Below are positions 1-64,000 of a stretch of 64,000 nucleotides of DNA, one piece after another. Numbering within the stretch: the first letter of the stretch is position 1; the number at the start of each line of letters is the position of its first letter. The DNA comes from Lewinellaceae bacterium. Its GTDB lineage: Bacteria; Bacteroidota; Bacteroidia; Chitinophagales; Saprospiraceae. The stretch lies in contig JAHELJ010000004.1 in the NCBI GenBank assembly GCA_024644235.1, positions 1 through 64,000 of the forward strand, given 5' to 3'. The notes under the pieces are model-generated. The model was not told the DNA's origin. It worked only from the letters and a program-made list of their open reading frames with translations, and did no database searches. A program made the position numbers and the translations under genes.

Positions 1-2
1 AA

Positions 3-182
3 GCTTTCGACTTGAGCACCCAGATCTGCTCAGTGAACATCTCCGGAGCCGGCAATGCGGAAGTTACCGTAGACAGCTTGTTGGATGTCACTATTACCGG
101 CGCCGGAAACGTTTTCTACAAGGGTGATCCGGAAATCAATCTCAATGTAACGGGCACGGGTAATGTGATCGATTCGAATTGA
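3..182 (+). CDS. 3' end of a DUF2807 (head-GIN, auto-transporter-like adhesin) protein
   Basis: An open frame runs from the window edge to TGA at 180-182 and gives the last 59 residues of a protein. The peptide repeats the motif SGAGNAEV, TGAGNVFY, TGTGNVID, typical of the right-handed beta-helix C-terminal half of DUF2807 'head GIN domain' proteins, which are common secreted or surface proteins in Bacteroidota. The N-terminus, including any signal peptide, lies outside the window. The family role (surface adhesin or stress-related) is poorly established. A short copy of its last codons recurs at 519-551, after an inserted block of repeats. Confidence 0.75.
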   Translation, partial: AFDLSTQICSVNISGAGNAEVTVDSLLDVTITGAGNVFYKGDPEINLNVTGTGNVIDSN

Positions 183-567
183 TGGGCAAAGTGGCGTGCG
201 GCTTGGGGCGTGAGACGAACGCCTTAGCCTTAGCCTCATCCTCAGCCTTTTATTCAGAGTTTAAAAGTTAAAAAGGTCTATGGATTGACTTTAGTCTCGG
301 CCTACGTCTTCGCCTCAGCCTTAGCCTTTCATTCAGAGTTTAACAGTTTACAAGGTGATGAGGTAAAAAGATCTAAGGATTGACTCAATCGTATTCATGA
401 GATCAGAGTGGCGTGCGGCTTGCGGCTTGAGACGTGAGATCAGAGAGGCGTGCGGCATGGGGCGTGAGACATGATATCTTGATTTAGCCTCATTAACCTG
501 ATTTTGTAGTCACGGTTTCAGAGACAGGGTAATCTGATTGATTCAAATTAGAGGATGTAGATAGCCA
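183..567. repeat. Intergenic mosaic of degenerate interspersed repeats
   Basis: No gene is seen. The stretch holds units of the GTGGCGTGCGGC-TGGGGC-TGAGAC family (about 184-214 and 403-472), AGCCTT/GCCTCA hexamer runs (about 220-250 and 300-330), and a 'gagtttaacagtttacaagg' segment followed by a tract ending in ggattgac (about 335-385). The same families recur between the cyclase genes further on. Confidence 0.7.
519..551 (+). pseudogene. Duplicated tail of the DUF2807 gene (remnant)
   Basis: The codons GGT AAT CTG ATT GAT TCA AAT TAG reproduce the last codons of the upstream gene (GGT AAT GTG ATC GAT TCG AAT TGA, peptide GN-ID-SN-stop) with about 80 percent identity. There is no open frame leading into them. 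Either a short duplication occurred, or a second GIN-domain gene was replaced by the repeat block between the two tails. The match is short, so confidence is limited. Confidence 0.4.
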
Positions 568-2298
568 TTATCTGGTCTCGGGCAGAACCGGAGAGTTCAG
601 ACCTAATTTTGAACAAAGCTGTAAGTAAGCCTCAGTATTCGATTCGACCATGAATTGCAGTTTTTCGATAATGCGTTGCTGCTCTTTGATGGCTTCGACG
701 AGCACCGGCACCACTTTGGCATAGTCTACCGCTAAATAGCCATCTTCCATTGTATGCACTACTTCGGGCAAGACTTGCTGTACCTCCTGAGCTTTGAAAC
801 CGATGACTTGCTTTTCGGGAAATTTCCAGGTGGGGAAATCTTCCGTTCGCCAATGGTGGTAGAACCCATTCAGCTCTTGCACAAGTGCCAAGGCTTGGCC
901 GATTTCTTTAAAGTCTTTCTTGTACCTAACGTCGGAGCATAGCAAGGTCGCGCCACATAAGATGTCTATGCTGCGTGTGGTTCCAGCAACATCCAAAAGA
1001 TGTTGTGGATTATTGATTCCAATTCCCACATTACCACTCTCACGGATTGTCATGCGAATTGGAATATCGTCACCGACTCCTGTGGTGCCTTTTGTGGCGA
1101 AATGAAGGCTTCCTTGGGAAGAACCCCCGACCCGCTCATGGATGATCGCTGCGCCTACATTTTCCTCGTCGCTGCTGCTTTGAAAACCGATACCTACTGC
1201 CTCATTATTTGTGTTTGATTCTTTGGCAAAAACAGCTGCCAGGTTTGAAATGTCCACTGCTAGTCTGGTGCCGGTGATTGCGTTCTCAGTTTCTTTAATC
1301 ACCGTCTTCCAAAGGGGGAGAGTAGTTCCGATTCCAACCTTACGATCGCTCTTGATGGTCATGGCGCGGAATGAAGCAGCGGTAGTGCCACCGGAATTGA
1401 AAATGATATCATTGGTGGCATTGATCGAGGTGTGATCATCCACTCCAGTCGCCAGAACTCCTTTTTCCGATAGCCCATCCGCAGTCTTGAAGGCGACCGA
1501 TTGGTCGTTTTCCAACAGCACCTTGCCCGTGACATGTACATCGGCATCGAATCGGACATAGCGGTTGTCAAACTCCCCAAATATTAATGGATCATTTCCT
1601 CCCTCATTGGATATGTATAATGCATTGGTGAGGTCGCTGGCGTTAAGCCCCGCTCCATTGCCGATGAACACACAACCAGAAGGATTCCCCGTACTTCCAG
1701 CTCCGGCCCCGATGGCTGTGTTGAAGGATTGGGCACTTATAAGTGCATTGTAACCAATACCTACGTTAGATTGTGCAGCCGGATCAATGGTTTCCCCGCT
1801 ATGTGACCCGACATAGACACTTTCTTTACCGGTCGTGATCGACTTTCCGGCGAACTCTCCGATAATTACATTGTTGCCATCCAGGGCGTTGAGGTTGGCT
1901 CCTGCGTCATCTCCAATGGAAATGTTGTCACCACGGTCAAAAAACTCCCAGCGGGTATGGTCATTGTCATTTCCGATAAAGTATGCCCGATTGGTGCCTT
2001 CGGTGATCAACTCAATTCGATCGAAAGCTCCCGATTCCCTGGCAAGTATCTTTGTATCCAGATCATCGTCGATGATGAAATCTTGAAAACCCAGATTTTG
2101 CCAACCGACATTCCACCACTGCAGTTTTTGATCGGTACTATTGTAGATCACTTGTCCATTGGATGGGCTTATGCCGTTTCGTTCTATAGTGGTCAGCGAG
2201 GGAAATACGATCCCATCGGATTTGATTTCGGGTTCGCCTTGAGCAAAAGCAATCGCACAGATGAGAGTCAAACTTAGGGTCAGTATGGAGTTCTTCAT
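568..2298 (-). CDS. Secreted fibre-like protein with C-terminal S74 intramolecular chaperone domain
   Basis: This 576-residue protein starts with a signal peptide (MKNSILTLSLTLICAIAFAQ). The middle is low in charge and rich in G, N and S, with repeats such as NVxIGxxAG and VGIGTxxP, typical of beta-helical fibres and tail-spike-like stalks of Bacteroidota. The C-terminal 120 residues carry the S74 (endosialidase chaperone) signature: SDVRYKKDF with candidate autocleavage Ser455, then VIGFKAQEVQQVLPEVV, then a predicted trimeric coiled coil (VPVLVEAIKEQQRIIEKLQ). In this family the chaperone domain drives trimer folding and then cleaves itself off before the Ser. The protein is probably a surface or secreted trimeric fibre; its ligand is unknown. 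Two related fibre-like genes lie at 43926 and 45395. Confidence 0.85.
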   Translation of the reverse strand: MKNSILTLSLTLICAIAFAQGEPEIKSDGIVFPSLTTIERNGISPSNGQVIYNSTDQKLQWWNVGWQNLGFQDFIIDDDLDTKILARESGAFDRIELITEGTNRAYFIGNDNDHTRWEFFDRGDNISIGDDAGANLNALDGNNVIIGEFAGKSITTGKESVYVGSHSGETIDPAAQSNVGIGYNALISAQSFNTAIGAGAGSTGNPSGCVFIGNGAGLNASDLTNALYISNEGGNDPLIFGEFDNRYVRFDADVHVTGKVLLENDQSVAFKTADGLSEKGVLATGVDDHTSINATNDIIFNSGGTTAASFRAMTIKSDRKVGIGTTLPLWKTVIKETENAITGTRLAVDISNLAAVFAKESNTNNEAVGIGFQSSSDEENVGAAIIHERVGGSSQGSLHFATKGTTGVGDDIPIRMTIRESGNVGIGINNPQHLLDVAGTTRSIDILCGATLLCSDVRYKKDFKEIGQALALVQELNGFYHHWRTEDFPTWKFPEKQVIGFKAQEVQQVLPEVVHTMEDGYLAVDYAKVVPVLVEAIKEQQRIIEKLQFMVESNTEAYLQLCSKLGLNSPVLPETR

Positions 2299-2767
2299 GA
2301 TGGATAACTTGTTTGTATGATCAAAGATCCAGACTGCTGCACAATGATAGGTCGCGTAAAATAGGGGAATGATAAAATCCCTTTTTTCAGTGATAGCTGC
2401 CCCTTTCAGAGTTTAACAGTTTAAGAGTTGATGAGTTAATCGATAGTAATCAGCATTCAGTGATCAACGCAGGATCTAGGATGCAGGAACTAGCAGTAGA
2501 GGGATTCATATCGCACCTGCATTTTTCTTCAATCTGGCTTTGCCTTAGCCTTTTATTCAGAGCTTGCAGCGTGAGACATGAGATCAGAGCGGGCGTGCGC
2601 GTGAGACGTGAGATTGAAGTGGCGTGTGGCATGGGGCGTGGGACATGAGATTTACAAGGTGATGAGGTAAAAAGATCTATGGATTGACTCAATCGTATTC
2701 AGTGATCAGTCTTCAGTGATCAGCGCAGGATCAAGGATGCAGGATTCAGGATCTAGGCCTTCGCCCC

Positions 2768-2846
2768 TTTGCTCGTTTTCCTCTTGCGCCTCGCGTTTTT
2801 CTGTGGCAAGTCGTGTCGCATTTTGGCGGGGACGCCAAAAGCAACC
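2768..2846. repeat. 79-bp dispersed repeat, copy 1
   Basis: The segment from tttgctcg to gcaacc is found again at 6035-6113 with only a few differences. It contains a GGCGGGGACGCC palindromic core. The two copies lie on opposite sides of the first cyclase gene in the same orientation, so recombination between them could delete or duplicate that gene. Confidence 0.8.
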
Positions 2847-2855
2847 TGTTAGTCT

Positions 2856-3520
2856 GAGTTTAACAGTTTACAAGGTGATGGGGTAAAAGATCTATGGATT
2901 GACTTCTGTCTATTAGGGGCTAGTGATTTACCTTTGGCCATCCATCATTCACCCGTTTATCGTTCGTCGTTTGTCTCTGTCTCACCCTTTTGCCCTTTAC
3001 CCATTTACCTTTGACCCGTTTATCGTTTATCGTTAGTCGTTTGTCCTTTTTGCCTCAGCCTTTTATTCAGAGTTTACAAGGTGATGAGGTAAAAAGGTCT
3101 AAGGATTGACTTCTGTCTATTAGGGGCTAGTGATTTACCTTTGGCCATCCATCATTCACCCGTTTATCGTTCGTCGTTTGTCTCTGTCTCACCCTTTTGC
3201 CCTTTACCCATTTACCTTTGACCCGTTTATCGTTTATCGTTAGTCGTTTGTCCTTTTTGCCTTAGCCTTTTATTCAGAGTTTAACAGTTTACAAGGTGAT
3301 GAGGTAAATAGATTTATGGATTGACTTCAGTCTATTAGGGGCTAGTGATTTACCTTTGGCCATCCATCATTCACCCGTTTAACGTTTGTCGTTTGTCTCT
3401 GTCTCACCCTTTTGCCCTTTACCCATTTACCTTTGACCCGTTTATCGTTTATCGTTTGTCCTTTTTGCCTTAGCCTTTTGTTCAGAGTTTAAGAGTTTAC
3501 AAGGTGATGAGGTAAAAAGA
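2856..3520. repeat. Three tandem ~210-bp units with heptamer core
   Basis: The landmark caaggtgatg recurs at 2871, 3077, 3292 and 3500, giving periods of 206, 215 and 208 bp. Each full unit runs: gagttta...caaggtgatg, a ggattgacttc...ctattaggggctag segment, a cctttggccatcc segment, then a heptamer run (GTTTATC GTTTATC GTTAGTC GTTTGTC), and ends in AGCCTTTT. Identity between units is very high, so the duplication is recent compared with the other degenerate repeats here. A partial fourth unit follows 3500. Confidence 0.85.
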
Positions 3521-3715
3521 TCTATGGATCTTATTCAGTGACCAGTATTCAGTGATTAGCGGCTTTGCCTCAGCCTTCATTTGTGAGTTTAACAGTTTAC
3601 AAGGTGATGAGGTAAAAAGATCTAAGGATTAGCCTTAGCCTTAGCCTTTGCCTCAGCCTTTTGCCATTGCCTTCGCCTCATCCTCAGCCTTTATCGTTTG
3701 GTTCCTTAACGCCAT

Positions 3716-5755
3716 CTATCCTTTAACCGGCACCTCGAATCCTACTTTGAACAACAGCTCGGTCCAGCGCGGATCACCATGTAGCGGTTCCAATGGAGGT
3801 TCTACCTTCAGCCAGTACATTTCGATTTCCCGGTCTTGGTGGGCTTTGTCCAGCCATTCAAAGGCAAGGTCGACCTTGCGCATCTGCGCATAAATCATAG
3901 CCAGATGATACGCCGGGCTACCGATCGGCGACTCATTACTTTGTTGCTTTAATGTCTCGATGATTCGATCCACCTCACTTTGCCTGCCGGTATGGTAATA
4001 AGCTAAAGCAGCAAAACCCATCGCTCTTGGATACAAATCATCCGCTGGGATGGCTGAGTAGCTAACGAGCATCTCCTCATACCTGCCCTGATAGATCAGT
4101 AATCGAAGAAAATTGCTGTTAGTCAGGGTGTCTTCGCTCGAAGTGATCTTTGCGATAGCTATGGCCTCTTCGGCTCTTTTATGCTCACCGAGAAAATGAT
4201 CTGTCATAGCCTCGATCACCCAGCCATAAGAACTACTTCGATTGGCCGAAGTATTCCGTTTTGATTCCTGTAGCGCTTCTTCGAAATCGCCCATGGCAAG
4301 CAAAAACTCTGCATAAGCGATATAATTGAACGAAGGATTTAGTCTTAGCGCTTCTTCATACTGACTTCTTGCTTTTTCAAAGTCCCACTCGAACCATAAA
4401 TTGATGGCCCCTTTATGGATATAGGCATCGGCATTGTGGGGATTGAGTGACAATGATTTGTCCAAGAGACCATTGACCTCTTGCAGGTACTCCTCCAAAT
4501 TTGAGACGATCATCCCACGGCTAAAAATGATCTGGTACAACTTATTCCTGGCCAGAATTCCGTAAGCTTCGCCAAAATCCGGGTCGAGGCGAATCGCTTC
4601 AAGCATCAGAGAATCGGAAACATCTAACCTAAACGCATTTCTACCCTCTAAGTACAGTGAATAGGCCACCATATTTTCCGTTGGAACTTGCTCGATACGC
4701 TCTTCCACCTCCGGTGAGATCTGTGCCCGCAACTCCTGTGCTACCTTCCGGGCGATGTCACTTTGGATGGCAAACACATTATCCAAAGCGCCGTCGTAAG
4801 TTTCCGACCAAAGATGTTTGTCCGTGGTCCCATCTATAAATTGCACTGTGATCCTCAACTGATCGCCAGCCTTCCGGACACTGCCCTCCAAAATGTTAGC
4901 TACTCCCAGCTCACGGGCAATTTCTGCTGCCTTTTTAGAACTTCCTTTGTACGTCATTGATGAAGTCCTCGAACTTACCAAAAGACCTTCAATTTTCACC
5001 AGGTGGTTTAAGATTTCCTCCATCATCCCGTCACTGAAATACTCCTGATCTTTTTCCGGGCTCATATCCGCAAAGGGAAGCACTGCAATGGATTGGGCAG
5101 AGATGTTGACTGGCTCTTCCTGGTTTGTCCCGTTTGTTGCCAGGAGGAAGTATGATACTATGGCCAGCCCCGCAATTACTCCAATTATTTTGAGCAGACT
5201 GCTACCGGATTTAGCCGGTTGCAACTTGCCGGTGATCTCCCCTGCTTTTGGAATCGCCAGCCCGGGATTGGACAAAGCAAAGATTTCCATGGATTCATCC
5301 ACGTTTTTGAAGTCAAAGGAACCCAGGGAAACCAGGTGGAAATCGGATTTATTCCTCATCTGGTTTCTGATTTGCTTTGACAATAGGATAGATCCGGGTA
5401 CCCCAAGTGACTCAATGCGCGACGCAATATTTACCCCGTCGCCAAACGCATTGTTGTTTTTGAAGACTACTTCTCCCAGGTGCATTCCGATACGGACCGG
5501 AATGCCGGATGTACGGAATGCATGCTGCAGCTCAAGCGCACATTTGACGGCCTGGGTGGAACTTTCAAAGGTCAGCAGGCAGGCGTCGCCAAAGTATTGG
5601 ACAAGTTGTCCGCCATGTCTGGAGGTATTGCTTTCCAGGATTTCCTTGAATTGATTGAGAAAATCAAGCGCCTGATCTTCGTCTTTTTGCATAAGCGAAG
5701 TGTAGCCGGCAATGTCGGCGAAAACGATGGTGGCAAGCTTGCGTATTTCGGACAT
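3716..5755 (-). CDS. Class III adenylate/guanylate cyclase with TM, TolB/FlgO-like domain and TPRs (paralogue 1)
   Basis: The start is set at MSEIRKLATI (5755) because all paralogues begin there; an in-frame ATG 13 codons upstream falls in the leader. Residues 1-165 form a cyclase homology domain: metal-binding Asp14 (FADIAGYT) and Asp57 (QYFGD), transition-state Asn109 and Arg113 (GDGVNIASR). The base-selecting positions are Gln53 and Asn102 instead of Lys and Asp/Thr. One membrane helix follows at about 187-206. Then comes a domain starting SIAVLPFADMS (TolB-N/FlgO-like, common in this architecture) and TPR-like helices to the end. The 679-residue protein probably makes cAMP or cGMP in the cytoplasm under control of the distal part; topology is inferred. 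It lies in a set of five paralogues separated by repeats. Confidence 0.88.
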   Translation of the reverse strand: MSEIRKLATIVFADIAGYTSLMQKDEDQALDFLNQFKEILESNTSRHGGQLVQYFGDACLLTFESSTQAVKCALELQHAFRTSGIPVRIGMHLGEVVFKNNNAFGDGVNIASRIESLGVPGSILLSKQIRNQMRNKSDFHLVSLGSFDFKNVDESMEIFALSNPGLAIPKAGEITGKLQPAKSGSSLLKIIGVIAGLAIVSYFLLATNGTNQEEPVNISAQSIAVLPFADMSPEKDQEYFSDGMMEEILNHLVKIEGLLVSSRTSSMTYKGSSKKAAEIARELGVANILEGSVRKAGDQLRITVQFIDGTTDKHLWSETYDGALDNVFAIQSDIARKVAQELRAQISPEVEERIEQVPTENMVAYSLYLEGRNAFRLDVSDSLMLEAIRLDPDFGEAYGILARNKLYQIIFSRGMIVSNLEEYLQEVNGLLDKSLSLNPHNADAYIHKGAINLWFEWDFEKARSQYEEALRLNPSFNYIAYAEFLLAMGDFEEALQESKRNTSANRSSSYGWVIEAMTDHFLGEHKRAEEAIAIAKITSSEDTLTNSNFLRLLIYQGRYEEMLVSYSAIPADDLYPRAMGFAALAYYHTGRQSEVDRIIETLKQQSNESPIGSPAYHLAMIYAQMRKVDLAFEWLDKAHQDREIEMYWLKVEPPLEPLHGDPRWTELLFKVGFEVPVKG

Positions 5756-5776
5756 GAGTGACTGATAGAAGCAGAC

Positions 5777-5791
5777 ATAAGGTACATAAAA
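5777..5791 (-). promoter_or_regulatory. Conserved cyclase-family promoter-like element, copy 1
   Basis: On the minus strand it reads TTTTATGTACCTTAT, 21 bp before the start codon at 5755. Closely similar 15-mers lie at the same distance before the other four cyclase genes although the surrounding leaders differ. In the copy at 15851 it overlaps TAGTTTTG, which fits the Bacteroidota -7 consensus TAnnTTTG. The element may therefore mark the promoter/start region or an operator. Confidence 0.5.
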
Positions 5792-5799
5792 CACAGCTT

Positions 5800-6008
5800 A
5801 AAGTGGCGTGCGCCATGGGGCATGAGATCAAAGTGTCTTGTGACTTGGGGCGTGGGACGTGAGATCAGATTGGCGTGCGGCTTGGGGCATGGGACATGAG
5901 ATTAAAGTGGCGTGCGGCTTGGGGCGTGAGACATGAGGTCAAAGTTGGCCTGTGGCATTGGGCGTGAGATCAAAGTTGGCGTGTGGCCTGGGGCCTGGGA
6001 TATGAGAT
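5800..6008. repeat. Six tandem 30/37-bp units (GTGGCGTGCGGC family)
   Basis: Six consecutive units begin with AAAGTGGCGTGCGGC or a variant and end with GTGAGATC or a variant. They come in two lengths, about 30 and 37 bp, that differ by an optional GGGACAT/GAGACAT heptamer. Single or paired units occur at about 184, 403, 2565, 10564 and 13385, always outside genes. No coding potential is evident. Confidence 0.8.
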
Positions 6009-6034
6009 TTCGATTTAGCCTCAACCTTCGCCTC

Positions 6035-6113
6035 TTTGCTCGTTTCCTCTTGCGCCTCACGTTTTTTCTGTGGCAAGTCGGGTCGCATTTTGGCGGGGAC
6101 GCCAAAAGCAACC
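6035..6113. repeat. 79-bp dispersed repeat, copy 2
   Basis: Near-identical to 2768-2846 and in the same orientation. It is followed by heptamer-type sequence (GTTAGTC GTTAGTC GTTTATC, about 6157-6180) before the 3' end of the next cyclase gene. Confidence 0.8.
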
Positions 6114-6220
6114 AATCGGATGGGTAACTGTGGAATTGTGTAATCGTGCAACCCGTTGATCGTTAGTCGTTAGTCGTTTATCTCTTTTGCCTTTAACCTT
6201 TAACCTTTTTAACCCCCGTC

Positions 6221-8533
6221 TCATTTGTACTCCTCCGGCCAAACAGGAGCAACAATCTCGATAAACTCAGGATGGTCAAACAGCGACTCCAGATGTTTGT
6301 CGTAATTAAATTGATAATTTCCGGCATAAAGGCCCATTTCTTTGGCTTTGCGGAGGTAGATTATGGCGTTTTCCACATCGCCCATCTTGGCGTAAATGCA
6401 GCCGATATGATAGTAGGGGAAGGCCGCGTAGGAGGCAGCCAGGGTGAGATCTTCGGTGACCAGTGATTCCATCTCCCGGATAATTTGATGTACCGTGTTC
6501 AGATCGCCACTTTGGATGTTGCCTAGAGCGGTCCAGTAGAGGTATCTCTTATAAGGTGCCCAAGGACTGTAGGGGTCGGCGACATTACGCCATTTGATGT
6601 CCAGGGTAACTGGAGTTTTGTCCAGCACACGTAGGGCTTGAGAGAGGATTTCGCGCTGAATAGGGCCTTCAGGATATTGGTCCAGACTTTTCCTGGCAAC
6701 TTCAATGAGCCGGGCATTCATTTCCGGTGAAGAAAATACAGAACGATAGTCCCAGTCAAATCTACCAACCAATCTGGCGAATGTATCCTCAGGATCACTG
6801 GCCGCTGCAAAATCTTCTTCCAGAACTTGGTGATAGAGTTGTTCGTCTTTAGTCATGATGGCATAAAGGCTGGGGATGAATCTCCAGGGGTCACTCCATT
6901 GAATCAGGTCGACTAAATTGGCGAGTGGTTCTTTATCATTCGCGCCGTACTCCGGCAGAATGGTCCGGCTTATAATTTCATTCCTGATTCTGGGATGGGT
7001 TCCCTGAACATAGGGGACCTCTACCTCCTCAAGAGGTAGATCAGCATAAATCTGCATGGTAAGCGGATAATTGTTGAGCTCGTCAAAAGCAACGGCCGCT
7101 GCATCATGATTAAGATGAAAGTCCTTTGGGAAGCGCTTCCGGAGCTTGTCAGCTATTCTAAATGTTATCAAGGAATTGCCCTGATAGAGATTCTTTACAT
7201 AATCATACAGATCTTGTTCGTATTTAGTTAGATCGGCCAGGTGTCGATCCAGAAATCGAAAGTGATCCGGTTTTGAAGGATGAAGTAGCCAGCGGGAATG
7301 ATTAAGCCATTCGATCCTCGCCAGATAAAAATTTGAGTCCAAGGAAAGAATTTCTTTCAAATCGTCAGGACCAAATCCAGTTTCATGGCGATTCAGAAAC
7401 AAGCTGTATGCTTCGAGGTCGGGCAGATTGATCCTCCTACTGTCTACCATGTCCTTTGCCGCCCAATATCCCAGCACCTTTTCGGTGGCACCGGAAATAA
7501 TTTCTTCCTTGTCTGCCTGATTTCCCGATATATGTGGAAGCGCAAACTGTAACTTCCCAGTCACGGCATTTTGAATCTGAAGCGCGAGGGTCATTTCATC
7601 TTCATTCAGGAAATAACTCCCGGCAATGACCAAGTTCGCACCGGTCAACTCATTAAATGATGATCTGGAGGGATCTCCCGGGAGGATACCAAAGGCAGAG
7701 AGATTTGTCTCCACAGTGGCAGGAGAAACCACCTCGGCGTTTTCAATATTCATCAATGCCAGATTGATAAAATTGGAGGCGATTTTACCAAAGTTGTCCA
7801 GGGCGGGATCAGTGGTGAGATTTTCGAAGGGTACCACCGCAATCCGTTCTGATCGAAGTTCTTGGGCAATCGGATCAGCTTCTGAATCTGTGGTGAACCA
7901 ATTGTTGTACCCATATACACCAACAAGCACAAGAATAACAAGAGAAGCAACCACCGGGATGATTTTCACCAGGGTGCCTTGGCTCTTTTCCGGTTGTAGT
8001 TTGCCGGTCACCTCATCAGGTTTTGGGACAACAAGGCCGGGATTGGTGAGCGCAAAAACCTCCATCGGTTCTTCGACATTTTTGAATTCAAAGTTCCCCA
8101 GGGAGGTGAGTTGAAATTCTGACCGGTTTTTGATCTGATCGCGGATTGGTTTAGATAGAAGGATCGATCCGGGTACACCCAAGGATTCCACCCTGGAAGC
8201 AACGTTTACTCCGTCTCCAAAGACATTTCCCTCCTTGAATACCACATCCCCCAGATGCATCCCAATGCGGACAGGGATGTTTGGTTGAGCTAAGAAGGAT
8301 TTTTGAAGGGCCAATGCACATTCCACGCCATGTACCGAACTGTCGAAAGCAAGCAAGCATCCATCTCCAAAATACTGCACGATTTCACCCCGGTGCGCCT
8401 GGGTCTCCTGCTCCAAGACCTCTTTGAAACGGTTGAGAAAGAGTAAAGCTTCTTGCTCATCTTTTTGCATGAGAGCCGTATACCCGGCAATGTCAGCGAA
8501 AAGGATGGTAGCTAGTTTGCGTGTTTCGGACAT
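6221..8533 (-). CDS. Class III nucleotide cyclase with TM and TPR-like sensor region (paralogue 2)
   Basis: This 770-residue protein starts MSETRKLATILFADIAGYT. The cyclase domain (about 1-165) has metal Asp14 and Asp57, Asn110 and Arg114, with Gln53 and Asn103 at the base-selecting positions. A membrane helix at about 190-210 (IIPVVASLVILVLVGVYGY) is followed by a domain starting IAVVPFENLTTDPAL and a long helical TPR-like part. The distal 550 residues are strongly diverged from paralogue 1, while the cyclase domain is about 75 percent identical by eye. This suggests a shared catalytic output with different sensing. It is divergently transcribed from the ADP-ribosylglycohydrolase gene, with 159 bp between them. 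Confidence 0.87.
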   Translation of the reverse strand: MSETRKLATILFADIAGYTALMQKDEQEALLFLNRFKEVLEQETQAHRGEIVQYFGDGCLLAFDSSVHGVECALALQKSFLAQPNIPVRIGMHLGDVVFKEGNVFGDGVNVASRVESLGVPGSILLSKPIRDQIKNRSEFQLTSLGNFEFKNVEEPMEVFALTNPGLVVPKPDEVTGKLQPEKSQGTLVKIIPVVASLVILVLVGVYGYNNWFTTDSEADPIAQELRSERIAVVPFENLTTDPALDNFGKIASNFINLALMNIENAEVVSPATVETNLSAFGILPGDPSRSSFNELTGANLVIAGSYFLNEDEMTLALQIQNAVTGKLQFALPHISGNQADKEEIISGATEKVLGYWAAKDMVDSRRINLPDLEAYSLFLNRHETGFGPDDLKEILSLDSNFYLARIEWLNHSRWLLHPSKPDHFRFLDRHLADLTKYEQDLYDYVKNLYQGNSLITFRIADKLRKRFPKDFHLNHDAAAVAFDELNNYPLTMQIYADLPLEEVEVPYVQGTHPRIRNEIISRTILPEYGANDKEPLANLVDLIQWSDPWRFIPSLYAIMTKDEQLYHQVLEEDFAAASDPEDTFARLVGRFDWDYRSVFSSPEMNARLIEVARKSLDQYPEGPIQREILSQALRVLDKTPVTLDIKWRNVADPYSPWAPYKRYLYWTALGNIQSGDLNTVHQIIREMESLVTEDLTLAASYAAFPYYHIGCIYAKMGDVENAIIYLRKAKEMGLYAGNYQFNYDKHLESLFDHPEFIEIVAPVWPEEYK

Positions 8534-8557
8534 ATGCTTGGGTGAGGAGTTCTCTGC

Positions 8558-8572
8558 TTAAATTACATAAAC
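8558..8572 (-). promoter_or_regulatory. Conserved cyclase-family promoter-like element, copy 2
   Basis: On the minus strand it reads GTTTATGTAATTTAA, 24 bp before the start codon at 8533. It is the most diverged of the five copies but keeps the TTTATGTA core. Confidence 0.4.
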
Positions 8573-8692
8573 CATGCGAATGCAGGAATAGAGATTGCTG
8601 AGTGAAACCCTTAGCAATTGTCCATGACCCATGGAATTAAATTATCTTGATTTCTAAACTGTACTCCTTCTGCTTTCCATTGAGATGCATCT

Positions 8693-10165
8693 ATGAAAAA
8701 GACTTGGGCAAGGATAGTCATTATAATTTGCTGTACTACCATCGGTTTATCCGTTTCGGGCCAGAATATGCTAGTGCTTTCTGCCGATGATCTTCGAGAC
8801 AAGATCCGGGGTGGCTTGCTGGGGCAGATTCTGGGTAACCTCAATGGCATCCCACATGAAATGAAATACATAGACCTACCCGGTGCTGTAGAGAACTATG
8901 TGCCGTCATTGCCGGAAGGAGCCCGTACCGATGACGATACGGACTTTGAGTGGGTCTACATCGTGGAGATGCAGGAGCAGAATGAAATATTCTTGTCCGC
9001 TGCAGAAATAGCCAGACTATGGCGTGAGCGGATCAATCGACGCATTTGGTGTTCTAACCAATATGCAAGGCAACTTATGGACATTGGCCTGGAGCCGCCT
9101 TTGACGGGCAACGTGTTGCTCAACCCCTGGGCAGAGTTCAATATTTCCGGACAGTTTCTTTGCGAGACATTTGGGCTATTGGCTCCGGGAATGCCGCAGA
9201 CCGCATCACGGATTGGCTTGAATTATACCCGGGTCGCTATCGATGGTGAACCGGCCCAGACCACTCAGCTCTTTAATACGATGATTGCCACTGCTTTTCG
9301 AACGTCCAACATCGGCGAGATCCTGGATGCTGGGCTCAAAGCGGTCGATCCCAACAGCTCCCTTGTACAAATCATCGATAAGGTACGGTCCTGGCATGCT
9401 GCTTATCCGGATGATTGGCAGAATACTCGGCAGTTGCTGAAAGATGCCTACAGCCAAGTGGGTGGTGAAATGAGAGATAGAAATGGCTACGAACTGAATA
9501 CAGCTGCAACCATAGCCGCTCTGCTATACGGCAATGGAGATTTTGCCAAGACCTTGCAGATCGCGTTTAATTTCGGTTGGGATTGTGACAACACCGCCGC
9601 AACCGCGGGGACTATCCTCGGTGTGACAAAGGGATACAAATGGATGCTGTCTCAGGGTTGGACCATTGTGGATCGATACAAGAACACCACCCGAGACAAC
9701 ATGCCGATGGATGAAACAATTACCAGCTTTGCAGATCGATTAATTGATTTAGCCGAGAAAGTCGTCATGGTAAACGGTGGGAGCAGGACTTGGGATGAGG
9801 GAAGTGTTCTTTACACAATACCGATAGAGGCACCGAAGGTAGTGTTGCCATTTTTAGACAACATCGATCTTACTATTAAGATGCGAAACGATTTGCACCA
9901 GCAAATTCAACAAGATGTGCAGAGCAGCGATACTCAAGCACAGGCCAGAGGTGCTTACCTGGCGATTTGTCTTGAGCTAGAGAATGAGATGAAGACCCAA
10001 ACACCTGGGGAATGGAGTCAAGCACTAAGTTCTCTTAGGGGGTTTGAGCAGATTACGCAAGTATTATTTCATCACTCCCCGGTGCCGGCAGCCAAAGCGC
10101 TGCAAGATAAAGTGATTAGAGCCGGTATCAAGCCGCCATTGGATAAGAAACCTCTTTGGGAATAG
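8693..10165 (+). CDS. Secreted ADP-ribosylglycohydrolase family protein
   Basis: The 490-residue protein has a signal peptide (residues 1 to about 22, ending VSGQ). It then begins with LRDKIRGGLLGQILGN, the usual opening helix of the ADP-ribosylglycohydrolase (DraG/ARH) fold. The metal-binding signature appears as RTDDDTDFEW (Thr78, Asp79-81, Asp83). The second metal site appears as WDCDNTAATAG (Asp297, Asp299, Asn300, Thr301), the position of GDTDT in ARH1. Known members remove ADP-ribose from proteins or related substrates using two Mg ions. This one is exported, so its substrate is unlikely to be a cytosolic protein. About 110 extra C-terminal residues are helical and of unknown role. It is the only plus-strand gene among the cyclase paralogues. 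Confidence 0.85.
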   Translation: MKKTWARIVIIICCTTIGLSVSGQNMLVLSADDLRDKIRGGLLGQILGNLNGIPHEMKYIDLPGAVENYVPSLPEGARTDDDTDFEWVYIVEMQEQNEIFLSAAEIARLWRERINRRIWCSNQYARQLMDIGLEPPLTGNVLLNPWAEFNISGQFLCETFGLLAPGMPQTASRIGLNYTRVAIDGEPAQTTQLFNTMIATAFRTSNIGEILDAGLKAVDPNSSLVQIIDKVRSWHAAYPDDWQNTRQLLKDAYSQVGGEMRDRNGYELNTAATIAALLYGNGDFAKTLQIAFNFGWDCDNTAATAGTILGVTKGYKWMLSQGWTIVDRYKNTTRDNMPMDETITSFADRLIDLAEKVVMVNGGSRTWDEGSVLYTIPIEAPKVVLPFLDNIDLTIKMRNDLHQQIQQDVQSSDTQAQARGAYLAICLELENEMKTQTPGEWSQALSSLRGFEQITQVLFHHSPVPAAKALQDKVIRAGIKPPLDKKPLWE

Positions 10166-10193
10166 AGGTGAGGTGGAGGCTAAGTCGTCGCAT

Positions 10194-10517
10194 TTAGACT
10201 TTACCGCTAGGCTTGACATGCATTCTCATCTCTCCCAGATGCATCCCGATGCGTACCTGCACCTGGTCATTTTCTGTGTACGACTTTTGGAGCGCCATGG
10301 CACATAGGGCTCCAAATACTGAGATCTCAAATGCCAATAAGCATCCGTCTCCGAAGTACTGGACAATCTGACCACCATAGGCATTGGTTTCTCGCTCCAG
10401 TACCTCTTTAAAACGGTTGAGACATTGCAGAGCCTGTTCCTCATCCTGCTGCATGAGGGCAGTATAACCAGCGATGTCTGCAAAAAGAATAGCAGCGAGT
10501 TTGCGTGTTTCGGACAT
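10194..10517 (-). pseudogene. Truncated cyclase paralogue (paralogue 3, N-terminal fragment)
   Basis: The 107-residue frame starts MSETRKLAAILFADIAGYT and keeps Asp14, Gln53 and Asp57 of the cyclase domain. It matches the paralogues up to VRIGMHLGEM (about residue 97) and then runs into ten unrelated residues and a stop. The second half of the catalytic domain (the GDGVNIASR region), the membrane helix and the TPRs are missing, so it cannot be an active cyclase alone. Its upstream element is intact, so it may still be expressed. The break lies 28 bp beyond the end of the ADP-ribosylglycohydrolase gene. Confidence 0.85.
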
Positions 10518-10540
10518 GAATGATCGACGGGCTTGGATGG

Positions 10541-10555
10541 ATAAGTTACGTAATC
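10541..10555 (-). promoter_or_regulatory. Conserved cyclase-family promoter-like element, copy 3
   Basis: On the minus strand it reads GATTACGTAACTTAT, 23 bp before the start codon at 10517. The ~55-bp leader is almost the same as that of paralogue 4 (13339-13385), so the two genes share a recent ancestor including the promoter. Confidence 0.5.
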
Positions 10556-11127
10556 CCAGCTAAAAGTGGCGTGCGGTGTGGAGCGGGGGACATAAGATCA
10601 AAGTGGCGTGCGACATGGGGCATGAGATGAGAGTTTAAAAGTTTAAAAGTTGATGAGTTCAAAAGAATTATTCGGTGACAGTATTCAGTGATCAGCCCAG
10701 GATTAAAAGATGAGTTAAAAAGATCCAGGGATTGACTTCTGTCTATTAGTGGCTAGTGATTTGCCTTTGGCCATCTATCATTCACCCGTTGATCGTTAGT
10801 CGTTTATCCTATTGCCACAGCCTTCATTTGTGAGTTTAACAATTTATGAGTTGATGAGTTATCGAGATCTGGGGAATTAACTCCAATCGTTTAGTTAGCT
10901 AAACTAGCCTTTTACCTTTGGCCATTTACCTTTGACCCGTTTATCGTTGATCGTTAGTCGTTTGTCCTTTTTGCCACAGCCTTCATTTGTAAGTTTAACA
11001 ATTTATGAGTTGATGAGTTATCGAGATCTGGGGAATTAACTCCAATCTTTTAGCTAGTTAAGCTAGCCTTCACCTTTGGCCATTTACCTTTGACCCGTTT
11101 ATCGTTGATCGTTACCGTTGACCTCCC
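10556..11127. repeat. Repeat block with two tandem 159-bp units
   Basis: No gene is seen. After GTGGCGTGCGGY units (10564-10632) come two tandem copies of a 159-bp unit that start at gccacagcc (10814 and 10973). Each contains gagttgatgagttatcgagatctgg-type sequence, a TAGCTAG-like palindrome (about 10893-10912 and 11050-11068), cctttggccatttacc, and a GTTTATC/GTTGATC/GTTAGTC heptamer run. The block ends at the stop codon of the next cyclase gene. Confidence 0.8.
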
Positions 11128-13338
11128 TCATTTGGGTTCAGTAAATTCCACAAAAGGTGGATAATCGTGAATGACTTTTAGCAAAGCATTGTGGCGATGA
11201 CTGTACCAATCCCATTCATAGCCTTCGTCTTCCGCCTGCTTCAAAAGCTCCATTGCTCGCTCCGGATTGCGATGTGCTTCAATCACAGCAAGAGCATAGG
11301 TAGTGGAACCAGGAAAAGCATCGCCACGCGTTTGAAGATCTTCTATATAGGCTTCCAACTCGGCTTCACGCCCTAACTTTAAGAGGGCTACCCCTTTCTG
11401 TTCACCCATGAAATTCACCCCGTAATCATTCCACAACTTGACCGCTTCGGCATACATCTGTTCGTATTCACCTTTGATGTAGTGAATGAAGGCTTTGTTG
11501 GTGCTAAGGAAAAGGTATTGGGCCTCTGAGGTGGCAAACCGTTCTTCGGCAAGAGCAAGATACTTGGGTAAAATATCGATGCCATCATTGACGTACATTT
11601 CGGTGCACAATGAAGTTAACAGAAGGGAGTAGTCGTAATACCCGCCATATTGGATCGGGTGTTCTCTGTAAAAGGCTAGCATTTGGTCTAGTTCATCGAG
11701 CCGATCCAATCTTGCCAGAAGCCGAACATGGACGCAAACCGCGTCGAAAAATATCGGCCTTGCTGGAAAGGCTTCGATTTCAGCCAAGGCTGCATCATAG
11801 CGACCCAGGTCGTACAGAGCATTTACCAGTCTGCCCAGTATATATCCATCGGCAGTATCACGGACAACCGGAGTGAATAAGGCTTCTTTTTCGACTACAG
11901 CATTTAGCTCATTGGCGAATCGACTGAAGGTGATCGACTGGGTAGCATGGTAATCAAGATTGAATTGCTCGTAGATTTGCCATTCGAATGCTGCAGCACC
12001 CGCTATATCGCCTGAACTTAGTGACTCAATACTCTGCCAGCGCAGCTTTTGAAAGGGAGAAAAGAAGTCTTGGCGTTGTCGCAATCTTGTGAGAGATGAT
12101 TCCTTCAACTCTAGCATGAAGCCCCATCTACTAATAGCAAATAGAGCAAAGAGTGGCTCAGCAAATGTCGAATCCAATGACAGCGCTTTTTCATATAGCT
12201 CGATCTTTCTTGCATAGGGAAAGTCTTCTTCCATGAATAGCGCTTGTGTGTAAGCTTCATAGGCATCATAGCGTGGAGGTTGCCCGGGATAGGTGGCACC
12301 GAGATTCCAGTAGCCGATGAGTTTTTGCTGTAAATCTATAAGGGTTGGCATGGGATCATCCTTACTCGCATTGAGAGGATTGAGTGCATGTAGGATCTGG
12401 TTGGTTTTGACATCGACCACATCGCAAGTGACCACCAATTGTTCGGAACCCTGTTTGTAGTAGCGCCCACGTATCACGACCTGTGCTCCTTCCGGGATGC
12501 CTGCATCAGCCAACCCACCAGCATAAAAGTCTTCTTCGTTTTCCCGGATTACAGTAGCCTCGCCTGCCTCAAGCAGGCCACTGCTGATCCAGTCCTGTGC
12601 CATGAGGCCAAACGCATTGAGGCTTGGATCCATCGTTTGATTTTCGAAAGGAAGAATGGCAACTGGTCTTTCAATGATATCCTTTGATAATGGAGAAGCC
12701 GAACCCTTACCTAGTGCCCATGCCACACCGGCTATGATCAGCACACCGATCACTATGGCCGGGATCATCCACTTAGGACGTGGTTTGGTCACGGGTGCCT
12801 CCAACTTGCCTTGCATTTCCTCCCGCTGGGGCACTACAAATCCGGGATTAGCAAGGGCAAAGACTTCAACTGGTTCATCAACATTCTTGAAGTCAAAACT
12901 GCCTAGCGAAGCCAGCAGGAATTCTGATTTATTCTTTACCTGATTTCGCACCGATCTAGACATCAGTATTGAACCTGGTATGCCCAGGGATTCTATTCGC
13001 GAGGCCACATTTACACCATCTCCATAGACATTATCTGCTTTATACAGGACCTCTCCTAAATGTATGCCGATGCGTACCGGTAGTGCTGGCTCAATCCCAA
13101 ATCCTTGCTGCAATGCAATGGCACAGGTCACTGCATTCGTTGAACTTTCAAAGGAAAGCAGGCAGCCATCGCCAAAATACTGCACGATCTCACCGCGGTG
13201 CTGATGCGTCTGCTTCTCCAGTACCTCTTTGAAACGATTGAGGAACAGCAAGGCCTGCTGCTCATCTTTTTGCATTAAGGCGGTATAGCCAGCAATGTCG
13301 GCGAAGAGGATGGTAGCTAGCTTGCGTATTTCGGACAT
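11128..13338 (-). CDS. Class III nucleotide cyclase with TM and TPR-like sensor region (paralogue 4)
   Basis: The 736-residue protein starts MSEIRKLATILFADIAGYT. Cyclase domain at about 1-165 with Asp14, Asp57, Asn110 and Arg114; Gln53 and Asn103 replace the canonical Lys and Asp. A membrane helix lies at about 203-222 (WMIPAIVIGVLIIAGVAWAL). The following domain begins RPVAILPFENQTMDPSLNAFGLMAQDWISSG, and TPR-like helices continue to the C-terminus. It is closest to paralogue 5 throughout, sharing the GKGS-SPLS tract after the membrane helix and the ending YDxxPxFxELTEPK-like, so these two are the youngest full-length pair. Catalysis is inferred; the nucleotide product cannot be read from the sequence. 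Confidence 0.87.
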   Translation of the reverse strand: MSEIRKLATILFADIAGYTALMQKDEQQALLFLNRFKEVLEKQTHQHRGEIVQYFGDGCLLSFESSTNAVTCAIALQQGFGIEPALPVRIGIHLGEVLYKADNVYGDGVNVASRIESLGIPGSILMSRSVRNQVKNKSEFLLASLGSFDFKNVDEPVEVFALANPGFVVPQREEMQGKLEAPVTKPRPKWMIPAIVIGVLIIAGVAWALGKGSASPLSKDIIERPVAILPFENQTMDPSLNAFGLMAQDWISSGLLEAGEATVIRENEEDFYAGGLADAGIPEGAQVVIRGRYYKQGSEQLVVTCDVVDVKTNQILHALNPLNASKDDPMPTLIDLQQKLIGYWNLGATYPGQPPRYDAYEAYTQALFMEEDFPYARKIELYEKALSLDSTFAEPLFALFAISRWGFMLELKESSLTRLRQRQDFFSPFQKLRWQSIESLSSGDIAGAAAFEWQIYEQFNLDYHATQSITFSRFANELNAVVEKEALFTPVVRDTADGYILGRLVNALYDLGRYDAALAEIEAFPARPIFFDAVCVHVRLLARLDRLDELDQMLAFYREHPIQYGGYYDYSLLLTSLCTEMYVNDGIDILPKYLALAEERFATSEAQYLFLSTNKAFIHYIKGEYEQMYAEAVKLWNDYGVNFMGEQKGVALLKLGREAELEAYIEDLQTRGDAFPGSTTYALAVIEAHRNPERAMELLKQAEDEGYEWDWYSHRHNALLKVIHDYPPFVEFTEPK

Positions 13339-13363
13339 GAATGATCAACGGGAGCTTGGATGT

Positions 13364-13378
13364 ATAAGTTACGTAATC
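13364..13378 (-). promoter_or_regulatory. Conserved cyclase-family promoter-like element, copy 4
   Basis: On the minus strand it reads GATTACGTAACTTAT, identical to copy 3, 25 bp before the start codon at 13338. Confidence 0.5.
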
Positions 13379-13590
13379 CCAGCTTAAAGTGGCGTGCGGC
13401 ATGGGACGTGGGGCATGAGATCACCGTCTTAAAGTTTAAAAGTTGAAGAGTTAAAAAAGATCCAGGGATTTGACTCCAATTTTTGGAGGCTAATGCTTCA
13501 AGTTTGGCGATCTATCGGTGATCCGTTGATCGTTTGTCGTTAGTCTCTGTCTCAGCATTTTGCCCTTTAATCGTTTGCCCTTGATCGCTC
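13379..13590. repeat. Short repeat block
   Basis: It holds one GTGGCGTGCGGC unit (13385-13424), a gttgaagagttaaaaaagatccaggg segment and a heptamer run near 13518-13545 (GTTGATC GTTTGTC GTTAGTC). No gene is seen. Confidence 0.7.
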
Positions 13591-15825
13591 CTATTTCGGT
13601 TCGGTCAGCTCCATAAATTCTGGATACTGCATCAATTCTTTTGCCAGTACATCGTAGCGGTAATTGTACCAGTCGTAATCAAAACCATTCTCATTGGCTT
13701 GCCGCAGATGGACAATGGCTTTTTCGATATTTCCCCGGTGACCTTCAAACATCCCTCTAGCATAATCCAAGGCACCCGGGTAGTGCTCCCCATCTTCAAT
13801 AAGATGATCAAGCCATTGCCGTGCTTCCTTTTCCTTTCCCAATTTAAGTAGACAGATGGCTGGAGCTTCAGTAAACAGTACTTTTCCTGCCGGGCTGTTA
13901 TTGTAGAAATACATGGCGGCGTCATAAGCAGTCTGATAGTCTTTACGGAGGTAGGCGAGGGCCATATCGTTTGCGGGAGACCACATGTTCCGTTCATGTT
14001 TGTCCAGCCATTCTTCCCAGATATCCAGGTAGCGGTCAAGCAGTTCTTGCTTTCCCGCCTTATTCAGTTCGATGACAATGGGAAAAAGTAAGAAAGAGGG
14101 TGGCACTGGTCCAACGTACTCCAGTTTGCAAGAGCGATAATATTGCAACATACTGTCTACAGCCTGCATATCCCCTTCCAGAGTCAGAGCCCGCAGATGA
14201 ATAAGAGCAATGTGTCCGCTGACGATAGGATATTGTACTTGTGAGATCACCTTCGAAACGGTGTCATACTGACCGTCGATACATAATGCGGCTAGATAAT
14301 AAGACAGGTAGCCGTGCTGATCAGCCCGGCTTTCAAATTTTGGATTCTCGCGTTTTACGATTTCCGGGAACAAACGAAGGTTAAGCGAAGACCGGTTGGC
14401 CGAGTTGTTGTAATACATAGCATAGTAGGCCTGTCGAGACTGGTGATATTTATCATAAATCTGCCAAGCCACATCGGCTCCTGCCTCAAAATCGCCGAGC
14501 GCCCGGGCTCGACCGCTTTTCACGGTCAATCTTTCGTATTCATTTAAGTCTGATTCCCGCTTCTCCAACCAAACCAAAGCCGTGTCGACAATGTCACGAT
14601 CACCAGAGTTTACACCTTGCCAGAGCAGGTTGATTCCTGGTTGAATAAATTCGGGGTCGAGCTCCATGGCTCTCAGATAATGCCCTTTACGTTCCTGGTG
14701 TGCATCCCCTGGCAGCATCTGCGCCTTGATCATCTCATCGTAAGCGTCGAAACGAGGTGGCTTTTTCTCATAGTAGCCGTCTCCTACCACCCAGTAACCC
14801 AGAATTTGTTGTTGGATAGATTCTATCAGGGCCATTGGATCGTTTTTACCTCCGACAAAAGGCTCCGGTGAGTAAATGGCTTCTTTGGTATTGGCGTCGA
14901 TGATCTCTGCCATTACGGTGATTTCGCTTTCACCCTGGGGATAGTAGCGACCTTTAATCAGTACTTCAGCTCCCTGCGGCAGATAAGCCGGATCATTCTT
15001 TAGACCTGCCAGGATCACTTTAGGATCTTCTTTGATTACCCGGGTCTCTCCAGTTTCCAGAAGACCCTGGCTGATCCAGTCCATGGCCATGAGCCCAAAA
15101 GCATCCATACTTTCCTGCATGGTTTGGTTTTCGAAGGGCATCACCGCTACCGGTCGCTTACGGGTCTCCAGTGACAACGGTGAACCCGAACCTTTACCCA
15201 TGAGCCAGGCCGCAGCCGCAATTACCAGTCCTCCGACGAGCAGCGCTGGCACCAACCACCTGGATGACGCTTTGGGCTGTGGGGACTTTAGCTTGCCCTC
15301 CATCTCTTCGCGTCTGGGCACTACAAATCCTGGGTTAGCCAAGGCATAGACTTCGACCGGTTCGTCTACATTCTTGAAGTCAAAGTCTCCGAGGGAAACC
15401 AACAGGAAATCTCCTTTATTCTTGATTTGGTCACGCACTGTGCGAGACATGAGGATCGCACCAGGTATGCCTATTGATTCAATCCGGGAGGCAATATTGA
15501 CGCCATCGCCATAAACGTTGTTTTCTTTGAAAAGCACCTCTCCCATATGAATGCCGATTCTTACCGGAACAACAGGTTCAGCGCTGAAAGCGTGCTGGAG
15601 GGCGACAGCACAATTGACTGCCTTCGTTGAACTTTCAAAGGAAAGCAAACAACCATCACCAAAATATTGGACAATACTACCCTGGTGGGCAGCAGTCTCT
15701 TTCTCAAGTACTTCTTTGAAGCGATTGAGGTGCTGAATGGCCAACTTTTCATCCTTCTGCATGAGGGCAGTGTAGCCTGCAATGTCGGCGAAAAGGATAG
15801 TAGCTAGTTTGCGTGTTTCGGACAT
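13591..15825 (-). CDS. Class III nucleotide cyclase with TM and TPR-like sensor region (paralogue 5)
   Basis: The start is placed at MSETRKLATI (15825), matching the paralogues; an upstream in-frame ATG at 15879 would overlap the shared promoter-like element and is unlikely. The 744-residue protein has the cyclase domain with Asp14, Asp57, Asn110 and Arg114 and the Gln53/Asn103 pair. A membrane helix follows at about 205-225 (LVPALLVGGLVIAAAAWLMG), then RPVAVMPFENQTMQESMDAFGLMAMDWIS and a TPR-like region ending in MELTEPK. It is the upstream-most member of the cluster. Each cyclase gene has its own leader and repeat-filled gap, so the cluster is probably not one operon. Confidence 0.87.
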   Translation of the reverse strand: MSETRKLATILFADIAGYTALMQKDEKLAIQHLNRFKEVLEKETAAHQGSIVQYFGDGCLLSFESSTKAVNCAVALQHAFSAEPVVPVRIGIHMGEVLFKENNVYGDGVNIASRIESIGIPGAILMSRTVRDQIKNKGDFLLVSLGDFDFKNVDEPVEVYALANPGFVVPRREEMEGKLKSPQPKASSRWLVPALLVGGLVIAAAAWLMGKGSGSPLSLETRKRPVAVMPFENQTMQESMDAFGLMAMDWISQGLLETGETRVIKEDPKVILAGLKNDPAYLPQGAEVLIKGRYYPQGESEITVMAEIIDANTKEAIYSPEPFVGGKNDPMALIESIQQQILGYWVVGDGYYEKKPPRFDAYDEMIKAQMLPGDAHQERKGHYLRAMELDPEFIQPGINLLWQGVNSGDRDIVDTALVWLEKRESDLNEYERLTVKSGRARALGDFEAGADVAWQIYDKYHQSRQAYYAMYYNNSANRSSLNLRLFPEIVKRENPKFESRADQHGYLSYYLAALCIDGQYDTVSKVISQVQYPIVSGHIALIHLRALTLEGDMQAVDSMLQYYRSCKLEYVGPVPPSFLLFPIVIELNKAGKQELLDRYLDIWEEWLDKHERNMWSPANDMALAYLRKDYQTAYDAAMYFYNNSPAGKVLFTEAPAICLLKLGKEKEARQWLDHLIEDGEHYPGALDYARGMFEGHRGNIEKAIVHLRQANENGFDYDWYNYRYDVLAKELMQYPEFMELTEPK

Positions 15826-15850
15826 GAGTGCATCGACTTCTACTTTGAAA

Positions 15851-15865
15851 ATAAGGTACGCAAAA
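15851..15865 (-). promoter_or_regulatory. Conserved cyclase-family promoter-like element, copy 5
   Basis: On the minus strand it reads GTTTTGCGTACCTTAT-like, 25 bp before the start codon at 15825. Here the upstream part gives TAGTTTTG, an exact fit to the Bacteroidota -7 consensus TAnnTTTG. That places the shared GTACCTTAT part at about the transcription start. Confidence 0.55.
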
Positions 15866-15972
15866 CTAGGCGAACCCAAGAAGAGTTGTTTTATACCAGG
15901 ATTGAGGATTCAGAAGGCTGAAGCGAAGGGGTAAAGGGTAAATATGAGCTAACACAGAACCGACAAATCAAG

Positions 15973-16293
15973 CTAGTTGTCTCTACTTTCCGCCAGGAAT
16001 TGCAGGGCAGCGGCATCGACGTCTGATCCATATGCTGAAACGAAATAGCCTTTTTTCCCGTCAGTGGTGGACAATTGATAGTAAATCATTGAATCTGCCG
16101 GATTGGACATGCCTTCGAAGCGTCGCATTCCATCTATTCTGATGTCCTGCCTTGAATAGGGCTTTTTCTTAATACAGAGGGATTCTCCGTTAAATGTGAA
16201 TTCATGAACATAATTTTCCTTTTTGCCCTCATGAATAGTATGCACAAGCGTGTCTTCATAAGTTGAATTCGGTAAATCTGGAATTTTCGTCAT
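15973..16293 (-). CDS. Hypothetical protein, 106 residues
   Basis: The frame has ordinary codon use and a soluble, charged composition without signal peptide or membrane helix. Visible features are IDGMRRFEGMSNPADSMIYYQLSTTDGKKGYFVSAYGSD, which reads like a small beta-sheet domain, and an acidic C-terminus. I do not recognise the family. It is divergently transcribed from the coiled-coil gene at 16442, with a 148-bp AT-rich gap that probably holds both promoters. Confidence 0.6.
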   Translation of the reverse strand: MTKIPDLPNSTYEDTLVHTIHEGKKENYVHEFTFNGESLCIKKKPYSRQDIRIDGMRRFEGMSNPADSMIYYQLSTTDGKKGYFVSAYGSDVDAAALQFLAESRDN

Positions 16294-16441
16294 TTCATGA
16301 AATTTTCAAGGGTTTTAACTTTGATTTTGATCGTATTTGTCCAATTTTTCATAATCACATGCTTCAAATCACATAAACAATATTTATCTTTTTTTGTTTA
16401 AATCCCTGTAAATGAACCATTTGAGTTAATTGAAATAAATA

Positions 16442-17158
16442 ATGAAAATAATGATGCGATACATTTTACTCGTACTCCTCATGCTAATGTTTAGCCATAT
16501 TGACGGCTTTTCACAAGAGATTTCTCTTGAGGAGGGATTGATTCAGTATGAAGATCAATTGCACCAATCGGTGCTTGTATCTCTGGACATACCTGAGGAT
16601 GAGGTTAAATCTGGATTCAATGATTTTGTCAGGGAGAATTTTGGTGTCAATTTGAAAGGTTATGGATTATTGACGAGAAAGGATGAGGTCTATACTGATT
16701 TCGAACCCTTACCAGGATTATCTGACGAGTCCATTAAACTCATCGGTATATATCGAAAGAACGACAATCTTATGGAGTTAAACTTATTGTTGCAACGAGA
16801 GAACGGAACGATGGTAGCGGGCGAAAATGATCCCGGCACATTTGAAAATCTCCAGCGAATGGCAAATGAATTTTTACAAACTTTTGTACCCAATTACTAT
16901 TTGCAAATTGTAGAGGAAGGTCAGGATGAGCTCGATGATGCCAGAAAGGAGGTTGAGAAGAAAAAAGATGACTTGCAGCAAAATCGGGAAAAGATTGCGG
17001 ACCTTAAGGAACAAATCCTGAGATTAGAAAATGAAGTGAACGAGTTTGAAAAGGAATTGGTACGACTTGAAGACCAAGCCGAAAAGCAAAGCAAGCAATT
17101 CGACGCATTAAAGAGAAAGCAGAAAGAGGCCCTGTCCAAATTAGCTCAACTAGAATAG
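16442..17158 (+). CDS. Secreted protein with C-terminal coiled coil
   Basis: The 238-residue protein has a signal peptide (MMRYILLVLLMLMFSHIDGFSQ). A globular part of about 135 residues (QEISLEEGLIQYEDQLHQS...VPNYYLQIVEE) follows, and then a long charged coiled coil from about residue 160 to the end (ARKEVEKKKDDLQQN, LKEQILRLENEVNEFEKEL, KQKEALSKLAQLE). It is probably periplasmic. No catalytic motif is seen and the family is not recognised. Confidence 0.75.
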   Translation: MKIMMRYILLVLLMLMFSHIDGFSQEISLEEGLIQYEDQLHQSVLVSLDIPEDEVKSGFNDFVRENFGVNLKGYGLLTRKDEVYTDFEPLPGLSDESIKLIGIYRKNDNLMELNLLLQRENGTMVAGENDPGTFENLQRMANEFLQTFVPNYYLQIVEEGQDELDDARKEVEKKKDDLQQNREKIADLKEQILRLENEVNEFEKELVRLEDQAEKQSKQFDALKRKQKEALSKLAQLE

Positions 17159-17473
17159 ATTTTTCAATAGGCATGGCAGTGACCCGAATAACCTGTGTAT
17201 AAATCTTGATTTGATCAAATCGCTCTAATAGAGCAAGCAAGCTGACTGTTGAGAGCTGGGTATCTTGCAGGGAGGGAACTTTTTAGGGGAATTAAGTGTA
17301 TATGACTTTGTATGATCTTATCTACAGGAGCTGTCGGTATCAGACTAGAGTTGATCTCTCCCTTTAACTCACCAGTGTTCTAGGCGGCCAATATTTTCAC
17401 TTTGTACGGACTCAATTGGCTCTGTGCTGATCAGTCTGCTTTCGTATTTATTGGATTTTATTTAAAGAATTTT

Positions 17474-17842
17474 ATGACGCAGCATGAGGAAAAGGAGAAA
17501 TTTTTTCGCGAAGCTCTAAGTTGGGCGGAGCGTAAGGGATTTCACACTATTAAGGCAAGCTTCGGAGATTTTGAAAGACCAAAATCATTCAAATCACTAT
17601 CGATGGAGTATGCATTCAGCCCTGATATGAGCGCAATTAAACGCACTCACAAGAACTACTTTGAGATTGGTCTTAAGGCTGACGATGGAGTTCGAATGAT
17701 AGCTACCAGGTGGAAACTTTTGGCTACATTGGCTGCCCGCGAAGGGGGTAAGCTCTATATTCTTGCTCCCAGAGGGCATCGAAGCTTTGTCCAGGGAATG
17801 ATCGATCAATATAAGCTTAACTCACAGGTGGTGAGTATTTGA
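17474..17842 (+). CDS. Small hypothetical protein upstream of sigma factor
   Basis: The start is placed at MTQHEEKEKFFREAL (17474); an alternative upstream start at 17402 would add 24 hydrophobic, unlikely residues. The 122-residue protein is basic and soluble. It contains EYAFSPDMSAIK, YFEIGLKADDG, MIATRWKLLATLAAREGGKLYILAPRGHRSFVQ. The order SPD...E...K followed by a strand and a basic helix is faintly like small nuclease-like folds, but the spacing does not match a PD-(D/E)xK site, so no function is assigned. The gene ends 39 bp before the sigma factor gene and may be co-transcribed with it. Confidence 0.65.
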   Translation: MTQHEEKEKFFREALSWAERKGFHTIKASFGDFERPKSFKSLSMEYAFSPDMSAIKRTHKNYFEIGLKADDGVRMIATRWKLLATLAAREGGKLYILAPRGHRSFVQGMIDQYKLNSQVVSI

Positions 17843-17881
17843 GATCGCACACTATTTCTTAATTAAATCACAATTAACTAG

Positions 17882-18733
17882 ATGAGAGGATTGGTTGTAA
17901 CACCTTCAATAACCCGAAGGGAGGAAAAGGCATTGGAGAGATATTTGAAAGAGATTGCTCAGTACGAGGTGCTGCCACCTCAGGAAGAGTACAGTTTATT
18001 CAGAGAAAGGGCAACGGGGGGAAGAGAAGTTATTGATAAGATTGTCCTGCACAATCTTCGATTTGTCGTTTCTGTAGCTAAGAAGTATCAGGATTGTGGC
18101 TTGCCGTTGATGGATCTGATCAATGAAGGAAATGTAGGTCTGCTAAAGGCGGCCCAGCGCTTTGATGAAACACGAGGATTCAAATTTATTTCGTACGCTG
18201 TATGGTGGATCCGACAGGCAATCCTTGAAGCCATCAATTCAAAAGCAAAGAAGATCAGGACGCCCGCTAATTATTTCACTATAAATCAGAGGGTGATGAA
18301 CTTTACCGATAGCTTTGTGCAGGAGAATGATCGTAAGCCAACCATGCAGGAGATTTCTTCTGTTTTGGATGTACCTCGAGATCACATCAAACGTGCTCGC
18401 GAAAATTATCGAGGCTGCGCGTCACTTGACAGGCCAGTTAGTCAAGATTCGACAGCATCGGTGGTGCATTTTGTGGAAGATGATAAAATTCCAATGCCCG
18501 ACTCAAAACCGATCATGGATAGTCGAAGAAGTGAACTCAGGTCACTCATTGCCAGCTTGCCTACGCGAGAGAAATATGTGCTAAATGCTTACTACGGTAT
18601 GGAGCGGGATTTTCCAAACACATTGAGCGACATTGCCGATGATTTGGAAATAAGCAGGGAACGAGTTCGTCAGATTCGGGACAAGGGAATTTGGAGATTG
18701 AGGCGTCTGGTTAAATCAAAGCCGGTATCCTAA
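17882..18733 (+). CDS. Divergent primary-type (group 2) sigma-70 factor
   Basis: The 283-residue protein follows the short Bacteroidota RpoD plan without region 1.1. Region 1.2 is present (ALERYLKEIAQYEVL); region 2 has NLRFVVSVAKKYQ, LMDLINEGNVGLLKAAQRFDETRGFKF and ISYAVWWIRQAILEAI. Region 3 is at about 125-190 and region 4.2 is a helix-turn-helix, LSDIADDLEISRERVRQIRDKG. Differences from the housekeeping protein are clear: after the WWIRQ helix it has KKIRTPANYFTINQRV where the housekeeping form has RLPLNQVGSLN-like sequence, and the region 3 to 4 linker is different. It is probably an alternative, primary-like sigma that recognises a related promoter set. The opening MRGLVVTPSITRREEKALERYL keeps the family N-terminus. 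Confidence 0.88.
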   Translation: MRGLVVTPSITRREEKALERYLKEIAQYEVLPPQEEYSLFRERATGGREVIDKIVLHNLRFVVSVAKKYQDCGLPLMDLINEGNVGLLKAAQRFDETRGFKFISYAVWWIRQAILEAINSKAKKIRTPANYFTINQRVMNFTDSFVQENDRKPTMQEISSVLDVPRDHIKRARENYRGCASLDRPVSQDSTASVVHFVEDDKIPMPDSKPIMDSRRSELRSLIASLPTREKYVLNAYYGMERDFPNTLSDIADDLEISRERVRQIRDKGIWRLRRLVKSKPVS

Positions 18734-18830
18734 TATTGCTCCATCAAATTGCTCAAAAGCCTTAAACGATCCCGGAGTCAGTTGAGATTATGTGGTAGAG
18801 AGCTCGTCAAATATAGTGGATCAAACCTTG

Positions 18831-20480
18831 TCAGGGATTGATAATATTCTCTAGGGCTGAATAATCACCAGTCATCTGCCAATGTCCTAGTGAGATGGGT
18901 ATGTTTCCCATAGCATTCAGGGTGTCAAGAAAATCTCGTATCTCAAATGATTCATTTCTGGTTTCCTTTAAGCGGGCAAAATCAGCCATGGCATGCTCCA
19001 CCAGATATTTGCCGGTGATGTAACTGGTACCATAGCCCGGTTGACGCAAATACAAATGTTGTTCGAAAATCAGTAATTCCTTTTCAGTTTTCATCCATCC
19101 CCTAGGGGTCCACTCTGAATGGATACCACCGGCTTCCTCCATAGTCATCTCATTAGCATGCGCATAGAGAGAGCCCAGACCCCTGGCCGCCCGCTGCGCG
19201 ATCAGGATGTAGACAATCTCCCGCACTCTGGGATCGTCATCGTAGAGGCCAGCCTGCATGAATATTTCTTCGACCCCTGTGGCCAAACCTTCACTTCTTG
19301 AATCGAAAATGTTATAGAGTAAAGGTTCCCTTCGAATTTCGCTTTGGTGTGGTTCGGTATCCATCCGAGCCAGCTCAAACCAATGATAAAAGTGGGAATA
19401 AAGAGGTCGGGGATCATAATGAGCAGTGATCCAGAAGAAGTTTCGCCGATCCTTTGGAATGTAGCTTCCCAGGTGTTCCCTCAGTGCTGGTTCGAAGTAA
19501 TCTTTCACAGTCACCATTTCACCTTCATCGAGAAAAGCCATCAGGCTGTGTGCAGACTTTTCCGCCAGGGCATCATATGCTTCTGGTGAGCTGGCATCGG
19601 TGAGCTCCGGCAAATCCCGATTGCGATGCTCTTCCAATTTGAGGGATGACCAGGCTCTCGCTAACTCCCTCTTAAGTATCATCACCTCATCTTCCCAGGA
19701 AAGCGGTACCAGGTGTACATTTTGCAGGTACCAGGTGTAGTTATCCTTGCCGATTCCAGAAGGACCGGTTTTAGACTCAGATTCTTCTTCCAACCAGGCA
19801 GCAAAGTCATCCGTCGACCGGATAGCTTCCTGAATGGCCTGTACCAGTGTGGGATCATCCCGCACCCCGGGTTGATCGAGGATGGCGGCGAGATTGGTGC
19901 TTTGAAGGCGGATGTCCCGGATGCCAGCTATCCAGAGATCACGGCCATTCCCGGTTAAGTTGATTCTTGCTTGCTCGTTAAGTGGCGGAATTACAATGAG
20001 GTCGTTTATTAGGCGCTTTTGTTCTTCTCGGTCTAGTGGAAACTCATAGGTCCAAATCTCGGTGGTCATGTGATGAGTAGGGCCTTCGTGAGCCGGCACA
20101 TCGCTGCGGTAAGTCCAAAGCGATTTGTAAAAAGCAGGATCACGCTCCCAGGGTTTGAGAATACGATGATTAAAATCGTAGCCGTTCATCTCAGCCCACA
20201 CAATATGCCAATCCACTTTTTGCTCAATTGACCAGCTAGAGATGTCAAAGGCATTGAGTTTTTTCTGAAGCAGTTGAAATTCATGCCATCTTTTTTCAAA
20301 GGACTCTTTCCTATAGTCGGGAGCACCATCACGCATTGGCGGCTTTTCGAATTGGCGCCATTCATGGAATAATGCTACTAGATCACTGTAGCTGGCAGCG
20401 GGAGAATAGTCAGTTCCAGCGTTGTATTGACAGCCGAGGACTAAGCAGATGCCAAGAAGAAGAAAGTGACGCATAATCAC
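18831..20480 (-). CDS. DUF885-like lipoprotein
   Basis: The 549-residue protein opens with a lipoprotein signal peptide ([16 protein letters not shown], Cys in LGC). The second ATG at 20474 fits the signal peptide equally well. It is all-helical, with [46 protein letters not shown] and a C-terminal [21 protein letters not shown], which are typical of DUF885 family proteins in Bacteroidota and planctomycetes. That family is related to metallopeptidase-like folds, but here the HExxH motif of active relatives is not evident, so a peptidase role is only a guess. It is convergent with the sigma factor gene and divergent from blaI. Confidence 0.7.
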
Positions 20481-20642
20481 AAATTTTTGAGACTAGCATT
20501 ATTGAGTTAAGATAAGTACACAAGGTACAGATATTCAGACCTTTCTAACCCTGGGTGACTCACACAAGGATGATTTGAAAAGTTAAAAAGAATTGAACTA
20601 TATCCCGAATCTTGACAAATTCCCAAAATCTTTGCAAGTTTA

Positions 20643-20662
20643 CGTACGATAATCGTCGTACG
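20643..20662. promoter_or_regulatory. Palindromic operator before the BlaI-type repressor
   Basis: CGTACGATAATCGTCGTACG is a perfect inverted repeat with 7-bp arms and a 6-bp spacer. It ends one base before the ATG of the repressor gene. BlaI/MecI-type repressors bind dyads in their own promoters, so this is probably an autoregulatory operator. Confidence 0.7.
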
Positions 20663-20663
20663 A

Positions 20664-21059
20664 ATGAAATATAATAAGAAACCAACCGCGGCAGAGCTGG
20701 AAATTCTACAAGTTTTATGGGAGAAAGGTCCTTCCAGTGTGAGAGCCGTCCATGAGCAACTTGCCTCGACTAAGGATGTCTTTTATACTACAATCTTAAA
20801 GACCATGCAGGTAATGGTGGGAAAAAAACTTCTAGACCGGGACACCTCGCAACGATCTCACATTTACAAGCCTCTTGTTGAACGTGAAGAGACCGAGCAC
20901 AGCATGGTGAATAATTTACTCAACACGGTTTTTGGGGGTTCGACCAGTCGCCTTGTGATCAGTGCGCTGGGCAGTGGCAAGCCTAGTGCTAAAGAACTCG
21001 AAGAGATAAAATCATTAATCGAAAAAATTGATGAGGATGGAGTGGGTGAGCGCGATTAA
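20664..21059 (+). CDS. BlaI/MecI/CopY-family transcriptional repressor
   Basis: The 131-residue protein has the winged-helix N-terminus of the Penicillinase_R family (PTAAELEILQVLWEKGPSSVRAVHEQL, then FYTTILKTMQVMVGKKLLDRD) and a C-terminal dimerisation helix pair. In this family, cleavage by a partner M56 metallopeptidase relieves repression. The partner gene follows and overlaps the end of this one, so the two are translationally coupled. A 20-bp palindrome lies directly at the start codon. Confidence 0.92.
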   Translation: MKYNKKPTAAELEILQVLWEKGPSSVRAVHEQLASTKDVFYTTILKTMQVMVGKKLLDRDTSQRSHIYKPLVEREETEHSMVNNLLNTVFGGSTSRLVISALGSGKPSAKELEEIKSLIEKIDEDGVGERD

Positions 21060-22974
21060 TCATGATTTGGTTGAAGCCATTTCGCTGACTTTGTTGCACT
21101 CGTTGTGGCAAGGGCTACTGATACTTTTCGTCTGTACTCTGCTAGTTAGGTCTGGACTAGTAACATCGGTTTCTGGTAAGTACTATCTGCATTTATTTTC
21201 CCTGATTTCTGTTGCAGTAATCACTACGGTAACGTTTGTCTTACTCTTCAAGATTGATGGAGCTGCAGAGGATTTCCGGATTTTTTCTCCAATTGAGGTC
21301 ATGCCGCTTGCGGTGGAAAGTCAACAACATGGGCTCAGTTGGCAATTCCTGCTCACGATTATCTGGCTGGTGGGAATGGGTGTTTCACTTCTTCGATCCC
21401 TTGGGGCGCTGGTAAGAACTCACCTTCAGTGTCTCCGGGCAATTCCGGTAAAAGAGGAGTGGAAGGAAATTACCGATCGACTGAAAGATAGGCTGGGAAT
21501 AAAGAAAAGTGTTCGAATACTGCAATCGCACGATGTTATCTCGCCTTTTGTTTTTGGCATTTGGCGACCGGTCATGATTTTCCCTTCAGTGTACTTTCTG
21601 CAACTAACACCTCAACAACTTGAGAGTATAATCCTGCATGAATTAACTCACATTCAAAGGCATGATTTCATCATCAACTTGCTCCAGGTTATTATTGAGG
21701 GATTGCTCTTTTTTAATCCGGCAGTCTGGTACTTGTCCCAAAAAGTTCGTCAATACCGGGAATTCCGGTGTGATGATGAGGTGCAGCGTCGCAGCGAAGA
21801 TAAATCTGTCTATCTCAAAGCCCTATATAAATTATCTACAATTAAAGCTCAGCAGTCCTCACTTACCATTCATTTATTTCGTAATCAATCAGAATTATTA
21901 ATCAGGATGAAACGTATGGTAAATATTTCTCCAGAACCTGCAAAGCTTCGCTCTCTACTCACCGGTTCACTGCTTTGCGTGGTGATTGTAGCTGGGTTTG
22001 CAATAAGTTCTCTCTTTAGTGAATCTACTGTTCCAGATTTTCAGAAAACTCTTGGCAATGGAGCTTTTGATCAACCCGAAAATGATGTTGAATCAGTGGA
22101 TAGGCATCATCAGGACCTTCTTTTAATTTCCAAAACAGACATGCTGGTCTCACGGCTTAATTATGAGTCGAAGATTCCATCAACATCGAATGTGGAAGAA
22201 AGTATGAATCCAACTCCGCTTTTGGCATCCCTCAGTGTCGCCAACGATACTATTCCAAAAAGTCCCAGAATGAAAGAATTAGAGCTCATAATTGAGGAGA
22301 AAGCTGCTGAGTTGGAACGGCTTTCCGACCAACTTGAAAAAGAGATGGAGCAAAATATTGAGATGGATGTTGAAGCGATGGAAGAATTGTCGGAAAAGCT
22401 TTCAAGTTTGCATGATCAGAAAATCGAAGGGATCGAAAGTAGATATGGAGCACAAATGGAACGATTAGATGGGCTATCGGAACAATTGGAAGATCGAATG
22501 AAGGTATTTGAGAATGAGATGGAGTCGTTAAATGAGGACCTACTAAGAAAGCTGTCAGAAGAGATGGAAATGAAATCAATTGAACTCGCCGATTATGATT
22601 CAATTCCAGACGATCGACGAAAACAACTTCAACAAGAAATGCAGGATCTGGGAAGACAAATGCAAGAGGAGATGAAAAGCGTGCATGAACTGCAGGAGCA
22701 AATGATGAATAATCCAGAGCTCCGGCAGCTAAGAGAAGAAATGAGTTCGCTCCAGGAGCAGTTGCAACCCATGCATGAAGAATTCAGAAATATTTGGACG
22801 GAGGAAGCCAGAGCCTTGCAAGAGCAATTGCATCAGATGCAGGATCAACTGAATGTCAAACTGAGTGGGCTGCACAATGAGTTACAAGAACAAATCAGAG
22901 TTAAGTCTGATGAGATTCGGGAACTACAAGAAGAGATGCACAAAGAATTAAGAAAGCTTCACGAAAAGCAATAA
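21031..22974 (+). CDS. BlaR1/MecR1-like M56 membrane metallopeptidase with long C-terminal coiled coil
   Basis: This M56 peptidase overlaps the repressor gene by 29 bp; starts at 21031 or 21037 are both possible. There are membrane helices near residues 20-40, 50-72 and 100-120, and one at about 310-330. The zinc site HELTH is at 203-207, followed by the conserved YREFRCDDEVQRR region. Instead of a penicillin-binding sensor domain, the C-terminal ~230 residues form an extremely Glu/Gln/Met/Leu-rich coiled coil (units such as LQEQLQPMHEEF, MQDQLNVKLSGL), presumably outside the membrane. It probably cleaves the BlaI-type repressor when the coiled coil or membrane part is triggered; the signal is unlikely to be a beta-lactam bound in the usual way. 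Confidence 0.88.
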   Translation: MRMEWVSAINHDLVEAISLTLLHSLWQGLLILFVCTLLVRSGLVTSVSGKYYLHLFSLISVAVITTVTFVLLFKIDGAAEDFRIFSPIEVMPLAVESQQHGLSWQFLLTIIWLVGMGVSLLRSLGALVRTHLQCLRAIPVKEEWKEITDRLKDRLGIKKSVRILQSHDVISPFVFGIWRPVMIFPSVYFLQLTPQQLESIILHELTHIQRHDFIINLLQVIIEGLLFFNPAVWYLSQKVRQYREFRCDDEVQRRSEDKSVYLKALYKLSTIKAQQSSLTIHLFRNQSELLIRMKRMVNISPEPAKLRSLLTGSLLCVVIVAGFAISSLFSESTVPDFQKTLGNGAFDQPENDVESVDRHHQDLLLISKTDMLVSRLNYESKIPSTSNVEESMNPTPLLASLSVANDTIPKSPRMKELELIIEEKAAELERLSDQLEKEMEQNIEMDVEAMEELSEKLSSLHDQKIEGIESRYGAQMERLDGLSEQLEDRMKVFENEMESLNEDLLRKLSEEMEMKSIELADYDSIPDDRRKQLQQEMQDLGRQMQEEMKSVHELQEQMMNNPELRQLREEMSSLQEQLQPMHEEFRNIWTEEARALQEQLHQMQDQLNVKLSGLHNELQEQIRVKSDEIRELQEEMHKELRKLHEKQ

Positions 22975-23017
22975 AATCAAAACGAGCAGTTGTCTTATCT
23001 AAAGGACGACGAACCTT

Positions 23018-23049
23018 AAGATCGGGTGCTAGGTACCCGATCTTTTTTT
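23018..23049 (+). terminator. Rho-independent terminator after the M56 peptidase gene
   Basis: The stem AAGATCGGGT pairs with ACCCGATCTT around a 7-base loop, followed by a T-run (to 23049). It closes the BlaI/M56 operon. Confidence 0.9.
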
Positions 23050-23236
23050 GTTGATGATACAGAGCAGGAATTCTTACAGAAAAGCACCTTCGTATTTTAT
23101 TGATCAACACTGGAAGGGATCAATCGGAATCCAACCTTTGATAGCTGCACCAATGCGCTCAATATTTGAAAAAAGAAATATTATTTATGGTTAATTATTC
23201 GTTTATTTATTTAAGCTCTTCCTCGTCAACCAGCAA

Positions 23237-24745
23237 TTGAAACCTGTGTATTGGCGAAGCCCCATTTTAGTCTTATCCCTGCTTATCTGCCTATCCAGTC
23301 ACGTTTGTTCCCAAGATGAACTTCGTGACAGCCATTCTATTGCCGTCTACAGCGAGTTGGTGCGAACAAAGGATCACAAGAATGCGCTAAATACTTATAA
23401 GCAGAACCTGGCTGTGATTCGCTATGATGGAGTTCTGTTTAAGAAAGTCGTTGATCATTGGTTGGGTACTAATCCCAAATTGGCAATTGAGTCTTTAAAG
23501 ATTAATCCTTTTCTCCGATCACAGCATAATGAACAAGCACTTTACCATTATTATCTTGGAGTTTCTCAGATGTTGAGTGAGCGTGGATGGCCGTCCTTCA
23601 AGCAAGCAGAAAGAAGTATGAACTACGCGGCCACTGAATTGAAGCGGTCGTTTGCACCTGACTATGGATTTTTTTCTGACCTGGAAAATGCCAGAGGATA
23701 TCTTTCCATAACTGCACGAGGAGAGAGCACCGATGAGGACAGGAATCTGGTGTGCATTATCCGCACCGAGTTTATTTATATGGCGATCGATCATTTTCGC
23801 GAGGCCTTGATCTATAATCCCGACAATCAGATTGCCCAAGCCAATCTGGATACGCTGCTGGCAAAGTTGCAAAAGGCCGATATCCCGATTCCACCTAACA
23901 AATATGAGCAGAACCTGCTCTTGAATTCCAGTATTTCACTGGACTCCGTGAATGTCGATTCACTAAATGATGTCTCGTTGATCCCGATATTGGATTATAG
24001 CTTGCTGCCAAAAAATTATCAATTGATTTTAAGCGAGTTGCAGGCTTATGATGAGATTGTGCTCGTCATGGACCTAAGTGGTTCGATGGACGACCCGGTA
24101 GGGTGGAGTGCCGAAGCCTCCAAGTTTGCAGTGGCTCAACAACTGTCTTTATTTATCACACTCAATCTAAGGGCCAATGTTTTCCTGGGAGCAATTACGG
24201 TGGGTCAGCAATGTGATCGCACCAGTATGGTCATGCATTATCCAGTTGCCAGCGTGAGCCGGCAGGAGTTAAGTATGCAAATTGATGCGATCAGACCCTA
24301 TGGGCATACTCCACTCAATCAACGGCTGCTGATGACGAAAGAAATGTTCTCTTCCCGGCGAAACAAAAAACTTGTTTTTCTAATGAGTGATGGTATGGAT
24401 ACCTGCGGCGAGATTCCGGATCTCTGCGGAACAGCTGCTGATCTGGCTTCCCATGGTGTGGATCTTTCTGTTTTCTCCTTTATTTATGAAAGTCTCGATG
24501 AGGAATCGAGAAGTGCCTATTCTATTTACAATTGTATGGTACAGCCTTCCGAAGGTAAGATCTATAAGATTACAGAAGAAGGTGGAGTACGCGACGATAT
24601 TGACTACATCCCGGTAAGCAACAATGTGCTGACCCTTCCCCCCATGGATTCTTCGTGGCTATGGAAGAATAATCCAGGGCTCTATCAATTTAATATCGAA
24701 GGCGTGGAACCTCCCGTCGACCAAATTCTTCGACTGGATCCTTAG
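23237..24745 (+). CDS. Secreted von Willebrand factor A domain protein
   Basis: The 502-residue frame begins at a TTG codon that gives a good signal peptide (LVLSLLICLSSHVCSQ); no in-frame ATG is close. Residues 30-240 are helical with TPR-like character (YHYYLGVSQMLSERGWPSFKQAERS; REALIYNPDNQIAQANLD). A VWA domain follows: MIDAS motif DLSGS at 279-283, then TPLNQRL, then LVFLMSDGMDTCGE. VWA domains bind ligands through the metal site. The function is probably extracytoplasmic protein-protein contact or stress response. It is isolated between terminators. Confidence 0.85.
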   Translation: MKPVYWRSPILVLSLLICLSSHVCSQDELRDSHSIAVYSELVRTKDHKNALNTYKQNLAVIRYDGVLFKKVVDHWLGTNPKLAIESLKINPFLRSQHNEQALYHYYLGVSQMLSERGWPSFKQAERSMNYAATELKRSFAPDYGFFSDLENARGYLSITARGESTDEDRNLVCIIRTEFIYMAIDHFREALIYNPDNQIAQANLDTLLAKLQKADIPIPPNKYEQNLLLNSSISLDSVNVDSLNDVSLIPILDYSLLPKNYQLILSELQAYDEIVLVMDLSGSMDDPVGWSAEASKFAVAQQLSLFITLNLRANVFLGAITVGQQCDRTSMVMHYPVASVSRQELSMQIDAIRPYGHTPLNQRLLMTKEMFSSRRNKKLVFLMSDGMDTCGEIPDLCGTAADLASHGVDLSVFSFIYESLDEESRSAYSIYNCMVQPSEGKIYKITEEGGVRDDIDYIPVSNNVLTLPPMDSSWLWKNNPGLYQFNIEGVEPPVDQILRLDP

Positions 24746-24835
24746 GTGCTAGTTGGAAAGATAATTCAGGCTTTCAGGTAACCATCTTATCGTGCTTGCA
24801 ATAAACTGATGTATTTCAGAATAAAAATCAAAATC

Positions 24836-25627
24836 ATGAAAACATCAGATTATCGAAGTTTACCAACTCACTACCCAGTAACAACTGCATCCGTAAACGT
24901 TCTAACCATGATGGCAATGGTCATTTTCTTTGGCTTAGCGTTTTTTATGTCAAGCTGTACAAAGGACGAATCATTTGGTGAAACGGAAAATAGGGAAGAA
25001 CCGACCTCACTGAAAGTAGGATTGGTGGGCCATTGGGATTTCCGTGGAAACGCGAATGATCTTAGTGAGAGTGGATTTCACGGAGCAGTCACTGGTGCTA
25101 CTCCCACACGAGACCGGCACGGCCGGGATAACGGCGCTTTTAGTTTTAACGGAGTCTCCGACCATATTAACCTTGGAAATATTGAGGAGCTTTCATTTGG
25201 CGGTTTTCAGCCATACACGATCACCAGCTGGGTGCGACCCGACACAGCTGGGGGCAATGTGATTTCGAAATGGAACGGTGGAGTATCAGCGGGTTGGTAT
25301 CTTAACGTAAAGAGTGATATGCACATCTCATCTTACCGCAATGTGGTTCCATGGACAGCCAAATCAGTTGATAAGGTCAGTGACAATGAATGGGTGCATC
25401 TTGCTACCAAATATGATGGTAGCACCTTGTACATTTACATTAATGGCGTTCTTCAAGCCAGTCAACCGTTCACCTCTCAGCCCTATGACACGAGGACCGA
25501 CGTACTAATCGGTGCCTTGCATTCGCGGCATAAGGTAGCAGGCTTTTTCCAGGGAGATATTGACGAAGTAAGATTGTACAACCGAGATCTGACTGAGGAT
25601 GAAATCAAGATCTTGGCATCAAATTGA
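24836..25627 (+). CDS. LamG-domain lipoprotein
   Basis: The start is placed at MKTSDYRSLP (24836); an ATG nine codons upstream is possible. A long N-region leads to a hydrophobic segment and lipobox ending FFMSSC (Cys41). The rest is one concanavalin A-like/LamG_3 domain: VGHWDFRGNANDLSESGFHG, AFSFNGVSDHINLGN, ITSWVRPD, DNEWVHLATKYDGSTLYIYING, FFQGDIDEVRLYNRDLT. These domains bind glycans or proteins, so this is probably a surface-exposed binding lipoprotein. A strong terminator follows. Confidence 0.88.
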   Translation: MKTSDYRSLPTHYPVTTASVNVLTMMAMVIFFGLAFFMSSCTKDESFGETENREEPTSLKVGLVGHWDFRGNANDLSESGFHGAVTGATPTRDRHGRDNGAFSFNGVSDHINLGNIEELSFGGFQPYTITSWVRPDTAGGNVISKWNGGVSAGWYLNVKSDMHISSYRNVVPWTAKSVDKVSDNEWVHLATKYDGSTLYIYINGVLQASQPFTSQPYDTRTDVLIGALHSRHKVAGFFQGDIDEVRLYNRDLTEDEIKILASN

Positions 25628-25649
25628 TTTTCAATTTGTAAAAGTTTTA

Positions 25650-25680
25650 CAAGGGGAGCCAGTTGGCTCCCCTTGTCATT
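25650..25680 (+). terminator. Strong stem-loop after the LamG gene
   Basis: CAAGGGGAGCC and GGCTCCCCTTG form an 11-bp perfect stem with a 4-base loop (AGTT), followed by tcattt. The T-run is short but the stem is strong. Confidence 0.8.
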
Positions 25681-25876
25681 TGATGTGCCACCTGGCAGGT
25701 GTCAGAATCTATTTTCAGCAGATATCACCAAAAATTTAAGAATTCGAAAAATGGGCAGATTGATTGGTTTAAAATACTGCTGCCCGCTTGCGACCTTGTT
25801 GTATTCGGTTGCATTAAATTATTAGCTCTTCGAGGTTTGCTTTAGCTTAGGGCTCTTGACCAAAAAGTCAAAGCTC

Positions 25877-28800
25877 ATGTATAAAGCTCTCCTTTTTGCA
25901 CTGACGGTGTTCGGTGGAATCACACTTGCCGACATTTCTGCTCAAGTTCCACAATCATTTTATGAAAACATGTCATGGCGTAACGTCGGTCCCAACCGGG
26001 GTGGCCGCTGCCTCGGAGTGGCTGGCTCACCAGGTAGACCCTTGGAGTACTATTTTGGCGCCACCGGGGGAGGTCTGTGGAAGACGACCGACGGTGGCCA
26101 GGAATGGTTTCCGGTGACTGACGGGCAAGTAACCAGCTCCTCGGTTGGCGCGGTTGCAGTAGCAGAAACAAACCCGGATATCGTATACATAGGAATGGGA
26201 GAAGTGCAGTTGCGTGGCAGCATTACCCAGGGAGATGGAGTCTACAAATCGAGCGATGGTGGAAAGACCTGGCGGCACCTGGGATTGGAGGGAACCCAAG
26301 CAGTAGCTCGCATTCGTATCCATCCCACCAATCCTGACATCGTCTACGTAGCTGCTCTGGGACATCCTTATGGGGATAATGAAGAACGAGGAGTCTTCAG
26401 ATCTATCGATGGTGGCAACACCTGGGAGAAAGTATTGTATGAAAGTCCCAAAGCGGGGGCTGTTGATCTAATCATTGATCGCACCAATCCCAAGATTCTT
26501 TACGCAACGACGTGGCAGGTCTATCGGAGGGCGTGGAAGATGTGGGGAGGTGGAGAATACTGCAAACTATGGAAATCGGTTGATGGAGGAGATAATTGGA
26601 TCGACCTCACCAAAAATCCGGGCATGCCGGAGGGACCAATCGGCAAGATCGGAGTAACGGTTTCTCCCGATGACCCCAATCGAGTCTACGCGATCGTGGA
26701 AGCCAATAATGGAGGCGTGTTTCGTAGTGATGACGGTGGTTGGACCTGGAAGCACTTAAACGATGAGCGAAAACTAAGACAGCGTGCCTTTTATTATTCG
26801 CGGATTTATGCTGATCCATGGGACAAGGATATCGTTTACTGCCTCAATACGGGATTCTACAAGTCAACCGATGGAGGGAAAACATTTGACATCACTATTC
26901 GTGTTCCCCATGGTGATAACCATGATCTTTGGATCGATCCCAACAACCCCCAAAGGATGATAAACGGTAATGATGGGGGAGGGAACGTTAGCGTGAATGG
27001 TGGCGAAAGCTGGACGGAACAAGATTATCCCACTTCCCAGTTTTATCATGTGATGGCGACAAGTGATGTGCCTTATCATGTGGCAGGTGCCCAGCAAGAC
27101 AATAGCACCATCGCCATTCCCAGCGATGGTTGGGAACATATGATGGCCCGGGGACCAGGACACGGTTGGGGTTATGCCGTCGGCGGGGGAGAAAGTGGTT
27201 ATATTACCCAACATCCAACCAATCCCGATATATTCTATGCTGGTAGTCAGGGGGCTTTACTCACGCGATACGATCGCAGTAATGGCCAGATCCGCGATAT
27301 CCAGGTGTATCCCCGATTTTTTTCCGGTGAACCAGCCAGCGCTCTACCGGAGCGTTGGCAGTGGACATTTCCGATCGTGTTTGCCCACCAAGACCCCGGC
27401 ATCATGTATACCTGTTCGCAGCATGTTTGGAAGACCACCGACGACGGTCAGTCCTGGGAGAAGATCAGTCCGGATCTGACCTACGCTGATCCCGAAACCC
27501 TGGGAGAGACTGGTGGAATAATTACCAACGACATGAATGGCCCTGAGATCTATGCGACGGTTTTTGCCTTAAATCCTTCTTACCATGATATAAACACCAT
27601 TTGGGCTGGTTCTGATGATGGGATGATCCATATCACGCGCGATGGCGGGAAAAAATGGGAGAATATCACTCCTCCGGATCTACCTAAATTCTCCCGGGTC
27701 AGTATAATGGAGGAATCCAGGACGAGCTCCGGCACCTTGTATGTGGCTGCAAACCGGTATCAGGTAGATGACAGGGAACCTTATGTCTTCAAAACCATGG
27801 ACTTTGGAAAAACCTGGATAAAAATAATTGATGGAATTGCTCCCGGTCATTTCGCGCGGGTAATCAGGGAGGATCACATCAATCCCAATTTGTTATTCCT
27901 GGGTACAGAGCATGGGGTATATGTCTCGTTCAATACCGGTATAAGTTGGCAACCCATTCAACTGAATTTACCTGATACACCGATCCGCGATCTGGTCATC
28001 AAAAACGATGATGTCGTGCTGGGTACACATGGCCGCAGCTTTTGGATATTGGATGACATCAATCCATTAAGAGAAGTGAACGAAGCAAATTTGGATGAGG
28101 ACGCAGTTTTATACAAGCCCTCCAATGCCATCCGGGGAGTTTATGATGCGGTGTTTCAATATCACCTCAAGGAACAGGTGGATTCAGTGGTTTTCGAGAT
28201 TCTTGATGGTAATGGAAACCTCGTGAGCAGGCATGCCGGATCTGAACCGGAATACAAGATTGATCCCAACATACCCTGGTGGAGGCGAGGTGGATCCAGT
28301 AGACCCACTACGGCAACTGGCATCAATCAATTTACCTGGGATCTTCGTTATCCGGGTGCTACTACCTTTGAGGGTATGATCATCTGGAGTGGTCGTCCTG
28401 AGAGGGGCCCCAAGGCACCGGCCGGTCAATACCAGATTCAGATGATCTGTGGGGATTATACAAAGACCCATCCATTTGAAATTGAGATGGATCCCAATTT
28501 GAAAGGTATAACGAGAGAGCACCTTCAGGAACAATTCGAATTGGCAATGAAGATCCGGGACAAGACGAGTGCAGCCAATGAAGCTGTGATTGAGATCAGG
28601 GCGGTCCGTGACAGCCTGGATCAGAAAATCCAGGGTATAAAGGATCAACCTATTTTGGCTGAAGCAGAGCGGTTCAACCAGGAAATAACCATGATTGAAG
28701 AAGCCCTTTATCAGACCAAAAATCAGAGCAATCAGGATCCGTTGAATTTTCCCATCCGGTTGAACAACCGGTTAGCGTCTTTAAGGCGCAGTGTAGAGAA

Positions 28801-28930
28801 CGGCGATGCAAAGCCAACTGATGGAGCCTACAAAGTTTTTCAGGAATTATCCGAAGAATTGGAGAGTCATTTGAAAAAGCTGGACACATTAATGTCGGAA
28901 GACTGGGTGGCGACTAAAGGGAAGTTGTGA
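25877..28930 (+). CDS. Secreted VPS10/BNR-type beta-propeller protein
   Basis: The start is placed at MYKALLFALTVFGG (25877). The 1017-residue protein has a signal peptide ending near ISAQ. It then has at least eight BNR/Asp-box blades (GGLWKTTDGGQEW, GVYKSSDGGKTWRHLG, GVFRSIDGGNTWEKV, GVFRSDDGGWTWKHL, GFYKSTDGGKTF, HVWKTTDDGQSWEKIS, MIHITRDGGKKWENIT, YVFKTMDFGKTWIKI). The opening MSWRNVGPNRGGRCLGVAG is typical of a large Bacteroidota family annotated as sortilin- or exo-sialidase-like glycosyl hydrolases. The C-terminal ~200 residues are a beta-sandwich-like part and a helical tail. Catalytic residues cannot be assigned. Family members sit in the periplasm or on the surface and are often near sulfatases, as here. 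Confidence 0.85.
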   Translation: MYKALLFALTVFGGITLADISAQVPQSFYENMSWRNVGPNRGGRCLGVAGSPGRPLEYYFGATGGGLWKTTDGGQEWFPVTDGQVTSSSVGAVAVAETNPDIVYIGMGEVQLRGSITQGDGVYKSSDGGKTWRHLGLEGTQAVARIRIHPTNPDIVYVAALGHPYGDNEERGVFRSIDGGNTWEKVLYESPKAGAVDLIIDRTNPKILYATTWQVYRRAWKMWGGGEYCKLWKSVDGGDNWIDLTKNPGMPEGPIGKIGVTVSPDDPNRVYAIVEANNGGVFRSDDGGWTWKHLNDERKLRQRAFYYSRIYADPWDKDIVYCLNTGFYKSTDGGKTFDITIRVPHGDNHDLWIDPNNPQRMINGNDGGGNVSVNGGESWTEQDYPTSQFYHVMATSDVPYHVAGAQQDNSTIAIPSDGWEHMMARGPGHGWGYAVGGGESGYITQHPTNPDIFYAGSQGALLTRYDRSNGQIRDIQVYPRFFSGEPASALPERWQWTFPIVFAHQDPGIMYTCSQHVWKTTDDGQSWEKISPDLTYADPETLGETGGIITNDMNGPEIYATVFALNPSYHDINTIWAGSDDGMIHITRDGGKKWENITPPDLPKFSRVSIMEESRTSSGTLYVAANRYQVDDREPYVFKTMDFGKTWIKIIDGIAPGHFARVIREDHINPNLLFLGTEHGVYVSFNTGISWQPIQLNLPDTPIRDLVIKNDDVVLGTHGRSFWILDDINPLREVNEANLDEDAVLYKPSNAIRGVYDAVFQYHLKEQVDSVVFEILDGNGNLVSRHAGSEPEYKIDPNIPWWRRGGSSRPTTATGINQFTWDLRYPGATTFEGMIIWSGRPERGPKAPAGQYQIQMICGDYTKTHPFEIEMDPNLKGITREHLQEQFELAMKIRDKTSAANEAVIEIRAVRDSLDQKIQGIKDQPILAEAERFNQEITMIEEALYQTKNQSNQDPLNFPIRLNNRLASLRRSVENGDAKPTDGAYKVFQELSEELESHLKKLDTLMSEDWVATKGKL

Positions 28931-28993
28931 TAATCGCCGCAATTAAAATTGCAGGGTCAGTAGCCTATAGCTTCACCACAAACCTTCAGCATA

Positions 28994-30010
28994 CTACATA
29001 CCCAACACCTCTTTGCTAATGTGCATGGTGACGAGCATGTGCGGAATATCCACCACCTCGGCAATTTTTAGATCGCCCGCAAGGGAGCATAATGCATAGG
29101 CCTCTTCGAGTGATAACCCATGCTCAGACTGGAGGTATTCCACCATGAATAATGTAGCCTTTCGAGCTGCCTCATCAATCGTGGTACCAAACCCGGTAGT
29201 AGCATAGTGGGTCAATGTCTCATATTGAGGTTCCGCGATTCTCTTGCCCTTGATGATGTCCAACTGATAAATGAAACGCATCGGAGCCTCAATGGCAGTG
29301 CCGCAGACTTCTCCTAATCCTTGCACCGCGTGCGCATCTCCAATAGAGAAAAGTGCACCTTCTACGAACACGGGAAAGTACACAATGCTCCCTTCCGTAA
29401 TATTGGGATCGTCCATGTTTCCACCGTTTGCTCTCGGAGGGATGGTTGACAACATCTCGTCTGTATCTGGCGCTACCCCCATCACTCCGGGGAATGGTTT
29501 CAATGGAATCCGAATTTTGTCATTGAATTGGACATGGGTTTTATCCGGTCCTAATTCATAGGTGCGGAGGTATTTGCTCTTGATCGTATCGGCAAGAAAA
29601 CTGAAACCGGGGTAGATCGCATTCCATCCCCAATCACCCATTTCGACCTTGTGTAATGTGACCTTCAAAACATCGCCTGGTTGCGCATCCTCGACATATA
29701 CCGGACCGGTCAACGGATGAATCGGATCAAAGTCGAGTGAGTCCATAGCACTGGTATCAGAATGAAGATGAAATTGCTCGTCACTTGCTTCTTCCGTGAA
29801 TGCCTCAATGACCGCACCCGAATGTACTCGGAGAATGGGTGGAATGGTGCGACTGAATTTGTTGTGGGTTTGATCTTTGGTGAGGGTATATTGCGGTGTC
29901 GGAGTTTCATTACTGGGAACCGAGCCTGGGCTACTTGTAGTGGGCGATTCACTACAAGCCAATATAGCTATGGAGATTATGGGAAATAAAATTGTGGTTT
30001 TTGTATTCAT
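28994..30010 (-). CDS. Acetamidase/formamidase family lipoprotein
   Basis: The 338-residue protein has a lipobox (SIAILACSES) and a Ser/Pro/Thr-rich tether. It then has the FmdA/AmdA fold: HNKFSRTIPPILRVHSGAVIEAFTEEASD, DPIHPLTGPVYVEDAQPGDVLKV, FPGVMGVAP, PPRANGGNMD, YFPVFVEGALFSIGDAHAVQGLGEVCGTAIE. Relatives hydrolyse formamide or acetamide to ammonia and the acid. The lipoprotein form suggests a periplasmic enzyme with a different amide substrate. It lies 35 bp downstream of the sulfatase gene and may be co-transcribed with it. Confidence 0.9.
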   Translation of the reverse strand: MNTKTTILFPIISIAILACSESPTTSSPGSVPSNETPTPQYTLTKDQTHNKFSRTIPPILRVHSGAVIEAFTEEASDEQFHLHSDTSAMDSLDFDPIHPLTGPVYVEDAQPGDVLKVTLHKVEMGDWGWNAIYPGFSFLADTIKSKYLRTYELGPDKTHVQFNDKIRIPLKPFPGVMGVAPDTDEMLSTIPPRANGGNMDDPNITEGSIVYFPVFVEGALFSIGDAHAVQGLGEVCGTAIEAPMRFIYQLDIIKGKRIAEPQYETLTHYATTGFGTTIDEAARKATLFMVEYLQSEHGLSLEEAYALCSLAGDLKIAEVVDIPHMLVTMHISKEVLGM

Positions 30011-30045
30011 ACTATTCCAATATCTAGAGAAATTATGAATGGTGA

Positions 30046-31392
30046 TTAGTCATTTGGCGACACGGCATCCAACCGCCGATTTTCATAACTTTCTAATACT
30101 TCTTCAAGCTCAAAATAAACTTCTTCAGTTTCGTCATTTAGATTATTCAGGTCAAGCGGCTGTTCCTCTAAATAATCATGTGGGATGTGGTAGAATTCGC
30201 CGGTATCATATAGTTTGAATTCCTTATTTCTTGCGAAAACTCTGGCTTTTTCGGATTCGCCGCTTCTGGAGTACCAATTATAAATCCACCTGCGTGGTTC
30301 ATCTGTTTCACCCCGGAACTGAGGTAGAAAATTGTAGCCATCAACATTGAGGGAATCCGGTACAGAAATCCCTGCAGTGTTGCAGATGGTTGGCAAAACA
30401 TCACTGAAATCCACGAGGTCTGCACTGATTTGGCCACCTTCAATTTCGGCAGGCCATTGGATAAATAGGGGTACTCTTGTGCCGGCATCAGTAGACTTTC
30501 CTTTAGCACCGGCTACAGATCTTCCATTTAATTCTGAGACAATTGGAGCATCGGTACCATTATCACCTGTAAAAATGATGATGGTGTTTTCATATAATTC
30601 CAATTCTTTCAGTTTGGTTTTTACCCTGCCAATAATTCTGTCGGTGTAGGCCATCATATCCGGGAAATAGGATGGATTGCCCTTATACCTCATAACAGTT
30701 GTGTCATCTGACATCCAACTCGCAGATTCCGGTGTGCTACTGAACGGGCAGTGCGTGAGAATCATAGGATAATACAACAGAAACGGTTTCTCTTCTTGAC
30801 TGCATCGTTCGATAAAATCCAGGCCATATTTACAGACGATATCCGGGCCATAATCATTTCTGGAGAAAGTATCTATCCTTCCATTGGTTTCCAAAACGGG
30901 CATGGAAAACCTGGTATCTCGCCCGGTGGCATCTGCTCTGCCCAACTGCACCTGCCACAGGCAGTGTTCATCAAACCCGGCCTTCCGGGGGCTATCGGCT
31001 TCTTTGCCTAGTTGCCACTTGCCTACCACACAGGTAGCGTATCCACCATCTTGAAAAAGATGCCCGAACGTAACCTGACTGGTATCTAGCCATCCAAAAC
31101 GTATGTAATTCCGTACGTTGTAAATCCCGGTCATGATTTGTACCCGGCTGGGCGTGCAAAGAGGCTGCGCATAACAGTGTTCGAAACGGATACCTTCCCG
31201 AGCCATGGCATCTATTTCGGGGGTGTGGTAGGAAGTCCCTCCATTTGCTGATATTGTTTCATAGCCGAGGTCATCGGCCATAATCAGAATGATGTTTGGT
31301 CTTCCTGGGTTTGCTATCCGATCAACATTCTGGCATCCGCTCCAAATGAGGACTGCCACCAAACCAGGGATTAAGAATCTGGTGTATACCAT
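30046..31392 (-). CDS. Sulfatase (alkaline phosphatase superfamily, type I) lipoprotein
   Basis: The start is placed at MVYTRFLIPG (31392), which gives a lipoprotein signal with Cys20 (WSGC); upstream in-frame ATGs are possible. The N-terminus IILIMADDLGYE supplies metal ligands Asp40 and Asp41. CTPSR at 79-83 is the formylglycine signature, so the enzyme needs a maturation enzyme (FGE or anSME) that is not in this window. FTGDNGTDAP gives further metal ligands. Length (448 residues) and ending are normal. Substrate is unknown, probably a sulfated glycan or small sulfate ester. Confidence 0.92.
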   Translation of the reverse strand: MVYTRFLIPGLVAVLIWSGCQNVDRIANPGRPNIILIMADDLGYETISANGGTSYHTPEIDAMAREGIRFEHCYAQPLCTPSRVQIMTGIYNVRNYIRFGWLDTSQVTFGHLFQDGGYATCVVGKWQLGKEADSPRKAGFDEHCLWQVQLGRADATGRDTRFSMPVLETNGRIDTFSRNDYGPDIVCKYGLDFIERCSQEEKPFLLYYPMILTHCPFSSTPESASWMSDDTTVMRYKGNPSYFPDMMAYTDRIIGRVKTKLKELELYENTIIIFTGDNGTDAPIVSELNGRSVAGAKGKSTDAGTRVPLFIQWPAEIEGGQISADLVDFSDVLPTICNTAGISVPDSLNVDGYNFLPQFRGETDEPRRWIYNWYSRSGESEKARVFARNKEFKLYDTGEFYHIPHDYLEEQPLDLNNLNDETEEVYFELEEVLESYENRRLDAVSPND

Positions 31393-31524
31393 GTCAATAT
31401 TGAATAAGATCATCACCCGAAGTTGATATTGTTTTGAAGATATGCTTTGTATGGAGAAAAATCGCATGGAGTCGCTGTGAGGCTCTTGGATCCAAAGCCG
31501 ACTCCGATGTGCCTTCGGCTGCTG

Positions 31525-32016
31525 CTAGCGAATGAATTGCTCGACAAATTTCGTGCCCAAGCCGGTCGATTCATAGTGTCCTATACACATCTGGATTTTG
31601 GTGAAAACATCTTCGAAGTCAATGGCCTTTCCGTCCTCATCCACATAAACCATTGATCCATTGACATTGAACAGGGTAATCATCTCGTCATCACTATCTA
31701 CCACCAACGTATGCGTCTCTCCAGGTGGCTCGAACAAGAATTTTCCCGGCGAAGCGACAAAGTCGTGTTCCAAATAATGCCAATGCCCTTTGATCACAAA
31801 GCCATAGACCGGTCCGGGATGGCGGTGCCGGCTCAAAACTCCGGATCGACGCACCCGTAAAAGATTGAACCAGCCTCCACCCGTGGTGTCTAAAAGAAGC
31901 GGTCGAAACCAGACGTTGGGAGCCTGTGGCACCCAGACACGCTCATCGGCAGGGATGGCATCAATGATCATATCTGGTTTGGCATAAGACGGTAAATGAG
32001 AATGATTAGTGCTCAT
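31525..32016 (-). CDS. Cupin protein of the 2,4'-dihydroxyacetophenone dioxygenase family
   Basis: This 163-residue single-domain cupin has WFNLLRVRRSGVLSRHRHPGPVYGFVIKGHWHYLEHDFVASPGKFLFEPPGETHTL. The H-R-H-x(7+)-Y/E and later H motifs are metal ligands of the beta barrel. The length and pattern fit the ChrR-like/DAD family, whose namesake cleaves a carbon-carbon bond in dihydroxyacetophenone with Fe and O2; many relatives have other roles. It lies between the sulfatase and the molybdenum hydroxylase operon on the same strand. Confidence 0.82.
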   Translation of the reverse strand: MSTNHSHLPSYAKPDMIIDAIPADERVWVPQAPNVWFRPLLLDTTGGGWFNLLRVRRSGVLSRHRHPGPVYGFVIKGHWHYLEHDFVASPGKFLFEPPGETHTLVVDSDDEMITLFNVNGSMVYVDEDGKAIDFEDVFTKIQMCIGHYESTGLGTKFVEQFIR

Positions 32017-32176
32017 ATCGATTAATATCTAATTCAATTACGCTGTAAAATCTCATTACAAATTCAGGAAATTTCATTCCAGGTCGGAAGATCGTCCGAC
32101 TGGTCAAACCGATCTTTTGTTGCTTGGTTGGATATTTTTCGTCAAGAGAAGTTTTGATCCGATGACAATGAGTCTA

Positions 32177-32395
32177 TCAGCTATTTTGTTTGAAGCAAGT
32201 CCTGCCGGAAACACATGTGTCCGGTGAAACCAGCCCATCGTCTGGTCCTGTTCCTCCCACTGACTTAACGCACCAGCAGATTGTGTTTGCTTCGTCCAAC
32301 AGGAACCAGGGGTTTTCTCCACCTTCGGTCAGTCCGTAAGGACTTCTTGCTTTTAGATAGCGACAATATTTATTTCTGATTGGCCTGATATCCAT
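32177..32395 (-). CDS. Small Cys-rich protein coupled to the molybdenum hydroxylase operon
   Basis: The 72-residue frame starts 2 bases after the stop codon of the FAD-subunit gene (TAG TA ATG), so it is very likely translated. It has five Cys (11, 40, 42, 61, 67) in a compact, aromatic and Gly-rich sequence (RSPYGLTEGGENPWFLLD, TICWCVKSVGG, CVSGRTCF). No signal peptide is evident. The Cys pattern suggests binding of Zn or an Fe-S cluster, or a chaperone/maturation role for the oxidoreductase. I do not recognise a named family. Overlapping frames in this stretch lack protein character. The 160 bases between its stop and the cupin gene show nothing else. Confidence 0.65.
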   Translation of the reverse strand: MDIRPIRNKYCRYLKARSPYGLTEGGENPWFLLDEANTICWCVKSVGGTGPDDGLVSPDTCVSGRTCFKQNS

Positions 32396-32397
32396 TA

Positions 32398-33414
32398 CTA
32401 CGCAATTTCTAAGAGGGCTTGGCTGATGGTAGTTAGAAACAATGGGACCTTATAGCCATTCATTGTAAGTGGTCTGGCCGATGCCATGGCCGTTTCACCG
32501 GCGAGTTTTGCGCTTTCTTTATTGATGACCTGATTAATCAACGCTTCTTCTGCTCGGTAAGCCCGTACGGGGGTAGGAGCCGCTGCACCCAATGCTATGG
32601 TAATCTTTTCACACTTATTGCCATTCATTTTGGCCACGACAGCTACATCCGCTAACGACCAATCATATGACTCTCTTGCTACTTGCTTCACATAATGACT
32701 TCTGGTTCCTGAAGATGGTGTTGGAACCTTGATTTCGGTGATCAAGTCTCCGGGACTGAGGATGTTCTCTCTCCAGATGTCCTGGCTTGGTGATACAAAG
32801 AAGTCCTCTATCGGAACCTCGTGACTTTCGCCCTTAGCATCGAGATAAACTATAGAAGCCTCGTACGCCAGAAGAGCAGTAGCGACTGATGAGGCATGGA
32901 GACTTACGCAGGATCCGTTATCCAAAATGGCATGATTTTCATTCTGTCCCGTTTGTTGGCTTCGGGCATAGCAACGGTCGCCTCCTTTCCGCATACAAGG
33001 ATGATCAGCTGAGCGAAAATACCAACATCTGGTTCGCTGGGCGAGATTCCCGGCGAGGGTAGACATATTTCTTAGCTGCGGAGTGGCTGCATGAGCCACA
33101 GCCTGCTGGAGTGCAGTATAATGCTCGCTGACTTCCGGGCTCTGCTCTATCTCTGTCAAGGTTACATTTGCACCTATCGAAAGTCCACTGTCGGGATCAA
33201 AGCTCATTTTGTCAAGGCCCTTGATATTTCGGACATTGACAATCATCTGGGGTGCAATCAAGCCTTCTTTGACCATATCCCAAACGTCGATCCCACCCGA
33301 TTTATAAATTGAAGCCTTTCCGGTAGGTGTGTAGATTTCCTCCGAAACTGTAGAATTTGCCTGTTCTATGGCATCCTCCACGGATTTGGCTTCATACCAA
33401 CTAAATTTATTCAT
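32398..33414 (-). CDS. FAD-binding subunit of a PaoABC-like molybdenum hydroxylase
   Basis: The 338-residue protein has the CO-dehydrogenase flavoprotein fold: FSWYEAKSVEDAIEQA, MIVNVRNIKGLDKM, LSIGANVTLTEIEQ, TPQLRNMSTLAGNL, and the C-terminal SLADVAVVAKM region. An inserted segment has Cys130, Cys140, Cys148 (RTRCWYFRSADHPCMRKGG) and Cys169. This matches the extra [4Fe-4S] loop of E. coli PaoB (YagS) and 4-hydroxybenzoyl-CoA reductase beta. It transfers electrons between the 2Fe-2S subunit and the acceptor. The gene lies 10 bp after the large subunit gene. Confidence 0.92.
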   Translation of the reverse strand: MNKFSWYEAKSVEDAIEQANSTVSEEIYTPTGKASIYKSGGIDVWDMVKEGLIAPQMIVNVRNIKGLDKMSFDPDSGLSIGANVTLTEIEQSPEVSEHYTALQQAVAHAATPQLRNMSTLAGNLAQRTRCWYFRSADHPCMRKGGDRCYARSQQTGQNENHAILDNGSCVSLHASSVATALLAYEASIVYLDAKGESHEVPIEDFFVSPSQDIWRENILSPGDLITEIKVPTPSSGTRSHYVKQVARESYDWSLADVAVVAKMNGNKCEKITIALGAAAPTPVRAYRAEEALINQVINKESAKLAGETAMASARPLTMNGYKVPLFLTTISQALLEIA

Positions 33415-33424
33415 GATGGCGACT

Positions 33425-35767
33425 TTATTCGTAAACTTTATTTAATGCTTTTAAGATTCGAGCGGGTGTTATCGGTATCTCATAGATTCGTACCCCGATG
33501 GCATTGTATACTGCATTGGCAATCGCGACAGCAGTCGCGATGTTTGCCGGTTCACCGATACCGTAGGCATCCGTAGACGAGCTAGCAGTGTATTCTTCCA
33601 CGATTTCTATTTCGATTTCTGGGATCTCCATAGAATACGGAACCTTGTACTGATGGGCGTTGGCATTCATGAAATGACCTGTGCTGGAATCCATTACCCG
33701 GTTTTCGTATAAGGCGTATGAAACACCCTGTATCACACCACCATTGATTTGGCTCTCCAACTGGCCGATATTCAGCGGCCTGCCGCAGCTATGGGCTGCA
33801 ACAATTCGATCCACTTTTACAAAACCGGTATCTGTATTTACGGATACCTCCGCAAATTGTACCGATCCGAGGTCTCCATATGCCAATCCCCAAGGTTGTT
33901 GAAAACCTCCGTAATCATTGGTGCGGCTGGCGGTAGCGGTGATCTGCCCAGTGCGCATGCCCCTAAGTGCCTCCTTGAATGCAATTTTCTTCGATGCATC
34001 TTCGATGTGCAGAATTTGCCCATCTCTAGCAACTAGTTTACCTGATTCGGTTTCCCATTTGGCAGCAAGTTGCTCAAACAATTTCATCTTGACTTCATAA
34101 GCAGCATTCCTTGCCGGAGGAGTTATCGAACCCGTAACGACACTTCCGCCACTACCCGGCCCATCAGGAAACAACGTGTCTCCAATACGGACTGTGATGT
34201 CGGTTGTTTTGAGGCCGAGTTCTTCCGCAACTACCTGTGCCAACACGGTCTTGGTGCCGGTCCCTATATCCTGTACGCTGGATCGAATCTCAACGGAGCC
34301 GTCGTTGAGGACTCTCACTTCGACGCTAGAATTCAGGGTGACAAATCTTGGCCAACAAGATTGGGCCATGCCCATTCCTTTCTTGATAGTACCTTGGCTG
34401 GATCCGGCTTTCTTCCGTTGTGACCAACCAAATCGCTCTGCTCCTCTCATCCGTTCTACTCGTCTCACTTCACTCTTGTCAATTTTGTCTCGAAGCGCTA
34501 GCGGATCCATGCTCAGCTTTTCAGCTAGCTCGTCGATCGCCTGCTCTACCCCAAACGCACCTTGCACATTACCAGGTGCCCTCCAAGCTGCACCCGGACC
34601 AGCATGGGTGAGTACATCATATTGCTCGGTCCGGAAGTTTGGACATTCGTAAAGCACTTGTGCCACCCGACCCACTCCTGCTCCCAGACCGACTCCTGCC
34701 GTTCCGTAAGATTTCTGATCAATGGCTGTGAGGGTACCGTCATTCCTGGCTCCAATTTTCAAGGTTTGGATGGAGTTTGGTCGGTTTCCTTCGGCAAGAT
34801 GTTCTTCTTTTCGATCTATCATCAACCAGACCGGTCGTCCTGTCTTCTTGGATAATGTAGCTGCCATTGGCCCAAAGCTCCCAGCACTGTGTTTGGCTCC
34901 AAATCCTCCGCCCATGAAATCACAGATCACCCGCACCTTGCTCTTGGGAAGGTCGAAGTAATCGGCCAGTTCGTTGCGCACATTAGCTGTATTTTGGGTA
35001 GAAGCATACACCAGCATTTCATCAGACGTCCAATCGATTACCACGCCATGCGTCTCCAAGGGCATGTGCGTGTGAACCTGAGTACGGTATGTTTGTTCAA
35101 CGATCACATCGGCCTCTGCAAAGCCTTGCTCGACATCCCCTCTGGGGCCACCATAAAAGCTGCTGGTGCTGGGACCCCTAAGATTTCCTTCTCCTTTATC
35201 ACCCTCATGAACGACTCCCACATCTCCGCCGTCTACCTGAGCACCCATAGGGGCATCAAATACTAGTGGAGCATCCGGTTGCATGGCATCTTCCAGATCA
35301 ATTACAAACGACTTCTCATCGTAATTAACCTCGATCAGGGAAACTGCTTCTTTGGCAATATCCAGCGTATCAGCTGCTACTCCAGCCAGGGGTTGACCCA
35401 CATATTTTACTCCGGGAAAGGTCTCAGATGCCTCGCCCTCTTCAGAAGTGTTCCTGACAATATGAACCGCATGGACACCCGGCAAATTTTCTGCCTTAGA
35501 AGTATCGATCGAACGGATGGTGGCGTGAGGTACATTCGCTCTCAGGAACTTGGCATAGAGCATACCTGGCAATTGCATATCGCTGGTATACTTTGCTTGC
35601 CCGGTAACCTTAGCCCTGGCATCAATCCGATTGATCCTTTTGCCAACTTCCTTCAGTTCTTCATTAATCGGCCAGGCAGGCGGCTCCGTGTTGTCAATCT
35701 CCCTTTCTATTTCACCAAGGTTATGACCGGGTATTCCTAATGGAAATATTTCTTTTCGTTTTTCCAT
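33425..35767 (-). CDS. Molybdopterin-binding large subunit of a PaoABC-like aldehyde/xanthine-type oxidoreductase
   Basis: The 780-residue protein has the N-terminal hammerhead domain (VGKRINRIDARAKVTGQAKYT) and the molybdenum cofactor domain with GGGFGAKH, GPGAAWRAPGNVQGAFGVEQA and QDIGTGTKTVLAQVVAEELG. The catalytic Glu739 is in YGIGEPANIATAVA. Family members hydroxylate aldehydes or heterocycles, taking oxygen from water. The 7-subclass (PaoC/YagR-like) is suggested by the matching small subunits. It starts 1 base after the stop codon of the 2Fe-2S gene. Substrate cannot be read from the sequence. Confidence 0.93.
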   Translation of the reverse strand: MEKRKEIFPLGIPGHNLGEIEREIDNTEPPAWPINEELKEVGKRINRIDARAKVTGQAKYTSDMQLPGMLYAKFLRANVPHATIRSIDTSKAENLPGVHAVHIVRNTSEEGEASETFPGVKYVGQPLAGVAADTLDIAKEAVSLIEVNYDEKSFVIDLEDAMQPDAPLVFDAPMGAQVDGGDVGVVHEGDKGEGNLRGPSTSSFYGGPRGDVEQGFAEADVIVEQTYRTQVHTHMPLETHGVVIDWTSDEMLVYASTQNTANVRNELADYFDLPKSKVRVICDFMGGGFGAKHSAGSFGPMAATLSKKTGRPVWLMIDRKEEHLAEGNRPNSIQTLKIGARNDGTLTAIDQKSYGTAGVGLGAGVGRVAQVLYECPNFRTEQYDVLTHAGPGAAWRAPGNVQGAFGVEQAIDELAEKLSMDPLALRDKIDKSEVRRVERMRGAERFGWSQRKKAGSSQGTIKKGMGMAQSCWPRFVTLNSSVEVRVLNDGSVEIRSSVQDIGTGTKTVLAQVVAEELGLKTTDITVRIGDTLFPDGPGSGGSVVTGSITPPARNAAYEVKMKLFEQLAAKWETESGKLVARDGQILHIEDASKKIAFKEALRGMRTGQITATASRTNDYGGFQQPWGLAYGDLGSVQFAEVSVNTDTGFVKVDRIVAAHSCGRPLNIGQLESQINGGVIQGVSYALYENRVMDSSTGHFMNANAHQYKVPYSMEIPEIEIEIVEEYTASSSTDAYGIGEPANIATAVAIANAVYNAIGVRIYEIPITPARILKALNKVYE

Positions 35768-35768
35768 C

Positions 35769-36407
35769 TTATTTCATTTTTTCCGCTGCACTCAGCGTTG
35801 CCTTAAAAACATGGGGATAGGTGCCGCAACGACACAGGTTGCCTCGGGTGGCTGCCTTAACATCTTCCAGACTTGGATTCTCTTCATTTTCCAGGAGATG
35901 CACGCAAGACATCACCATCCCTGGCGTGCAATATCCGCATTGGGAAGCATCATGCTCGATAAAAGCTTCTTGTACCGGATGCAGCTCACCGTTTCGGGCA
36001 ATCCCCTCAATAGTTATCACTTCACGATCGCCGACGTCAAGTGCCATCGTTATACAGGCATTTACCGGTTTGCCGTCGATAAATACAGTACAGGCAGAAC
36101 ATGAGCCGCGGTCACAGACTACCTTGGTTCCTGTGAGGCTGAGATGGTCTCGCAAAGCGGTTGCTAAAGTGGTCCTGGGCTCCACAGTAAGAGATTGCAT
36201 ACGACCATTGACCTTCATCTCAATGCCAATGCTGCCTGGTCCGAAGGATGTGCCTTTTGCCGGTTGAGTATGAGCCTCAAAAGCTTGCACGCCAGTGGTA
36301 AACACCACGGTGCCAGCAGTGGTCAAACCAGCTCCACGTAGAAATCCTCTCCTGCTCAGACCTTTTGAATGACCTTCAGCATGGGATTTCTTGCTATTTT
36401 TTTTCAT
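35769..36407 (-). CDS. Tat-exported 2Fe-2S subunit of the PaoABC-like oxidoreductase
   Basis: The 212-residue protein has a twin-arginine signal (SRRGFLRGAG, residues 18-27), so the complex is likely exported folded, as for E. coli PaoABC. The plant-type 2Fe-2S cluster is bound by Cys98, Cys103, Cys106 and Cys118; the second cluster by Cys157, Cys160, Cys192 and Cys194 (CGYC...CRC). It is the first gene of the operon 2Fe-2S, Mo, FAD, Cys-rich protein. Confidence 0.94.
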   Translation of the reverse strand: MKKNSKKSHAEGHSKGLSRRGFLRGAGLTTAGTVVFTTGVQAFEAHTQPAKGTSFGPGSIGIEMKVNGRMQSLTVEPRTTLATALRDHLSLTGTKVVCDRGSCSACTVFIDGKPVNACITMALDVGDREVITIEGIARNGELHPVQEAFIEHDASQCGYCTPGMVMSCVHLLENEENPSLEDVKAATRGNLCRCGTYPHVFKATLSAAEKMK

Positions 36408-36603
36408 GAAAGAATCTTAAGAAGATTAAGAAAGTAGAAAAGAGAATATAAGACTTTTAAAAGCCACTGTAAAGCTTCAGAACAAAGTCTCTTGCAATTC
36501 AGAAAGGTTTTAAATAAGCCCTGACAGCAGGCCGGTCAAATCAGGGATTATTCTGCTTTGAGAAACTACCCCACCCGATCCAATTGGTGATCTGAAATAT
36601 GAA

Positions 36604-37698
36604 TTAGATTCTTTCCAATTTGATAGGATAACTCTTCTCTGCATTCCACTGACACACATAGATGTTCTTATCCTCGTCGATGCAAACGTCATGACAGTGA
36701 TGAAAGATAGGTTGGTCTTGTAGCATGGTTTGCAATTGTCCATCGACATACTTGGGCTCAGTCCCTCCTGGATTAGAAACCACTCGGTTGTTCTGATCAC
36801 AGATCATCACAAATCCGGAATTTGGATTGTTATTGTAGGGATGGGTGTCACTCTTTCCGGTTATAAATTTTGTAGCTGAGGACCAGCAAACTCCGGCATA
36901 TAGATTCTTATCGTCAATGACTGGCCGGCAAACAAAGGCTCCTGGAAAGCACAGTGACTCCAAATACATACCGTCCAGCGTAAATCTTTTAAAGCAATTG
37001 TGGGCTCGGGAAGTAATCAAAAGGGTCGGATTTCCTGCATCACGAGTATCGATACAAACTCCGTGGGCAGTTTGAAACTGATCTTGCTCGTCACCTCGCC
37101 CTCCACCAATTTTGCGGATGAACTCTCCTTCATTGCTAAACTGCAAAACATAGCAAGAACCGTAACCATCTGCTACGTAGAGATCGCCATTTGGCCCGAT
37201 GGCAGTTTCGGTTGGAGACCAGGGATCGTCCTCAGCGTAGGCGCCATAGGTTGATGGATGACCAATGATTTGAAGTTCTCTGCCCTCCAAAGTGGTTTTG
37301 ATCACCGAACCCGAGGTATCGCAGATAAAAAGAAATTCTTCGCCACCAGCATCCCAAAGAGACAAACCATGACCTCCCGTATAACGAATTCCCCAATAAT
37401 CTAATAACCTGCCCGACTTATCGTATATCAGTACGTTGTTCTTGGTCTCGTCACCCACCATGATCAATCGACCTTGGCTATCCATTACCATCTCATGACA
37501 ATTTTTTACCGGGGTCTTTGTTGGTGCCAAATCACCCCAATGCTTATGTACCCGGTATCGAAAGTCCCCGTGGCCGATGATCTCCTTCTGCTCTCCGGAC
37601 AACATCTTTCCAATAAAAAATGGTGAAACGGATGTCCCGGCTCCGAGTATTACAGATGACTTTACAAACTGCCGTCGGTGTATTTTTTCGATTTTCAT
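36604..37698 (-). CDS. Exported NHL-repeat beta-propeller protein
   Basis: The 364-residue protein begins with an RR-containing leader (HRRQFVKSSVILGAGTSVSP) that looks like a Tat signal. It then has six NHL-like blades (NCHEMVMDSQGRLIMVGDETKNNVLIYDKSG, TETAIGPNGDLYVADGYGSCYVLQFSNEG, TAHGVCIDTRDAGNPTLLITSRAHNCFKRFTLDG, HCHDVCIDEDKNIYVCQWN). His/Asp-rich inner motifs recall peptidyl-amidoglycolate-lyase-type propellers, but the enzyme role is uncertain. It is upstream of the oxidoreductase operon, with a 196-bp gap. Confidence 0.8.
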   Translation of the reverse strand: MKIEKIHRRQFVKSSVILGAGTSVSPFFIGKMLSGEQKEIIGHGDFRYRVHKHWGDLAPTKTPVKNCHEMVMDSQGRLIMVGDETKNNVLIYDKSGRLLDYWGIRYTGGHGLSLWDAGGEEFLFICDTSGSVIKTTLEGRELQIIGHPSTYGAYAEDDPWSPTETAIGPNGDLYVADGYGSCYVLQFSNEGEFIRKIGGGRGDEQDQFQTAHGVCIDTRDAGNPTLLITSRAHNCFKRFTLDGMYLESLCFPGAFVCRPVIDDKNLYAGVCWSSATKFITGKSDTHPYNNNPNSGFVMICDQNNRVVSNPGGTEPKYVDGQLQTMLQDQPIFHHCHDVCIDEDKNIYVCQWNAEKSYPIKLERI

Positions 37699-37816
37699 CT
37701 CTATGGTTTTTTATTCCTAGATCGTGAACGATATTGCTAAGGTTAATTGCTAAAGATAAGGAATAGATGAAATGCTAAATTCTTTCACTTGTCTCTGGAA
37801 GGTCTGCGAGACTGAT

Positions 37817-38725
37817 CTAATTATGCAGGGCTTTTTGCAAACGACCATACATGGCAGCTACCTTCTCCCTGGGATCACCGGCACCCAATGTTTCAATCGG
37901 CAAATAACCACGGTAGCATGAAGCATGTACGATACTTACCAACCTATCCAGATTAATATCTTCCTCTTTGCCGTGATTCCAGATCTTCTCTTTTACCTGC
38001 CAGCTGACTGCCAGAGGAATCGTTTTCTGAATTTCAGCATATGGATCACCCGTTCGAAAACTGCCGGTATCCAGGATCACCCCAAACCATTCTGAATCGA
38101 CCATGTCTACAATATGTTTAACCTGATCAGCTGTCTTTAGAAAACCGTTGTGATTCTGAATGGCAGTGATCACGCCATGTTGTTTGCCAGATGACACACA
38201 GCTTCTGATGTCCTCCACCATCCATGCTGCCATTTGATCCCAGGTATAGCCTTCCGGTTCCTGATGTCCGGCGAATATCCGGACCACTGGTGCTCCTAAT
38301 TTTGCCGCGGCCTCTATCCAGTTTTTCACTAGCTGAATATCTGCTTTCCGTTTTTCCGGATCAGGATCGGTGAAATCATTGCGCACACCTGTGCCGCTGA
38401 TTTCCAGTCCGGACTTGAATGCCATACGTTTGATGTCATATAGTACCTCATCTGCCGGGACTTCCGGGTAACCCGGTATGTAATAGGCGGTGATATCTAC
38501 TCCGTCAAATCCTACCTGCTTACAATATTCAAATAGTCCCGTGAGATCCATCTCACCATTCCGAAGCAATTCATTGAAGGAGTAGGCATTCAAACTGATA
38601 CGTACTTTTGAGCACTCCGAACCGGCAAGCAGTGAATGGGCACCTTTGGAGATTATAGATGAAAAGCCAAATCCAGTCACTGCCGAGCTTCTTAATAAAG
38701 CTTTGAGAATTTCTCTTCTTTGCAT
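37817..38725 (-). CDS. Exported xylose isomerase-like TIM-barrel protein (sugar phosphate isomerase/epimerase family)
   Basis: The 302-residue protein has a leader with MQRREILKALLRSSAV, probably Tat-type. The AP endonuclease family 2 barrel is clear: RISLNAYSFNELL, LFEYCKQVGFDGVDITAYYIPG, LEISGTGVRNDFTDPDPEKR, AAKLGAPVVRIFAGHQEPEG, HGVITAIQNHNGFLKTADQ, FGVILDTGSFRTGDPY, YRGYLPIETLG. The Glu, Asp and His metal ligands are at the usual places. Substrate is probably a sugar or cyclitol. It is head-to-head with the second sulfatase gene. Confidence 0.88.
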   Translation of the reverse strand: MQRREILKALLRSSAVTGFGFSSIISKGAHSLLAGSECSKVRISLNAYSFNELLRNGEMDLTGLFEYCKQVGFDGVDITAYYIPGYPEVPADEVLYDIKRMAFKSGLEISGTGVRNDFTDPDPEKRKADIQLVKNWIEAAAKLGAPVVRIFAGHQEPEGYTWDQMAAWMVEDIRSCVSSGKQHGVITAIQNHNGFLKTADQVKHIVDMVDSEWFGVILDTGSFRTGDPYAEIQKTIPLAVSWQVKEKIWNHGKEEDINLDRLVSIVHASCYRGYLPIETLGAGDPREKVAAMYGRLQKALHN

Positions 38726-38872
38726 GAGGAAGATTTTTGAGAAAATAGAAATGTTCCCGCGGTTGATATAATATTAAACTAAATATCGCTAGGCGCAAGT
38801 TTCCATGGTGAATACCAAACGAGAAAGGTGTTGGTCCATCCCACAATAGATTTGATTTCAGATATTTATTCC

Positions 38873-40183
38873 ATGACGAAAATTCAGTTGTTATTCCTGT
38901 TGATTTTCTTTTCCTGCCGAGCTGATCCGGAACCTGATAGACCTCCAAATATTTTGTTGATCATCTCAGATGATCAGAGTTGGACCGACTATGGTTTCAT
39001 GGGACATGATCATATCGAGACTCCAAATTTGGACAAGCTAGCGATGGAATCCATGTCTTTCACCCGTGGCTATGCAACGGCTCCTCTCTGCTCACCATCA
39101 CTAGCTTCCATCATCTCAGGACTTTATGCACATCAGCACGGAGTAACGGGGAACGATCCTGCCTTTGAATTTGACCAACAACGCTATTCGACGGAATGGC
39201 GTATTGCCCGGCAGCCATTTTTTGAACAAATGAAGGAGAACTTTTATCAAAACAAATTAATTACCGAATATCTCAATGAAGCCGGATATCAATCCCTGCA
39301 AACAGGCAAATGGTGGTTGGGCTCTTGGCATGAAGGACATTTCGATGCAGGGATGACCCATGGTGACCCAGAGCTCGGAGGGAGACATGGCGACGATGGC
39401 CTGGCAATTGGAAGGGAGGGTCTTGAGGAGATCTTTGGCTTTATTAAGGATTCGAGACAAAAGGAGAAGCCCTTTTTTATTTGGTTTGCTCCATTTTTAC
39501 CTCACACTCCCCATGATCCGCCGGAACAATTGCTGAACAAGTATCTGGCAATTGCAGAAACCGAACCCATTGCTAGATATTGGGCCATGTGTGAATGGTT
39601 TGACCAGACCTGTGGTGAGCTCATCGATCACATTGATGATCAGGATTTGGCGGAAGAGACCCTGGTCATTTACACCACCGATAATGGTTGGATCCAGGAT
39701 CCTGATCGTCAGAATCGATTTGCTCCCCGTTCCAAACAGTCGCCATATGATATGGGTATTCGAACACCGTTTATGTTGAGGTGGTCTGGCACCCTCCAGC
39801 CGTTGATTGATACCGTAAATGCTGTGAGTAATATCGATATTCTACCTACTATTTTAGCGGCTACAGGCATTCAACCCAATACTGAGTACCATGGTGTTAA
39901 TTTACTGTCTGAACAAGAAAGAAGACCTCGCACGACCGTTTTTGCAGAGGATTTTGCCCATGATGTAGATATGGAAGATCCCATCAAATTGCTGGAACAT
40001 AGAATAGCAATAAAAGGATTTTGGAAATTGATCTTACCGGAAGGAAACGATGATCTAGAAAGTGAACCAGAGCTATATAATCTGGCGGTTGATCCGTTTG
40101 AGAGCTACAATCTTTTTGAGGAAATTCCTGAAAAAGCAGAGGAATTAATGATTGAGATCGATCGTTGGTGGAGTTATAGGTAA
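38873..40183 (+). CDS. Sulfatase with variant CSPSL active-site motif
   Basis: The start is placed at MTKIQLLFLLIFFSC (38873), a lipoprotein signal with Cys15; the frame is open 15 codons further upstream. Asp33 and Asp34 (LLIISDDQSW) begin the metal site. The formylglycine motif is C73-S-P-S-L77: the usual Arg of CxPxR is Leu. TDNGWIQ and the C-terminal layout are normal for type I sulfatases. The Cys could still be converted, but the Arg that stabilises formylglycine is missing, so activity or the maturation route may differ. It is divergent from the TIM-barrel gene. Confidence 0.87.
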   Translation: MTKIQLLFLLIFFSCRADPEPDRPPNILLIISDDQSWTDYGFMGHDHIETPNLDKLAMESMSFTRGYATAPLCSPSLASIISGLYAHQHGVTGNDPAFEFDQQRYSTEWRIARQPFFEQMKENFYQNKLITEYLNEAGYQSLQTGKWWLGSWHEGHFDAGMTHGDPELGGRHGDDGLAIGREGLEEIFGFIKDSRQKEKPFFIWFAPFLPHTPHDPPEQLLNKYLAIAETEPIARYWAMCEWFDQTCGELIDHIDDQDLAEETLVIYTTDNGWIQDPDRQNRFAPRSKQSPYDMGIRTPFMLRWSGTLQPLIDTVNAVSNIDILPTILAATGIQPNTEYHGVNLLSEQERRPRTTVFAEDFAHDVDMEDPIKLLEHRIAIKGFWKLILPEGNDDLESEPELYNLAVDPFESYNLFEEIPEKAEELMIEIDRWWSYR

Positions 40184-40598
40184 AAGATCAAAGGGCAAAA
40201 TGTACATGGTTCTCCTTCTGTCAATCTTGATACCGACCTGAGATTTTAAGGATAGTGCGTAAAAAGTGTCTTTTGGTTTAGCCGGAGTCTGGAAATGCAA
40301 GCTCAAATGAAGCCGGTTTCTCCCTACGGCATCTTCAACTCGTTGGAACTTTCTTGGGATCGCTTAAAGATCTTCTTTGGGAAATGTTAGAATTTTTGGA
40401 GGAACACACCATCAAATCAAATATTTATATGGAATTTGACATAGAGGATTCCTTGGAGCTGATACGACAGCTATGACAGAGAACCAAATTGGAAAAATTG
40501 TGATAAAAAATTCAATAAGCATTTTGATAATTTAAAGCTTAAAGCTAGTCAGGTGATATCCTACCTTGCGTTGCATCTGAATAGAAGCGGAAAGATTA
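40184..40598. other. 415-bp gap between sulfatase and hybrid kinase genes
   Basis: It contains no intact gene. A degraded remnant is described at 40335-40535. The rest is AT-rich and should hold the promoter of the hybrid kinase gene; no clear promoter motif or hairpin was recognised. Confidence 0.6.
40335..40535 (+). pseudogene. Possible remnant of the C-terminus of an MDR-type (zinc alcohol dehydrogenase/quinone oxidoreductase) gene
   Basis: One frame reads STRWNFLGSLKDLLWEMLEF then LEEHTIKSNIYMEFDIEDSL then ELIRQL, and after a frameshift at about 40473 continues TENQIGKIVIKN. The order 'strand, HTIK, aromatic Glu/Asp, LE-IRQL, IGKIVI' is the usual end of medium-chain dehydrogenase/reductase proteins. 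There is no start codon or N-terminal part. The similarity is read by eye and could be chance. Confidence 0.35.
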
Positions 40599-40634
40599 AT
40601 GGGACACCCCAAAATAAGTACAAGCATCCTGCGA

Positions 40635-43600
40635 ATGAACCCAATAAGAAATTCAGCCAGAACATACTTTGGGTCCTGGTGCAAGCCGATCTTCACTGTT
40701 CTTTTTCTTAGTATTCTTCTGCCAATCGAAGGGGAAGCTCAGAAAGTAGGACAACTGGATTCATTGTTGAATAGACTGGAGGGCCCGTTCATATCCGACT
40801 CAATGCACGCAGATGCCTACAGACAGCTGGCAAATTATCACATCGAGTTTAGCGCTAGTGAGGAAGCATTGATCTACCTGGATAGCCTAAGATTGTTTTC
40901 CCAGAAAGCTGATTACCCACTGGGAGAGCTGTTCTACCATTATGGATCGGCCTACTACTATTTTCGACGGGGAGGGTACGACAGTATCACGGTTCATTTA
41001 CTAGGTGTGGTCGATCTATCCAAGTTTGTCAACAAGCCGGGCTGGACAGCTGATGCTCTAAATAAACTGGCGATTGTATCAAGCATCCAAGGAAAACTTG
41101 ATACTGCCCGCAGCTATCTCGATGAAGCCATTCGAATTTCGTTTGAACTTGCTGATGCAGATTTAATATCTATGAATATTTTGGCCTTGGGTGATTTAGA
41201 GGCAGAGGCAGGAAATTATGAAGCTGCCTTAAAACATTTTATCTCGGTGGATTCATTGTTTGTTGCTATTGATGAGGTTAACTATTATAGACACGGCGTT
41301 GCACTCCAGAATATTGGCAACATCTACTTTGATAAAATAAATAATCCTGACAAGGCCCTTGAGTATTTTAGTCGAGCCAGGGATGCTTTTATAGCAGAAA
41401 ACAATGATAGAGGGGAGGTTGATGCAGTCAATAAAGATATGGCGCTGGTGTACAAGCAAAAGGGGAACTTTCTTTTTGCAGACTCTCTTTTAAGAGTGGC
41501 TGTCCAAGGCTTTAACTCGAGAGGGCATCTACGACAAGTCGCAGAAACGAATATTGCGTATGCGGGACTCAAGATGGACATGGAGCTTCCTCAAGAGGCG
41601 GAAGCCCTCCTGCTAGAAGCGGAGACTATTTATACGGATATCGATGATAAGGCAGGATTGCGAAATACATTTTTGATATTGGGCAGCTTATTTTTCCGCA
41701 CTGGAGAATTTCCAAAAAGTGCCTTGAATTACGAAAGGGCATTAGGACTTGAGAACTCGGCACATGGTCGCGCTGAGTTGTTGCGAAAGCTGGCGGATGT
41801 ATATCAGCAATTGGGTCAAACGAATAAGGCGCTTCAGAGTTTGAATACATATGTATTTCTAAGCGATTCTCTCAGTGAAAAGCAACTTGAAACATCGCTT
41901 CAGGAGATTGAATCCAGATATCAGTCGACTCAGAAGGAGAAAGAGATCAGTGATCTCAAATTGAGTCAGGCTCAACAGAAACTTAGAAGTCAAAAATTGC
42001 TATATGGGGGAGGGATCAGTCTGGTATCCTTGGGTTTTATTTCTTTTTTCTTCTTTAACCGGGCACGACATAGGCAGAAAATTAATGCTCAACTTACCAG
42101 CCTGGACAGGCTGAGGTCAAAACTCTTTGCAGATATATCCCATGAGTTCCGAACTCCTCTATCTCTCATACGTGGACCTGTGCAGATCCTCTTGAAAAAA
42201 GACGATATCCAGCCAGATACGGCACGGGAGCTTAAGCTCATTGACCGGAATGCGCAGAGATTAAATCGTCTGGTAGACAGTGTCAACGCACTTTCCCAGC
42301 TAGATGCGGGCAAGATGACCTTGTCGATTCGACCGATCAACCTGATTAAACACCTGAAAGTGATCGCAGCCTCCTTTGAGTCTCTCGCTATGGCGAAAGG
42401 GTTAACATTCACACAGGAGTATGAGGGTAAAGAGGAGATGTATCACTACGACCCCAGGCATTTGGAGACCATCTTGTATAATCTGTTGAGTAACGCTTTT
42501 AAGTTTACTGAAACCGGCGAGGTTAAGCTGAAGCTGACAACTGGTGAAGGTGTGAGTGAGATCCGTATTGAGGATACTGGGCGAGGTATGTCTTCGCAAG
42601 ATCAGAAAAGGGTGTTTGAGCGCTATTTCCGAGGCAGCGATGAGCGGTATTTCACCGATGGAGTTGGGATTGGATTGGCACTGGCCAATGAGCTTGCCAG
42701 GTTGCATCATGGATCAATTGGTGTTACCTCCTCGGAGGGAAAGGGAACAGCCTTCACGTTGATCTGCCCCACGAGCCGTTCATATTATGAGAATAAAGGA
42801 TACGATATTGGTGAAACATACCTACCTGCTTTAGATAAAAAGGTAGAGAGTGCAGCAGTCAGCAAGGAATCGAAGGTGCCGTCGGTTTTGCTTGATGAAC
42901 CATTGCTCTTGCTGGTAGAAGATAACCCTGATATGCGCGAACACCTGGACTCCGTATTTACTGATGAGTACAGAATCCTCACTGCCAAAGACGGACGGAA
43001 GGGACTCGAGCTTGCTCAAAATTATGTGCCTGATCTGATTATCTCCGATTTGATGATGCCAGTGATGGATGGTCAGAAGTTTCTTGAAGCATTGAAGTCG
43101 GATGAGCGCACCAGCCATATCCCATTTATCATGTTGACGGCAAATCATCTTGAGAAGGAAAAGCTCAAGGGGCTGGAATTGGGCGCGGACGACTTCATGA
43201 CTAAACCCTTCTCCATTGATGAGATCACCATCAAAGTCCGAAATCTAATCCGGACCAGAGAAGAGCTTCAATCGCGCTACCGGATGAGCGGGATGATCGA
43301 ACCCAGTAAGTTGGCAACAAACGATGCCGATCAGCAGTTTTGGCAAAGATTAAAAGAAGTGGTAACGAAACATTTGAACAACGCTGAATTTACTGCGGAG
43401 GATTTCGCTATGCAGATGCATATGAGCCGGATGCAATTACACCGAAAACTGAAGGCCTTGACCGATTTGTCTACCACCGCATTTCTTCGCTCCCAGCGGT
43501 TGAAGGCAGCCGCCCAACTGATCAGGGAAGGAAATGGATCGGTGTCGGATATTGCCTACTCGGTCGGTTTCACCAGTCCCTTTTATTTTTCCAAATGTTT

Positions 43601-43643
43601 CAAAGAGGTCTTTGGTGTTTCACCCAAGGACTATGCAAATTGA
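40635..43643 (+). CDS. Hybrid two-component system: TPR sensor, histidine kinase, receiver, AraC-type DNA-binding domain
   Basis: Starts at 40599 or 40635 are possible; numbers here use 40635 (1002 residues). A signal-anchor-like segment (FTVLFLSILLPIEGEAQ) is followed by a periplasmic TPR region (about 40-440) and a membrane helix at about 456-478. The kinase has H-box His503 (ISHEFRTPLSLI), N-box LLSNAFKFTETGE, and GIGLALANELA. The receiver domain has phosphoacceptor Asp805 (LIISDLMMPVMDG) and Lys in TKPFS. The AraC HTH is at the end (MSRMQLHRKLKALTDLS...VGFTSPFYFSKCFKEVFGVSP). This is a one-protein membrane-to-DNA pathway, like Bacteroides HTCS but with TPRs instead of a beta-propeller sensor. 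Likely targets are the fibre-like genes that follow. Confidence 0.93.
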   Translation: MNPIRNSARTYFGSWCKPIFTVLFLSILLPIEGEAQKVGQLDSLLNRLEGPFISDSMHADAYRQLANYHIEFSASEEALIYLDSLRLFSQKADYPLGELFYHYGSAYYYFRRGGYDSITVHLLGVVDLSKFVNKPGWTADALNKLAIVSSIQGKLDTARSYLDEAIRISFELADADLISMNILALGDLEAEAGNYEAALKHFISVDSLFVAIDEVNYYRHGVALQNIGNIYFDKINNPDKALEYFSRARDAFIAENNDRGEVDAVNKDMALVYKQKGNFLFADSLLRVAVQGFNSRGHLRQVAETNIAYAGLKMDMELPQEAEALLLEAETIYTDIDDKAGLRNTFLILGSLFFRTGEFPKSALNYERALGLENSAHGRAELLRKLADVYQQLGQTNKALQSLNTYVFLSDSLSEKQLETSLQEIESRYQSTQKEKEISDLKLSQAQQKLRSQKLLYGGGISLVSLGFISFFFFNRARHRQKINAQLTSLDRLRSKLFADISHEFRTPLSLIRGPVQILLKKDDIQPDTARELKLIDRNAQRLNRLVDSVNALSQLDAGKMTLSIRPINLIKHLKVIAASFESLAMAKGLTFTQEYEGKEEMYHYDPRHLETILYNLLSNAFKFTETGEVKLKLTTGEGVSEIRIEDTGRGMSSQDQKRVFERYFRGSDERYFTDGVGIGLALANELARLHHGSIGVTSSEGKGTAFTLICPTSRSYYENKGYDIGETYLPALDKKVESAAVSKESKVPSVLLDEPLLLLVEDNPDMREHLDSVFTDEYRILTAKDGRKGLELAQNYVPDLIISDLMMPVMDGQKFLEALKSDERTSHIPFIMLTANHLEKEKLKGLELGADDFMTKPFSIDEITIKVRNLIRTREELQSRYRMSGMIEPSKLATNDADQQFWQRLKEVVTKHLNNAEFTAEDFAMQMHMSRMQLHRKLKALTDLSTTAFLRSQRLKAAAQLIREGNGSVSDIAYSVGFTSPFYFSKCFKEVFGVSPKDYAN

Positions 43644-43925
43644 CGCCTATCAGCATGTCCCTGTGGCCAGCTCTACGGAAAGTAGACCACGGTCTCTTGT
43701 ATAGTTGATCTCGATTTCACTTCGTTATTTCATCTAAAATTAATATTGTAAGAGTCTGATAATCATACAGATAAAGTAGGATGTTACATACGTGTAGGTA
43801 TTTGCTACATATCTGCATGGTCCCAGGGACGGTCTTGGTTCAAATTTGGGTTAGACTTCAATTCCGGCAATATATTTCCGGGTTATTGCAAGCAATTAAT
43901 AACATCAAATCAAAATGATTGAATC

Positions 43926-45110
43926 ATGAAACGCACTATAATCATCTCTACCTCATGCCTAATGTTGATCATTGGGATCAGTACTTCGGTTCTTGGTCAA
44001 CTGCAAGACATGCATATCCAATCCAACAATTCCATTCTAACGATTGAAGCCTTAACCGGAAATCCCAAAGTCCAGCTTACTATCGACGCGAACAACACAA
44101 CGAATGGTTGGGTTTCCGTTTTCGACCGGAACGATGCCAATCAGCTAAAATTTCGTTACAACAATACTACCAGGATGGCCTTAAGCACTATTGGCCGATT
44201 AGGCCTTGGAATAGTAGACCCGCAGACGATCTTTCATATCCACGGTGATGGATTCTCTAGCGACGATTTATTCATTGAGTCAAGTTCTGACAACGGAGGC
44301 CTTTCCGGCTGGATTGGGTTCTCCCGAAGTGAGGGCACTCCCGGTAGCAAGACGGCCAGTTCATCTATCAACAATTCATTGGGCAGGATTGCCTGGAGAT
44401 CTTATGATGGAGCTCAATACAACAATATCTATTATATGGAAGGGTTTGGAAGTACGAACAGTGGGTCGCTAAAATTTTTCGGCCGTAATGCTTCCGGAAC
44501 GTTCCAAGTTTTACATCTGGACTTTGAGGGCAATATACGGGTTCCATCCGGCAACTTGGGAATTAACAGTGTTGATCCCGATGTGGAATTGGTAGTGAAG
44601 CAGCGGCAAACACCTTTAGCATCTTTGGGAGGCTTAACAATCAAGCCAGCTGGGTTGAAAATAGCAGATGACGATGATGATTTTTGGTTGCAGTACGTCG
44701 ATACTTTTAATTACCTGAATTTTGCATATAACGGACAACTACTTGCCCAAATGTCGAGTGCATCTGGCGATCTGTTTACATTTTCAGACATCCGTTTAAA
44801 GAAGAGGATTGAATACATGACCTCAATACTAGACAAGGTTTTGAAGTTACGACCCATTAGCTACCACTACAAACATGATCAGACGGACAATATGGATATC
44901 GGTTTCATCGCACAGGAAGTTGAATTGATCTTTCCGGAATTGGTTTCGGAGGTTGATGGGTTGAAATCACTTCCCTATTCCAAGTTTGCCGTACTGGCTA
45001 TAAAGGCTATTCAGGAACAACAAATGCAGATTGACCAATTGCAAAAAATGGTGCTTGCATTGCAAGAAAAAGTTGATCGGATGAACGACTCGCAAGCCGG
45101 CTCAAAGTAA
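43926..45110 (+). CDS. Secreted fibre-like protein with C-terminal S74 chaperone domain
   Basis: The 394-residue protein has a signal peptide (CLMLIIGISTSVLGQ), a beta-rich fibre part (LSTIGRLGLGIVDPQTIFHIHG; LGINSVDPDVELVV) and a C-terminal S74 domain. The latter has candidate cleavage Ser287 (FSDIRLKKRI), then MDIGFIAQEVELIFPELV, then a coiled coil (AIKAIQEQQMQIDQLQKMV). It is a smaller homologue of the protein at 568-2298. It follows the hybrid kinase gene by 282 bp and may be its target. Confidence 0.87.
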   Translation: MKRTIIISTSCLMLIIGISTSVLGQLQDMHIQSNNSILTIEALTGNPKVQLTIDANNTTNGWVSVFDRNDANQLKFRYNNTTRMALSTIGRLGLGIVDPQTIFHIHGDGFSSDDLFIESSSDNGGLSGWIGFSRSEGTPGSKTASSSINNSLGRIAWRSYDGAQYNNIYYMEGFGSTNSGSLKFFGRNASGTFQVLHLDFEGNIRVPSGNLGINSVDPDVELVVKQRQTPLASLGGLTIKPAGLKIADDDDDFWLQYVDTFNYLNFAYNGQLLAQMSSASGDLFTFSDIRLKKRIEYMTSILDKVLKLRPISYHYKHDQTDNMDIGFIAQEVELIFPELVSEVDGLKSLPYSKFAVLAIKAIQEQQMQIDQLQKMVLALQEKVDRMNDSQAGSK

Positions 45111-45148
45111 TTTTGACGTAAGAGCCCTAATCTCATAAAGTATTGAAA

Positions 45149-45324
45149 ATGCCAGGCAGTAAGTATATCCTGACCGTGCGAGAGACAGAGATCTTACGGT
45201 TGTGGCAAACGATTCTACTTCAAAGGAATTGGCAGCCGTCCTTTTCATCAGTCAGGAGACGGCAGGTGAGTCACAGAAAAACATGATACAGAAGTTAGGA
45301 GTGAAGACTAACAGGCGGTTTTAA
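45149..45324 (+). pseudogene. Frameshifted LuxR-type helix-turn-helix remnant
   Basis: The first frame reads MPGSKYILTVRETEILRL. After loss of one base near 45200 the next frame continues VANDSTSKELAAVLFISQET and then KNMIQKLGVKTN before TAA at 45322. Together these give most of a LuxR/GerE DNA-binding domain (LTxRExEIL, then SxKExA, then SxxT and KNxxxKL). The receiver or other N-terminal part is absent. It is probably the tail of a lost LuxR-type response regulator gene. Confidence 0.65.
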
Positions 45325-45394
45325 TTGGGAAAAGCTTTGAACCTGCATCTGGTGACTTTGGAACAATAGCATTTTACATAAGACAGGGATAGTT

Positions 45395-46483
45395 ATGCAA
45401 ACAATACGTTTAGGATTTGGGGTTATTATTCTGGTAATAGGTGCGATTGCCTATGGCCAGCAATCAGGGATTGTGATTGAGAAAAATTCGAATATCGGTA
45501 ATTTGGAGGGCTCACATTTATTATTGTTTGAGACGGAAAATGATTTTGCACGACTACGATTCTCAAACAACTTATATGATGCAGGCACCAACAAGCGGTT
45601 TTGGGATATTGCATCACGCATCAGCTCAGGAGGCGACCTTTTTGGTGATCGAATGAATTTCTATAGTAGTGAAGCAGGTGATGTGCTATCACTCCGGGCA
45701 GACGGTAGGGTAGGTATTCGAACTTTAAATCCTTCTCGCACTCTCGATATTAATGGAGATCTCAACTTATTGAAAGAGCAGCCAAATGGGAAGGCATTGT
45801 TTGTTAATGGTGGTGAAGCCCTAGCTCTCAATGGCGGCAAATTTGAATGGGGTGCCGGAGGCACCCAAAACATCTTCTCAAGCAGTATAGGTGTCAAGGT
45901 GAACCCTGCCCAAAGAGATCTCCACGTTGACGGATTCATCCGTTCCAATGCGTTGAGTGGAGTTGGCAATCGAAAATTGGTCGCTAATACGTCAGGAGAT
46001 ATACTTGCAGTCGATAATGAGTTGAAGTATATTTCGATCCCGCCTGCGTCTTTTCATGATCCCGAGCATATTCAAGGCAGCCGGTATATTGCTACTGAGT
46101 TATTTGCTAATAATAATAACACCTATGCAGCACCTCTGATTGCGCCTTTACTAATACCTCATGGAGCCCGTATTTCACATGTGACTATCTATTTTGAGGA
46201 TGATTTGGAAGTTCTTGATTTGTCTTTTAAAATTGGAAGAAGGTTGCATTCATCCCTGACTGTTCAAGCAAGCGATGAATCAATCACCAAATCAAGTGCG
46301 GGACAACCTGGTGTTCAGTCAATCACAATTAGTTCCTTTAACAGTCCTGATTTTAGTACGATCGATAATGCAAATTATAGCTACTATTTCATTGCCCAGG
46401 TTGTGAAGGCATCCAATCCCCAAGACCCGGAGCCATGGTCCATCCTCAATTTGCGGAGTGTTGTAGTTGCGTATTATGAGTGA
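45395..46483 (+). CDS. Secreted fibre-like protein without S74 domain
   Basis: The 362-residue protein has a signal peptide (IILVIGAIAYGQ). Its first 190 residues have the fibre-stalk pattern shared with the S74 proteins (LSLRADGRVGIRTLNPSRTLDINGDL; IGVKVNPAQRDLHVDGFI). The C-terminal ~150 residues form a different, beta-rich domain (LIPHGARISHVTIYFEDDLEVLDLSFKIGR; NANYSYYFIAQVV; LNLRSVVVAYYE) that resembles a receptor-binding or adhesive head. No chaperone domain is present. It is transcribed towards the giant kinase gene. Confidence 0.8.
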   Translation: MQTIRLGFGVIILVIGAIAYGQQSGIVIEKNSNIGNLEGSHLLLFETENDFARLRFSNNLYDAGTNKRFWDIASRISSGGDLFGDRMNFYSSEAGDVLSLRADGRVGIRTLNPSRTLDINGDLNLLKEQPNGKALFVNGGEALALNGGKFEWGAGGTQNIFSSSIGVKVNPAQRDLHVDGFIRSNALSGVGNRKLVANTSGDILAVDNELKYISIPPASFHDPEHIQGSRYIATELFANNNNTYAAPLIAPLLIPHGARISHVTIYFEDDLEVLDLSFKIGRRLHSSLTVQASDESITKSSAGQPGVQSITISSFNSPDFSTIDNANYSYYFIAQVVKASNPQDPEPWSILNLRSVVVAYYE

Positions 46484-46707
46484 AGAGTTTGACTCAGGTC
46501 AAGAATAATTTTCTTTTGTTCATTGAATCTTTACCCTTTCGCTTTTTCTTTTCTTTGATTTATCGATTTCCCCTTATTCCTTTTTCACCTCCGTCACTCG
46601 CAATGCAGATTTGTTAAATGTCGTGCAGAATTGTACCTTCTTTCATGGGGAGGGCATCCTCGGACGGAACCCCCAATTAAACCTCAGATTCGAATGATTT
46701 CTAACGT

Positions 46708-49700
46708 ATGCTAGATCCCGGCAGGCAGGCACTCATACAAAAGAATAAGGCATTAAAGCAGGCATTGGCTATCGAGGCCTCTCTGAATCGCATCAGGAAT
46801 CTCACGATGGAGATGGAGAGCAGTGAAGACCTCTCAGACGTCATCCGGCAGGTGTTCCAGGAAGCGATTGAACTTGGATTTGGTGCCAGGGCTTGCGATC
46901 TGGTTATTCTAGACCGCAACACGGGCGGGTCGCAGTTCTGGATATCGGGTAATGCGGACAAAGGGGAGGTTATTCATTTCATTGTGCCAAAGCTCAGCAT
47001 CAAGCATTACCTGGATGGTCTTGAAGCCTGGAAAAAACGCAGGGCCGTTAGATATAAGCACTTGAAAGGAAGATCCTGCCAAGCCTACATGCGACAGCTG
47101 ACAGACAACATGAAGCACAGCAACATGCCTAAAAAGGTGGTGCGCATGTTGCGAAAGTTGACCAGCATCCATCACACAGAGGCTTATATGCGATACGGCT
47201 TTTTCCGGGTGGCCAGTGATGGTCCACTGGAGAAGGATCAGATCAAAATATTGCGACGTTTTGCCAAAGTTTTTGAGCAGTCATATACCAGATACTTGAA
47301 TCTCCACGAAGCGGAGGCTCAAGCCAGAGAGGCTCAAATCGAAGTAGCACTGGAAAGGGTCAGAGGCAGAACTATGATTATGCGTAGGAGTAGTGAATTG
47401 GCAGAAGTTGCTGCCGGTTTGTTTGAAGAAGTCCAAGACTTATATGAGCTCGGATCAAATCAATTCCGTTGCTGGATAGTCATTGCAGATGAACAAGTAG
47501 GCGTAAATCGGGTATGGTCGACAGATGCTGCTGGTGATCCACTTAAGAAGTATAGTTTGATGCCTATCAAAGAGCATCCGGTGCAGCAGAGAATCTTTGG
47601 TGCTTGGAAAGAAGGGCAGGCTTCTATAGTTACTGAGTTCACTGCGGCACAGGCCGTATCGTACACAAATTATTTGGCCCAATTTGAAGGATATCGAGAT
47701 GATGCTGAATTAAGACAGAGGATGCAGGAGTATGCATCTCCGGAATTCCTGACAAGGGGAAAAAATGGTGATCCCATTGTGGCATGGATGAATGAAGCCT
47801 TTTTCTCTCAGGGCCGAATTGGTTTTCTAGTGACAGATCAACACCTAGATCTGGACTTATACGTGCTAGAGCGCTTCGCCACAGTGTTTGAGCAGTCGTA
47901 CACCCGTTTCCTTGATCTTCAAAAAGCGGAAGCGCAGGCCAGGGAGGCGCAGATTGAAGCTGCCCTGGAAAGAGTTCGTGCTCGCAGCATGGCCATGCAC
48001 AGCAGTGAGGAATTGGTGGAAGTGGCCACTGTCCTATATAATGAATTGAGATCATTGGATGTCCGCGAATTTTCAGATGCTTCGATTGTCATCTTCGATG
48101 AGAGCAATAATCAGCAAATCGTATGGGGAGCTCGAACAGAATCCGACTTTCTGGAAAAAGCGGTAATGCCTCTGCTGGGGGATGAGGTTCTCCAGGAACT
48201 TTATGACAAATGGCACCTGCAGGACCCATTTTTCACGGTAGAAGTGGGAGGAAAAGCACTACAGAAACATTTGAATTTTGTTGTCCCAAAGGCCGGCAGA
48301 ACAGAAATAGAAGATCGAGCATTGAAGAATATGCCGGATCCCACCTTTTTTCATTGCGCTGCATTTAGCTGGGGATATCTGGAACTGGTGGCAGAGAAGG
48401 AGCTTAGTGAGGATTCGTCCTTGATATTAACACGCTTTGCCAGGGTATTCGAGCAGTGCTATACCCGTTTCCTAGACCTACAAAAAGCGGAGAGACAGGC
48501 CAGGGAGGCGCAGATTGAAGCTGCCCTGGAAAGGATCCGAACCTCGGCCATGATGATGACCTCGCCCGATGACCTGATCAATGTAGTAAGGGCCATGCGA
48601 GAGCAAATGGAATTATTGAAGGAGGTTGGACTCGAAACTACTGTAGTGCAACTATGGAATGAAGGGTCAGAAATTAGTGAAAACTGGTATTCGTTTAAGA
48701 TGCCCGGTGACTCAAGTGCTTCCATTGTTGAGGGGATCGCCTTGATTCCAAAATATTCCAGTGCTTTTGCCCGGGTGCTGACTTCTCAATATGAGTTAGG
48801 AACACCTGAATTCACCATTACTTCATATGGAGAAATGTTGACAGAATGGTATGGAGTCCTGGAGGAATTTGCACCCAAAGTTCTGACGTATGATGCGAAA
48901 GAAGAATTGATCATACCCGATCAGTTGCATTATCACTATTCACGTTTCACAGGTGGAGCGCTTGTGATGATTTCAGAAGAGTTGCCTAGTGATAACTCCA
49001 AGATATTGTTGAAACGGGCTGCGTACGTATTTGAACTTGCTTATAAACGATTTCTCGATCTCCAGAGGGCAGAGGAACAAGCCCGTGAAGCTCAGATTGA
49101 AGCCGCCTTGGAAAGGGTACGAGCACGCACCATGGCCATGCATCATAGTGATGAATTGGGGGACGCGGCTATTTTGCTATATCAACAATTGATAGCCTTG
49201 GGAATCGATCAATTTTTTATATGTGGGTTTGTTATTGTTGATGAGGAGCACAAAATTCAAAATGGGTGGTTAACCCAACCTGATGGCAGCTTTGTAGAAA
49301 AAATGAACCTGCCATTGCCAGGCGATTCCGTACTTAAAGAAAGATATCAGGCTTGGAAAAATAATGTTCCGGTCTTTCATCAACTAGTAGGGGGCGCGAG
49401 GTTAAAACGACATCTAACTTATGTTGCGGACCGGCAGCTTTCTAAGAATAACGTTGAAACCATACTGCCAATAATGCCTGATCCCGTGGTGTTCTATTGC
49501 GGAAACTTTTCTGAAGGCTATTTGCACATCTTGGCCCCTGCAGTTCTGAAACAAGAGTCTGAGGAAGTCCTTGCACGATTCACGGCGGTGTTTGAAATGA
49601 CTTATCGGCGCTTCCTTGATTTACGAAAAGCTGAAGCTCAAACCCGGGAGGCGCAAATCGAAGCTGCATTGGAACGGGTGCGAGCAGCTTCTATGGCTAT

Positions 49701-52700
49701 GCATCATACCTCCGAATTGCAGAAGGTAATCAATACAGTAGGTGAGCAATTTCGCACGTTGCGTATTGACAACACCGGAGGTGTATTCATCTGCATTAAC
49801 GAAGAAAATGCCGAAGAAATTTGTGTGTGGGGTTCTGGCGATACCGCTGAATATGCCTCTAGGGTTTGTGTCCCAAAACTAGACCGGCCAATATATACCG
49901 AGATCATCAAGAAGGTGAAGCAAGGTCCGGGTTTTGTGACGGAAATTTTCTCTAGAGAAGAGAAGATCGAGTTCTTCAAACACATGTTTAAATATCCGCC
50001 CTACAATCAGACTTCAAAAGCCCATCAAAAAGAATGGCTAGCGAGGAAAGGTGGATATACCCGCTCTTGTGCCATCTCCAGGCACACCACCTTATTTATG
50101 ATCAACCATCATGGAAGGGTGTTTTCGGAGGATGAGAATGATATATTGAAAAGATTTGGGAGGGTATTTGAGCAAAGTTATGTCCGGTTCCTTGATTTGC
50201 AGAAAGCCGAAGCCCAGGCAAGAGAAGCGCAGATCGAAGCCTCACTCGAACGGGTAAGGGCTGCGTCATTGGCCATGCATCATACCGAGGATATCGCAAA
50301 GGTGGTGACCGTACTATTCGATCAGCTCAAAGGATTAAATCTCGATTTCATCCAAACCTGGATCACCATTTTCGAACTTGACCATGAAAAGATAAACGTC
50401 TGGTTCAGCCAATACCCAGGTGTCAATGACGAACCGGTATGTATAGTCTTTCCGTCAGTGGTATTTGCTGAAGCGATCGAGGCATGGAAAGTCGGAGAGC
50501 CTTTTTGGTATCGCACATTTGCAAACTCGGAGGAAGTCGATGCCTTCCTGACCGCTTGCGGACAATTTGCTCAAACGGACTACTTCGACAAGCTAAATGC
50601 GGTGCTCGAAGTTGAGTGTCTTGAATTTATAGAGACACGTCACGACTATGGCAACATTTCTAAATCCGGAACGACAAAACCCACGGAAGACGAAAAGATA
50701 CTCCTTCAGCGATTTGGGCGTGTCTTTGCGCAGGCGTATACCCGTTTCCTCGACCTTCAAAAGGCTGAAGCTCAGGCGAGGGAAGCCCAAGTGGAAGCAG
50801 CCCTCGAAAGGGTTCGGGCTAAAGCCATGGCTATGCATTCTTCCGAAGATCTGACCGAGACGATAAAAGTATTTTACAACCAGATCGGTGCGTTAATAAA
50901 TATTCCCCGAAGATGTGGAGTGGCCATAATTGATGAGAGCGAGGGAGTCTCAGAAGTTTGGACGATGAATACAACGGAAGAGGGAGAATCCATCGATGTA
51001 GTGGGATCGATTAAGATGGAGGGGCATCCAGTTTTAGAAAATGTCGTTACTTATTGGAAGAATCAGGAAGATTATTTTCCGATACTGCGAGGCAAAGAAA
51101 TCACCGACTATTACAAAGTCCTTCACCCTCAGATTGAATTTCCTGACTATCCCCATGATGAGATTCAGTACGGGCATTACTTTATGTTTCCAGAAGGGGA
51201 TGTCTATGCTTGGACAGAAAATGAATTGAAGGAGGAAGATTTAGCAATATATCGCCGATTCACCTCTGTTCTCAGTCTTACCTACCGTCGATACTTTGAT
51301 TTACAGAGGGCGGAAGCTCAAGCCAGGGAGGCCCAAATCGAAGCTGCTCTGGAACGGGTTCGGGCAGTTTCCCTGGCCATGCATCAGAGTGAAGAGCTTC
51401 AGAAAGTGATCACTACGGTATTTGATCAGTTGAAGTCATTAGGGATTTCAATGGATGTTTCCTTTATCGAGATTTTTGACGAGACCAGGAATACTAATAT
51501 GTGGGTGGCTAATCCACGACATAAGTACGCCCAGCTGGTGCGCATCCCCTATTTCAAGAATCCTTTGCTGGATAGGATGCTGGAAGCCCGGCTTAAGGGG
51601 GAGACCTTTTTCGTAGACAGATATGGCAAGGGTGTGAAGAACCGCTTTTACCGCAAAGTCTTCAAGGACTCGGATCTGCGAGTGATACCACCCCACCTGC
51701 AGGGAGAGATACTCAAACGAAAAGGTTATGCCAGGTCGGTAGCACTTAGTAAATATGCCGCACTGGCGATTTTTAACCTCGATGACCGGCCGTACAATGA
51801 AGAAGAGAACCAGATTCTGCGGCGATTTTCGCGAGTGTTTGAACAAGCGTATACCCGCTTCCTCGATTTACAGAAGGCGGAAGAGCAGGCAAGAGAAGCT
51901 CAGATTGAGGCTGCATTGGAGAGGGTGAGGGCAGCGTCGATGGCGATGCACAGAAGTGATGAAATGCAGCAGGTGGTGAATGATGTCTATGAACAGCTTC
52001 AAGCATTAGGGATAGAAATGGACGCGGTTGGCATGAGCGGGGTGATAGAGTCGCAAAAGGATTACGACGTATGGGTGGGTGGTTCTGATTTTTCGGAGCC
52101 ATTGAAGATCCCGTTCAATGATGCCACTCAGGTGCAGCGGGATTACAATGAAATTATTGAGAAAAGACAAGAGCTTTTTGCAAGAACATATTCGGGTAGA
52201 ATTAAGAAGGAATATATCGACCATTTAATCGACCATGGGGATTTTCCGGAAGAGCTCAAAAGGCGGATGTTGGAATCGGAAGCATTTTCAACTTCCATAT
52301 CATTTTATCAGAACTCAGGTATTCAAATCGTCCGGTATAACGACCAACCCTACACTGATCAGGAAAATGAAATTCTATGTCGATTTGCCAGGGTTTTTGA
52401 GCAAGCCTATATCCGTTTTCTTGATTTGCAAAAAGCAGAAGCCCAGGCCAAGGAAGCCCAGGTCGAAGCCGCTCTTGAACGGCTACGTTCCCGTAGCATG
52501 GCCATGCATCAGAGCGATGAATTGAAGGAGGTGGTGGTGCAACTTTTCCAGGGCCTGGATCAGTTGCACATCCACACTGCAGTTTGTAATCTGGCTCTTT
52601 TCGATCCGGTAACAAAGGAAGCAGAACTTTGGTCGGCACATGAGACTGCAAAAGGACTTATTTCCTACTACGTAAAAGTGCCATGGATCAATCATCCCAT

Positions 52701-55700
52701 CTGGAAAGGTATCTATGACACCTTTGAAAAGGGTCAACGATTTGCTGTGCATGAGGTTTCTACCAGCCGGAGGAAAGGTTTCAGCAAGATATTTTTCGAA
52801 AAGGTTGACTACCGCCACGCACCCGAAGAAGTACGGAAAGCAAATCAGGAATTGCCTAAAGTGACAGAGGCTGTTGTTCTCTCTGTATCCGCTATGAAGC
52901 ATGGTCTACTCGTTGCGTCCAGGAATACTCCATTAGCTCAGGAAGAAGGCGATATTCTAGCTCGTTTCGCCAAGGTTTTTGAGCAGGCCTACACCCGTTT
53001 TCTCGATTTGCAGAAGGCAGAGGCTCAAGCACGTGAAGCAGAAATTGAAGCTTCCCTGGAGAGGGTGCGATCAAGGACTATGGCAATGCACAAAAGTCAT
53101 GAGCTTATGGAAATCGTGCATGTAGTCCATGATGAGTTGATTGATCTTGGAATAGATCTGGAAGTGATGCAAATCTATGTACACCAGCCGGGGCAAAAAT
53201 ATTTTAAGGCATGGATGGCTGTGCCCGGAACACCTTACCCTGCGGAAATCATCTTTCCCTATTTTGACAATCCCTGGTTGAAGGCAGTGCGAAGGGCTCA
53301 GAAGCGTCAGGAAACTCTGGTTAGGGTATTTCAGAAGCAAGCAAAAAATGCTTTTTACCGTGCGTATTTCAAAGTAGCATCTCTGGTACCACCGTCTGAT
53401 CGACAAAAACAAATTCTCGATGCACCGGCAGTGAGTTCAGTATTTACTTTCTCCCCTAATACGGGCCTGGCTGTCCTGCGATTTCGAGAACAAGAGTTTG
53501 ATGTTGAGTCGATTTCCGTAGTAGAGCGATTTGCTGCAGTTTTTGAGCAGTCCTATACCCGTTTTCTCGATCTGCAGAAGGCAGAAGCTCAAGCAAGGGA
53601 AGCCCAAATTGAAGCGGCGCTGGAACGGGTCCGGGCAAGATCGATGGCGATGCATGCAAGTAAAGATCTGCATGAGGTCGTCCTCCTGTTGTACGAGCAG
53701 CTAGAGAGTTTGGGATTGGTCATGAACTCGGTAATGCTTCATGAGTTTGTCGATGACACCAAAGATCTTCTGGTATGGGGTGCGGCCAACGGACAATTGT
53801 ATCCGGAAAAGGTCTGGGTTCCTTATCTCAATCATCGATGGTTCAATAGATTTCATAAAGCTCGTACTACAGGAGGACTATTTATTACAGACAGTTTCTC
53901 CAAAGCGGAAAAGGATAAATGGTTTGATAATTACTTTAAAAGATCCACGCATCAATCCGTGCCGGAGTCACGCAAAGAATTTATCTATTCCTGTCCGGGG
54001 ATGAACCGTTCTTCTGCCATTCACAAGAATACAGCGCTGACGGTTATGCTTTACGATAAGGATGCTTATAGTGAGGACGACAATGAGATTATTAGACGCT
54101 TTGGAAAGGTTTTTGAGCAGTCCTATACCCGTTTTCTCGATCTGCAGAAGGCAGAAGAACAAGGAAGGGAGGCAGAGATACAACTTGCTCTGGAACGAGT
54201 TCGGGCAAGGACAATGGCCATGCATCGAGGCGATGAATTGGCAGAAACAGCGCTGGTATTGTTCGATCAGCTGATTCAACTGGGTTTTACACTCCGAGGG
54301 TGTGGTTTTCTGATTATGGATGAGTCATCAAAGACGATGGAAGATTGGAGTGCAAATCTTGATGAACACGGACAGGGTAAAATTATCACGGGCACTCTTA
54401 CATTCGATATACATCCTATTCTGGAAGGCGTTGTAGATACATGGCGGAAAGGAGAGTCTTATTATATCGGTGAAGTCCATGGTGCTGAATTGCAGGAATA
54501 TTATAAGGCAGTTACTTTAATCGAGTCTGTTTCTCAGGGAATCAAGGACAGTGTGCTGGCGTCAGCCATTTCTGAATGGACGAATAGCTTCTACTTCGAA
54601 TATGGGATGATGTATGCCCTTACTCCCCATCCACTAACAGAGGAAGAGATAGGTGTAATGCTCCGTTTCGCAGGGGTATTTAAAGATACCTATCGACGCT
54701 TTTTAGATTTAAAGAAGGCAGAAGCCCAGGCAAGAGAAGCACAAATCGAAGCAGCATTGGAGCGGGTTCGGGCGAGATCGATGGCCATGCACAAGAGTGA
54801 GGAGCTCAATCAAGTGATCGCAACGGTCTTCGAGCAATTGCAGATCCTTGGGTTTGAAGCCATTCAATGCGAGATTATATTATTTGATCCACAAACCCTG
54901 GACTGCGAAATCTGGCCCTCGAACGAAGCACAACAGGTATTGCCAAGGAGCTACTTCATTCCGCATACCCATCACGCTTTTTATCAGTTTTTGGTCAATG
55001 CCTGGCAGACACAGTCAGACTATTGTCCTTACGAACTGAAGGGCAGGGTCAAGAGAGCCTATGAAAAGTGGTTGTTTAACCAAACGGATTGGCAGCACAT
55101 TCCGCGGGAAGTGAAACAATCGATGCTGGCAATAAAAAGGGTCATGCTGTATGGTGCTACCATGCGTCATGGAATATTGGAAGTAGCAGGACAAAAGACA
55201 CTATCGGAGGAGTATTTCAAGATAATTAAGCGCTTTGCCAAGGTCTTCGAGCAGGTATATACCCGCTTTCTGGACCTGCAGAAAGCAGAAGCACAGGCCA
55301 GGGAATCAGAGATACAGCTCGCCCTTGAAAGAATCAGAGCAAGAAGCCTGGCCATGCACCAGAGCGAAGAGCTGACCGATGTCATAAGTGAGCTTTTCAA
55401 GCAGTTCGATATCCTTGCCATCAACCCTGCCTTTGCCCATCTCACCCTCTTCGATGGGGGTAGTGAATCGTTTACCCTGAGACTGACCGATACTTCCGGA
55501 GAAAGGGTTATGGCTGAGCAAAGAATCAGTCTCAAGCACATGCCCGAATGGATTGAAGCTTACGAGGGGTGGAAAGATGGTAAACCAGGGCAGATAGGGG
55601 TCATTCGATATCGGCCGGAAGATTTACCATTTGTCTTCGGTTTGTTGAAAGATCTGGTCAAGGCCATGCCGGCCAGATCCAGGATAAAAGCCGAGAAATA

Positions 55701-58640
55701 CCCTGAAGGACTATGGACAGTTCAGGGACATTGTCAATTTGGATACCTCGGAATGAATACTGCCCGTCCACCGACCGATGAAGACAAAGATATCGTCCAA
55801 CGATTTGCTAAGGAATTCGCCAGAGTCTATCAGCGGTTTATCGATCTTCAGCGCGTTGAAGCTCAAGCCAGAGAAGCCCAAATACAGGCAGCTCTTGAGC
55901 GCGTTCGAGCTGCTGCCATGGCCATGCACCATTCAGCTGATCTTATCAAGGTGGCTAAAGTGCTCAGGGAACAAATGGGACAACTGGGACAGCCCGAGCT
56001 GGAATCATCCATTATCCATCTATATCCTGAGGGTCGAGAGACGTTTGAAGCCTGGTGGGCTTTCCGCCCTCCGGATGACATCGATGGTCTGGTTAAGGAA
56101 GGGATTGCCATCGTCCCATCGAAGAAAACTGCCTGGGCCCGAGCAGTCATGAAATATTATCAGAGTGATCAATCCGAGTACACGATTTTTTCAAAGGGAA
56201 AGATGCTGAAGGAATGGTATCGCCAGCTTGAAGAAATTGCACCATCGACGATCGATTATGATAATAAGGGCAAAATCATTGTGCCCAAACAATTGTGTTA
56301 CCATTTTTCAAAATTTTCGGGAGGTGCTTTGCTGCTGATCACTTCCGAAGAGCCTGATCAAGAATCGTGTGAGTTGCAACGAAGGGCTGCCGCTGTCTTT
56401 GAGCTGGCCTACACCCGCTATCTCGATCTGAGGAAAGCGGAAGCGCAAGCTAGGGAAGCACGGATTGAGGCCGCTCTGGAGCGTGTACGGTCCAAAACCA
56501 TGGCGATGCACCACAGTGAACAATTACCTGATACAGCATCGGTTGTATTCGAGCAATTGCTCTTACTCGGTAATGTACCTGATCGGATCTGCATAACTAT
56601 TTTCAAAGAAGAGGAAGGTCTTGCTCAATTTTATGTCACAGACCAGGCGGGCAGTGAAGTCAGTCATGTTTTTGATGTTTCGATAGAGGAGCCGACAACA
56701 ATTAAAAAAATCTATGACGCTTGGCAGAGGAAAGAGAAATCTGTGAGGGTGAAGTTGACCGGCCAGGAACTGAAAGACTGGATCAGATATGTTGTGGAGG
56801 ATGTAGGCATTTTCATTGATGAATCAAATATTACGGGGGTCCGGTTTCATCATGCAGCATTTTTCTCTCAGGGCTTTTTACTCCTTACAACACATGAGCC
56901 GATAGATGATAATCTTTCGCAGTTGTTGACCAGGTTTGCCAAGGTTTTTGATCAGACATACACAAGATTCTTAGATCTTAAGAAAGCAGAGGAACAGGCA
57001 CGAGAAGCGCGTATAGAGGCAGCACTGGAACGTGTGCGTGCACAAACGATGGCAATGCACAACAGTCAGGATGTCAGTGACACTACCATGTCTATGTTTG
57101 ATGAACTGGAGAGCATTGGCATTCGTACGGTACGATGCGGTGTACTGATCATAAAAGAAAATAACCTCATCGAGGTCTGGGCGGCAGCATCTCGAAAGGG
57201 GCGTACCTCGCTAATTGGCCAAGGACTGTTGGACACATCCATTCATCCCTTGCTCCGAGGCATATATACGAACTGGGAACAAAAATCAGGGTTTTACGAG
57301 TACGATCTCAAAGGGAAAGACCTGAGAAGTTATTACCAGGCTCTGAAGAAAGCAGACTATAATATTGATCTGCCTCACAAATTACCACCACGGCTTAGTT
57401 TCCGAGTATCATATTTTCCGGAGGGAGCACTCTTTTCGTTCACGCGAGAACCCTTTTCTGATGAAGGATCCCAGATTTTCTCCCGATTCGCGGGAGTTTT
57501 TGCCTTAACATATCGTCGATTTCTCGATCTGCAGCGAGCGGAAGCCCAAGCCCGCGAGGCTCAAATAGAAGCATCGCTGGAGCGAGTCCGAGCGCGCACC
57601 ATGGCGATGCATGACAGTGAAGACATTGGAGACACCGTAGTCGCTTTATTTAGTGAATTGCTGGGTCTGGGCATTAGCGACAAGGTTCGCTGTGGCATAG
57701 GAATTTTTGATAATACGGACGTAATGGAACTATGGACAGCTGCTTACCGGAGGGGAACGGAGGTGCAACTTAGTATTGGCCATCTGGACATGACCCTACA
57801 TCCAGTGCTGCGTGGTGCCAAGCAAGCCTGGAAGGATCAGAAAGAGTCTTTTTTGTATGAATTAATGGGAGATGACATGATTCGCTACTTCGAGGTGATT
57901 AATAGCGCACCAGACTATCCAGTCACTGTCGATCTGGAAACCTTGACTCCGCTAGTGGTACACCAGAGCTTCATGTTTCCGAATGGTCTCTTGTATGCGT
58001 TCTCAGAAGAGCATTTACCCAATGATGTCAGCAACACCTTGAAACGATTTGCAGCGGTTTTCGGTCAGACCTACCAGCGCTATATCGACTTGCAAAAGGC
58101 AGAGGCTCAAGCCCGGGAGGCTACGAAGAATGCAGCGATTGACCGGGTGCGAGCCGAGATCGCTTCGATGCGTACCACCGAAGACCTGCAGCGCATCACA
58201 CCACTGATCTGGAGGGAATTGACCACGCTGGAGGTGCCATTCATTCGCTGTGGAGTATTCATTATCGACGACCAAACTGAGACTACCAGGACTTATTTAT
58301 CTACCCCGGGGGGGAAATCACTGGCAGTGATGGATCTGGGATTTGATAATCCGCTGGTGCGGCCTGCCGTTCAACATTGGAGGCAAAATAAAGTATACAA
58401 AGAGGAGTGGGACAAGAACCAGTTCGTGCGATGGACGCAATCCTTGATCGAGCAGGGGATTGTGAAGAGTTCCAAAAAATATCAGGGTGGAGAAGATGCT
58501 CCTGAGCATCTGGTGCTGCATTTTGTCCCTTTTGCCCAGGGTATGATGTACGTAGGAAGTCCTGATTTTCTGGATAAGACTCAGATTGAATTGGTTGAGG
58601 CCCTGGCAGATGCCTTTGCGGTCGCCTACGCCCGCTATGA
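46708..58640 (+). repeat. Tandem coding repeat: 21 sensor modules, period 546-615 bp
   Basis: The linker codon run for L/F-D-L-Q-K-A-E starts at 47296, 47911, 48472, 49054, 49615, 50191, 50749, 51295, 51862, 52420, 53002, 53566, 54136, 54703, 55270, 55840, 56422, 56971, 57523 and 58084. Linkers are highly conserved in protein and often in DNA (about 90-100 bp). The module bodies are diverged to about 20-40 percent by eye, with clear subclasses: 4 and 17; 3 and 5 (partly 18); 8, 14, 19 and 20; and 6, 9-13 and 15. The linkers could support recombination, so the module number may vary between strains or be wrong in assemblies made from short reads. Confidence 0.9.
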
Positions 58641-59478
58641 AGACTTCAATCAGCTTGAGGCAGCAAAGGAGAGGGTGGAAGATACCCTCGATGAATTGAA
58701 AGCGGCTCAAAACCAGTTGATTCATTCCGAGAAGATGGCATCATTGGGTGAGCTCACTGCAGGCATAGCTCACGAGATTCAAAACCCATTGAATTTTGTC
58801 AACAACTTTTCTGATGTGAATAGCGAATTGATTGAGGAAATGTTAGAGGAAATAAAGGCCGGCAATTTTGAGGAAGCGATCGAGATTGCTCATGATATTG
58901 AGGGGAACGAACAAAAAATCAAACATCATGGCAAGCGGGCGGAAGCGATTGTCAGAAGTATGCTGCAACATTCGAGAAGTAGCTCTACTCACAAGGAACT
59001 CACGGATATTAATGACCTGGCAGACGAATATCTACGACTCGCTTATCACGGCATGCGGGCCAAAGACAAATCTTTTAATGCATCCATGAAAACCGATTTT
59101 GATAAGACATTGGATAAAATCGAGGTCGTACCCCAAGAGATTGGCAGGGTCTTATTGAATTTAATCACCAACGCTTTTCATGCCGTCAATGAAAAGAAAA
59201 TGGATGGAGAAAACGGCTACGAACCTAATGTCACAGTTACAACGAAGAAATCTTCCGACAAGGTCTTGATTCGAGTCAAAGACAATGGCAGTGGTATTCC
59301 CCGTCGTATCCTCGACAAAATCTTCCAACCATTCTTCACCACCAAGCCCACCGGGCAGGGCACCGGGCTGGGACTTTCCCTCAGCTATGATATCGTCAAA
59401 GTGCACAAAGGTGATTTGAAAGTGGAGACCAAGGAGGGTGAGGGGACGGAGTTTATTGTTGAGCTGCCAATGGTGTGA
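46708..59478 (+). CDS. Giant soluble sensor histidine kinase with 21 tandem GAF-like modules
   Basis: One open frame of 4256 codons (about 490 kDa) has no signal peptide or membrane helix. It begins with half a linker ([22 protein letters not shown]). It then has 21 alpha/beta modules of roughly 185-205 residues, each opening S/DEL-x(3)-xxxxxxQLxxLGI and closing [13 protein letters not shown]. Between modules sits the helix [30 protein letters not shown]-like, at residues 197, 402, 589, 783, 970, 1162, 1348, 1530, 1719, 1905, 2099, 2287, 2477, 2666, 2855, 3045, 3239, 3422, 3606 and 3793. The last module leads by a coiled coil into one kinase core: His4022 ([15 protein letters not shown]), N-box [15 protein letters not shown]1 [10 protein letters not shown]-box [10 protein letters not shown] and G2 GTGLGLSLS. 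Known relatives in Bacteroidota have few modules. No receiver domain is attached and no response regulator is adjacent. The modules are probably GAF-like ligand or protein binding domains; the fold is inferred. Confidence 0.93.
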
Positions 59479-59560
59479 AAGGACATGCTAATGGGTGGGA
59501 TGGTGGTATCAAATTTGACGGAGAATGTGAGTGCCGATTGTACTCCAGAAGTCTAAGGCA

Positions 59561-59938
59561 GTGATTAGTTTGCGGAATTAAAATCCGAGGGTAACAAATG
59601 AATAAGCCTACGGCGTTGATCAATAGAGGGTATGAGAGTTGCAATTTATCTTTTAACCTTAGAGTCTATAAAGCCCATTTTATAATAGTTCGTACCGATG
59701 GCACTTTGGCAAGATAGAATTCAAACAGCGGATTAAAATCCGCTGGTAAGAATTAGGCAAGCCTACGGCTTTGATCAATTAAAGGTGATGGGTATGAAGC
59801 CCAATTAATTTAGAGGGAACAAGAGGCAGAGCCTCGAGAAAATGTAAAAACCACGGATTTCAATCCGTGGTTTTTGGAGAACTAGATAAGAATAAAGAAC
59901 CATCGGTTCGCTCTATAATAACAGTAACGAGAGAGGCA
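59561..59938. repeat. Left flank of the Y1 transposase: REP-like multi-hairpin unit
   Basis: The unit holds several small palindromes: CAGCGGATTaaAATCCGCTG (59726-59745), CAAGCCtacGGCTTTG (about 59759-59774), GAGGCagaGCCTC (about 59823-59836) and CCACGGATTtcAATCCGTGG (59851-59870, flanked by A5/T5). It leads directly into the transposase ATG. Its first 145 bp recur at 60445 and the rest recurs in the two units downstream. Confidence 0.8.
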
Positions 59939-60400
59939 ATGGCAAACACATATCACAAAATCTACTTGCAGACGGTTTTTGCCGTGAAGTATCGCCGGGC
60001 TCTCCTTGACAGAAAATGGAGAAAAAAGGTTTTTGCTGTGATAGGTAATCTAATTAATCAATCGAATTGCAAAACAATGATCGTGAATGGGGTTGAGGAC
60101 CATGTACATTGTTTGTTTTCATTAAAGCCTGTTGTTCAGATATCAGATGTAATGAAGAATGTCAAGGCAAAGTCTTCTAAGTTCATTAATGAACAGGGTC
60201 TAACTAAAAATCGATTTGAGTGGCAAAAGGGTTACGGAGTTTTTTCCTACGGCGAATCTCAAGTGGATAAGGTGTACCGCTATATTCAAAATCAAGAAGA
60301 ACATCATAAGAAGAGCACCTTTCACGACGAATACATAAATCTACTTAAGAACTTCAAAATTGAATATGACGAACAATATCTATTTGAGGAGATGATTTGA
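59939..60400 (+). CDS. Y1-type transposase (IS200-like / REP-associated tyrosine transposase, RAYT)
   Basis: The start is placed at MANTYHKIYL (59939); an upstream frame to 59867 covers a REP palindrome and is unlikely. The 153-residue protein has the HUH motif His55-Val56-His57 (GVEDHVHCLFSL) and a catalytic Tyr, most likely Tyr115 (KVYRYIQNQEEHH). Length fits the IS200 TnpA family. No tnpB is present. The many palindromic repeats on both sides, and copies of its own 5' flank downstream, suggest a domesticated RAYT that handles REP elements rather than a complete insertion sequence. Confidence 0.88.
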   Translation: MANTYHKIYLQTVFAVKYRRALLDRKWRKKVFAVIGNLINQSNCKTMIVNGVEDHVHCLFSLKPVVQISDVMKNVKAKSSKFINEQGLTKNRFEWQKGYGVFSYGESQVDKVYRYIQNQEEHHKKSTFHDEYINLLKNFKIEYDEQYLFEEMI

Positions 60401-60444
60401 GTTCGTCTGAAATGGTGTGTGCCGACAACTTCAATTAATAGACT

Positions 60445-60860
60445 GTGATTGAGCTGCGGATTAAATCTGCAGAGAAGAAATGGATAAACCTACGGCGTTG
60501 ATCAATAGAAGGTATGAGAGTTGCAATTTTATCTTTTAACCTTAGAGTGTATAAAGCCCATTTTATAATAGTTCGTACCGATGGTACTTGAGCAAGAAAG
60601 TATGAGATGTAAGCAGCGGATTAAAATCCGCTGGTGAAAAAGGGCAAGCCTACGGCTTTGATGAATGGTAGAGCAGTGATAATTGTAACTATCTTTTTAA
60701 CCTTAGATAGCAAAGCCCAATTAATTTAGAGGGAACAAGAGGCAGAGCCTCGATGAGATATGAGAACCATGGATTTCAATCCATGGTTTCCAAAGGACCT
60801 AGATGAAATGGAGAACCGTAGATTAGTTCTATGATAATTAGAGTAACGAAAAAATCAATG
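60445..60860. repeat. REP-like unit B: copy of the transposase 5' flank including its ATG
   Basis: It repeats 59561-59941 in order: the gtgatt start, a degenerate CTGCGGATTaaATCTGCAG palindrome, the cctacggcgttgatcaatag segment, accgatgg-cacttg, CAGCGGATTaaAATCCGCTG (60614-60633), GAGGCagaGCCTC and CCATGGATTtcAATCCATGG (60767-60786). It ends gagtaacgaaaaaatcaATG, which matches the bases around the transposase start codon (cagtaacgagagaggcaATG). The reading frame stops soon after. Confidence 0.8.
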
Positions 60861-60865
60861 ACAAA

Positions 60866-61135
60866 ATAGTTCGTGCCGATGGCACTTGAGCAAGAAAGCA
60901 TGAGATGTAAGCAGCGGATTAAAATCCGCTGGTGAAAAAGGGGCAAGCCTACGGCTTTGATGAATGTTAGAACAGTGATAATTGTAACTATCTTTTTAAC
61001 CTTAGAGAGCAAAGCCAATTGATTTAGAATGAACAAGAGGCAGAGCCTCGAGATAATATGGAAACCATGGATTTCAATCCATGGTTTCAAAGGCTCTAGT
61101 TGAAATGGAGAACCGTAGGTTCGATCCATGATAAT
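60866..61135. repeat. REP-like unit C: second, shorter copy
   Basis: It repeats the second part of unit B from atagttcg: CAGCGGATTaaAATCCGCTG (60912-60931), GAGGCagaGCCTC and CCATGGATTtcAATCCATGG (61065-61084, with perfect GAAA/TTTC extensions), then ggagaaccgtagg. It ends about 100 bp before the FIST gene. Units B and C are about 90 percent identical. Open frames read across them are repeat translations. Confidence 0.8.
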
Positions 61136-61235
61136 TGACTACACAAAAACCAAATTACAGGTAGGTCTTTTAATCAACTTCGGGAGCAAAAGCCTTACCT
61201 TCAAAAGACTAGTGCTCTGAAAAAACTCAAATCAC

Positions 61236-62375
61236 ATGAAAGCAAAATCTATTAGAGGTCAAACACCTGCAGAACTGGGTCAGGCTTTGGAGGAAAGCAT
61301 GCAAGATGGGTTTAAGCCTACTCTTGCCATTGTGTTCATGTCTGTCAAGCAGGATCGAGGTGAGGTCGTTAAGCTCCTTGATCAACGGGGGATTAGCATA
61401 TACGGTGCGACTTCTAATGGGGAGTTTATCGATGAAGAGCTAGGCAAGGAATCCATTGCTGTTCTTTTATTAAATATCAGTGAGGATTACTTTAAGGTGT
61501 TTATCGATGAGTATATAGAGAAAGCACCAAGGGACGTGGCCAGGGAAATAGCGAAGGCGGCGATTGAGACCTTTGACAATCCTGCCTTTTTGATCGCAGG
61601 GAGTCACATGGCAACTGACGCCGAGCAACTTCTACATGGCTTCGAAGACGTCATTGGTAGTGAAGTGGAAGTATACGGTGGAATGGCAGGAGATGATTTT
61701 ACGTTTACCGAGCAGTTTGTTTTCACGAACGAAAGAGCAAGTAATCAGGGTGTTGTGGCCGTGGCGATAGATTCTGACAAAATAAAAATTGCCGGTAGAG
61801 CGATTTGTGGCTGGAAACCAATGGGCACAGAAAAAACAGTCACCAAGAGTGAAGGGAATCATGTGTACACGATCGATGACGTGCCAGTTCTTGAAATGAC
61901 GAGAAGATATAGTGGGCTGAAAGTCATTTCGAAGGAAAATGAGAATATCCTATTGGAAATTGCGACCACTTTTCCTCTTCAATTGCAGCGTGAAAAGGGA
62001 GCGCCAATCATGAGGCCGGGACTAATGATAGATTGGGAGGATGGTTCTTTCTTTTGTAGTGGAACAGTTCCTCAAGGTTCTAAGGTTCGTTTTTCCCTTC
62101 CACCTGATTTCGATGTCATTGATGAAGTGGTTGATGGCTGCCAAAGACTAAAAGAAGAAGAAATGCCCGAAGCAGATGCCGTTATTTTATTCAGTTGTGC
62201 AGGAAGAATACTGGCTTTTGGCCCGTTGATGGGCAAAGAGATAGAAGGTGTCAAGAACGTCTGGAATGCTCCAATAGCTGGGATGTTTTCGAATGCTGAA
62301 TTAGGTCGTGCTACCGGAGGCAATCTGGAAATGCACAACTTGACAACTTGTTTTGTAGCCATGAAGGAGAAGTGA
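61236..62375 (+). CDS. FIST-domain sensory protein
   Basis: The 379-residue cytoplasmic protein has FIST_N (LAIVFMSVKQDRGEVVKLL, ISIYGATSNGEF, FLIAGSHMATDAEQLLHGFEDVIG, EVYGGMAGDDF) and FIST_C (YTIDDVPVLEMTRRYSG, ...VDGCQRLKEEEMPEADAVILFSCAGR, PIAGMFSNAELGR) domains. FIST proteins are proposed ligand sensors (amino acids and similar) that act with histidine kinases, cyclases or chemotaxis proteins. It ends 11 bp before the kinase gene that follows, so the pair is probably one operon and the kinase its partner. Confidence 0.92.
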   Translation: MKAKSIRGQTPAELGQALEESMQDGFKPTLAIVFMSVKQDRGEVVKLLDQRGISIYGATSNGEFIDEELGKESIAVLLLNISEDYFKVFIDEYIEKAPRDVAREIAKAAIETFDNPAFLIAGSHMATDAEQLLHGFEDVIGSEVEVYGGMAGDDFTFTEQFVFTNERASNQGVVAVAIDSDKIKIAGRAICGWKPMGTEKTVTKSEGNHVYTIDDVPVLEMTRRYSGLKVISKENENILLEIATTFPLQLQREKGAPIMRPGLMIDWEDGSFFCSGTVPQGSKVRFSLPPDFDVIDEVVDGCQRLKEEEMPEADAVILFSCAGRILAFGPLMGKEIEGVKNVWNAPIAGMFSNAELGRATGGNLEMHNLTTCFVAMKEK

Positions 62376-62386
62376 AACGATAAGAG

Positions 62387-63964
62387 ATGGATCAGAAAGT
62401 AAAGCAGATACAAGATCTCATCACACAATCTGCATCGATCGGAGACGAGCCTCGAGATGACATTCTAAGGTTATTGAAGAAGGTCGAAGGCGAACTCGAA
62501 ATACTCAGATTCAAACTGGACCGGACCGAGAAGGTAAAACAGACTGTTACCGTCCTTTTGGATGAAACCATAGCGGAGCTCAATGAAAAACACCGGAAGC
62601 TAGAAATTGAAGCAGCTCTGGATCGGGTTCGGGCTAAAATAGCTTCGATGCGCAGCCCGGCTGATTTGGAGCGGATCACCCCGCTCGTCTGGCAGGAATT
62701 GAGCACTATGAATGTTCCATTTTTTCGCTGTGGGTTGCTAATTATCAATGAAGCTGAGGAAAGCTGGCAGGTTTACCTCAGTACCCCCGACGGGCAGTCA
62801 CTGGCAGCCATGGTTATACCGCACGGTACTTTCGCGTTCATGGATGAGGCTGTGGACCGATGGAGTAACGAAGAGATCATGACCCTGGATTGGGACAAGT
62901 CAGAATTTGAAGCCTGGACAGCATCGCTGGTGGAGAAGGGAATGATCGAAGATCCGCAACAGTATTCGGCAGGTGAGCAAGCTCCTGAACGACTCGTGCT
63001 CCATTTCATTCCATTTTCCAATGGAATGTTATATGTGGGTAGCGCAAGCATCCTGGGAGAAGAGCATTTGACATTAGTAAGAGCGCTGGCCGATACATTT
63101 TCCGTGGCATATGCGCGTTACGAGGATTTTGTCCGTTTGGAAAAAGCAAAAGCTGAAATCGAACGGACATTAAATAACCTGCAAGCTGCACAAGCACAAT
63201 TGATCCAATCGGAGAAGATGGCATCGCTGGGTGAGCTCACAGCGGGAATCGCCCATGAAATTCAGAATCCACTCAATTTTGTGAATAATTTCTCGGAAGT
63301 GAGCATTGAGTTGATCCAGGACATGGAGGAGGAATTAGCGCATGGCAAAACCGCAGAAGTGCTGGAGCTAGGTCATGATCTTAAGCAGAACCTTGAAAAA
63401 ATCGGCCATCATGGTGAACGTGCCTCGGCTATTGTCAAATCAATGTTGCTGCATTCCAGAGCTGATAGCGGCACAAGAGAAAAAATAGATATAAATGCCC
63501 TGGTCGATGAGTACCTGCGCCTCGCATACCATGGTATGCGAGCTAAGGACAAATCCTTCAATGCCACCATGAAAACAAATTTTGATGAGGCATTAGAGCC
63601 GATTGAGGTTGTACCCCAGGATATTGGCAGGGTACTCCTAAACCTGATCACCAATGCCTTTTACGCTGTAAATGAGAAATATTTAGAAGTAGGAAATGAA
63701 TTTGAACCACAGATCATGGTCTCGACCAACAAATCCTCAAGCAATGTAATGATAAGTGTGAGAGACAATGGGAGAGGCATGCCGGTTGTGATCAAGGAAA
63801 AAATCTTCCAACCCTTCTTCACTACCAAACCAACTGGACAAGGAACAGGATTGGGATTAAGTCTGAGCTATGATATTGTAACCAAAGGGCATGGCGGCAC
63901 AATTGAAGTAAGGAGCAAAGAGAATGAGGGCTCTGAGTTTATTGTGACACTGCCAATTGTCTGA
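62387..63964 (+). CDS. Compact sensor histidine kinase with one GAF-like module
   Basis: The 525-residue soluble protein starts with a coiled coil (about 1-80, ending [18 protein letters not shown]). It has one module ([26 protein letters not shown]...[19 protein letters not shown]) and a kinase core with His290 ([15 protein letters not shown]), N-box [15 protein letters not shown]1 [10 protein letters not shown]-box [10 protein letters not shown] and G2 GTGLGLSLS. The module and core are clearly homologous to module 21 and the core of the giant kinase ([31 protein letters not shown] shared). It is coupled to the FIST gene, so FIST probably provides its input. No response regulator is seen before the window ends. 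Confidence 0.93.
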
Positions 63965-63971
63965 TCACACC

Positions 63972-63988
63972 TGCCTGCCGGCCAGGCA
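63972..63988. repeat. Short imperfect palindrome at window edge
   Basis: TGCCTGCCGGCCAGGCA is an imperfect 17-bp palindrome just after the kinase stop codon. It could be a terminator stem or the edge of a dispersed palindromic repeat; the window ends too soon to tell. Confidence 0.4.
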
Positions 63989-64000
63989 AGGATGACGCAG

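Follow-up and report, generated by a model that had tools for sequence, protein, structure and literature searches.

A stretch of 64,000 nucleotides from a Lewinellaceae bacterium (hereafter the window) carries an open reading frame of only 72 codons directly behind the three genes of a PaoABC-like molybdenum enzyme, raising the question of whether so small a frame is a gene at all and, if so, what its product contributes to the enzyme. The genes concerned are as follows.

32016-31525, minus strand: cupin, the next same-strand gene downstream, 160 bp from the small gene
32177-32395, minus strand: small four-/five-Cys gene, 72 aa, ATG start, no named family
32398-33414, minus strand: PaoB-like FAD subunit (FAD_binding_5 and CO_deh_flav_C; Pfam/NCBIfam)
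33425-35767, minus strand: PaoC-like molybdenum subunit (Pfam/NCBIfam; NF041671, 409 bits)
35769-36407, minus strand: PaoA-like 2x[2Fe-2S] subunit with Tat signal SRRGFLRG and first cluster motif CDRGSCSAC

The 72-codon frame is a real gene under purifying selection. Fifteen distinct Bacteroidota homologues, the window's included, align end to end with 16 invariant columns, and the 14 further full-length sequences thus support the small ORF as coding. Four Cys (C11, C42, C61, and C67 in the window), one Trp, and the motifs EGG, GPD, and R.C are invariant in all 15, the Cys being spaced by about 30, 18, and 5–6 residues. The sole pair with measurable dS (L055/L014; NG86) gave dN 0.135 and dS 0.776, a ratio of 0.17; dS was saturated in the remaining nine pairs computed, with dN between 0.12 and 0.39. 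An earlier sequence-only reading had called the product a five-Cys protein, which is true of the window (positions 11, 40, 42, 61, and 67), but the conserved pattern comprises four: C40 is present in 10 of the 15 homologues, all within one subclade; the remaining five have Tyr there, two of them with a fifth Cys at another place.

The small protein had no accepted match in Pfam, NCBIfam, or PHROGs. A CBM_1 match (Pfam; 15.1 bits against a gathering cut-off of 20.6, E 0.022) spanned 14 residues in one of 15 members and was rejected as chance, as was a bacteriocin model matched by a single member at E 0.25. Profile searches of PDB sequences reached E 0.2 at best, or 0.65 with the final alignment, with no solved chain resembling the small protein, and AlphaFold models were poor (mean pLDDT 42.8 with 12 sequences and 52.9 with 15). 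The proteins are hydrophilic (GRAVY −0.17 to −0.85); no signal peptide is evident, nor was a hydrophobic N-terminus seen by eye. Among open-licence papers we found none on such a gene, which is not proof of its absence from print. Gene callers may skip genes of such sizes.

The three upstream genes encode a Tat-signal [2Fe-2S] subunit, a molybdenum subunit, and an FAD subunit together, as assessed by Pfam, NCBIfam, and the Tat motif. The FAD subunit has the extra Cys loop of PaoB: its C130, C140, C148, and C169 align with four Cys of Escherichia coli PaoB, which we take to hold a [4Fe-4S] cluster. The operon is therefore PaoABC-like, as had been proposed from the sequence, although its gene order differs (A-C-B-small in the window and A-B-C-D in E. 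coli). Identities to E. coli PaoA, PaoC, and PaoB are 39%, 33%, and 32%, respectively, and E. coli PaoA likewise carries a Tat signal. The best solved-structure match of the FAD subunit is the medium subunit of an aldehyde oxidase (5y6q_B, E 1.9e-52), with PaoB (5g5g_B) also among its PDB relatives. The molybdenum subunit failed the PaoC equivalog test (NF041671, 409 bits vs a cut-off of 1180), which places it in a different subfamily. The E. coli pao operon has no small gene, and the window operon has no paoD. No cupin-like ORF was seen adjoining the small gene in the ORF lists of five other loci (L007, L008, L010, L080, and L081).

Counting strong matches only, the small gene was found in 5 of 60 relatives, the window's own genome included, and in 10 of 150 genomes of the family; four more loci came from a single-sequence scan of genome contigs. 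Across 395 genomes of the phylum it occurred in two, the window's genome (G000) and G398, the latter being the only carrier among 196 genomes of its order. Two other classes of the phylum yielded none in 129 and 127 genomes, sets that held no known carrier as positive control. These whole-genome searches covered Bacteroidota; other phyla were reached through plasmids, viral contigs, and one single-sequence contig scan, which detects close relatives only. Searched with the protein of the window, plasmids gave no match up to E 1, and viral contigs gave no relative. A second-subclade protein retrieved from plasmids only partial Rhodococcus matches (E 6–7), which were rejected. Several weak matches were set aside as chance: L017, L019, and L020 (16.5–20.2 bits) and L098, all without the four-Cys pattern; L002 in the window's own genome (16 bits, with an internal stop); and L099, with internal stops. 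By genome set, the matches set aside include those in G705 and G251 of the family set and two in the phylum set besides G000 and G398.

The sequence-only reading had expected homologues with a conserved Cys pattern beside molybdenum hydroxylase genes, and indeed all 15 aligned homologues lie downstream of a PaoB-like gene. We examined the converse by searching with the FAD subunit. Among the 395 phylum genomes, 31 had a match, at 44 places of which 30 were examined, the 14 left outside the count all having at most 36% identity; 14 of the 150 family genomes had a match, at 16 places, all examined; and 3 of 120 genomes of G398's family had one at E up to 1e-50. Together these searches gave 46 distinct FAD loci, downstream of which the small gene was sought for up to 1.5 kb with a nine-member profile (A1). 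It was present at all 12 loci with at least 44% identity to the FAD query and at none of the 34 below 44% (highest 37%), among which one (L024) was covered for 357 bp downstream only and another (L062) is represented by a fragment of its FAD protein. Loci L007–L010 came from small-gene searches and therefore provide no evidence on linkage; the small-gene sequences of L007 and L008 are those of L051 and L052.

By genome, the correspondence is equally close. In the family set, the small gene occurs in ten genomes and the FAD clade in nine by whole-gene match, while the tenth carrier (G726) has an FAD fragment of 52% identity at a contig edge, directly before the small gene. In the phylum set, both occur in G000 and G398 only, and no carrier lacking the enzyme was seen among strong small-gene matches. 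An FAD tree of 47 rows, which omitted L062, the L009 fragment, and the duplicates L007/L008 and included E. coli PaoB, set the 13 carriers apart from all other rows by a branch supported at 100/96, and the small-gene label required one change, compared to about 11.5 in shuffles. Because near relatives cluster anyway, this tree fits a single origin with stable retention and should not be counted as independent statistical evidence on function.

The small gene is thus the fourth operon gene of a distinct PaoABC-like subfamily, found only there in the genomes searched, and its product is probably a dedicated partner of that enzyme. The tie to exported molybdenum enzymes suggested earlier holds for one FAD-subunit clade and is not general. 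The gene is absent both from E. coli paoABCD and from three Tat-PaoABC-like operons in a different class of the phylum (f37; G319, G381, and G601), which share the window's Tat-bearing PaoA homologue, PaoC homologue, and A-C-B order but lack the small gene (in G381, within 357 bp downstream). A very short ORF with a low-confidence fold might be spurious, or an unrelated gene hitch-hiking beside the operon by chance, but full-length conservation and exclusive linkage make this highly improbable, and the conservation has already refuted the spurious-ORF version.

Two bases separate the TAG of the FAD-subunit ORF (33414-32398, minus strand) from the ATG of the small gene, just as first read from the sequence. 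The coupling proposed on this basis proved common but not universal: the gap is 1–3 bp in nine of the ten C40-subclade members and 11 bp in the tenth, whereas the five homologues without C40 have gaps of 8, 106, 142, 359 (with an N run inside), and 772 bp. The 772-bp gap (G001) contains a low-complexity repeat (L012, 9578-9886) that translates as ILLYCCIA repeats. A run of N in L013 (G015, around 7780-8000) is flanked on both sides by the small-gene start and is probably an assembly artefact.

What the product does we infer from these patterns, and our preferred reading is a tentative one, short of an even chance: a fourth subunit that binds metal and is exported as part of the PaoABC-like complex. 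Through translational coupling, the small protein would be made beside the nascent FAD subunit; its four invariant Cys would bind metal, either Zn or an Fe-S cluster; and, while still in the cytoplasm, it would attach to the apo-enzyme on its FAD/Fe-S side. Lacking an evident export signal itself, the small protein would leave on the Tat signal that the PaoA-like subunit bears, much as an excerpt of PMC4273604 describes for E. coli, where PaoA alone carries the signal and PaoB and PaoC are exported along with it. Once exported, the small protein would pass electrons to an acceptor or stabilise the docking face. The four invariant Cys are only suggestive of metal binding, and their spacing fits no metal or Fe-S motif known to us, which counts against the subunit reading. 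The poor structure models and the five gaps of 8–772 bp outside the C40 subclade also count against it, and linkage to a clade would, taken alone, fit an assembly factor or a regulator just as well.

The same Cys might instead form two disulfides in a small periplasmic protein that is exported with the complex and has a structural or docking role without metal. Their even number and unusual spacing are compatible with this, as is a partner complex predicted from its Tat signal to be periplasmic. Against it stand the lack of a signal on the small protein itself and the fifth Cys, which is at C40 in 10 of 15 homologues and elsewhere in two more, and we regard the disulfide reading as quite unlikely.

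A stronger competitor, almost as probable as the subunit reading itself, is a cytoplasmic metal- or cluster-binding assembly chaperone that stays outside the mature enzyme and helps to load FAD, [4Fe-4S], or [2Fe-2S], or delays export. Such a protein would take PaoD's operon position: the small gene stands at the operon end, as paoD does in E. coli, and PaoD, described in an excerpt of PMC3909100 as a chaperone needed for maturation and not an enzyme subunit, provides a precedent. The absence of an evident signal peptide also agrees with a cytoplasmic factor, as does the absence of an XdhC gene beside the operon in each of ten carrier genomes (contig positions compared). All ten nevertheless have an XdhC gene elsewhere, so that the role is not vacant, and this weakens the idea that the small protein replaces a missing PaoD. 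Two further points disfavour the chaperone: the E. coli operon encodes no such protein, yet its PaoB, which shares the four Cys, matures all the same, and the small protein has no sequence relation to known chaperone families, with no XdhC domain among the Pfam matches of the small proteins.

The window genome's only XdhC match (L083; G000:C240:162000-180000) is accompanied by ORFs for Cox-like FAD, [2Fe-2S], and molybdenum subunits, and by further ORFs that appear MoxR-like and CoxE-like by eye; it is not beside the PaoABC-like operon. In contrast to the carriers, one f37 operon (L084, G319) has an XdhC gene adjoining the FAD gene in convergent orientation.

Carriers also differ in the enzyme itself. 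In all 11 carriers examined (the window, L007, L008, L010–L014, and L080–L082), the PaoA-like subunit has C-x4-C-[S/C]-A-C in place of C-x4-C-G-x-C as its first [2Fe-2S] motif, the Gly being replaced by Ser in ten and by Cys in one. E. coli PaoA and all three f37 operons keep the Gly that is Ser in the window, and the replacement may change the potential of the cluster. Two things place the subunit reading slightly ahead of the assembly factor: the tie between the gene and the FAD subunit, and the change, within the same clade, of a redox motif in the enzyme itself. A more specific version, which we consider unlikely, is a new small metal- or cluster-binding subunit that links an exported xanthine-oxidase-family enzyme to a periplasmic acceptor, with the altered [2Fe-2S] motif belonging to the same rewired electron path. 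For PaoABC, the terminal electron acceptor was unidentified as of 2014, according to an excerpt of PMC3958847.

In that 2014 text, PaoABC-type enzymes were described as three-subunit, and here a fourth gene, from a family absent from Pfam and NCBIfam, is tied to one whole subfamily. The small gene thereby offers a concrete candidate for a step, in electron transfer or in assembly, that has been missing, and its product probably represents a fourth component, so far undescribed, of one branch of the exported, aldehyde-oxidase-like molybdenum enzymes of Bacteroidota. The molybdenum subunit of this branch additionally carries an N-terminal extension, which is similar in all 11 carriers examined and is lacking in E. 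coli PaoC.

Follow-up and report, generated by a model that had tools for sequence, protein, structure and literature searches.

A subclass 1.2-type Y1 transposase gene of Bacteroidota and its oriented hairpins, a putative REP-like transposition system

In the window, the 64,000-nt stretch of a Lewinellaceae genome analyzed here, a gene encoding a Y1 transposase (tnpA) lies within an array of repeated hairpin units. We read the array as a probable REP/REPIN-like system for single-strand transposition, operated by a subclass 1.2 TnpA. The grounds for this reading lie in the anatomy of the array, the conserved pairing and polarity of its hairpins, an asymmetric leader, units that lack the ORF, the site states of one orthologous position, a dispersed derivative and purifying selection on tnpA in Chryseobacterium.

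Anatomy of the array

The gene tnpA (59939-60400, plus strand) encodes a 153-aa Y1 (HUH) transposase, which matches PF01797 (Y1_Tnp) with 99.7 bits. As assessed by a genome search, it is the only Y1_Tnp gene in the window's genome. A Y1 transposase at 59939 accompanied by REP-like hairpins, as called by the initial annotation, is therefore borne out by both the Y1_Tnp match and the hairpins. The neighbors are a 4256-aa kinase ORF (46708-59478) on one side and a FIST-domain gene (61236-62375) on the other. The array had been placed exactly between two related kinases, which holds approximately: the large kinase ORF does adjoin it, but the FIST-domain gene precedes the second kinase (62387-63964). 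The 4256-aa sensor-kinase ORF has many repeated modules with a recurring 22-residue linker and a single HisKA/HATPase end, and the sensor-kinase cluster runs beyond the window with at least four further kinases and a response regulator. Pairs of a FIST-domain gene and a histidine kinase, as found here, terminate runs of 4-6 tandem FIST genes in genomes G024 and G012. Elsewhere in the window, four similar minus-strand ORFs (3716-5797, 6221-8557, 11128-13344 and 13591-15909) start with SE(I/T)RKLATI(L/V)FADIAGYT(A/S)LMQKDE. They resemble nucleotide-cyclase domains with long C-terminal extensions, a local expansion of paralogues.

In its complete form, the unit of the array consists of six hairpins in a fixed order: three in one orientation (A-B-C), a spacer, and three in the opposite orientation (D-E-F). 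The ORF is missing from it. By consensus, hairpin A at the left end is GTRCC-GAT-GGYAC, and hairpin F at the right end, oppositely oriented, is GAACC-RTA-GGTTC. Between them lie B (CAGCGGATTNAAATCCGCTG), C (AAGCC-TAC-GGCTT), D (GAGGC-AGA-GCCTC) and E (AACCATGGATTTCAATCCATGGTT). Hairpins C and F are mutual inversions (CCTACGG/CCGTAGG), A and F form a 27-nt terminal inverted repeat (81%), and both the C/F and the A/F pairs are inverted around tnpA, which is located between F of unit 2 and A of unit 3. The features are as follows.

59530-59683, plus strand: unit 1, restricted to the left half, with a degenerate hairpin A, palindrome B, hairpin C (AAGCC-TAC-GGC) and a truncated spacer, by alignment to 60413-60566
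59684-59938, plus strand: unit 2, complete A-B-C-spacer-D-E-F, directly upstream of tnpA, by alignment
59692-59704, plus strand: hairpin A of unit 2, GTACC-GAT-GGCAC, left-type loop, by sequence and alignment
59726-59745, no strand: palindrome B of unit 2, CAGCGGATT-AA-AATCCGCTG
59759-59771, plus strand: hairpin C of unit 2, AAGCC-TAC-GGCTT, left-type loop
59823-59835, minus strand: hairpin D of unit 2, GAGGC-AGA-GCCTC, right-type loop
59846-59875, no strand: palindrome E of unit 2, AAAAACCACGGATT-TC-AATCCGTGGTTTTT
59897-59909, minus strand: hairpin F of unit 2, GAACC-ATC-GGTTC, right-type loop
59895-59921 with 60563-60589: 27-nt inverted repeat (81%) of unit 2 hairpin F with hairpin A of the next unit
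59939-60400, plus strand: tnpA, 153 aa, subclass 1.2 type, with DHVH at codon 54, WQ at codon 95 and Tyr115 in YIQNQEEHH
60413-60566, plus strand: unit 3, copy of unit 1 (left half), by alignment
60567-60865, plus strand: unit 4, copy of unit 2, complete A-F, by alignment
60575-60587, plus strand: hairpin A of unit 4, GTACC-GAT-GGTAC
60614-60633, no strand: palindrome B of unit 4
60646-60658, plus strand: hairpin C of unit 4
60739-60751, minus strand: hairpin D of unit 4
60765-60788, no strand: palindrome E of unit 4, AACCATGGATTTCAATCCATGGTT
60813-60829, minus strand: hairpin F of unit 4, degenerate
60858-60865, plus strand: end of unit 4, the tnpA start context ATGACAAA, remaining ORF absent
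60865-61136, plus strand: unit 5, complete A-F, 91% identical to unit 4, no ATG
60873-60885, plus strand: hairpin A of unit 5, GTGCC-GAT-GGCAC, with a compensated A-T to G-C change relative to unit 4
60912-60931, no strand: palindrome B of unit 5
60945-60957, plus strand: hairpin C of unit 5
61037-61049, minus strand: hairpin D of unit 5
61063-61086, no strand: palindrome E of unit 5
61110-61122, minus strand: hairpin F of unit 5, GAACC-GTA-GGTTC

Pairing within the hairpins is kept across the window units, with 96.7% of cells paired and four pairs changed on both sides. Their covariation score was matched by none of 500 shuffles, and slid versions were all far worse. The palindromes quoted in the initial annotation are present where it had put them, but the two end hairpins, GTRCC-GAT-GGYAC and GAACC-RTA-GGTTC, had escaped its list.

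The region 59520-59945 aligns end to end with 60405-60866, and 60865-61136 is 91% identical to 60567-60860 (E = 3e-103). The truncated spacer-to-hairpin junction AAAGCCCATTTTATAATAGTTCG is common to both copied blocks (units 1 and 2, units 3 and 4), and 60413-60865 is therefore a block copy of 59530-59941. At the end of unit 4 stands ATGACAAA, which is how tnpA starts, and hairpin A of unit 5 comes directly after it. Unit 4 reads most simply as a unit whose ORF was deleted. These results revise what had been described as an array of ATG-ending copies of the left part of the element. The copies of the tnpA 5′ flank are genuine, with a similarity far above that expected by chance, and the unit ends do match between copies, but the full copy starts at about 60405 and not at 60445. 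The supposed partial copy downstream (60865-61136) is a complete A-F unit. Not every copy carries all of the palindromes, as 59530-59683 and 60413-60566 hold the left half only. An ATG-containing end was found for 60567-60865, in ATGACAAA, but 60865-61136 has no ATG. Finally, the copies are more than a left part: the left hairpin set and the inverted right one are both there, and nothing but the ORF is missing.

The unit is also found 7 kb downstream, at contig positions 68060-68570 (locus L010, 4060-4570), in two pieces and in a gap directly after a sensor-kinase gene. BLAST, and pattern searches with two of the hairpins, returned no further unit copies in the 5.6-Mb assembly beyond the array and this 7-kb site. 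Within this genome, the array is confined to a single kinase cluster. Units found only here and unchanged across strains had been named as counting against the initial reading; half of this is true of the window's genome, where the units are confined to the two sites, but it does not apply to the related systems. Among the relatives searched, all from other genera, the closest FIST-kinase pairs (61-64% identity) are preceded by short gaps that contain no hairpins, a weak comparison as the upstream gene order differs.

The transposase and the hairpins of 110 loci

The initial annotation had labeled the transposase as REP-associated (RAYT), which does not agree with its profile scores. TnpA reaches only 34 bits with the NCBIfam REP_Tyr model (NF047646), for which the cut-off is 80, and 78 bits with the IS200/IS605 model (NF033573), for which it is 55. 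Among solved structures, those of the ISDra2 and IS608 transposases (2xm3 and 2a6m) come closest to it. The motifs of the window TnpA (DHVH54, WQ95, Y115IQNQEEHH) are those of TnpA_Y1 subclass 1.2, for which DH[IV]H, WQ, YIKNQKEHH-like or Y---Q--HH motifs and a length of ∼148 aa have been reported (PMC6006769). A looser motif set (DHxH, WQ, Y...Q..HH) is present in 99 of 110 relatives, and the Tyr, HUH and Q residues are conserved in their alignment. Quentin et al. 2018 (PMC6006769) describe subclass 1.2 as low copy and from Cyanobacteria and Bacteroidetes, give it the entry "REP: no" and report that typical IS200 ends are lacking; the single Y1_Tnp gene in the window's genome agrees with this low copy number. 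In motifs, length and distribution, the window TnpA thus appears to match subclass 1.2.

Hairpins were analyzed in 110 loci, i.e. 30 from related genomes (the window's included) and 80 named loci, all selected by protein similarity only. A hairpin was defined as GC-rich, with a stem of at least 5 bp and a 3-nt loop, a definition that was set after examples had been seen and under which the controls were also run. Hairpin density is 4.2/kb upstream and 5.5/kb downstream of tnpA, against 0.31/kb more than 2 kb away. When only noncoding DNA is considered, it is 7.2/kb within 500 bp of tnpA against 0.83/kb more than 2 kb away, which is an ∼9-fold enrichment. At least one hairpin is present in 97 of the loci; the 13 in which no such hairpin was found include some at contig ends. 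The reported absence of REP or IS200-type secondary structures from subclass 1.2 does not, therefore, extend to most of these loci. This contradicts a negative report, not a mechanistic feature of the subclass.

Loop orientation depends on the side of the gene. Among 83 dereplicated loci, the closest loop upstream is of the RNR type in 34 cases and of the YNY type in 4, whereas for the closest loop downstream the counts are 5 RNR and 36 YNY (p = 1e-12 for upstream versus downstream polarity, and p = 5e-19 within 150 nt). When 243 distinct hairpins are placed in one orientation, the consensus is TA.AAW.ATKTC-[RYSCC]-TWY-[GGSRY]-T, with the core CC-TWY-GG. The 5′ leader was recovered separately from upstream and from downstream hairpins, and no conserved signal was found past one T in the 3′ flank of the 243 hairpins. 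The 5′ foot is TKTC; the GT[AG]G foot is absent, GTA occurring only as the reverse-strand loop. A one-sided leader is informative because a protein reading the hairpin together with its 5′ foot would leave such a trace. In Stenotrophomonas maltophilia, TnpA_REP requires the loop GCT and the reverse complement AGC fails (PMC8266576). In several relatives, hairpins are enriched genome-wide, with up to 45 matches to one pattern, and in several others they are found at the tnpA locus only. Copy numbers are in the tens, not hundreds.

Three loci (L020, L091 and L019) have very regular hairpin arrays around the transposase, with a period of ∼50-57 nt, and genome G069 also has regular arrays at several loci away from it. 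A general rule placing a GGATTNNAATCC palindrome near the hairpin was rejected, as it occurs 13-15 nt 5′ of the hairpin in only a few window-type loci. Elsewhere, palindromes are equally common 5′ and 3′ of the hairpin (24 versus 23 of 239).

Site states, dispersal and units without the ORF

In locus L058, from a metagenome-assembled genome whose tnpA is 69% identical to that of the window, an array in 273-nt units fills the gap between dapF and ispG. We compared this gap in nine further genomes of the L058 genus. It is empty in L199 (ispG 95% identical to that of L058) and L205 (80%), and holds a single REP-inverted REP pair of ∼75 nt in L198 (97%), a unit without tnpA in L200 (94%) and the right half in L204; arrays with tnpA are present in L201, L203 and L207. 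In the ispG tree, each of two clades has one empty genome beside filled ones, and the array edges differ between the two filled clades. A history with two gains at this gap is shorter than one with a single gain and two losses, although both are possible, and the site states of this genus could partly be losses. 

Movement is also suggested by genome G001, from the window's family, in which at least eight contigs (L167-L169 and L171-L175) carry one tnpA-deleted derivative. Each consists of a hairpin array followed by the identical junction GCCAACGATCCC|CAATTGGGAGCAG, and then by tnpA from codon ∼103 and the right-end hairpin. Judging from these sequences, the deletion must have arisen once and its product then spread. 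It joins a hairpin arm to a palindrome within tnpA (CCCAATTGGG). We claim no exact transposition ends for the derivative because its outer boundaries are variable and lie in low-complexity DNA, and it may have moved within a larger repeat.

These findings bear on a passive origin of the array, in which a block of hairpins and tnpA came once and the repeats arose by unequal recombination or replication slippage, with no role for TnpA. For the window alone, recombination is enough to explain the copies. The units there are local, the truncated spacer junction common to units 1+2 and 3+4 is expected of one block duplication, and tandem periodic arrays, e.g. in L020, resemble slippage. We nevertheless consider a passive origin unlikely, if the most serious of the alternatives. 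Loop polarity and the one-sided 5′ leader imply protein recognition, and further evidence against it comes from the empty sites and single hairpin pairs at one orthologous position, the deletion derivative on different contigs in G001 and the genome-wide hairpin enrichment in several genomes.

In Chryseobacterium, a subclass 1.2-type transposase gene, flanked on either side by two hairpins, occupies the gap from fadJ to a thiolase gene. The transposase is present in this gap in 10 of 20 species; in the remaining species there is a different small ORF, a different insert or just a short gap. Among the ten tnpA orthologues, dN/dS is ∼0.10, which indicates that the gene is under purifying selection. 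Together with the fixed residence, this value argues that the system is maintained and not merely decaying. The gap itself (L208-L227) is an apparent insertion hot spot with varying occupants, and the unrelated small ORF found there (MHNFRDLEVWKKS...) looks like the four-helix-bundle/intervening-sequence type.

A particular neighborhood is seen in the window and in loci L057, L061 and L067, which come from different families. In all four, tnpA is inside a tandem sensor-kinase cluster, whose kinases end in a common 17-residue motif that is near none of the other loci among the 110. The A and E hairpins of L061 and the window are near-identical. A single clade of kinase-neighbor loci was considered but is unsupported, the tree being unresolved at this point. 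Co-transfer, shared ancestry or target preference are possible explanations for this setting.

Fixed residence could also point to a domesticated locus, in which TnpA and the hairpins serve the host, e.g. by acting locally in the processing or termination of kinase-operon transcripts, and have ceased to move. One tnpA per genome, purifying selection and the fixed site in Chryseobacterium are in keeping with this, as are the window arrays in gaps of the sensor-kinase cluster and the same neighborhood in three relatives. However, purifying selection alone fits either host benefit or selection for transposition, and the site variation in one genus and the dispersed G001 derivative show movement or loss elsewhere. 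Domestication is hence rather improbable, and we rank it below a passive origin.

Relatives also have units without the ORF. Of 106 loci, 67 carry a nearby repeat of a tnpA flank, compared with 20 of 126 control positions (p = 7e-14). Among the 110 relatives, 5′-flank repeats end between −40 and +40 of the tnpA ATG, and the starts of 3′-flank repeats range from −69 to +40 relative to the stop codon. Because the ends are spread about the ORF edges, some units keep a few codons of either end of tnpA, and C-terminal tnpA remnants are retained in some units of relatives. In L114, there is a second tnpA copy (78%). The initial annotation had proposed repeated abortive copying, i.e. transposition that starts repeatedly at the left end and halts at the ATG. 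The ATGACAAA end of unit 4, and the 5′-flank repeats that end at +3 to +9 of the ATG in several relatives, would suit such a process. It is nonetheless very unlikely. The copies include the inverted right-end hairpins D-E-F and hence are not left fragments. Moreover, in many loci repeats coming from the opposite flank reach 5-70 nt into the end of tnpA, and neither these nor the C-terminal remnants can be produced by copying from the left. With flank repeats ending at the ORF edges, C-terminal remnants and one dispersed deletion derivative, internally deleted complete units and tandem duplication appear to fit better.

Less probable still is an ordinary IS200/IS605 insertion sequence that lies by chance among unrelated intergenic palindromes: despite an IS200/IS605 NCBIfam score above the cut-off, the hairpins are ∼9-fold enriched, gene-oriented and have a common leader across 110 loci, this type of TnpA is single or low copy, unlike IS200, and the hairpins come as inverted pairs in tandem units, where such an element would have a single subterminal hairpin at either end.

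Proposed mechanism and relation to known systems

In the REP/REPIN-like system that we favor, the mobile unit would be framed by oppositely oriented hairpins, with a spacer separating the left module A-B-C from the right module D-E-F, which is inverted. Where tnpA is present, its place would be between F of one unit and A of the following one. The downstream repeats would be complete units after deletion of the ORF, which are non-autonomous and MITE/REPIN-like. Units would multiply adjacently as tandem arrays, via TnpA and/or ordinary recombination, and occasionally at new sites. By analogy with the biochemistry of IS200/IS605 and RAYT systems, TnpA would bind the hairpin as single-stranded DNA in the orientation with the pyrimidine-N-pyrimidine loop, the cleavage site would be chosen through the 5′ leader, and Tyr115 would cut before TnpA rejoins the ends. 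Binding, cleavage and transposition by TnpA are thus predicted activities.

Inverted hairpins around transposase genes, REPINs and BIMEs are known for RAYTs (PMC2817692, PMC6006769). The window system resembles the RAYT/TnpA_REP REPtrons of Escherichia coli, Stenotrophomonas and Pseudomonas (PMC2817692, PMC6006769, PMC8266576) in having a Y1 HUH gene flanked by oppositely oriented hairpins, as seen in the window and in the polarity of the 83 dereplicated loci. They are also alike in inverted hairpin pairs, tandem units, non-autonomous hairpin units and an orientation given by a short loop. However, the window protein is of the Y...Q..HH type and falls short of the REP_Tyr model, whereas RAYTs are of the YI..NP type. 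The 5′ foot is TKTC-like here and GT[AG]G in RAYT REPs, and a unit of the window clade is built of six hairpins, GGATTNNAATCC palindromes among them. Units here are few and local, at two sites on one contig in the window's genome, whereas RAYT REPs are dispersed in the hundreds. For REPINs and BIMEs, in which two opposed hairpins move as a unit, a possible parallel is the single inverted pair in L198 versus the empty site in the L058 genus.

With subclass 1.2 (PMC6006769), the window protein shares motifs, a length of ∼150 aa, a C-terminal extension, low copy number and occurrence in Bacteroidota. The survey reports no REP partner and generally no IS200-type ends, whereas most members here have oriented hairpins on both flanks. 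Compared with IS200/IS605 elements (IS608, ISDra2), the catalytic fold and residues are alike, and recognition of single-stranded hairpins is the presumed chemistry. In place of a compact IS with one hairpin per end, present in several discrete near-identical copies, there is a single low-copy tnpA gene with inverted modules that repeat outside the ORF. No tnpB adjoins tnpA within the window. Genes flanked by non-GTAG hairpins, as here, have also been described as having "atypical secondary structures" in TnpA_Y1 class 3, with a Y-Q motif and a CnGA foot, mainly in Planctomycetes and Acidobacteria, and in subclass 2.6, with YIH[QN]NP (PMC6006769). The window protein matches the motif of neither.

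As far as shown within the open-licence literature, the new elements are a hairpin partner for subclass 1.2, its distinct consensus, the six-hairpin unit of the window clade and the series of site states. On balance, we lean toward a broader proposal, held with less confidence than that for the array itself. Subclass 1.2 may be a third transposase-plus-REP system beside IS200/IS605 and RAYTs, with its own class of REP (TA.AAW.ATKTC, RYSCC, TWY) recognized in one orientation. It would mobilize inverted non-autonomous units while itself being single-copy, and would be widespread in Bacteroidota and neighboring phyla.

In the 2018 census, subclass 1.2 was close to IS200 transposases but without IS ends or REPs, and hence its substrate was unknown then. 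The oriented hairpins are a concrete candidate substrate, testable with short oligonucleotides, and the position of the cut can be predicted from the one-sided leader. At the dapF-ispG site, where empty, pair, unit and full states occur in nature, the origin and loss of REP-like elements can be traced outside the proteobacterial RAYTs. These findings also suggest that more than one branch of Y1 transposases gave rise to REP-type systems, and a transposase group reported to be without a DNA partner appears to have one.
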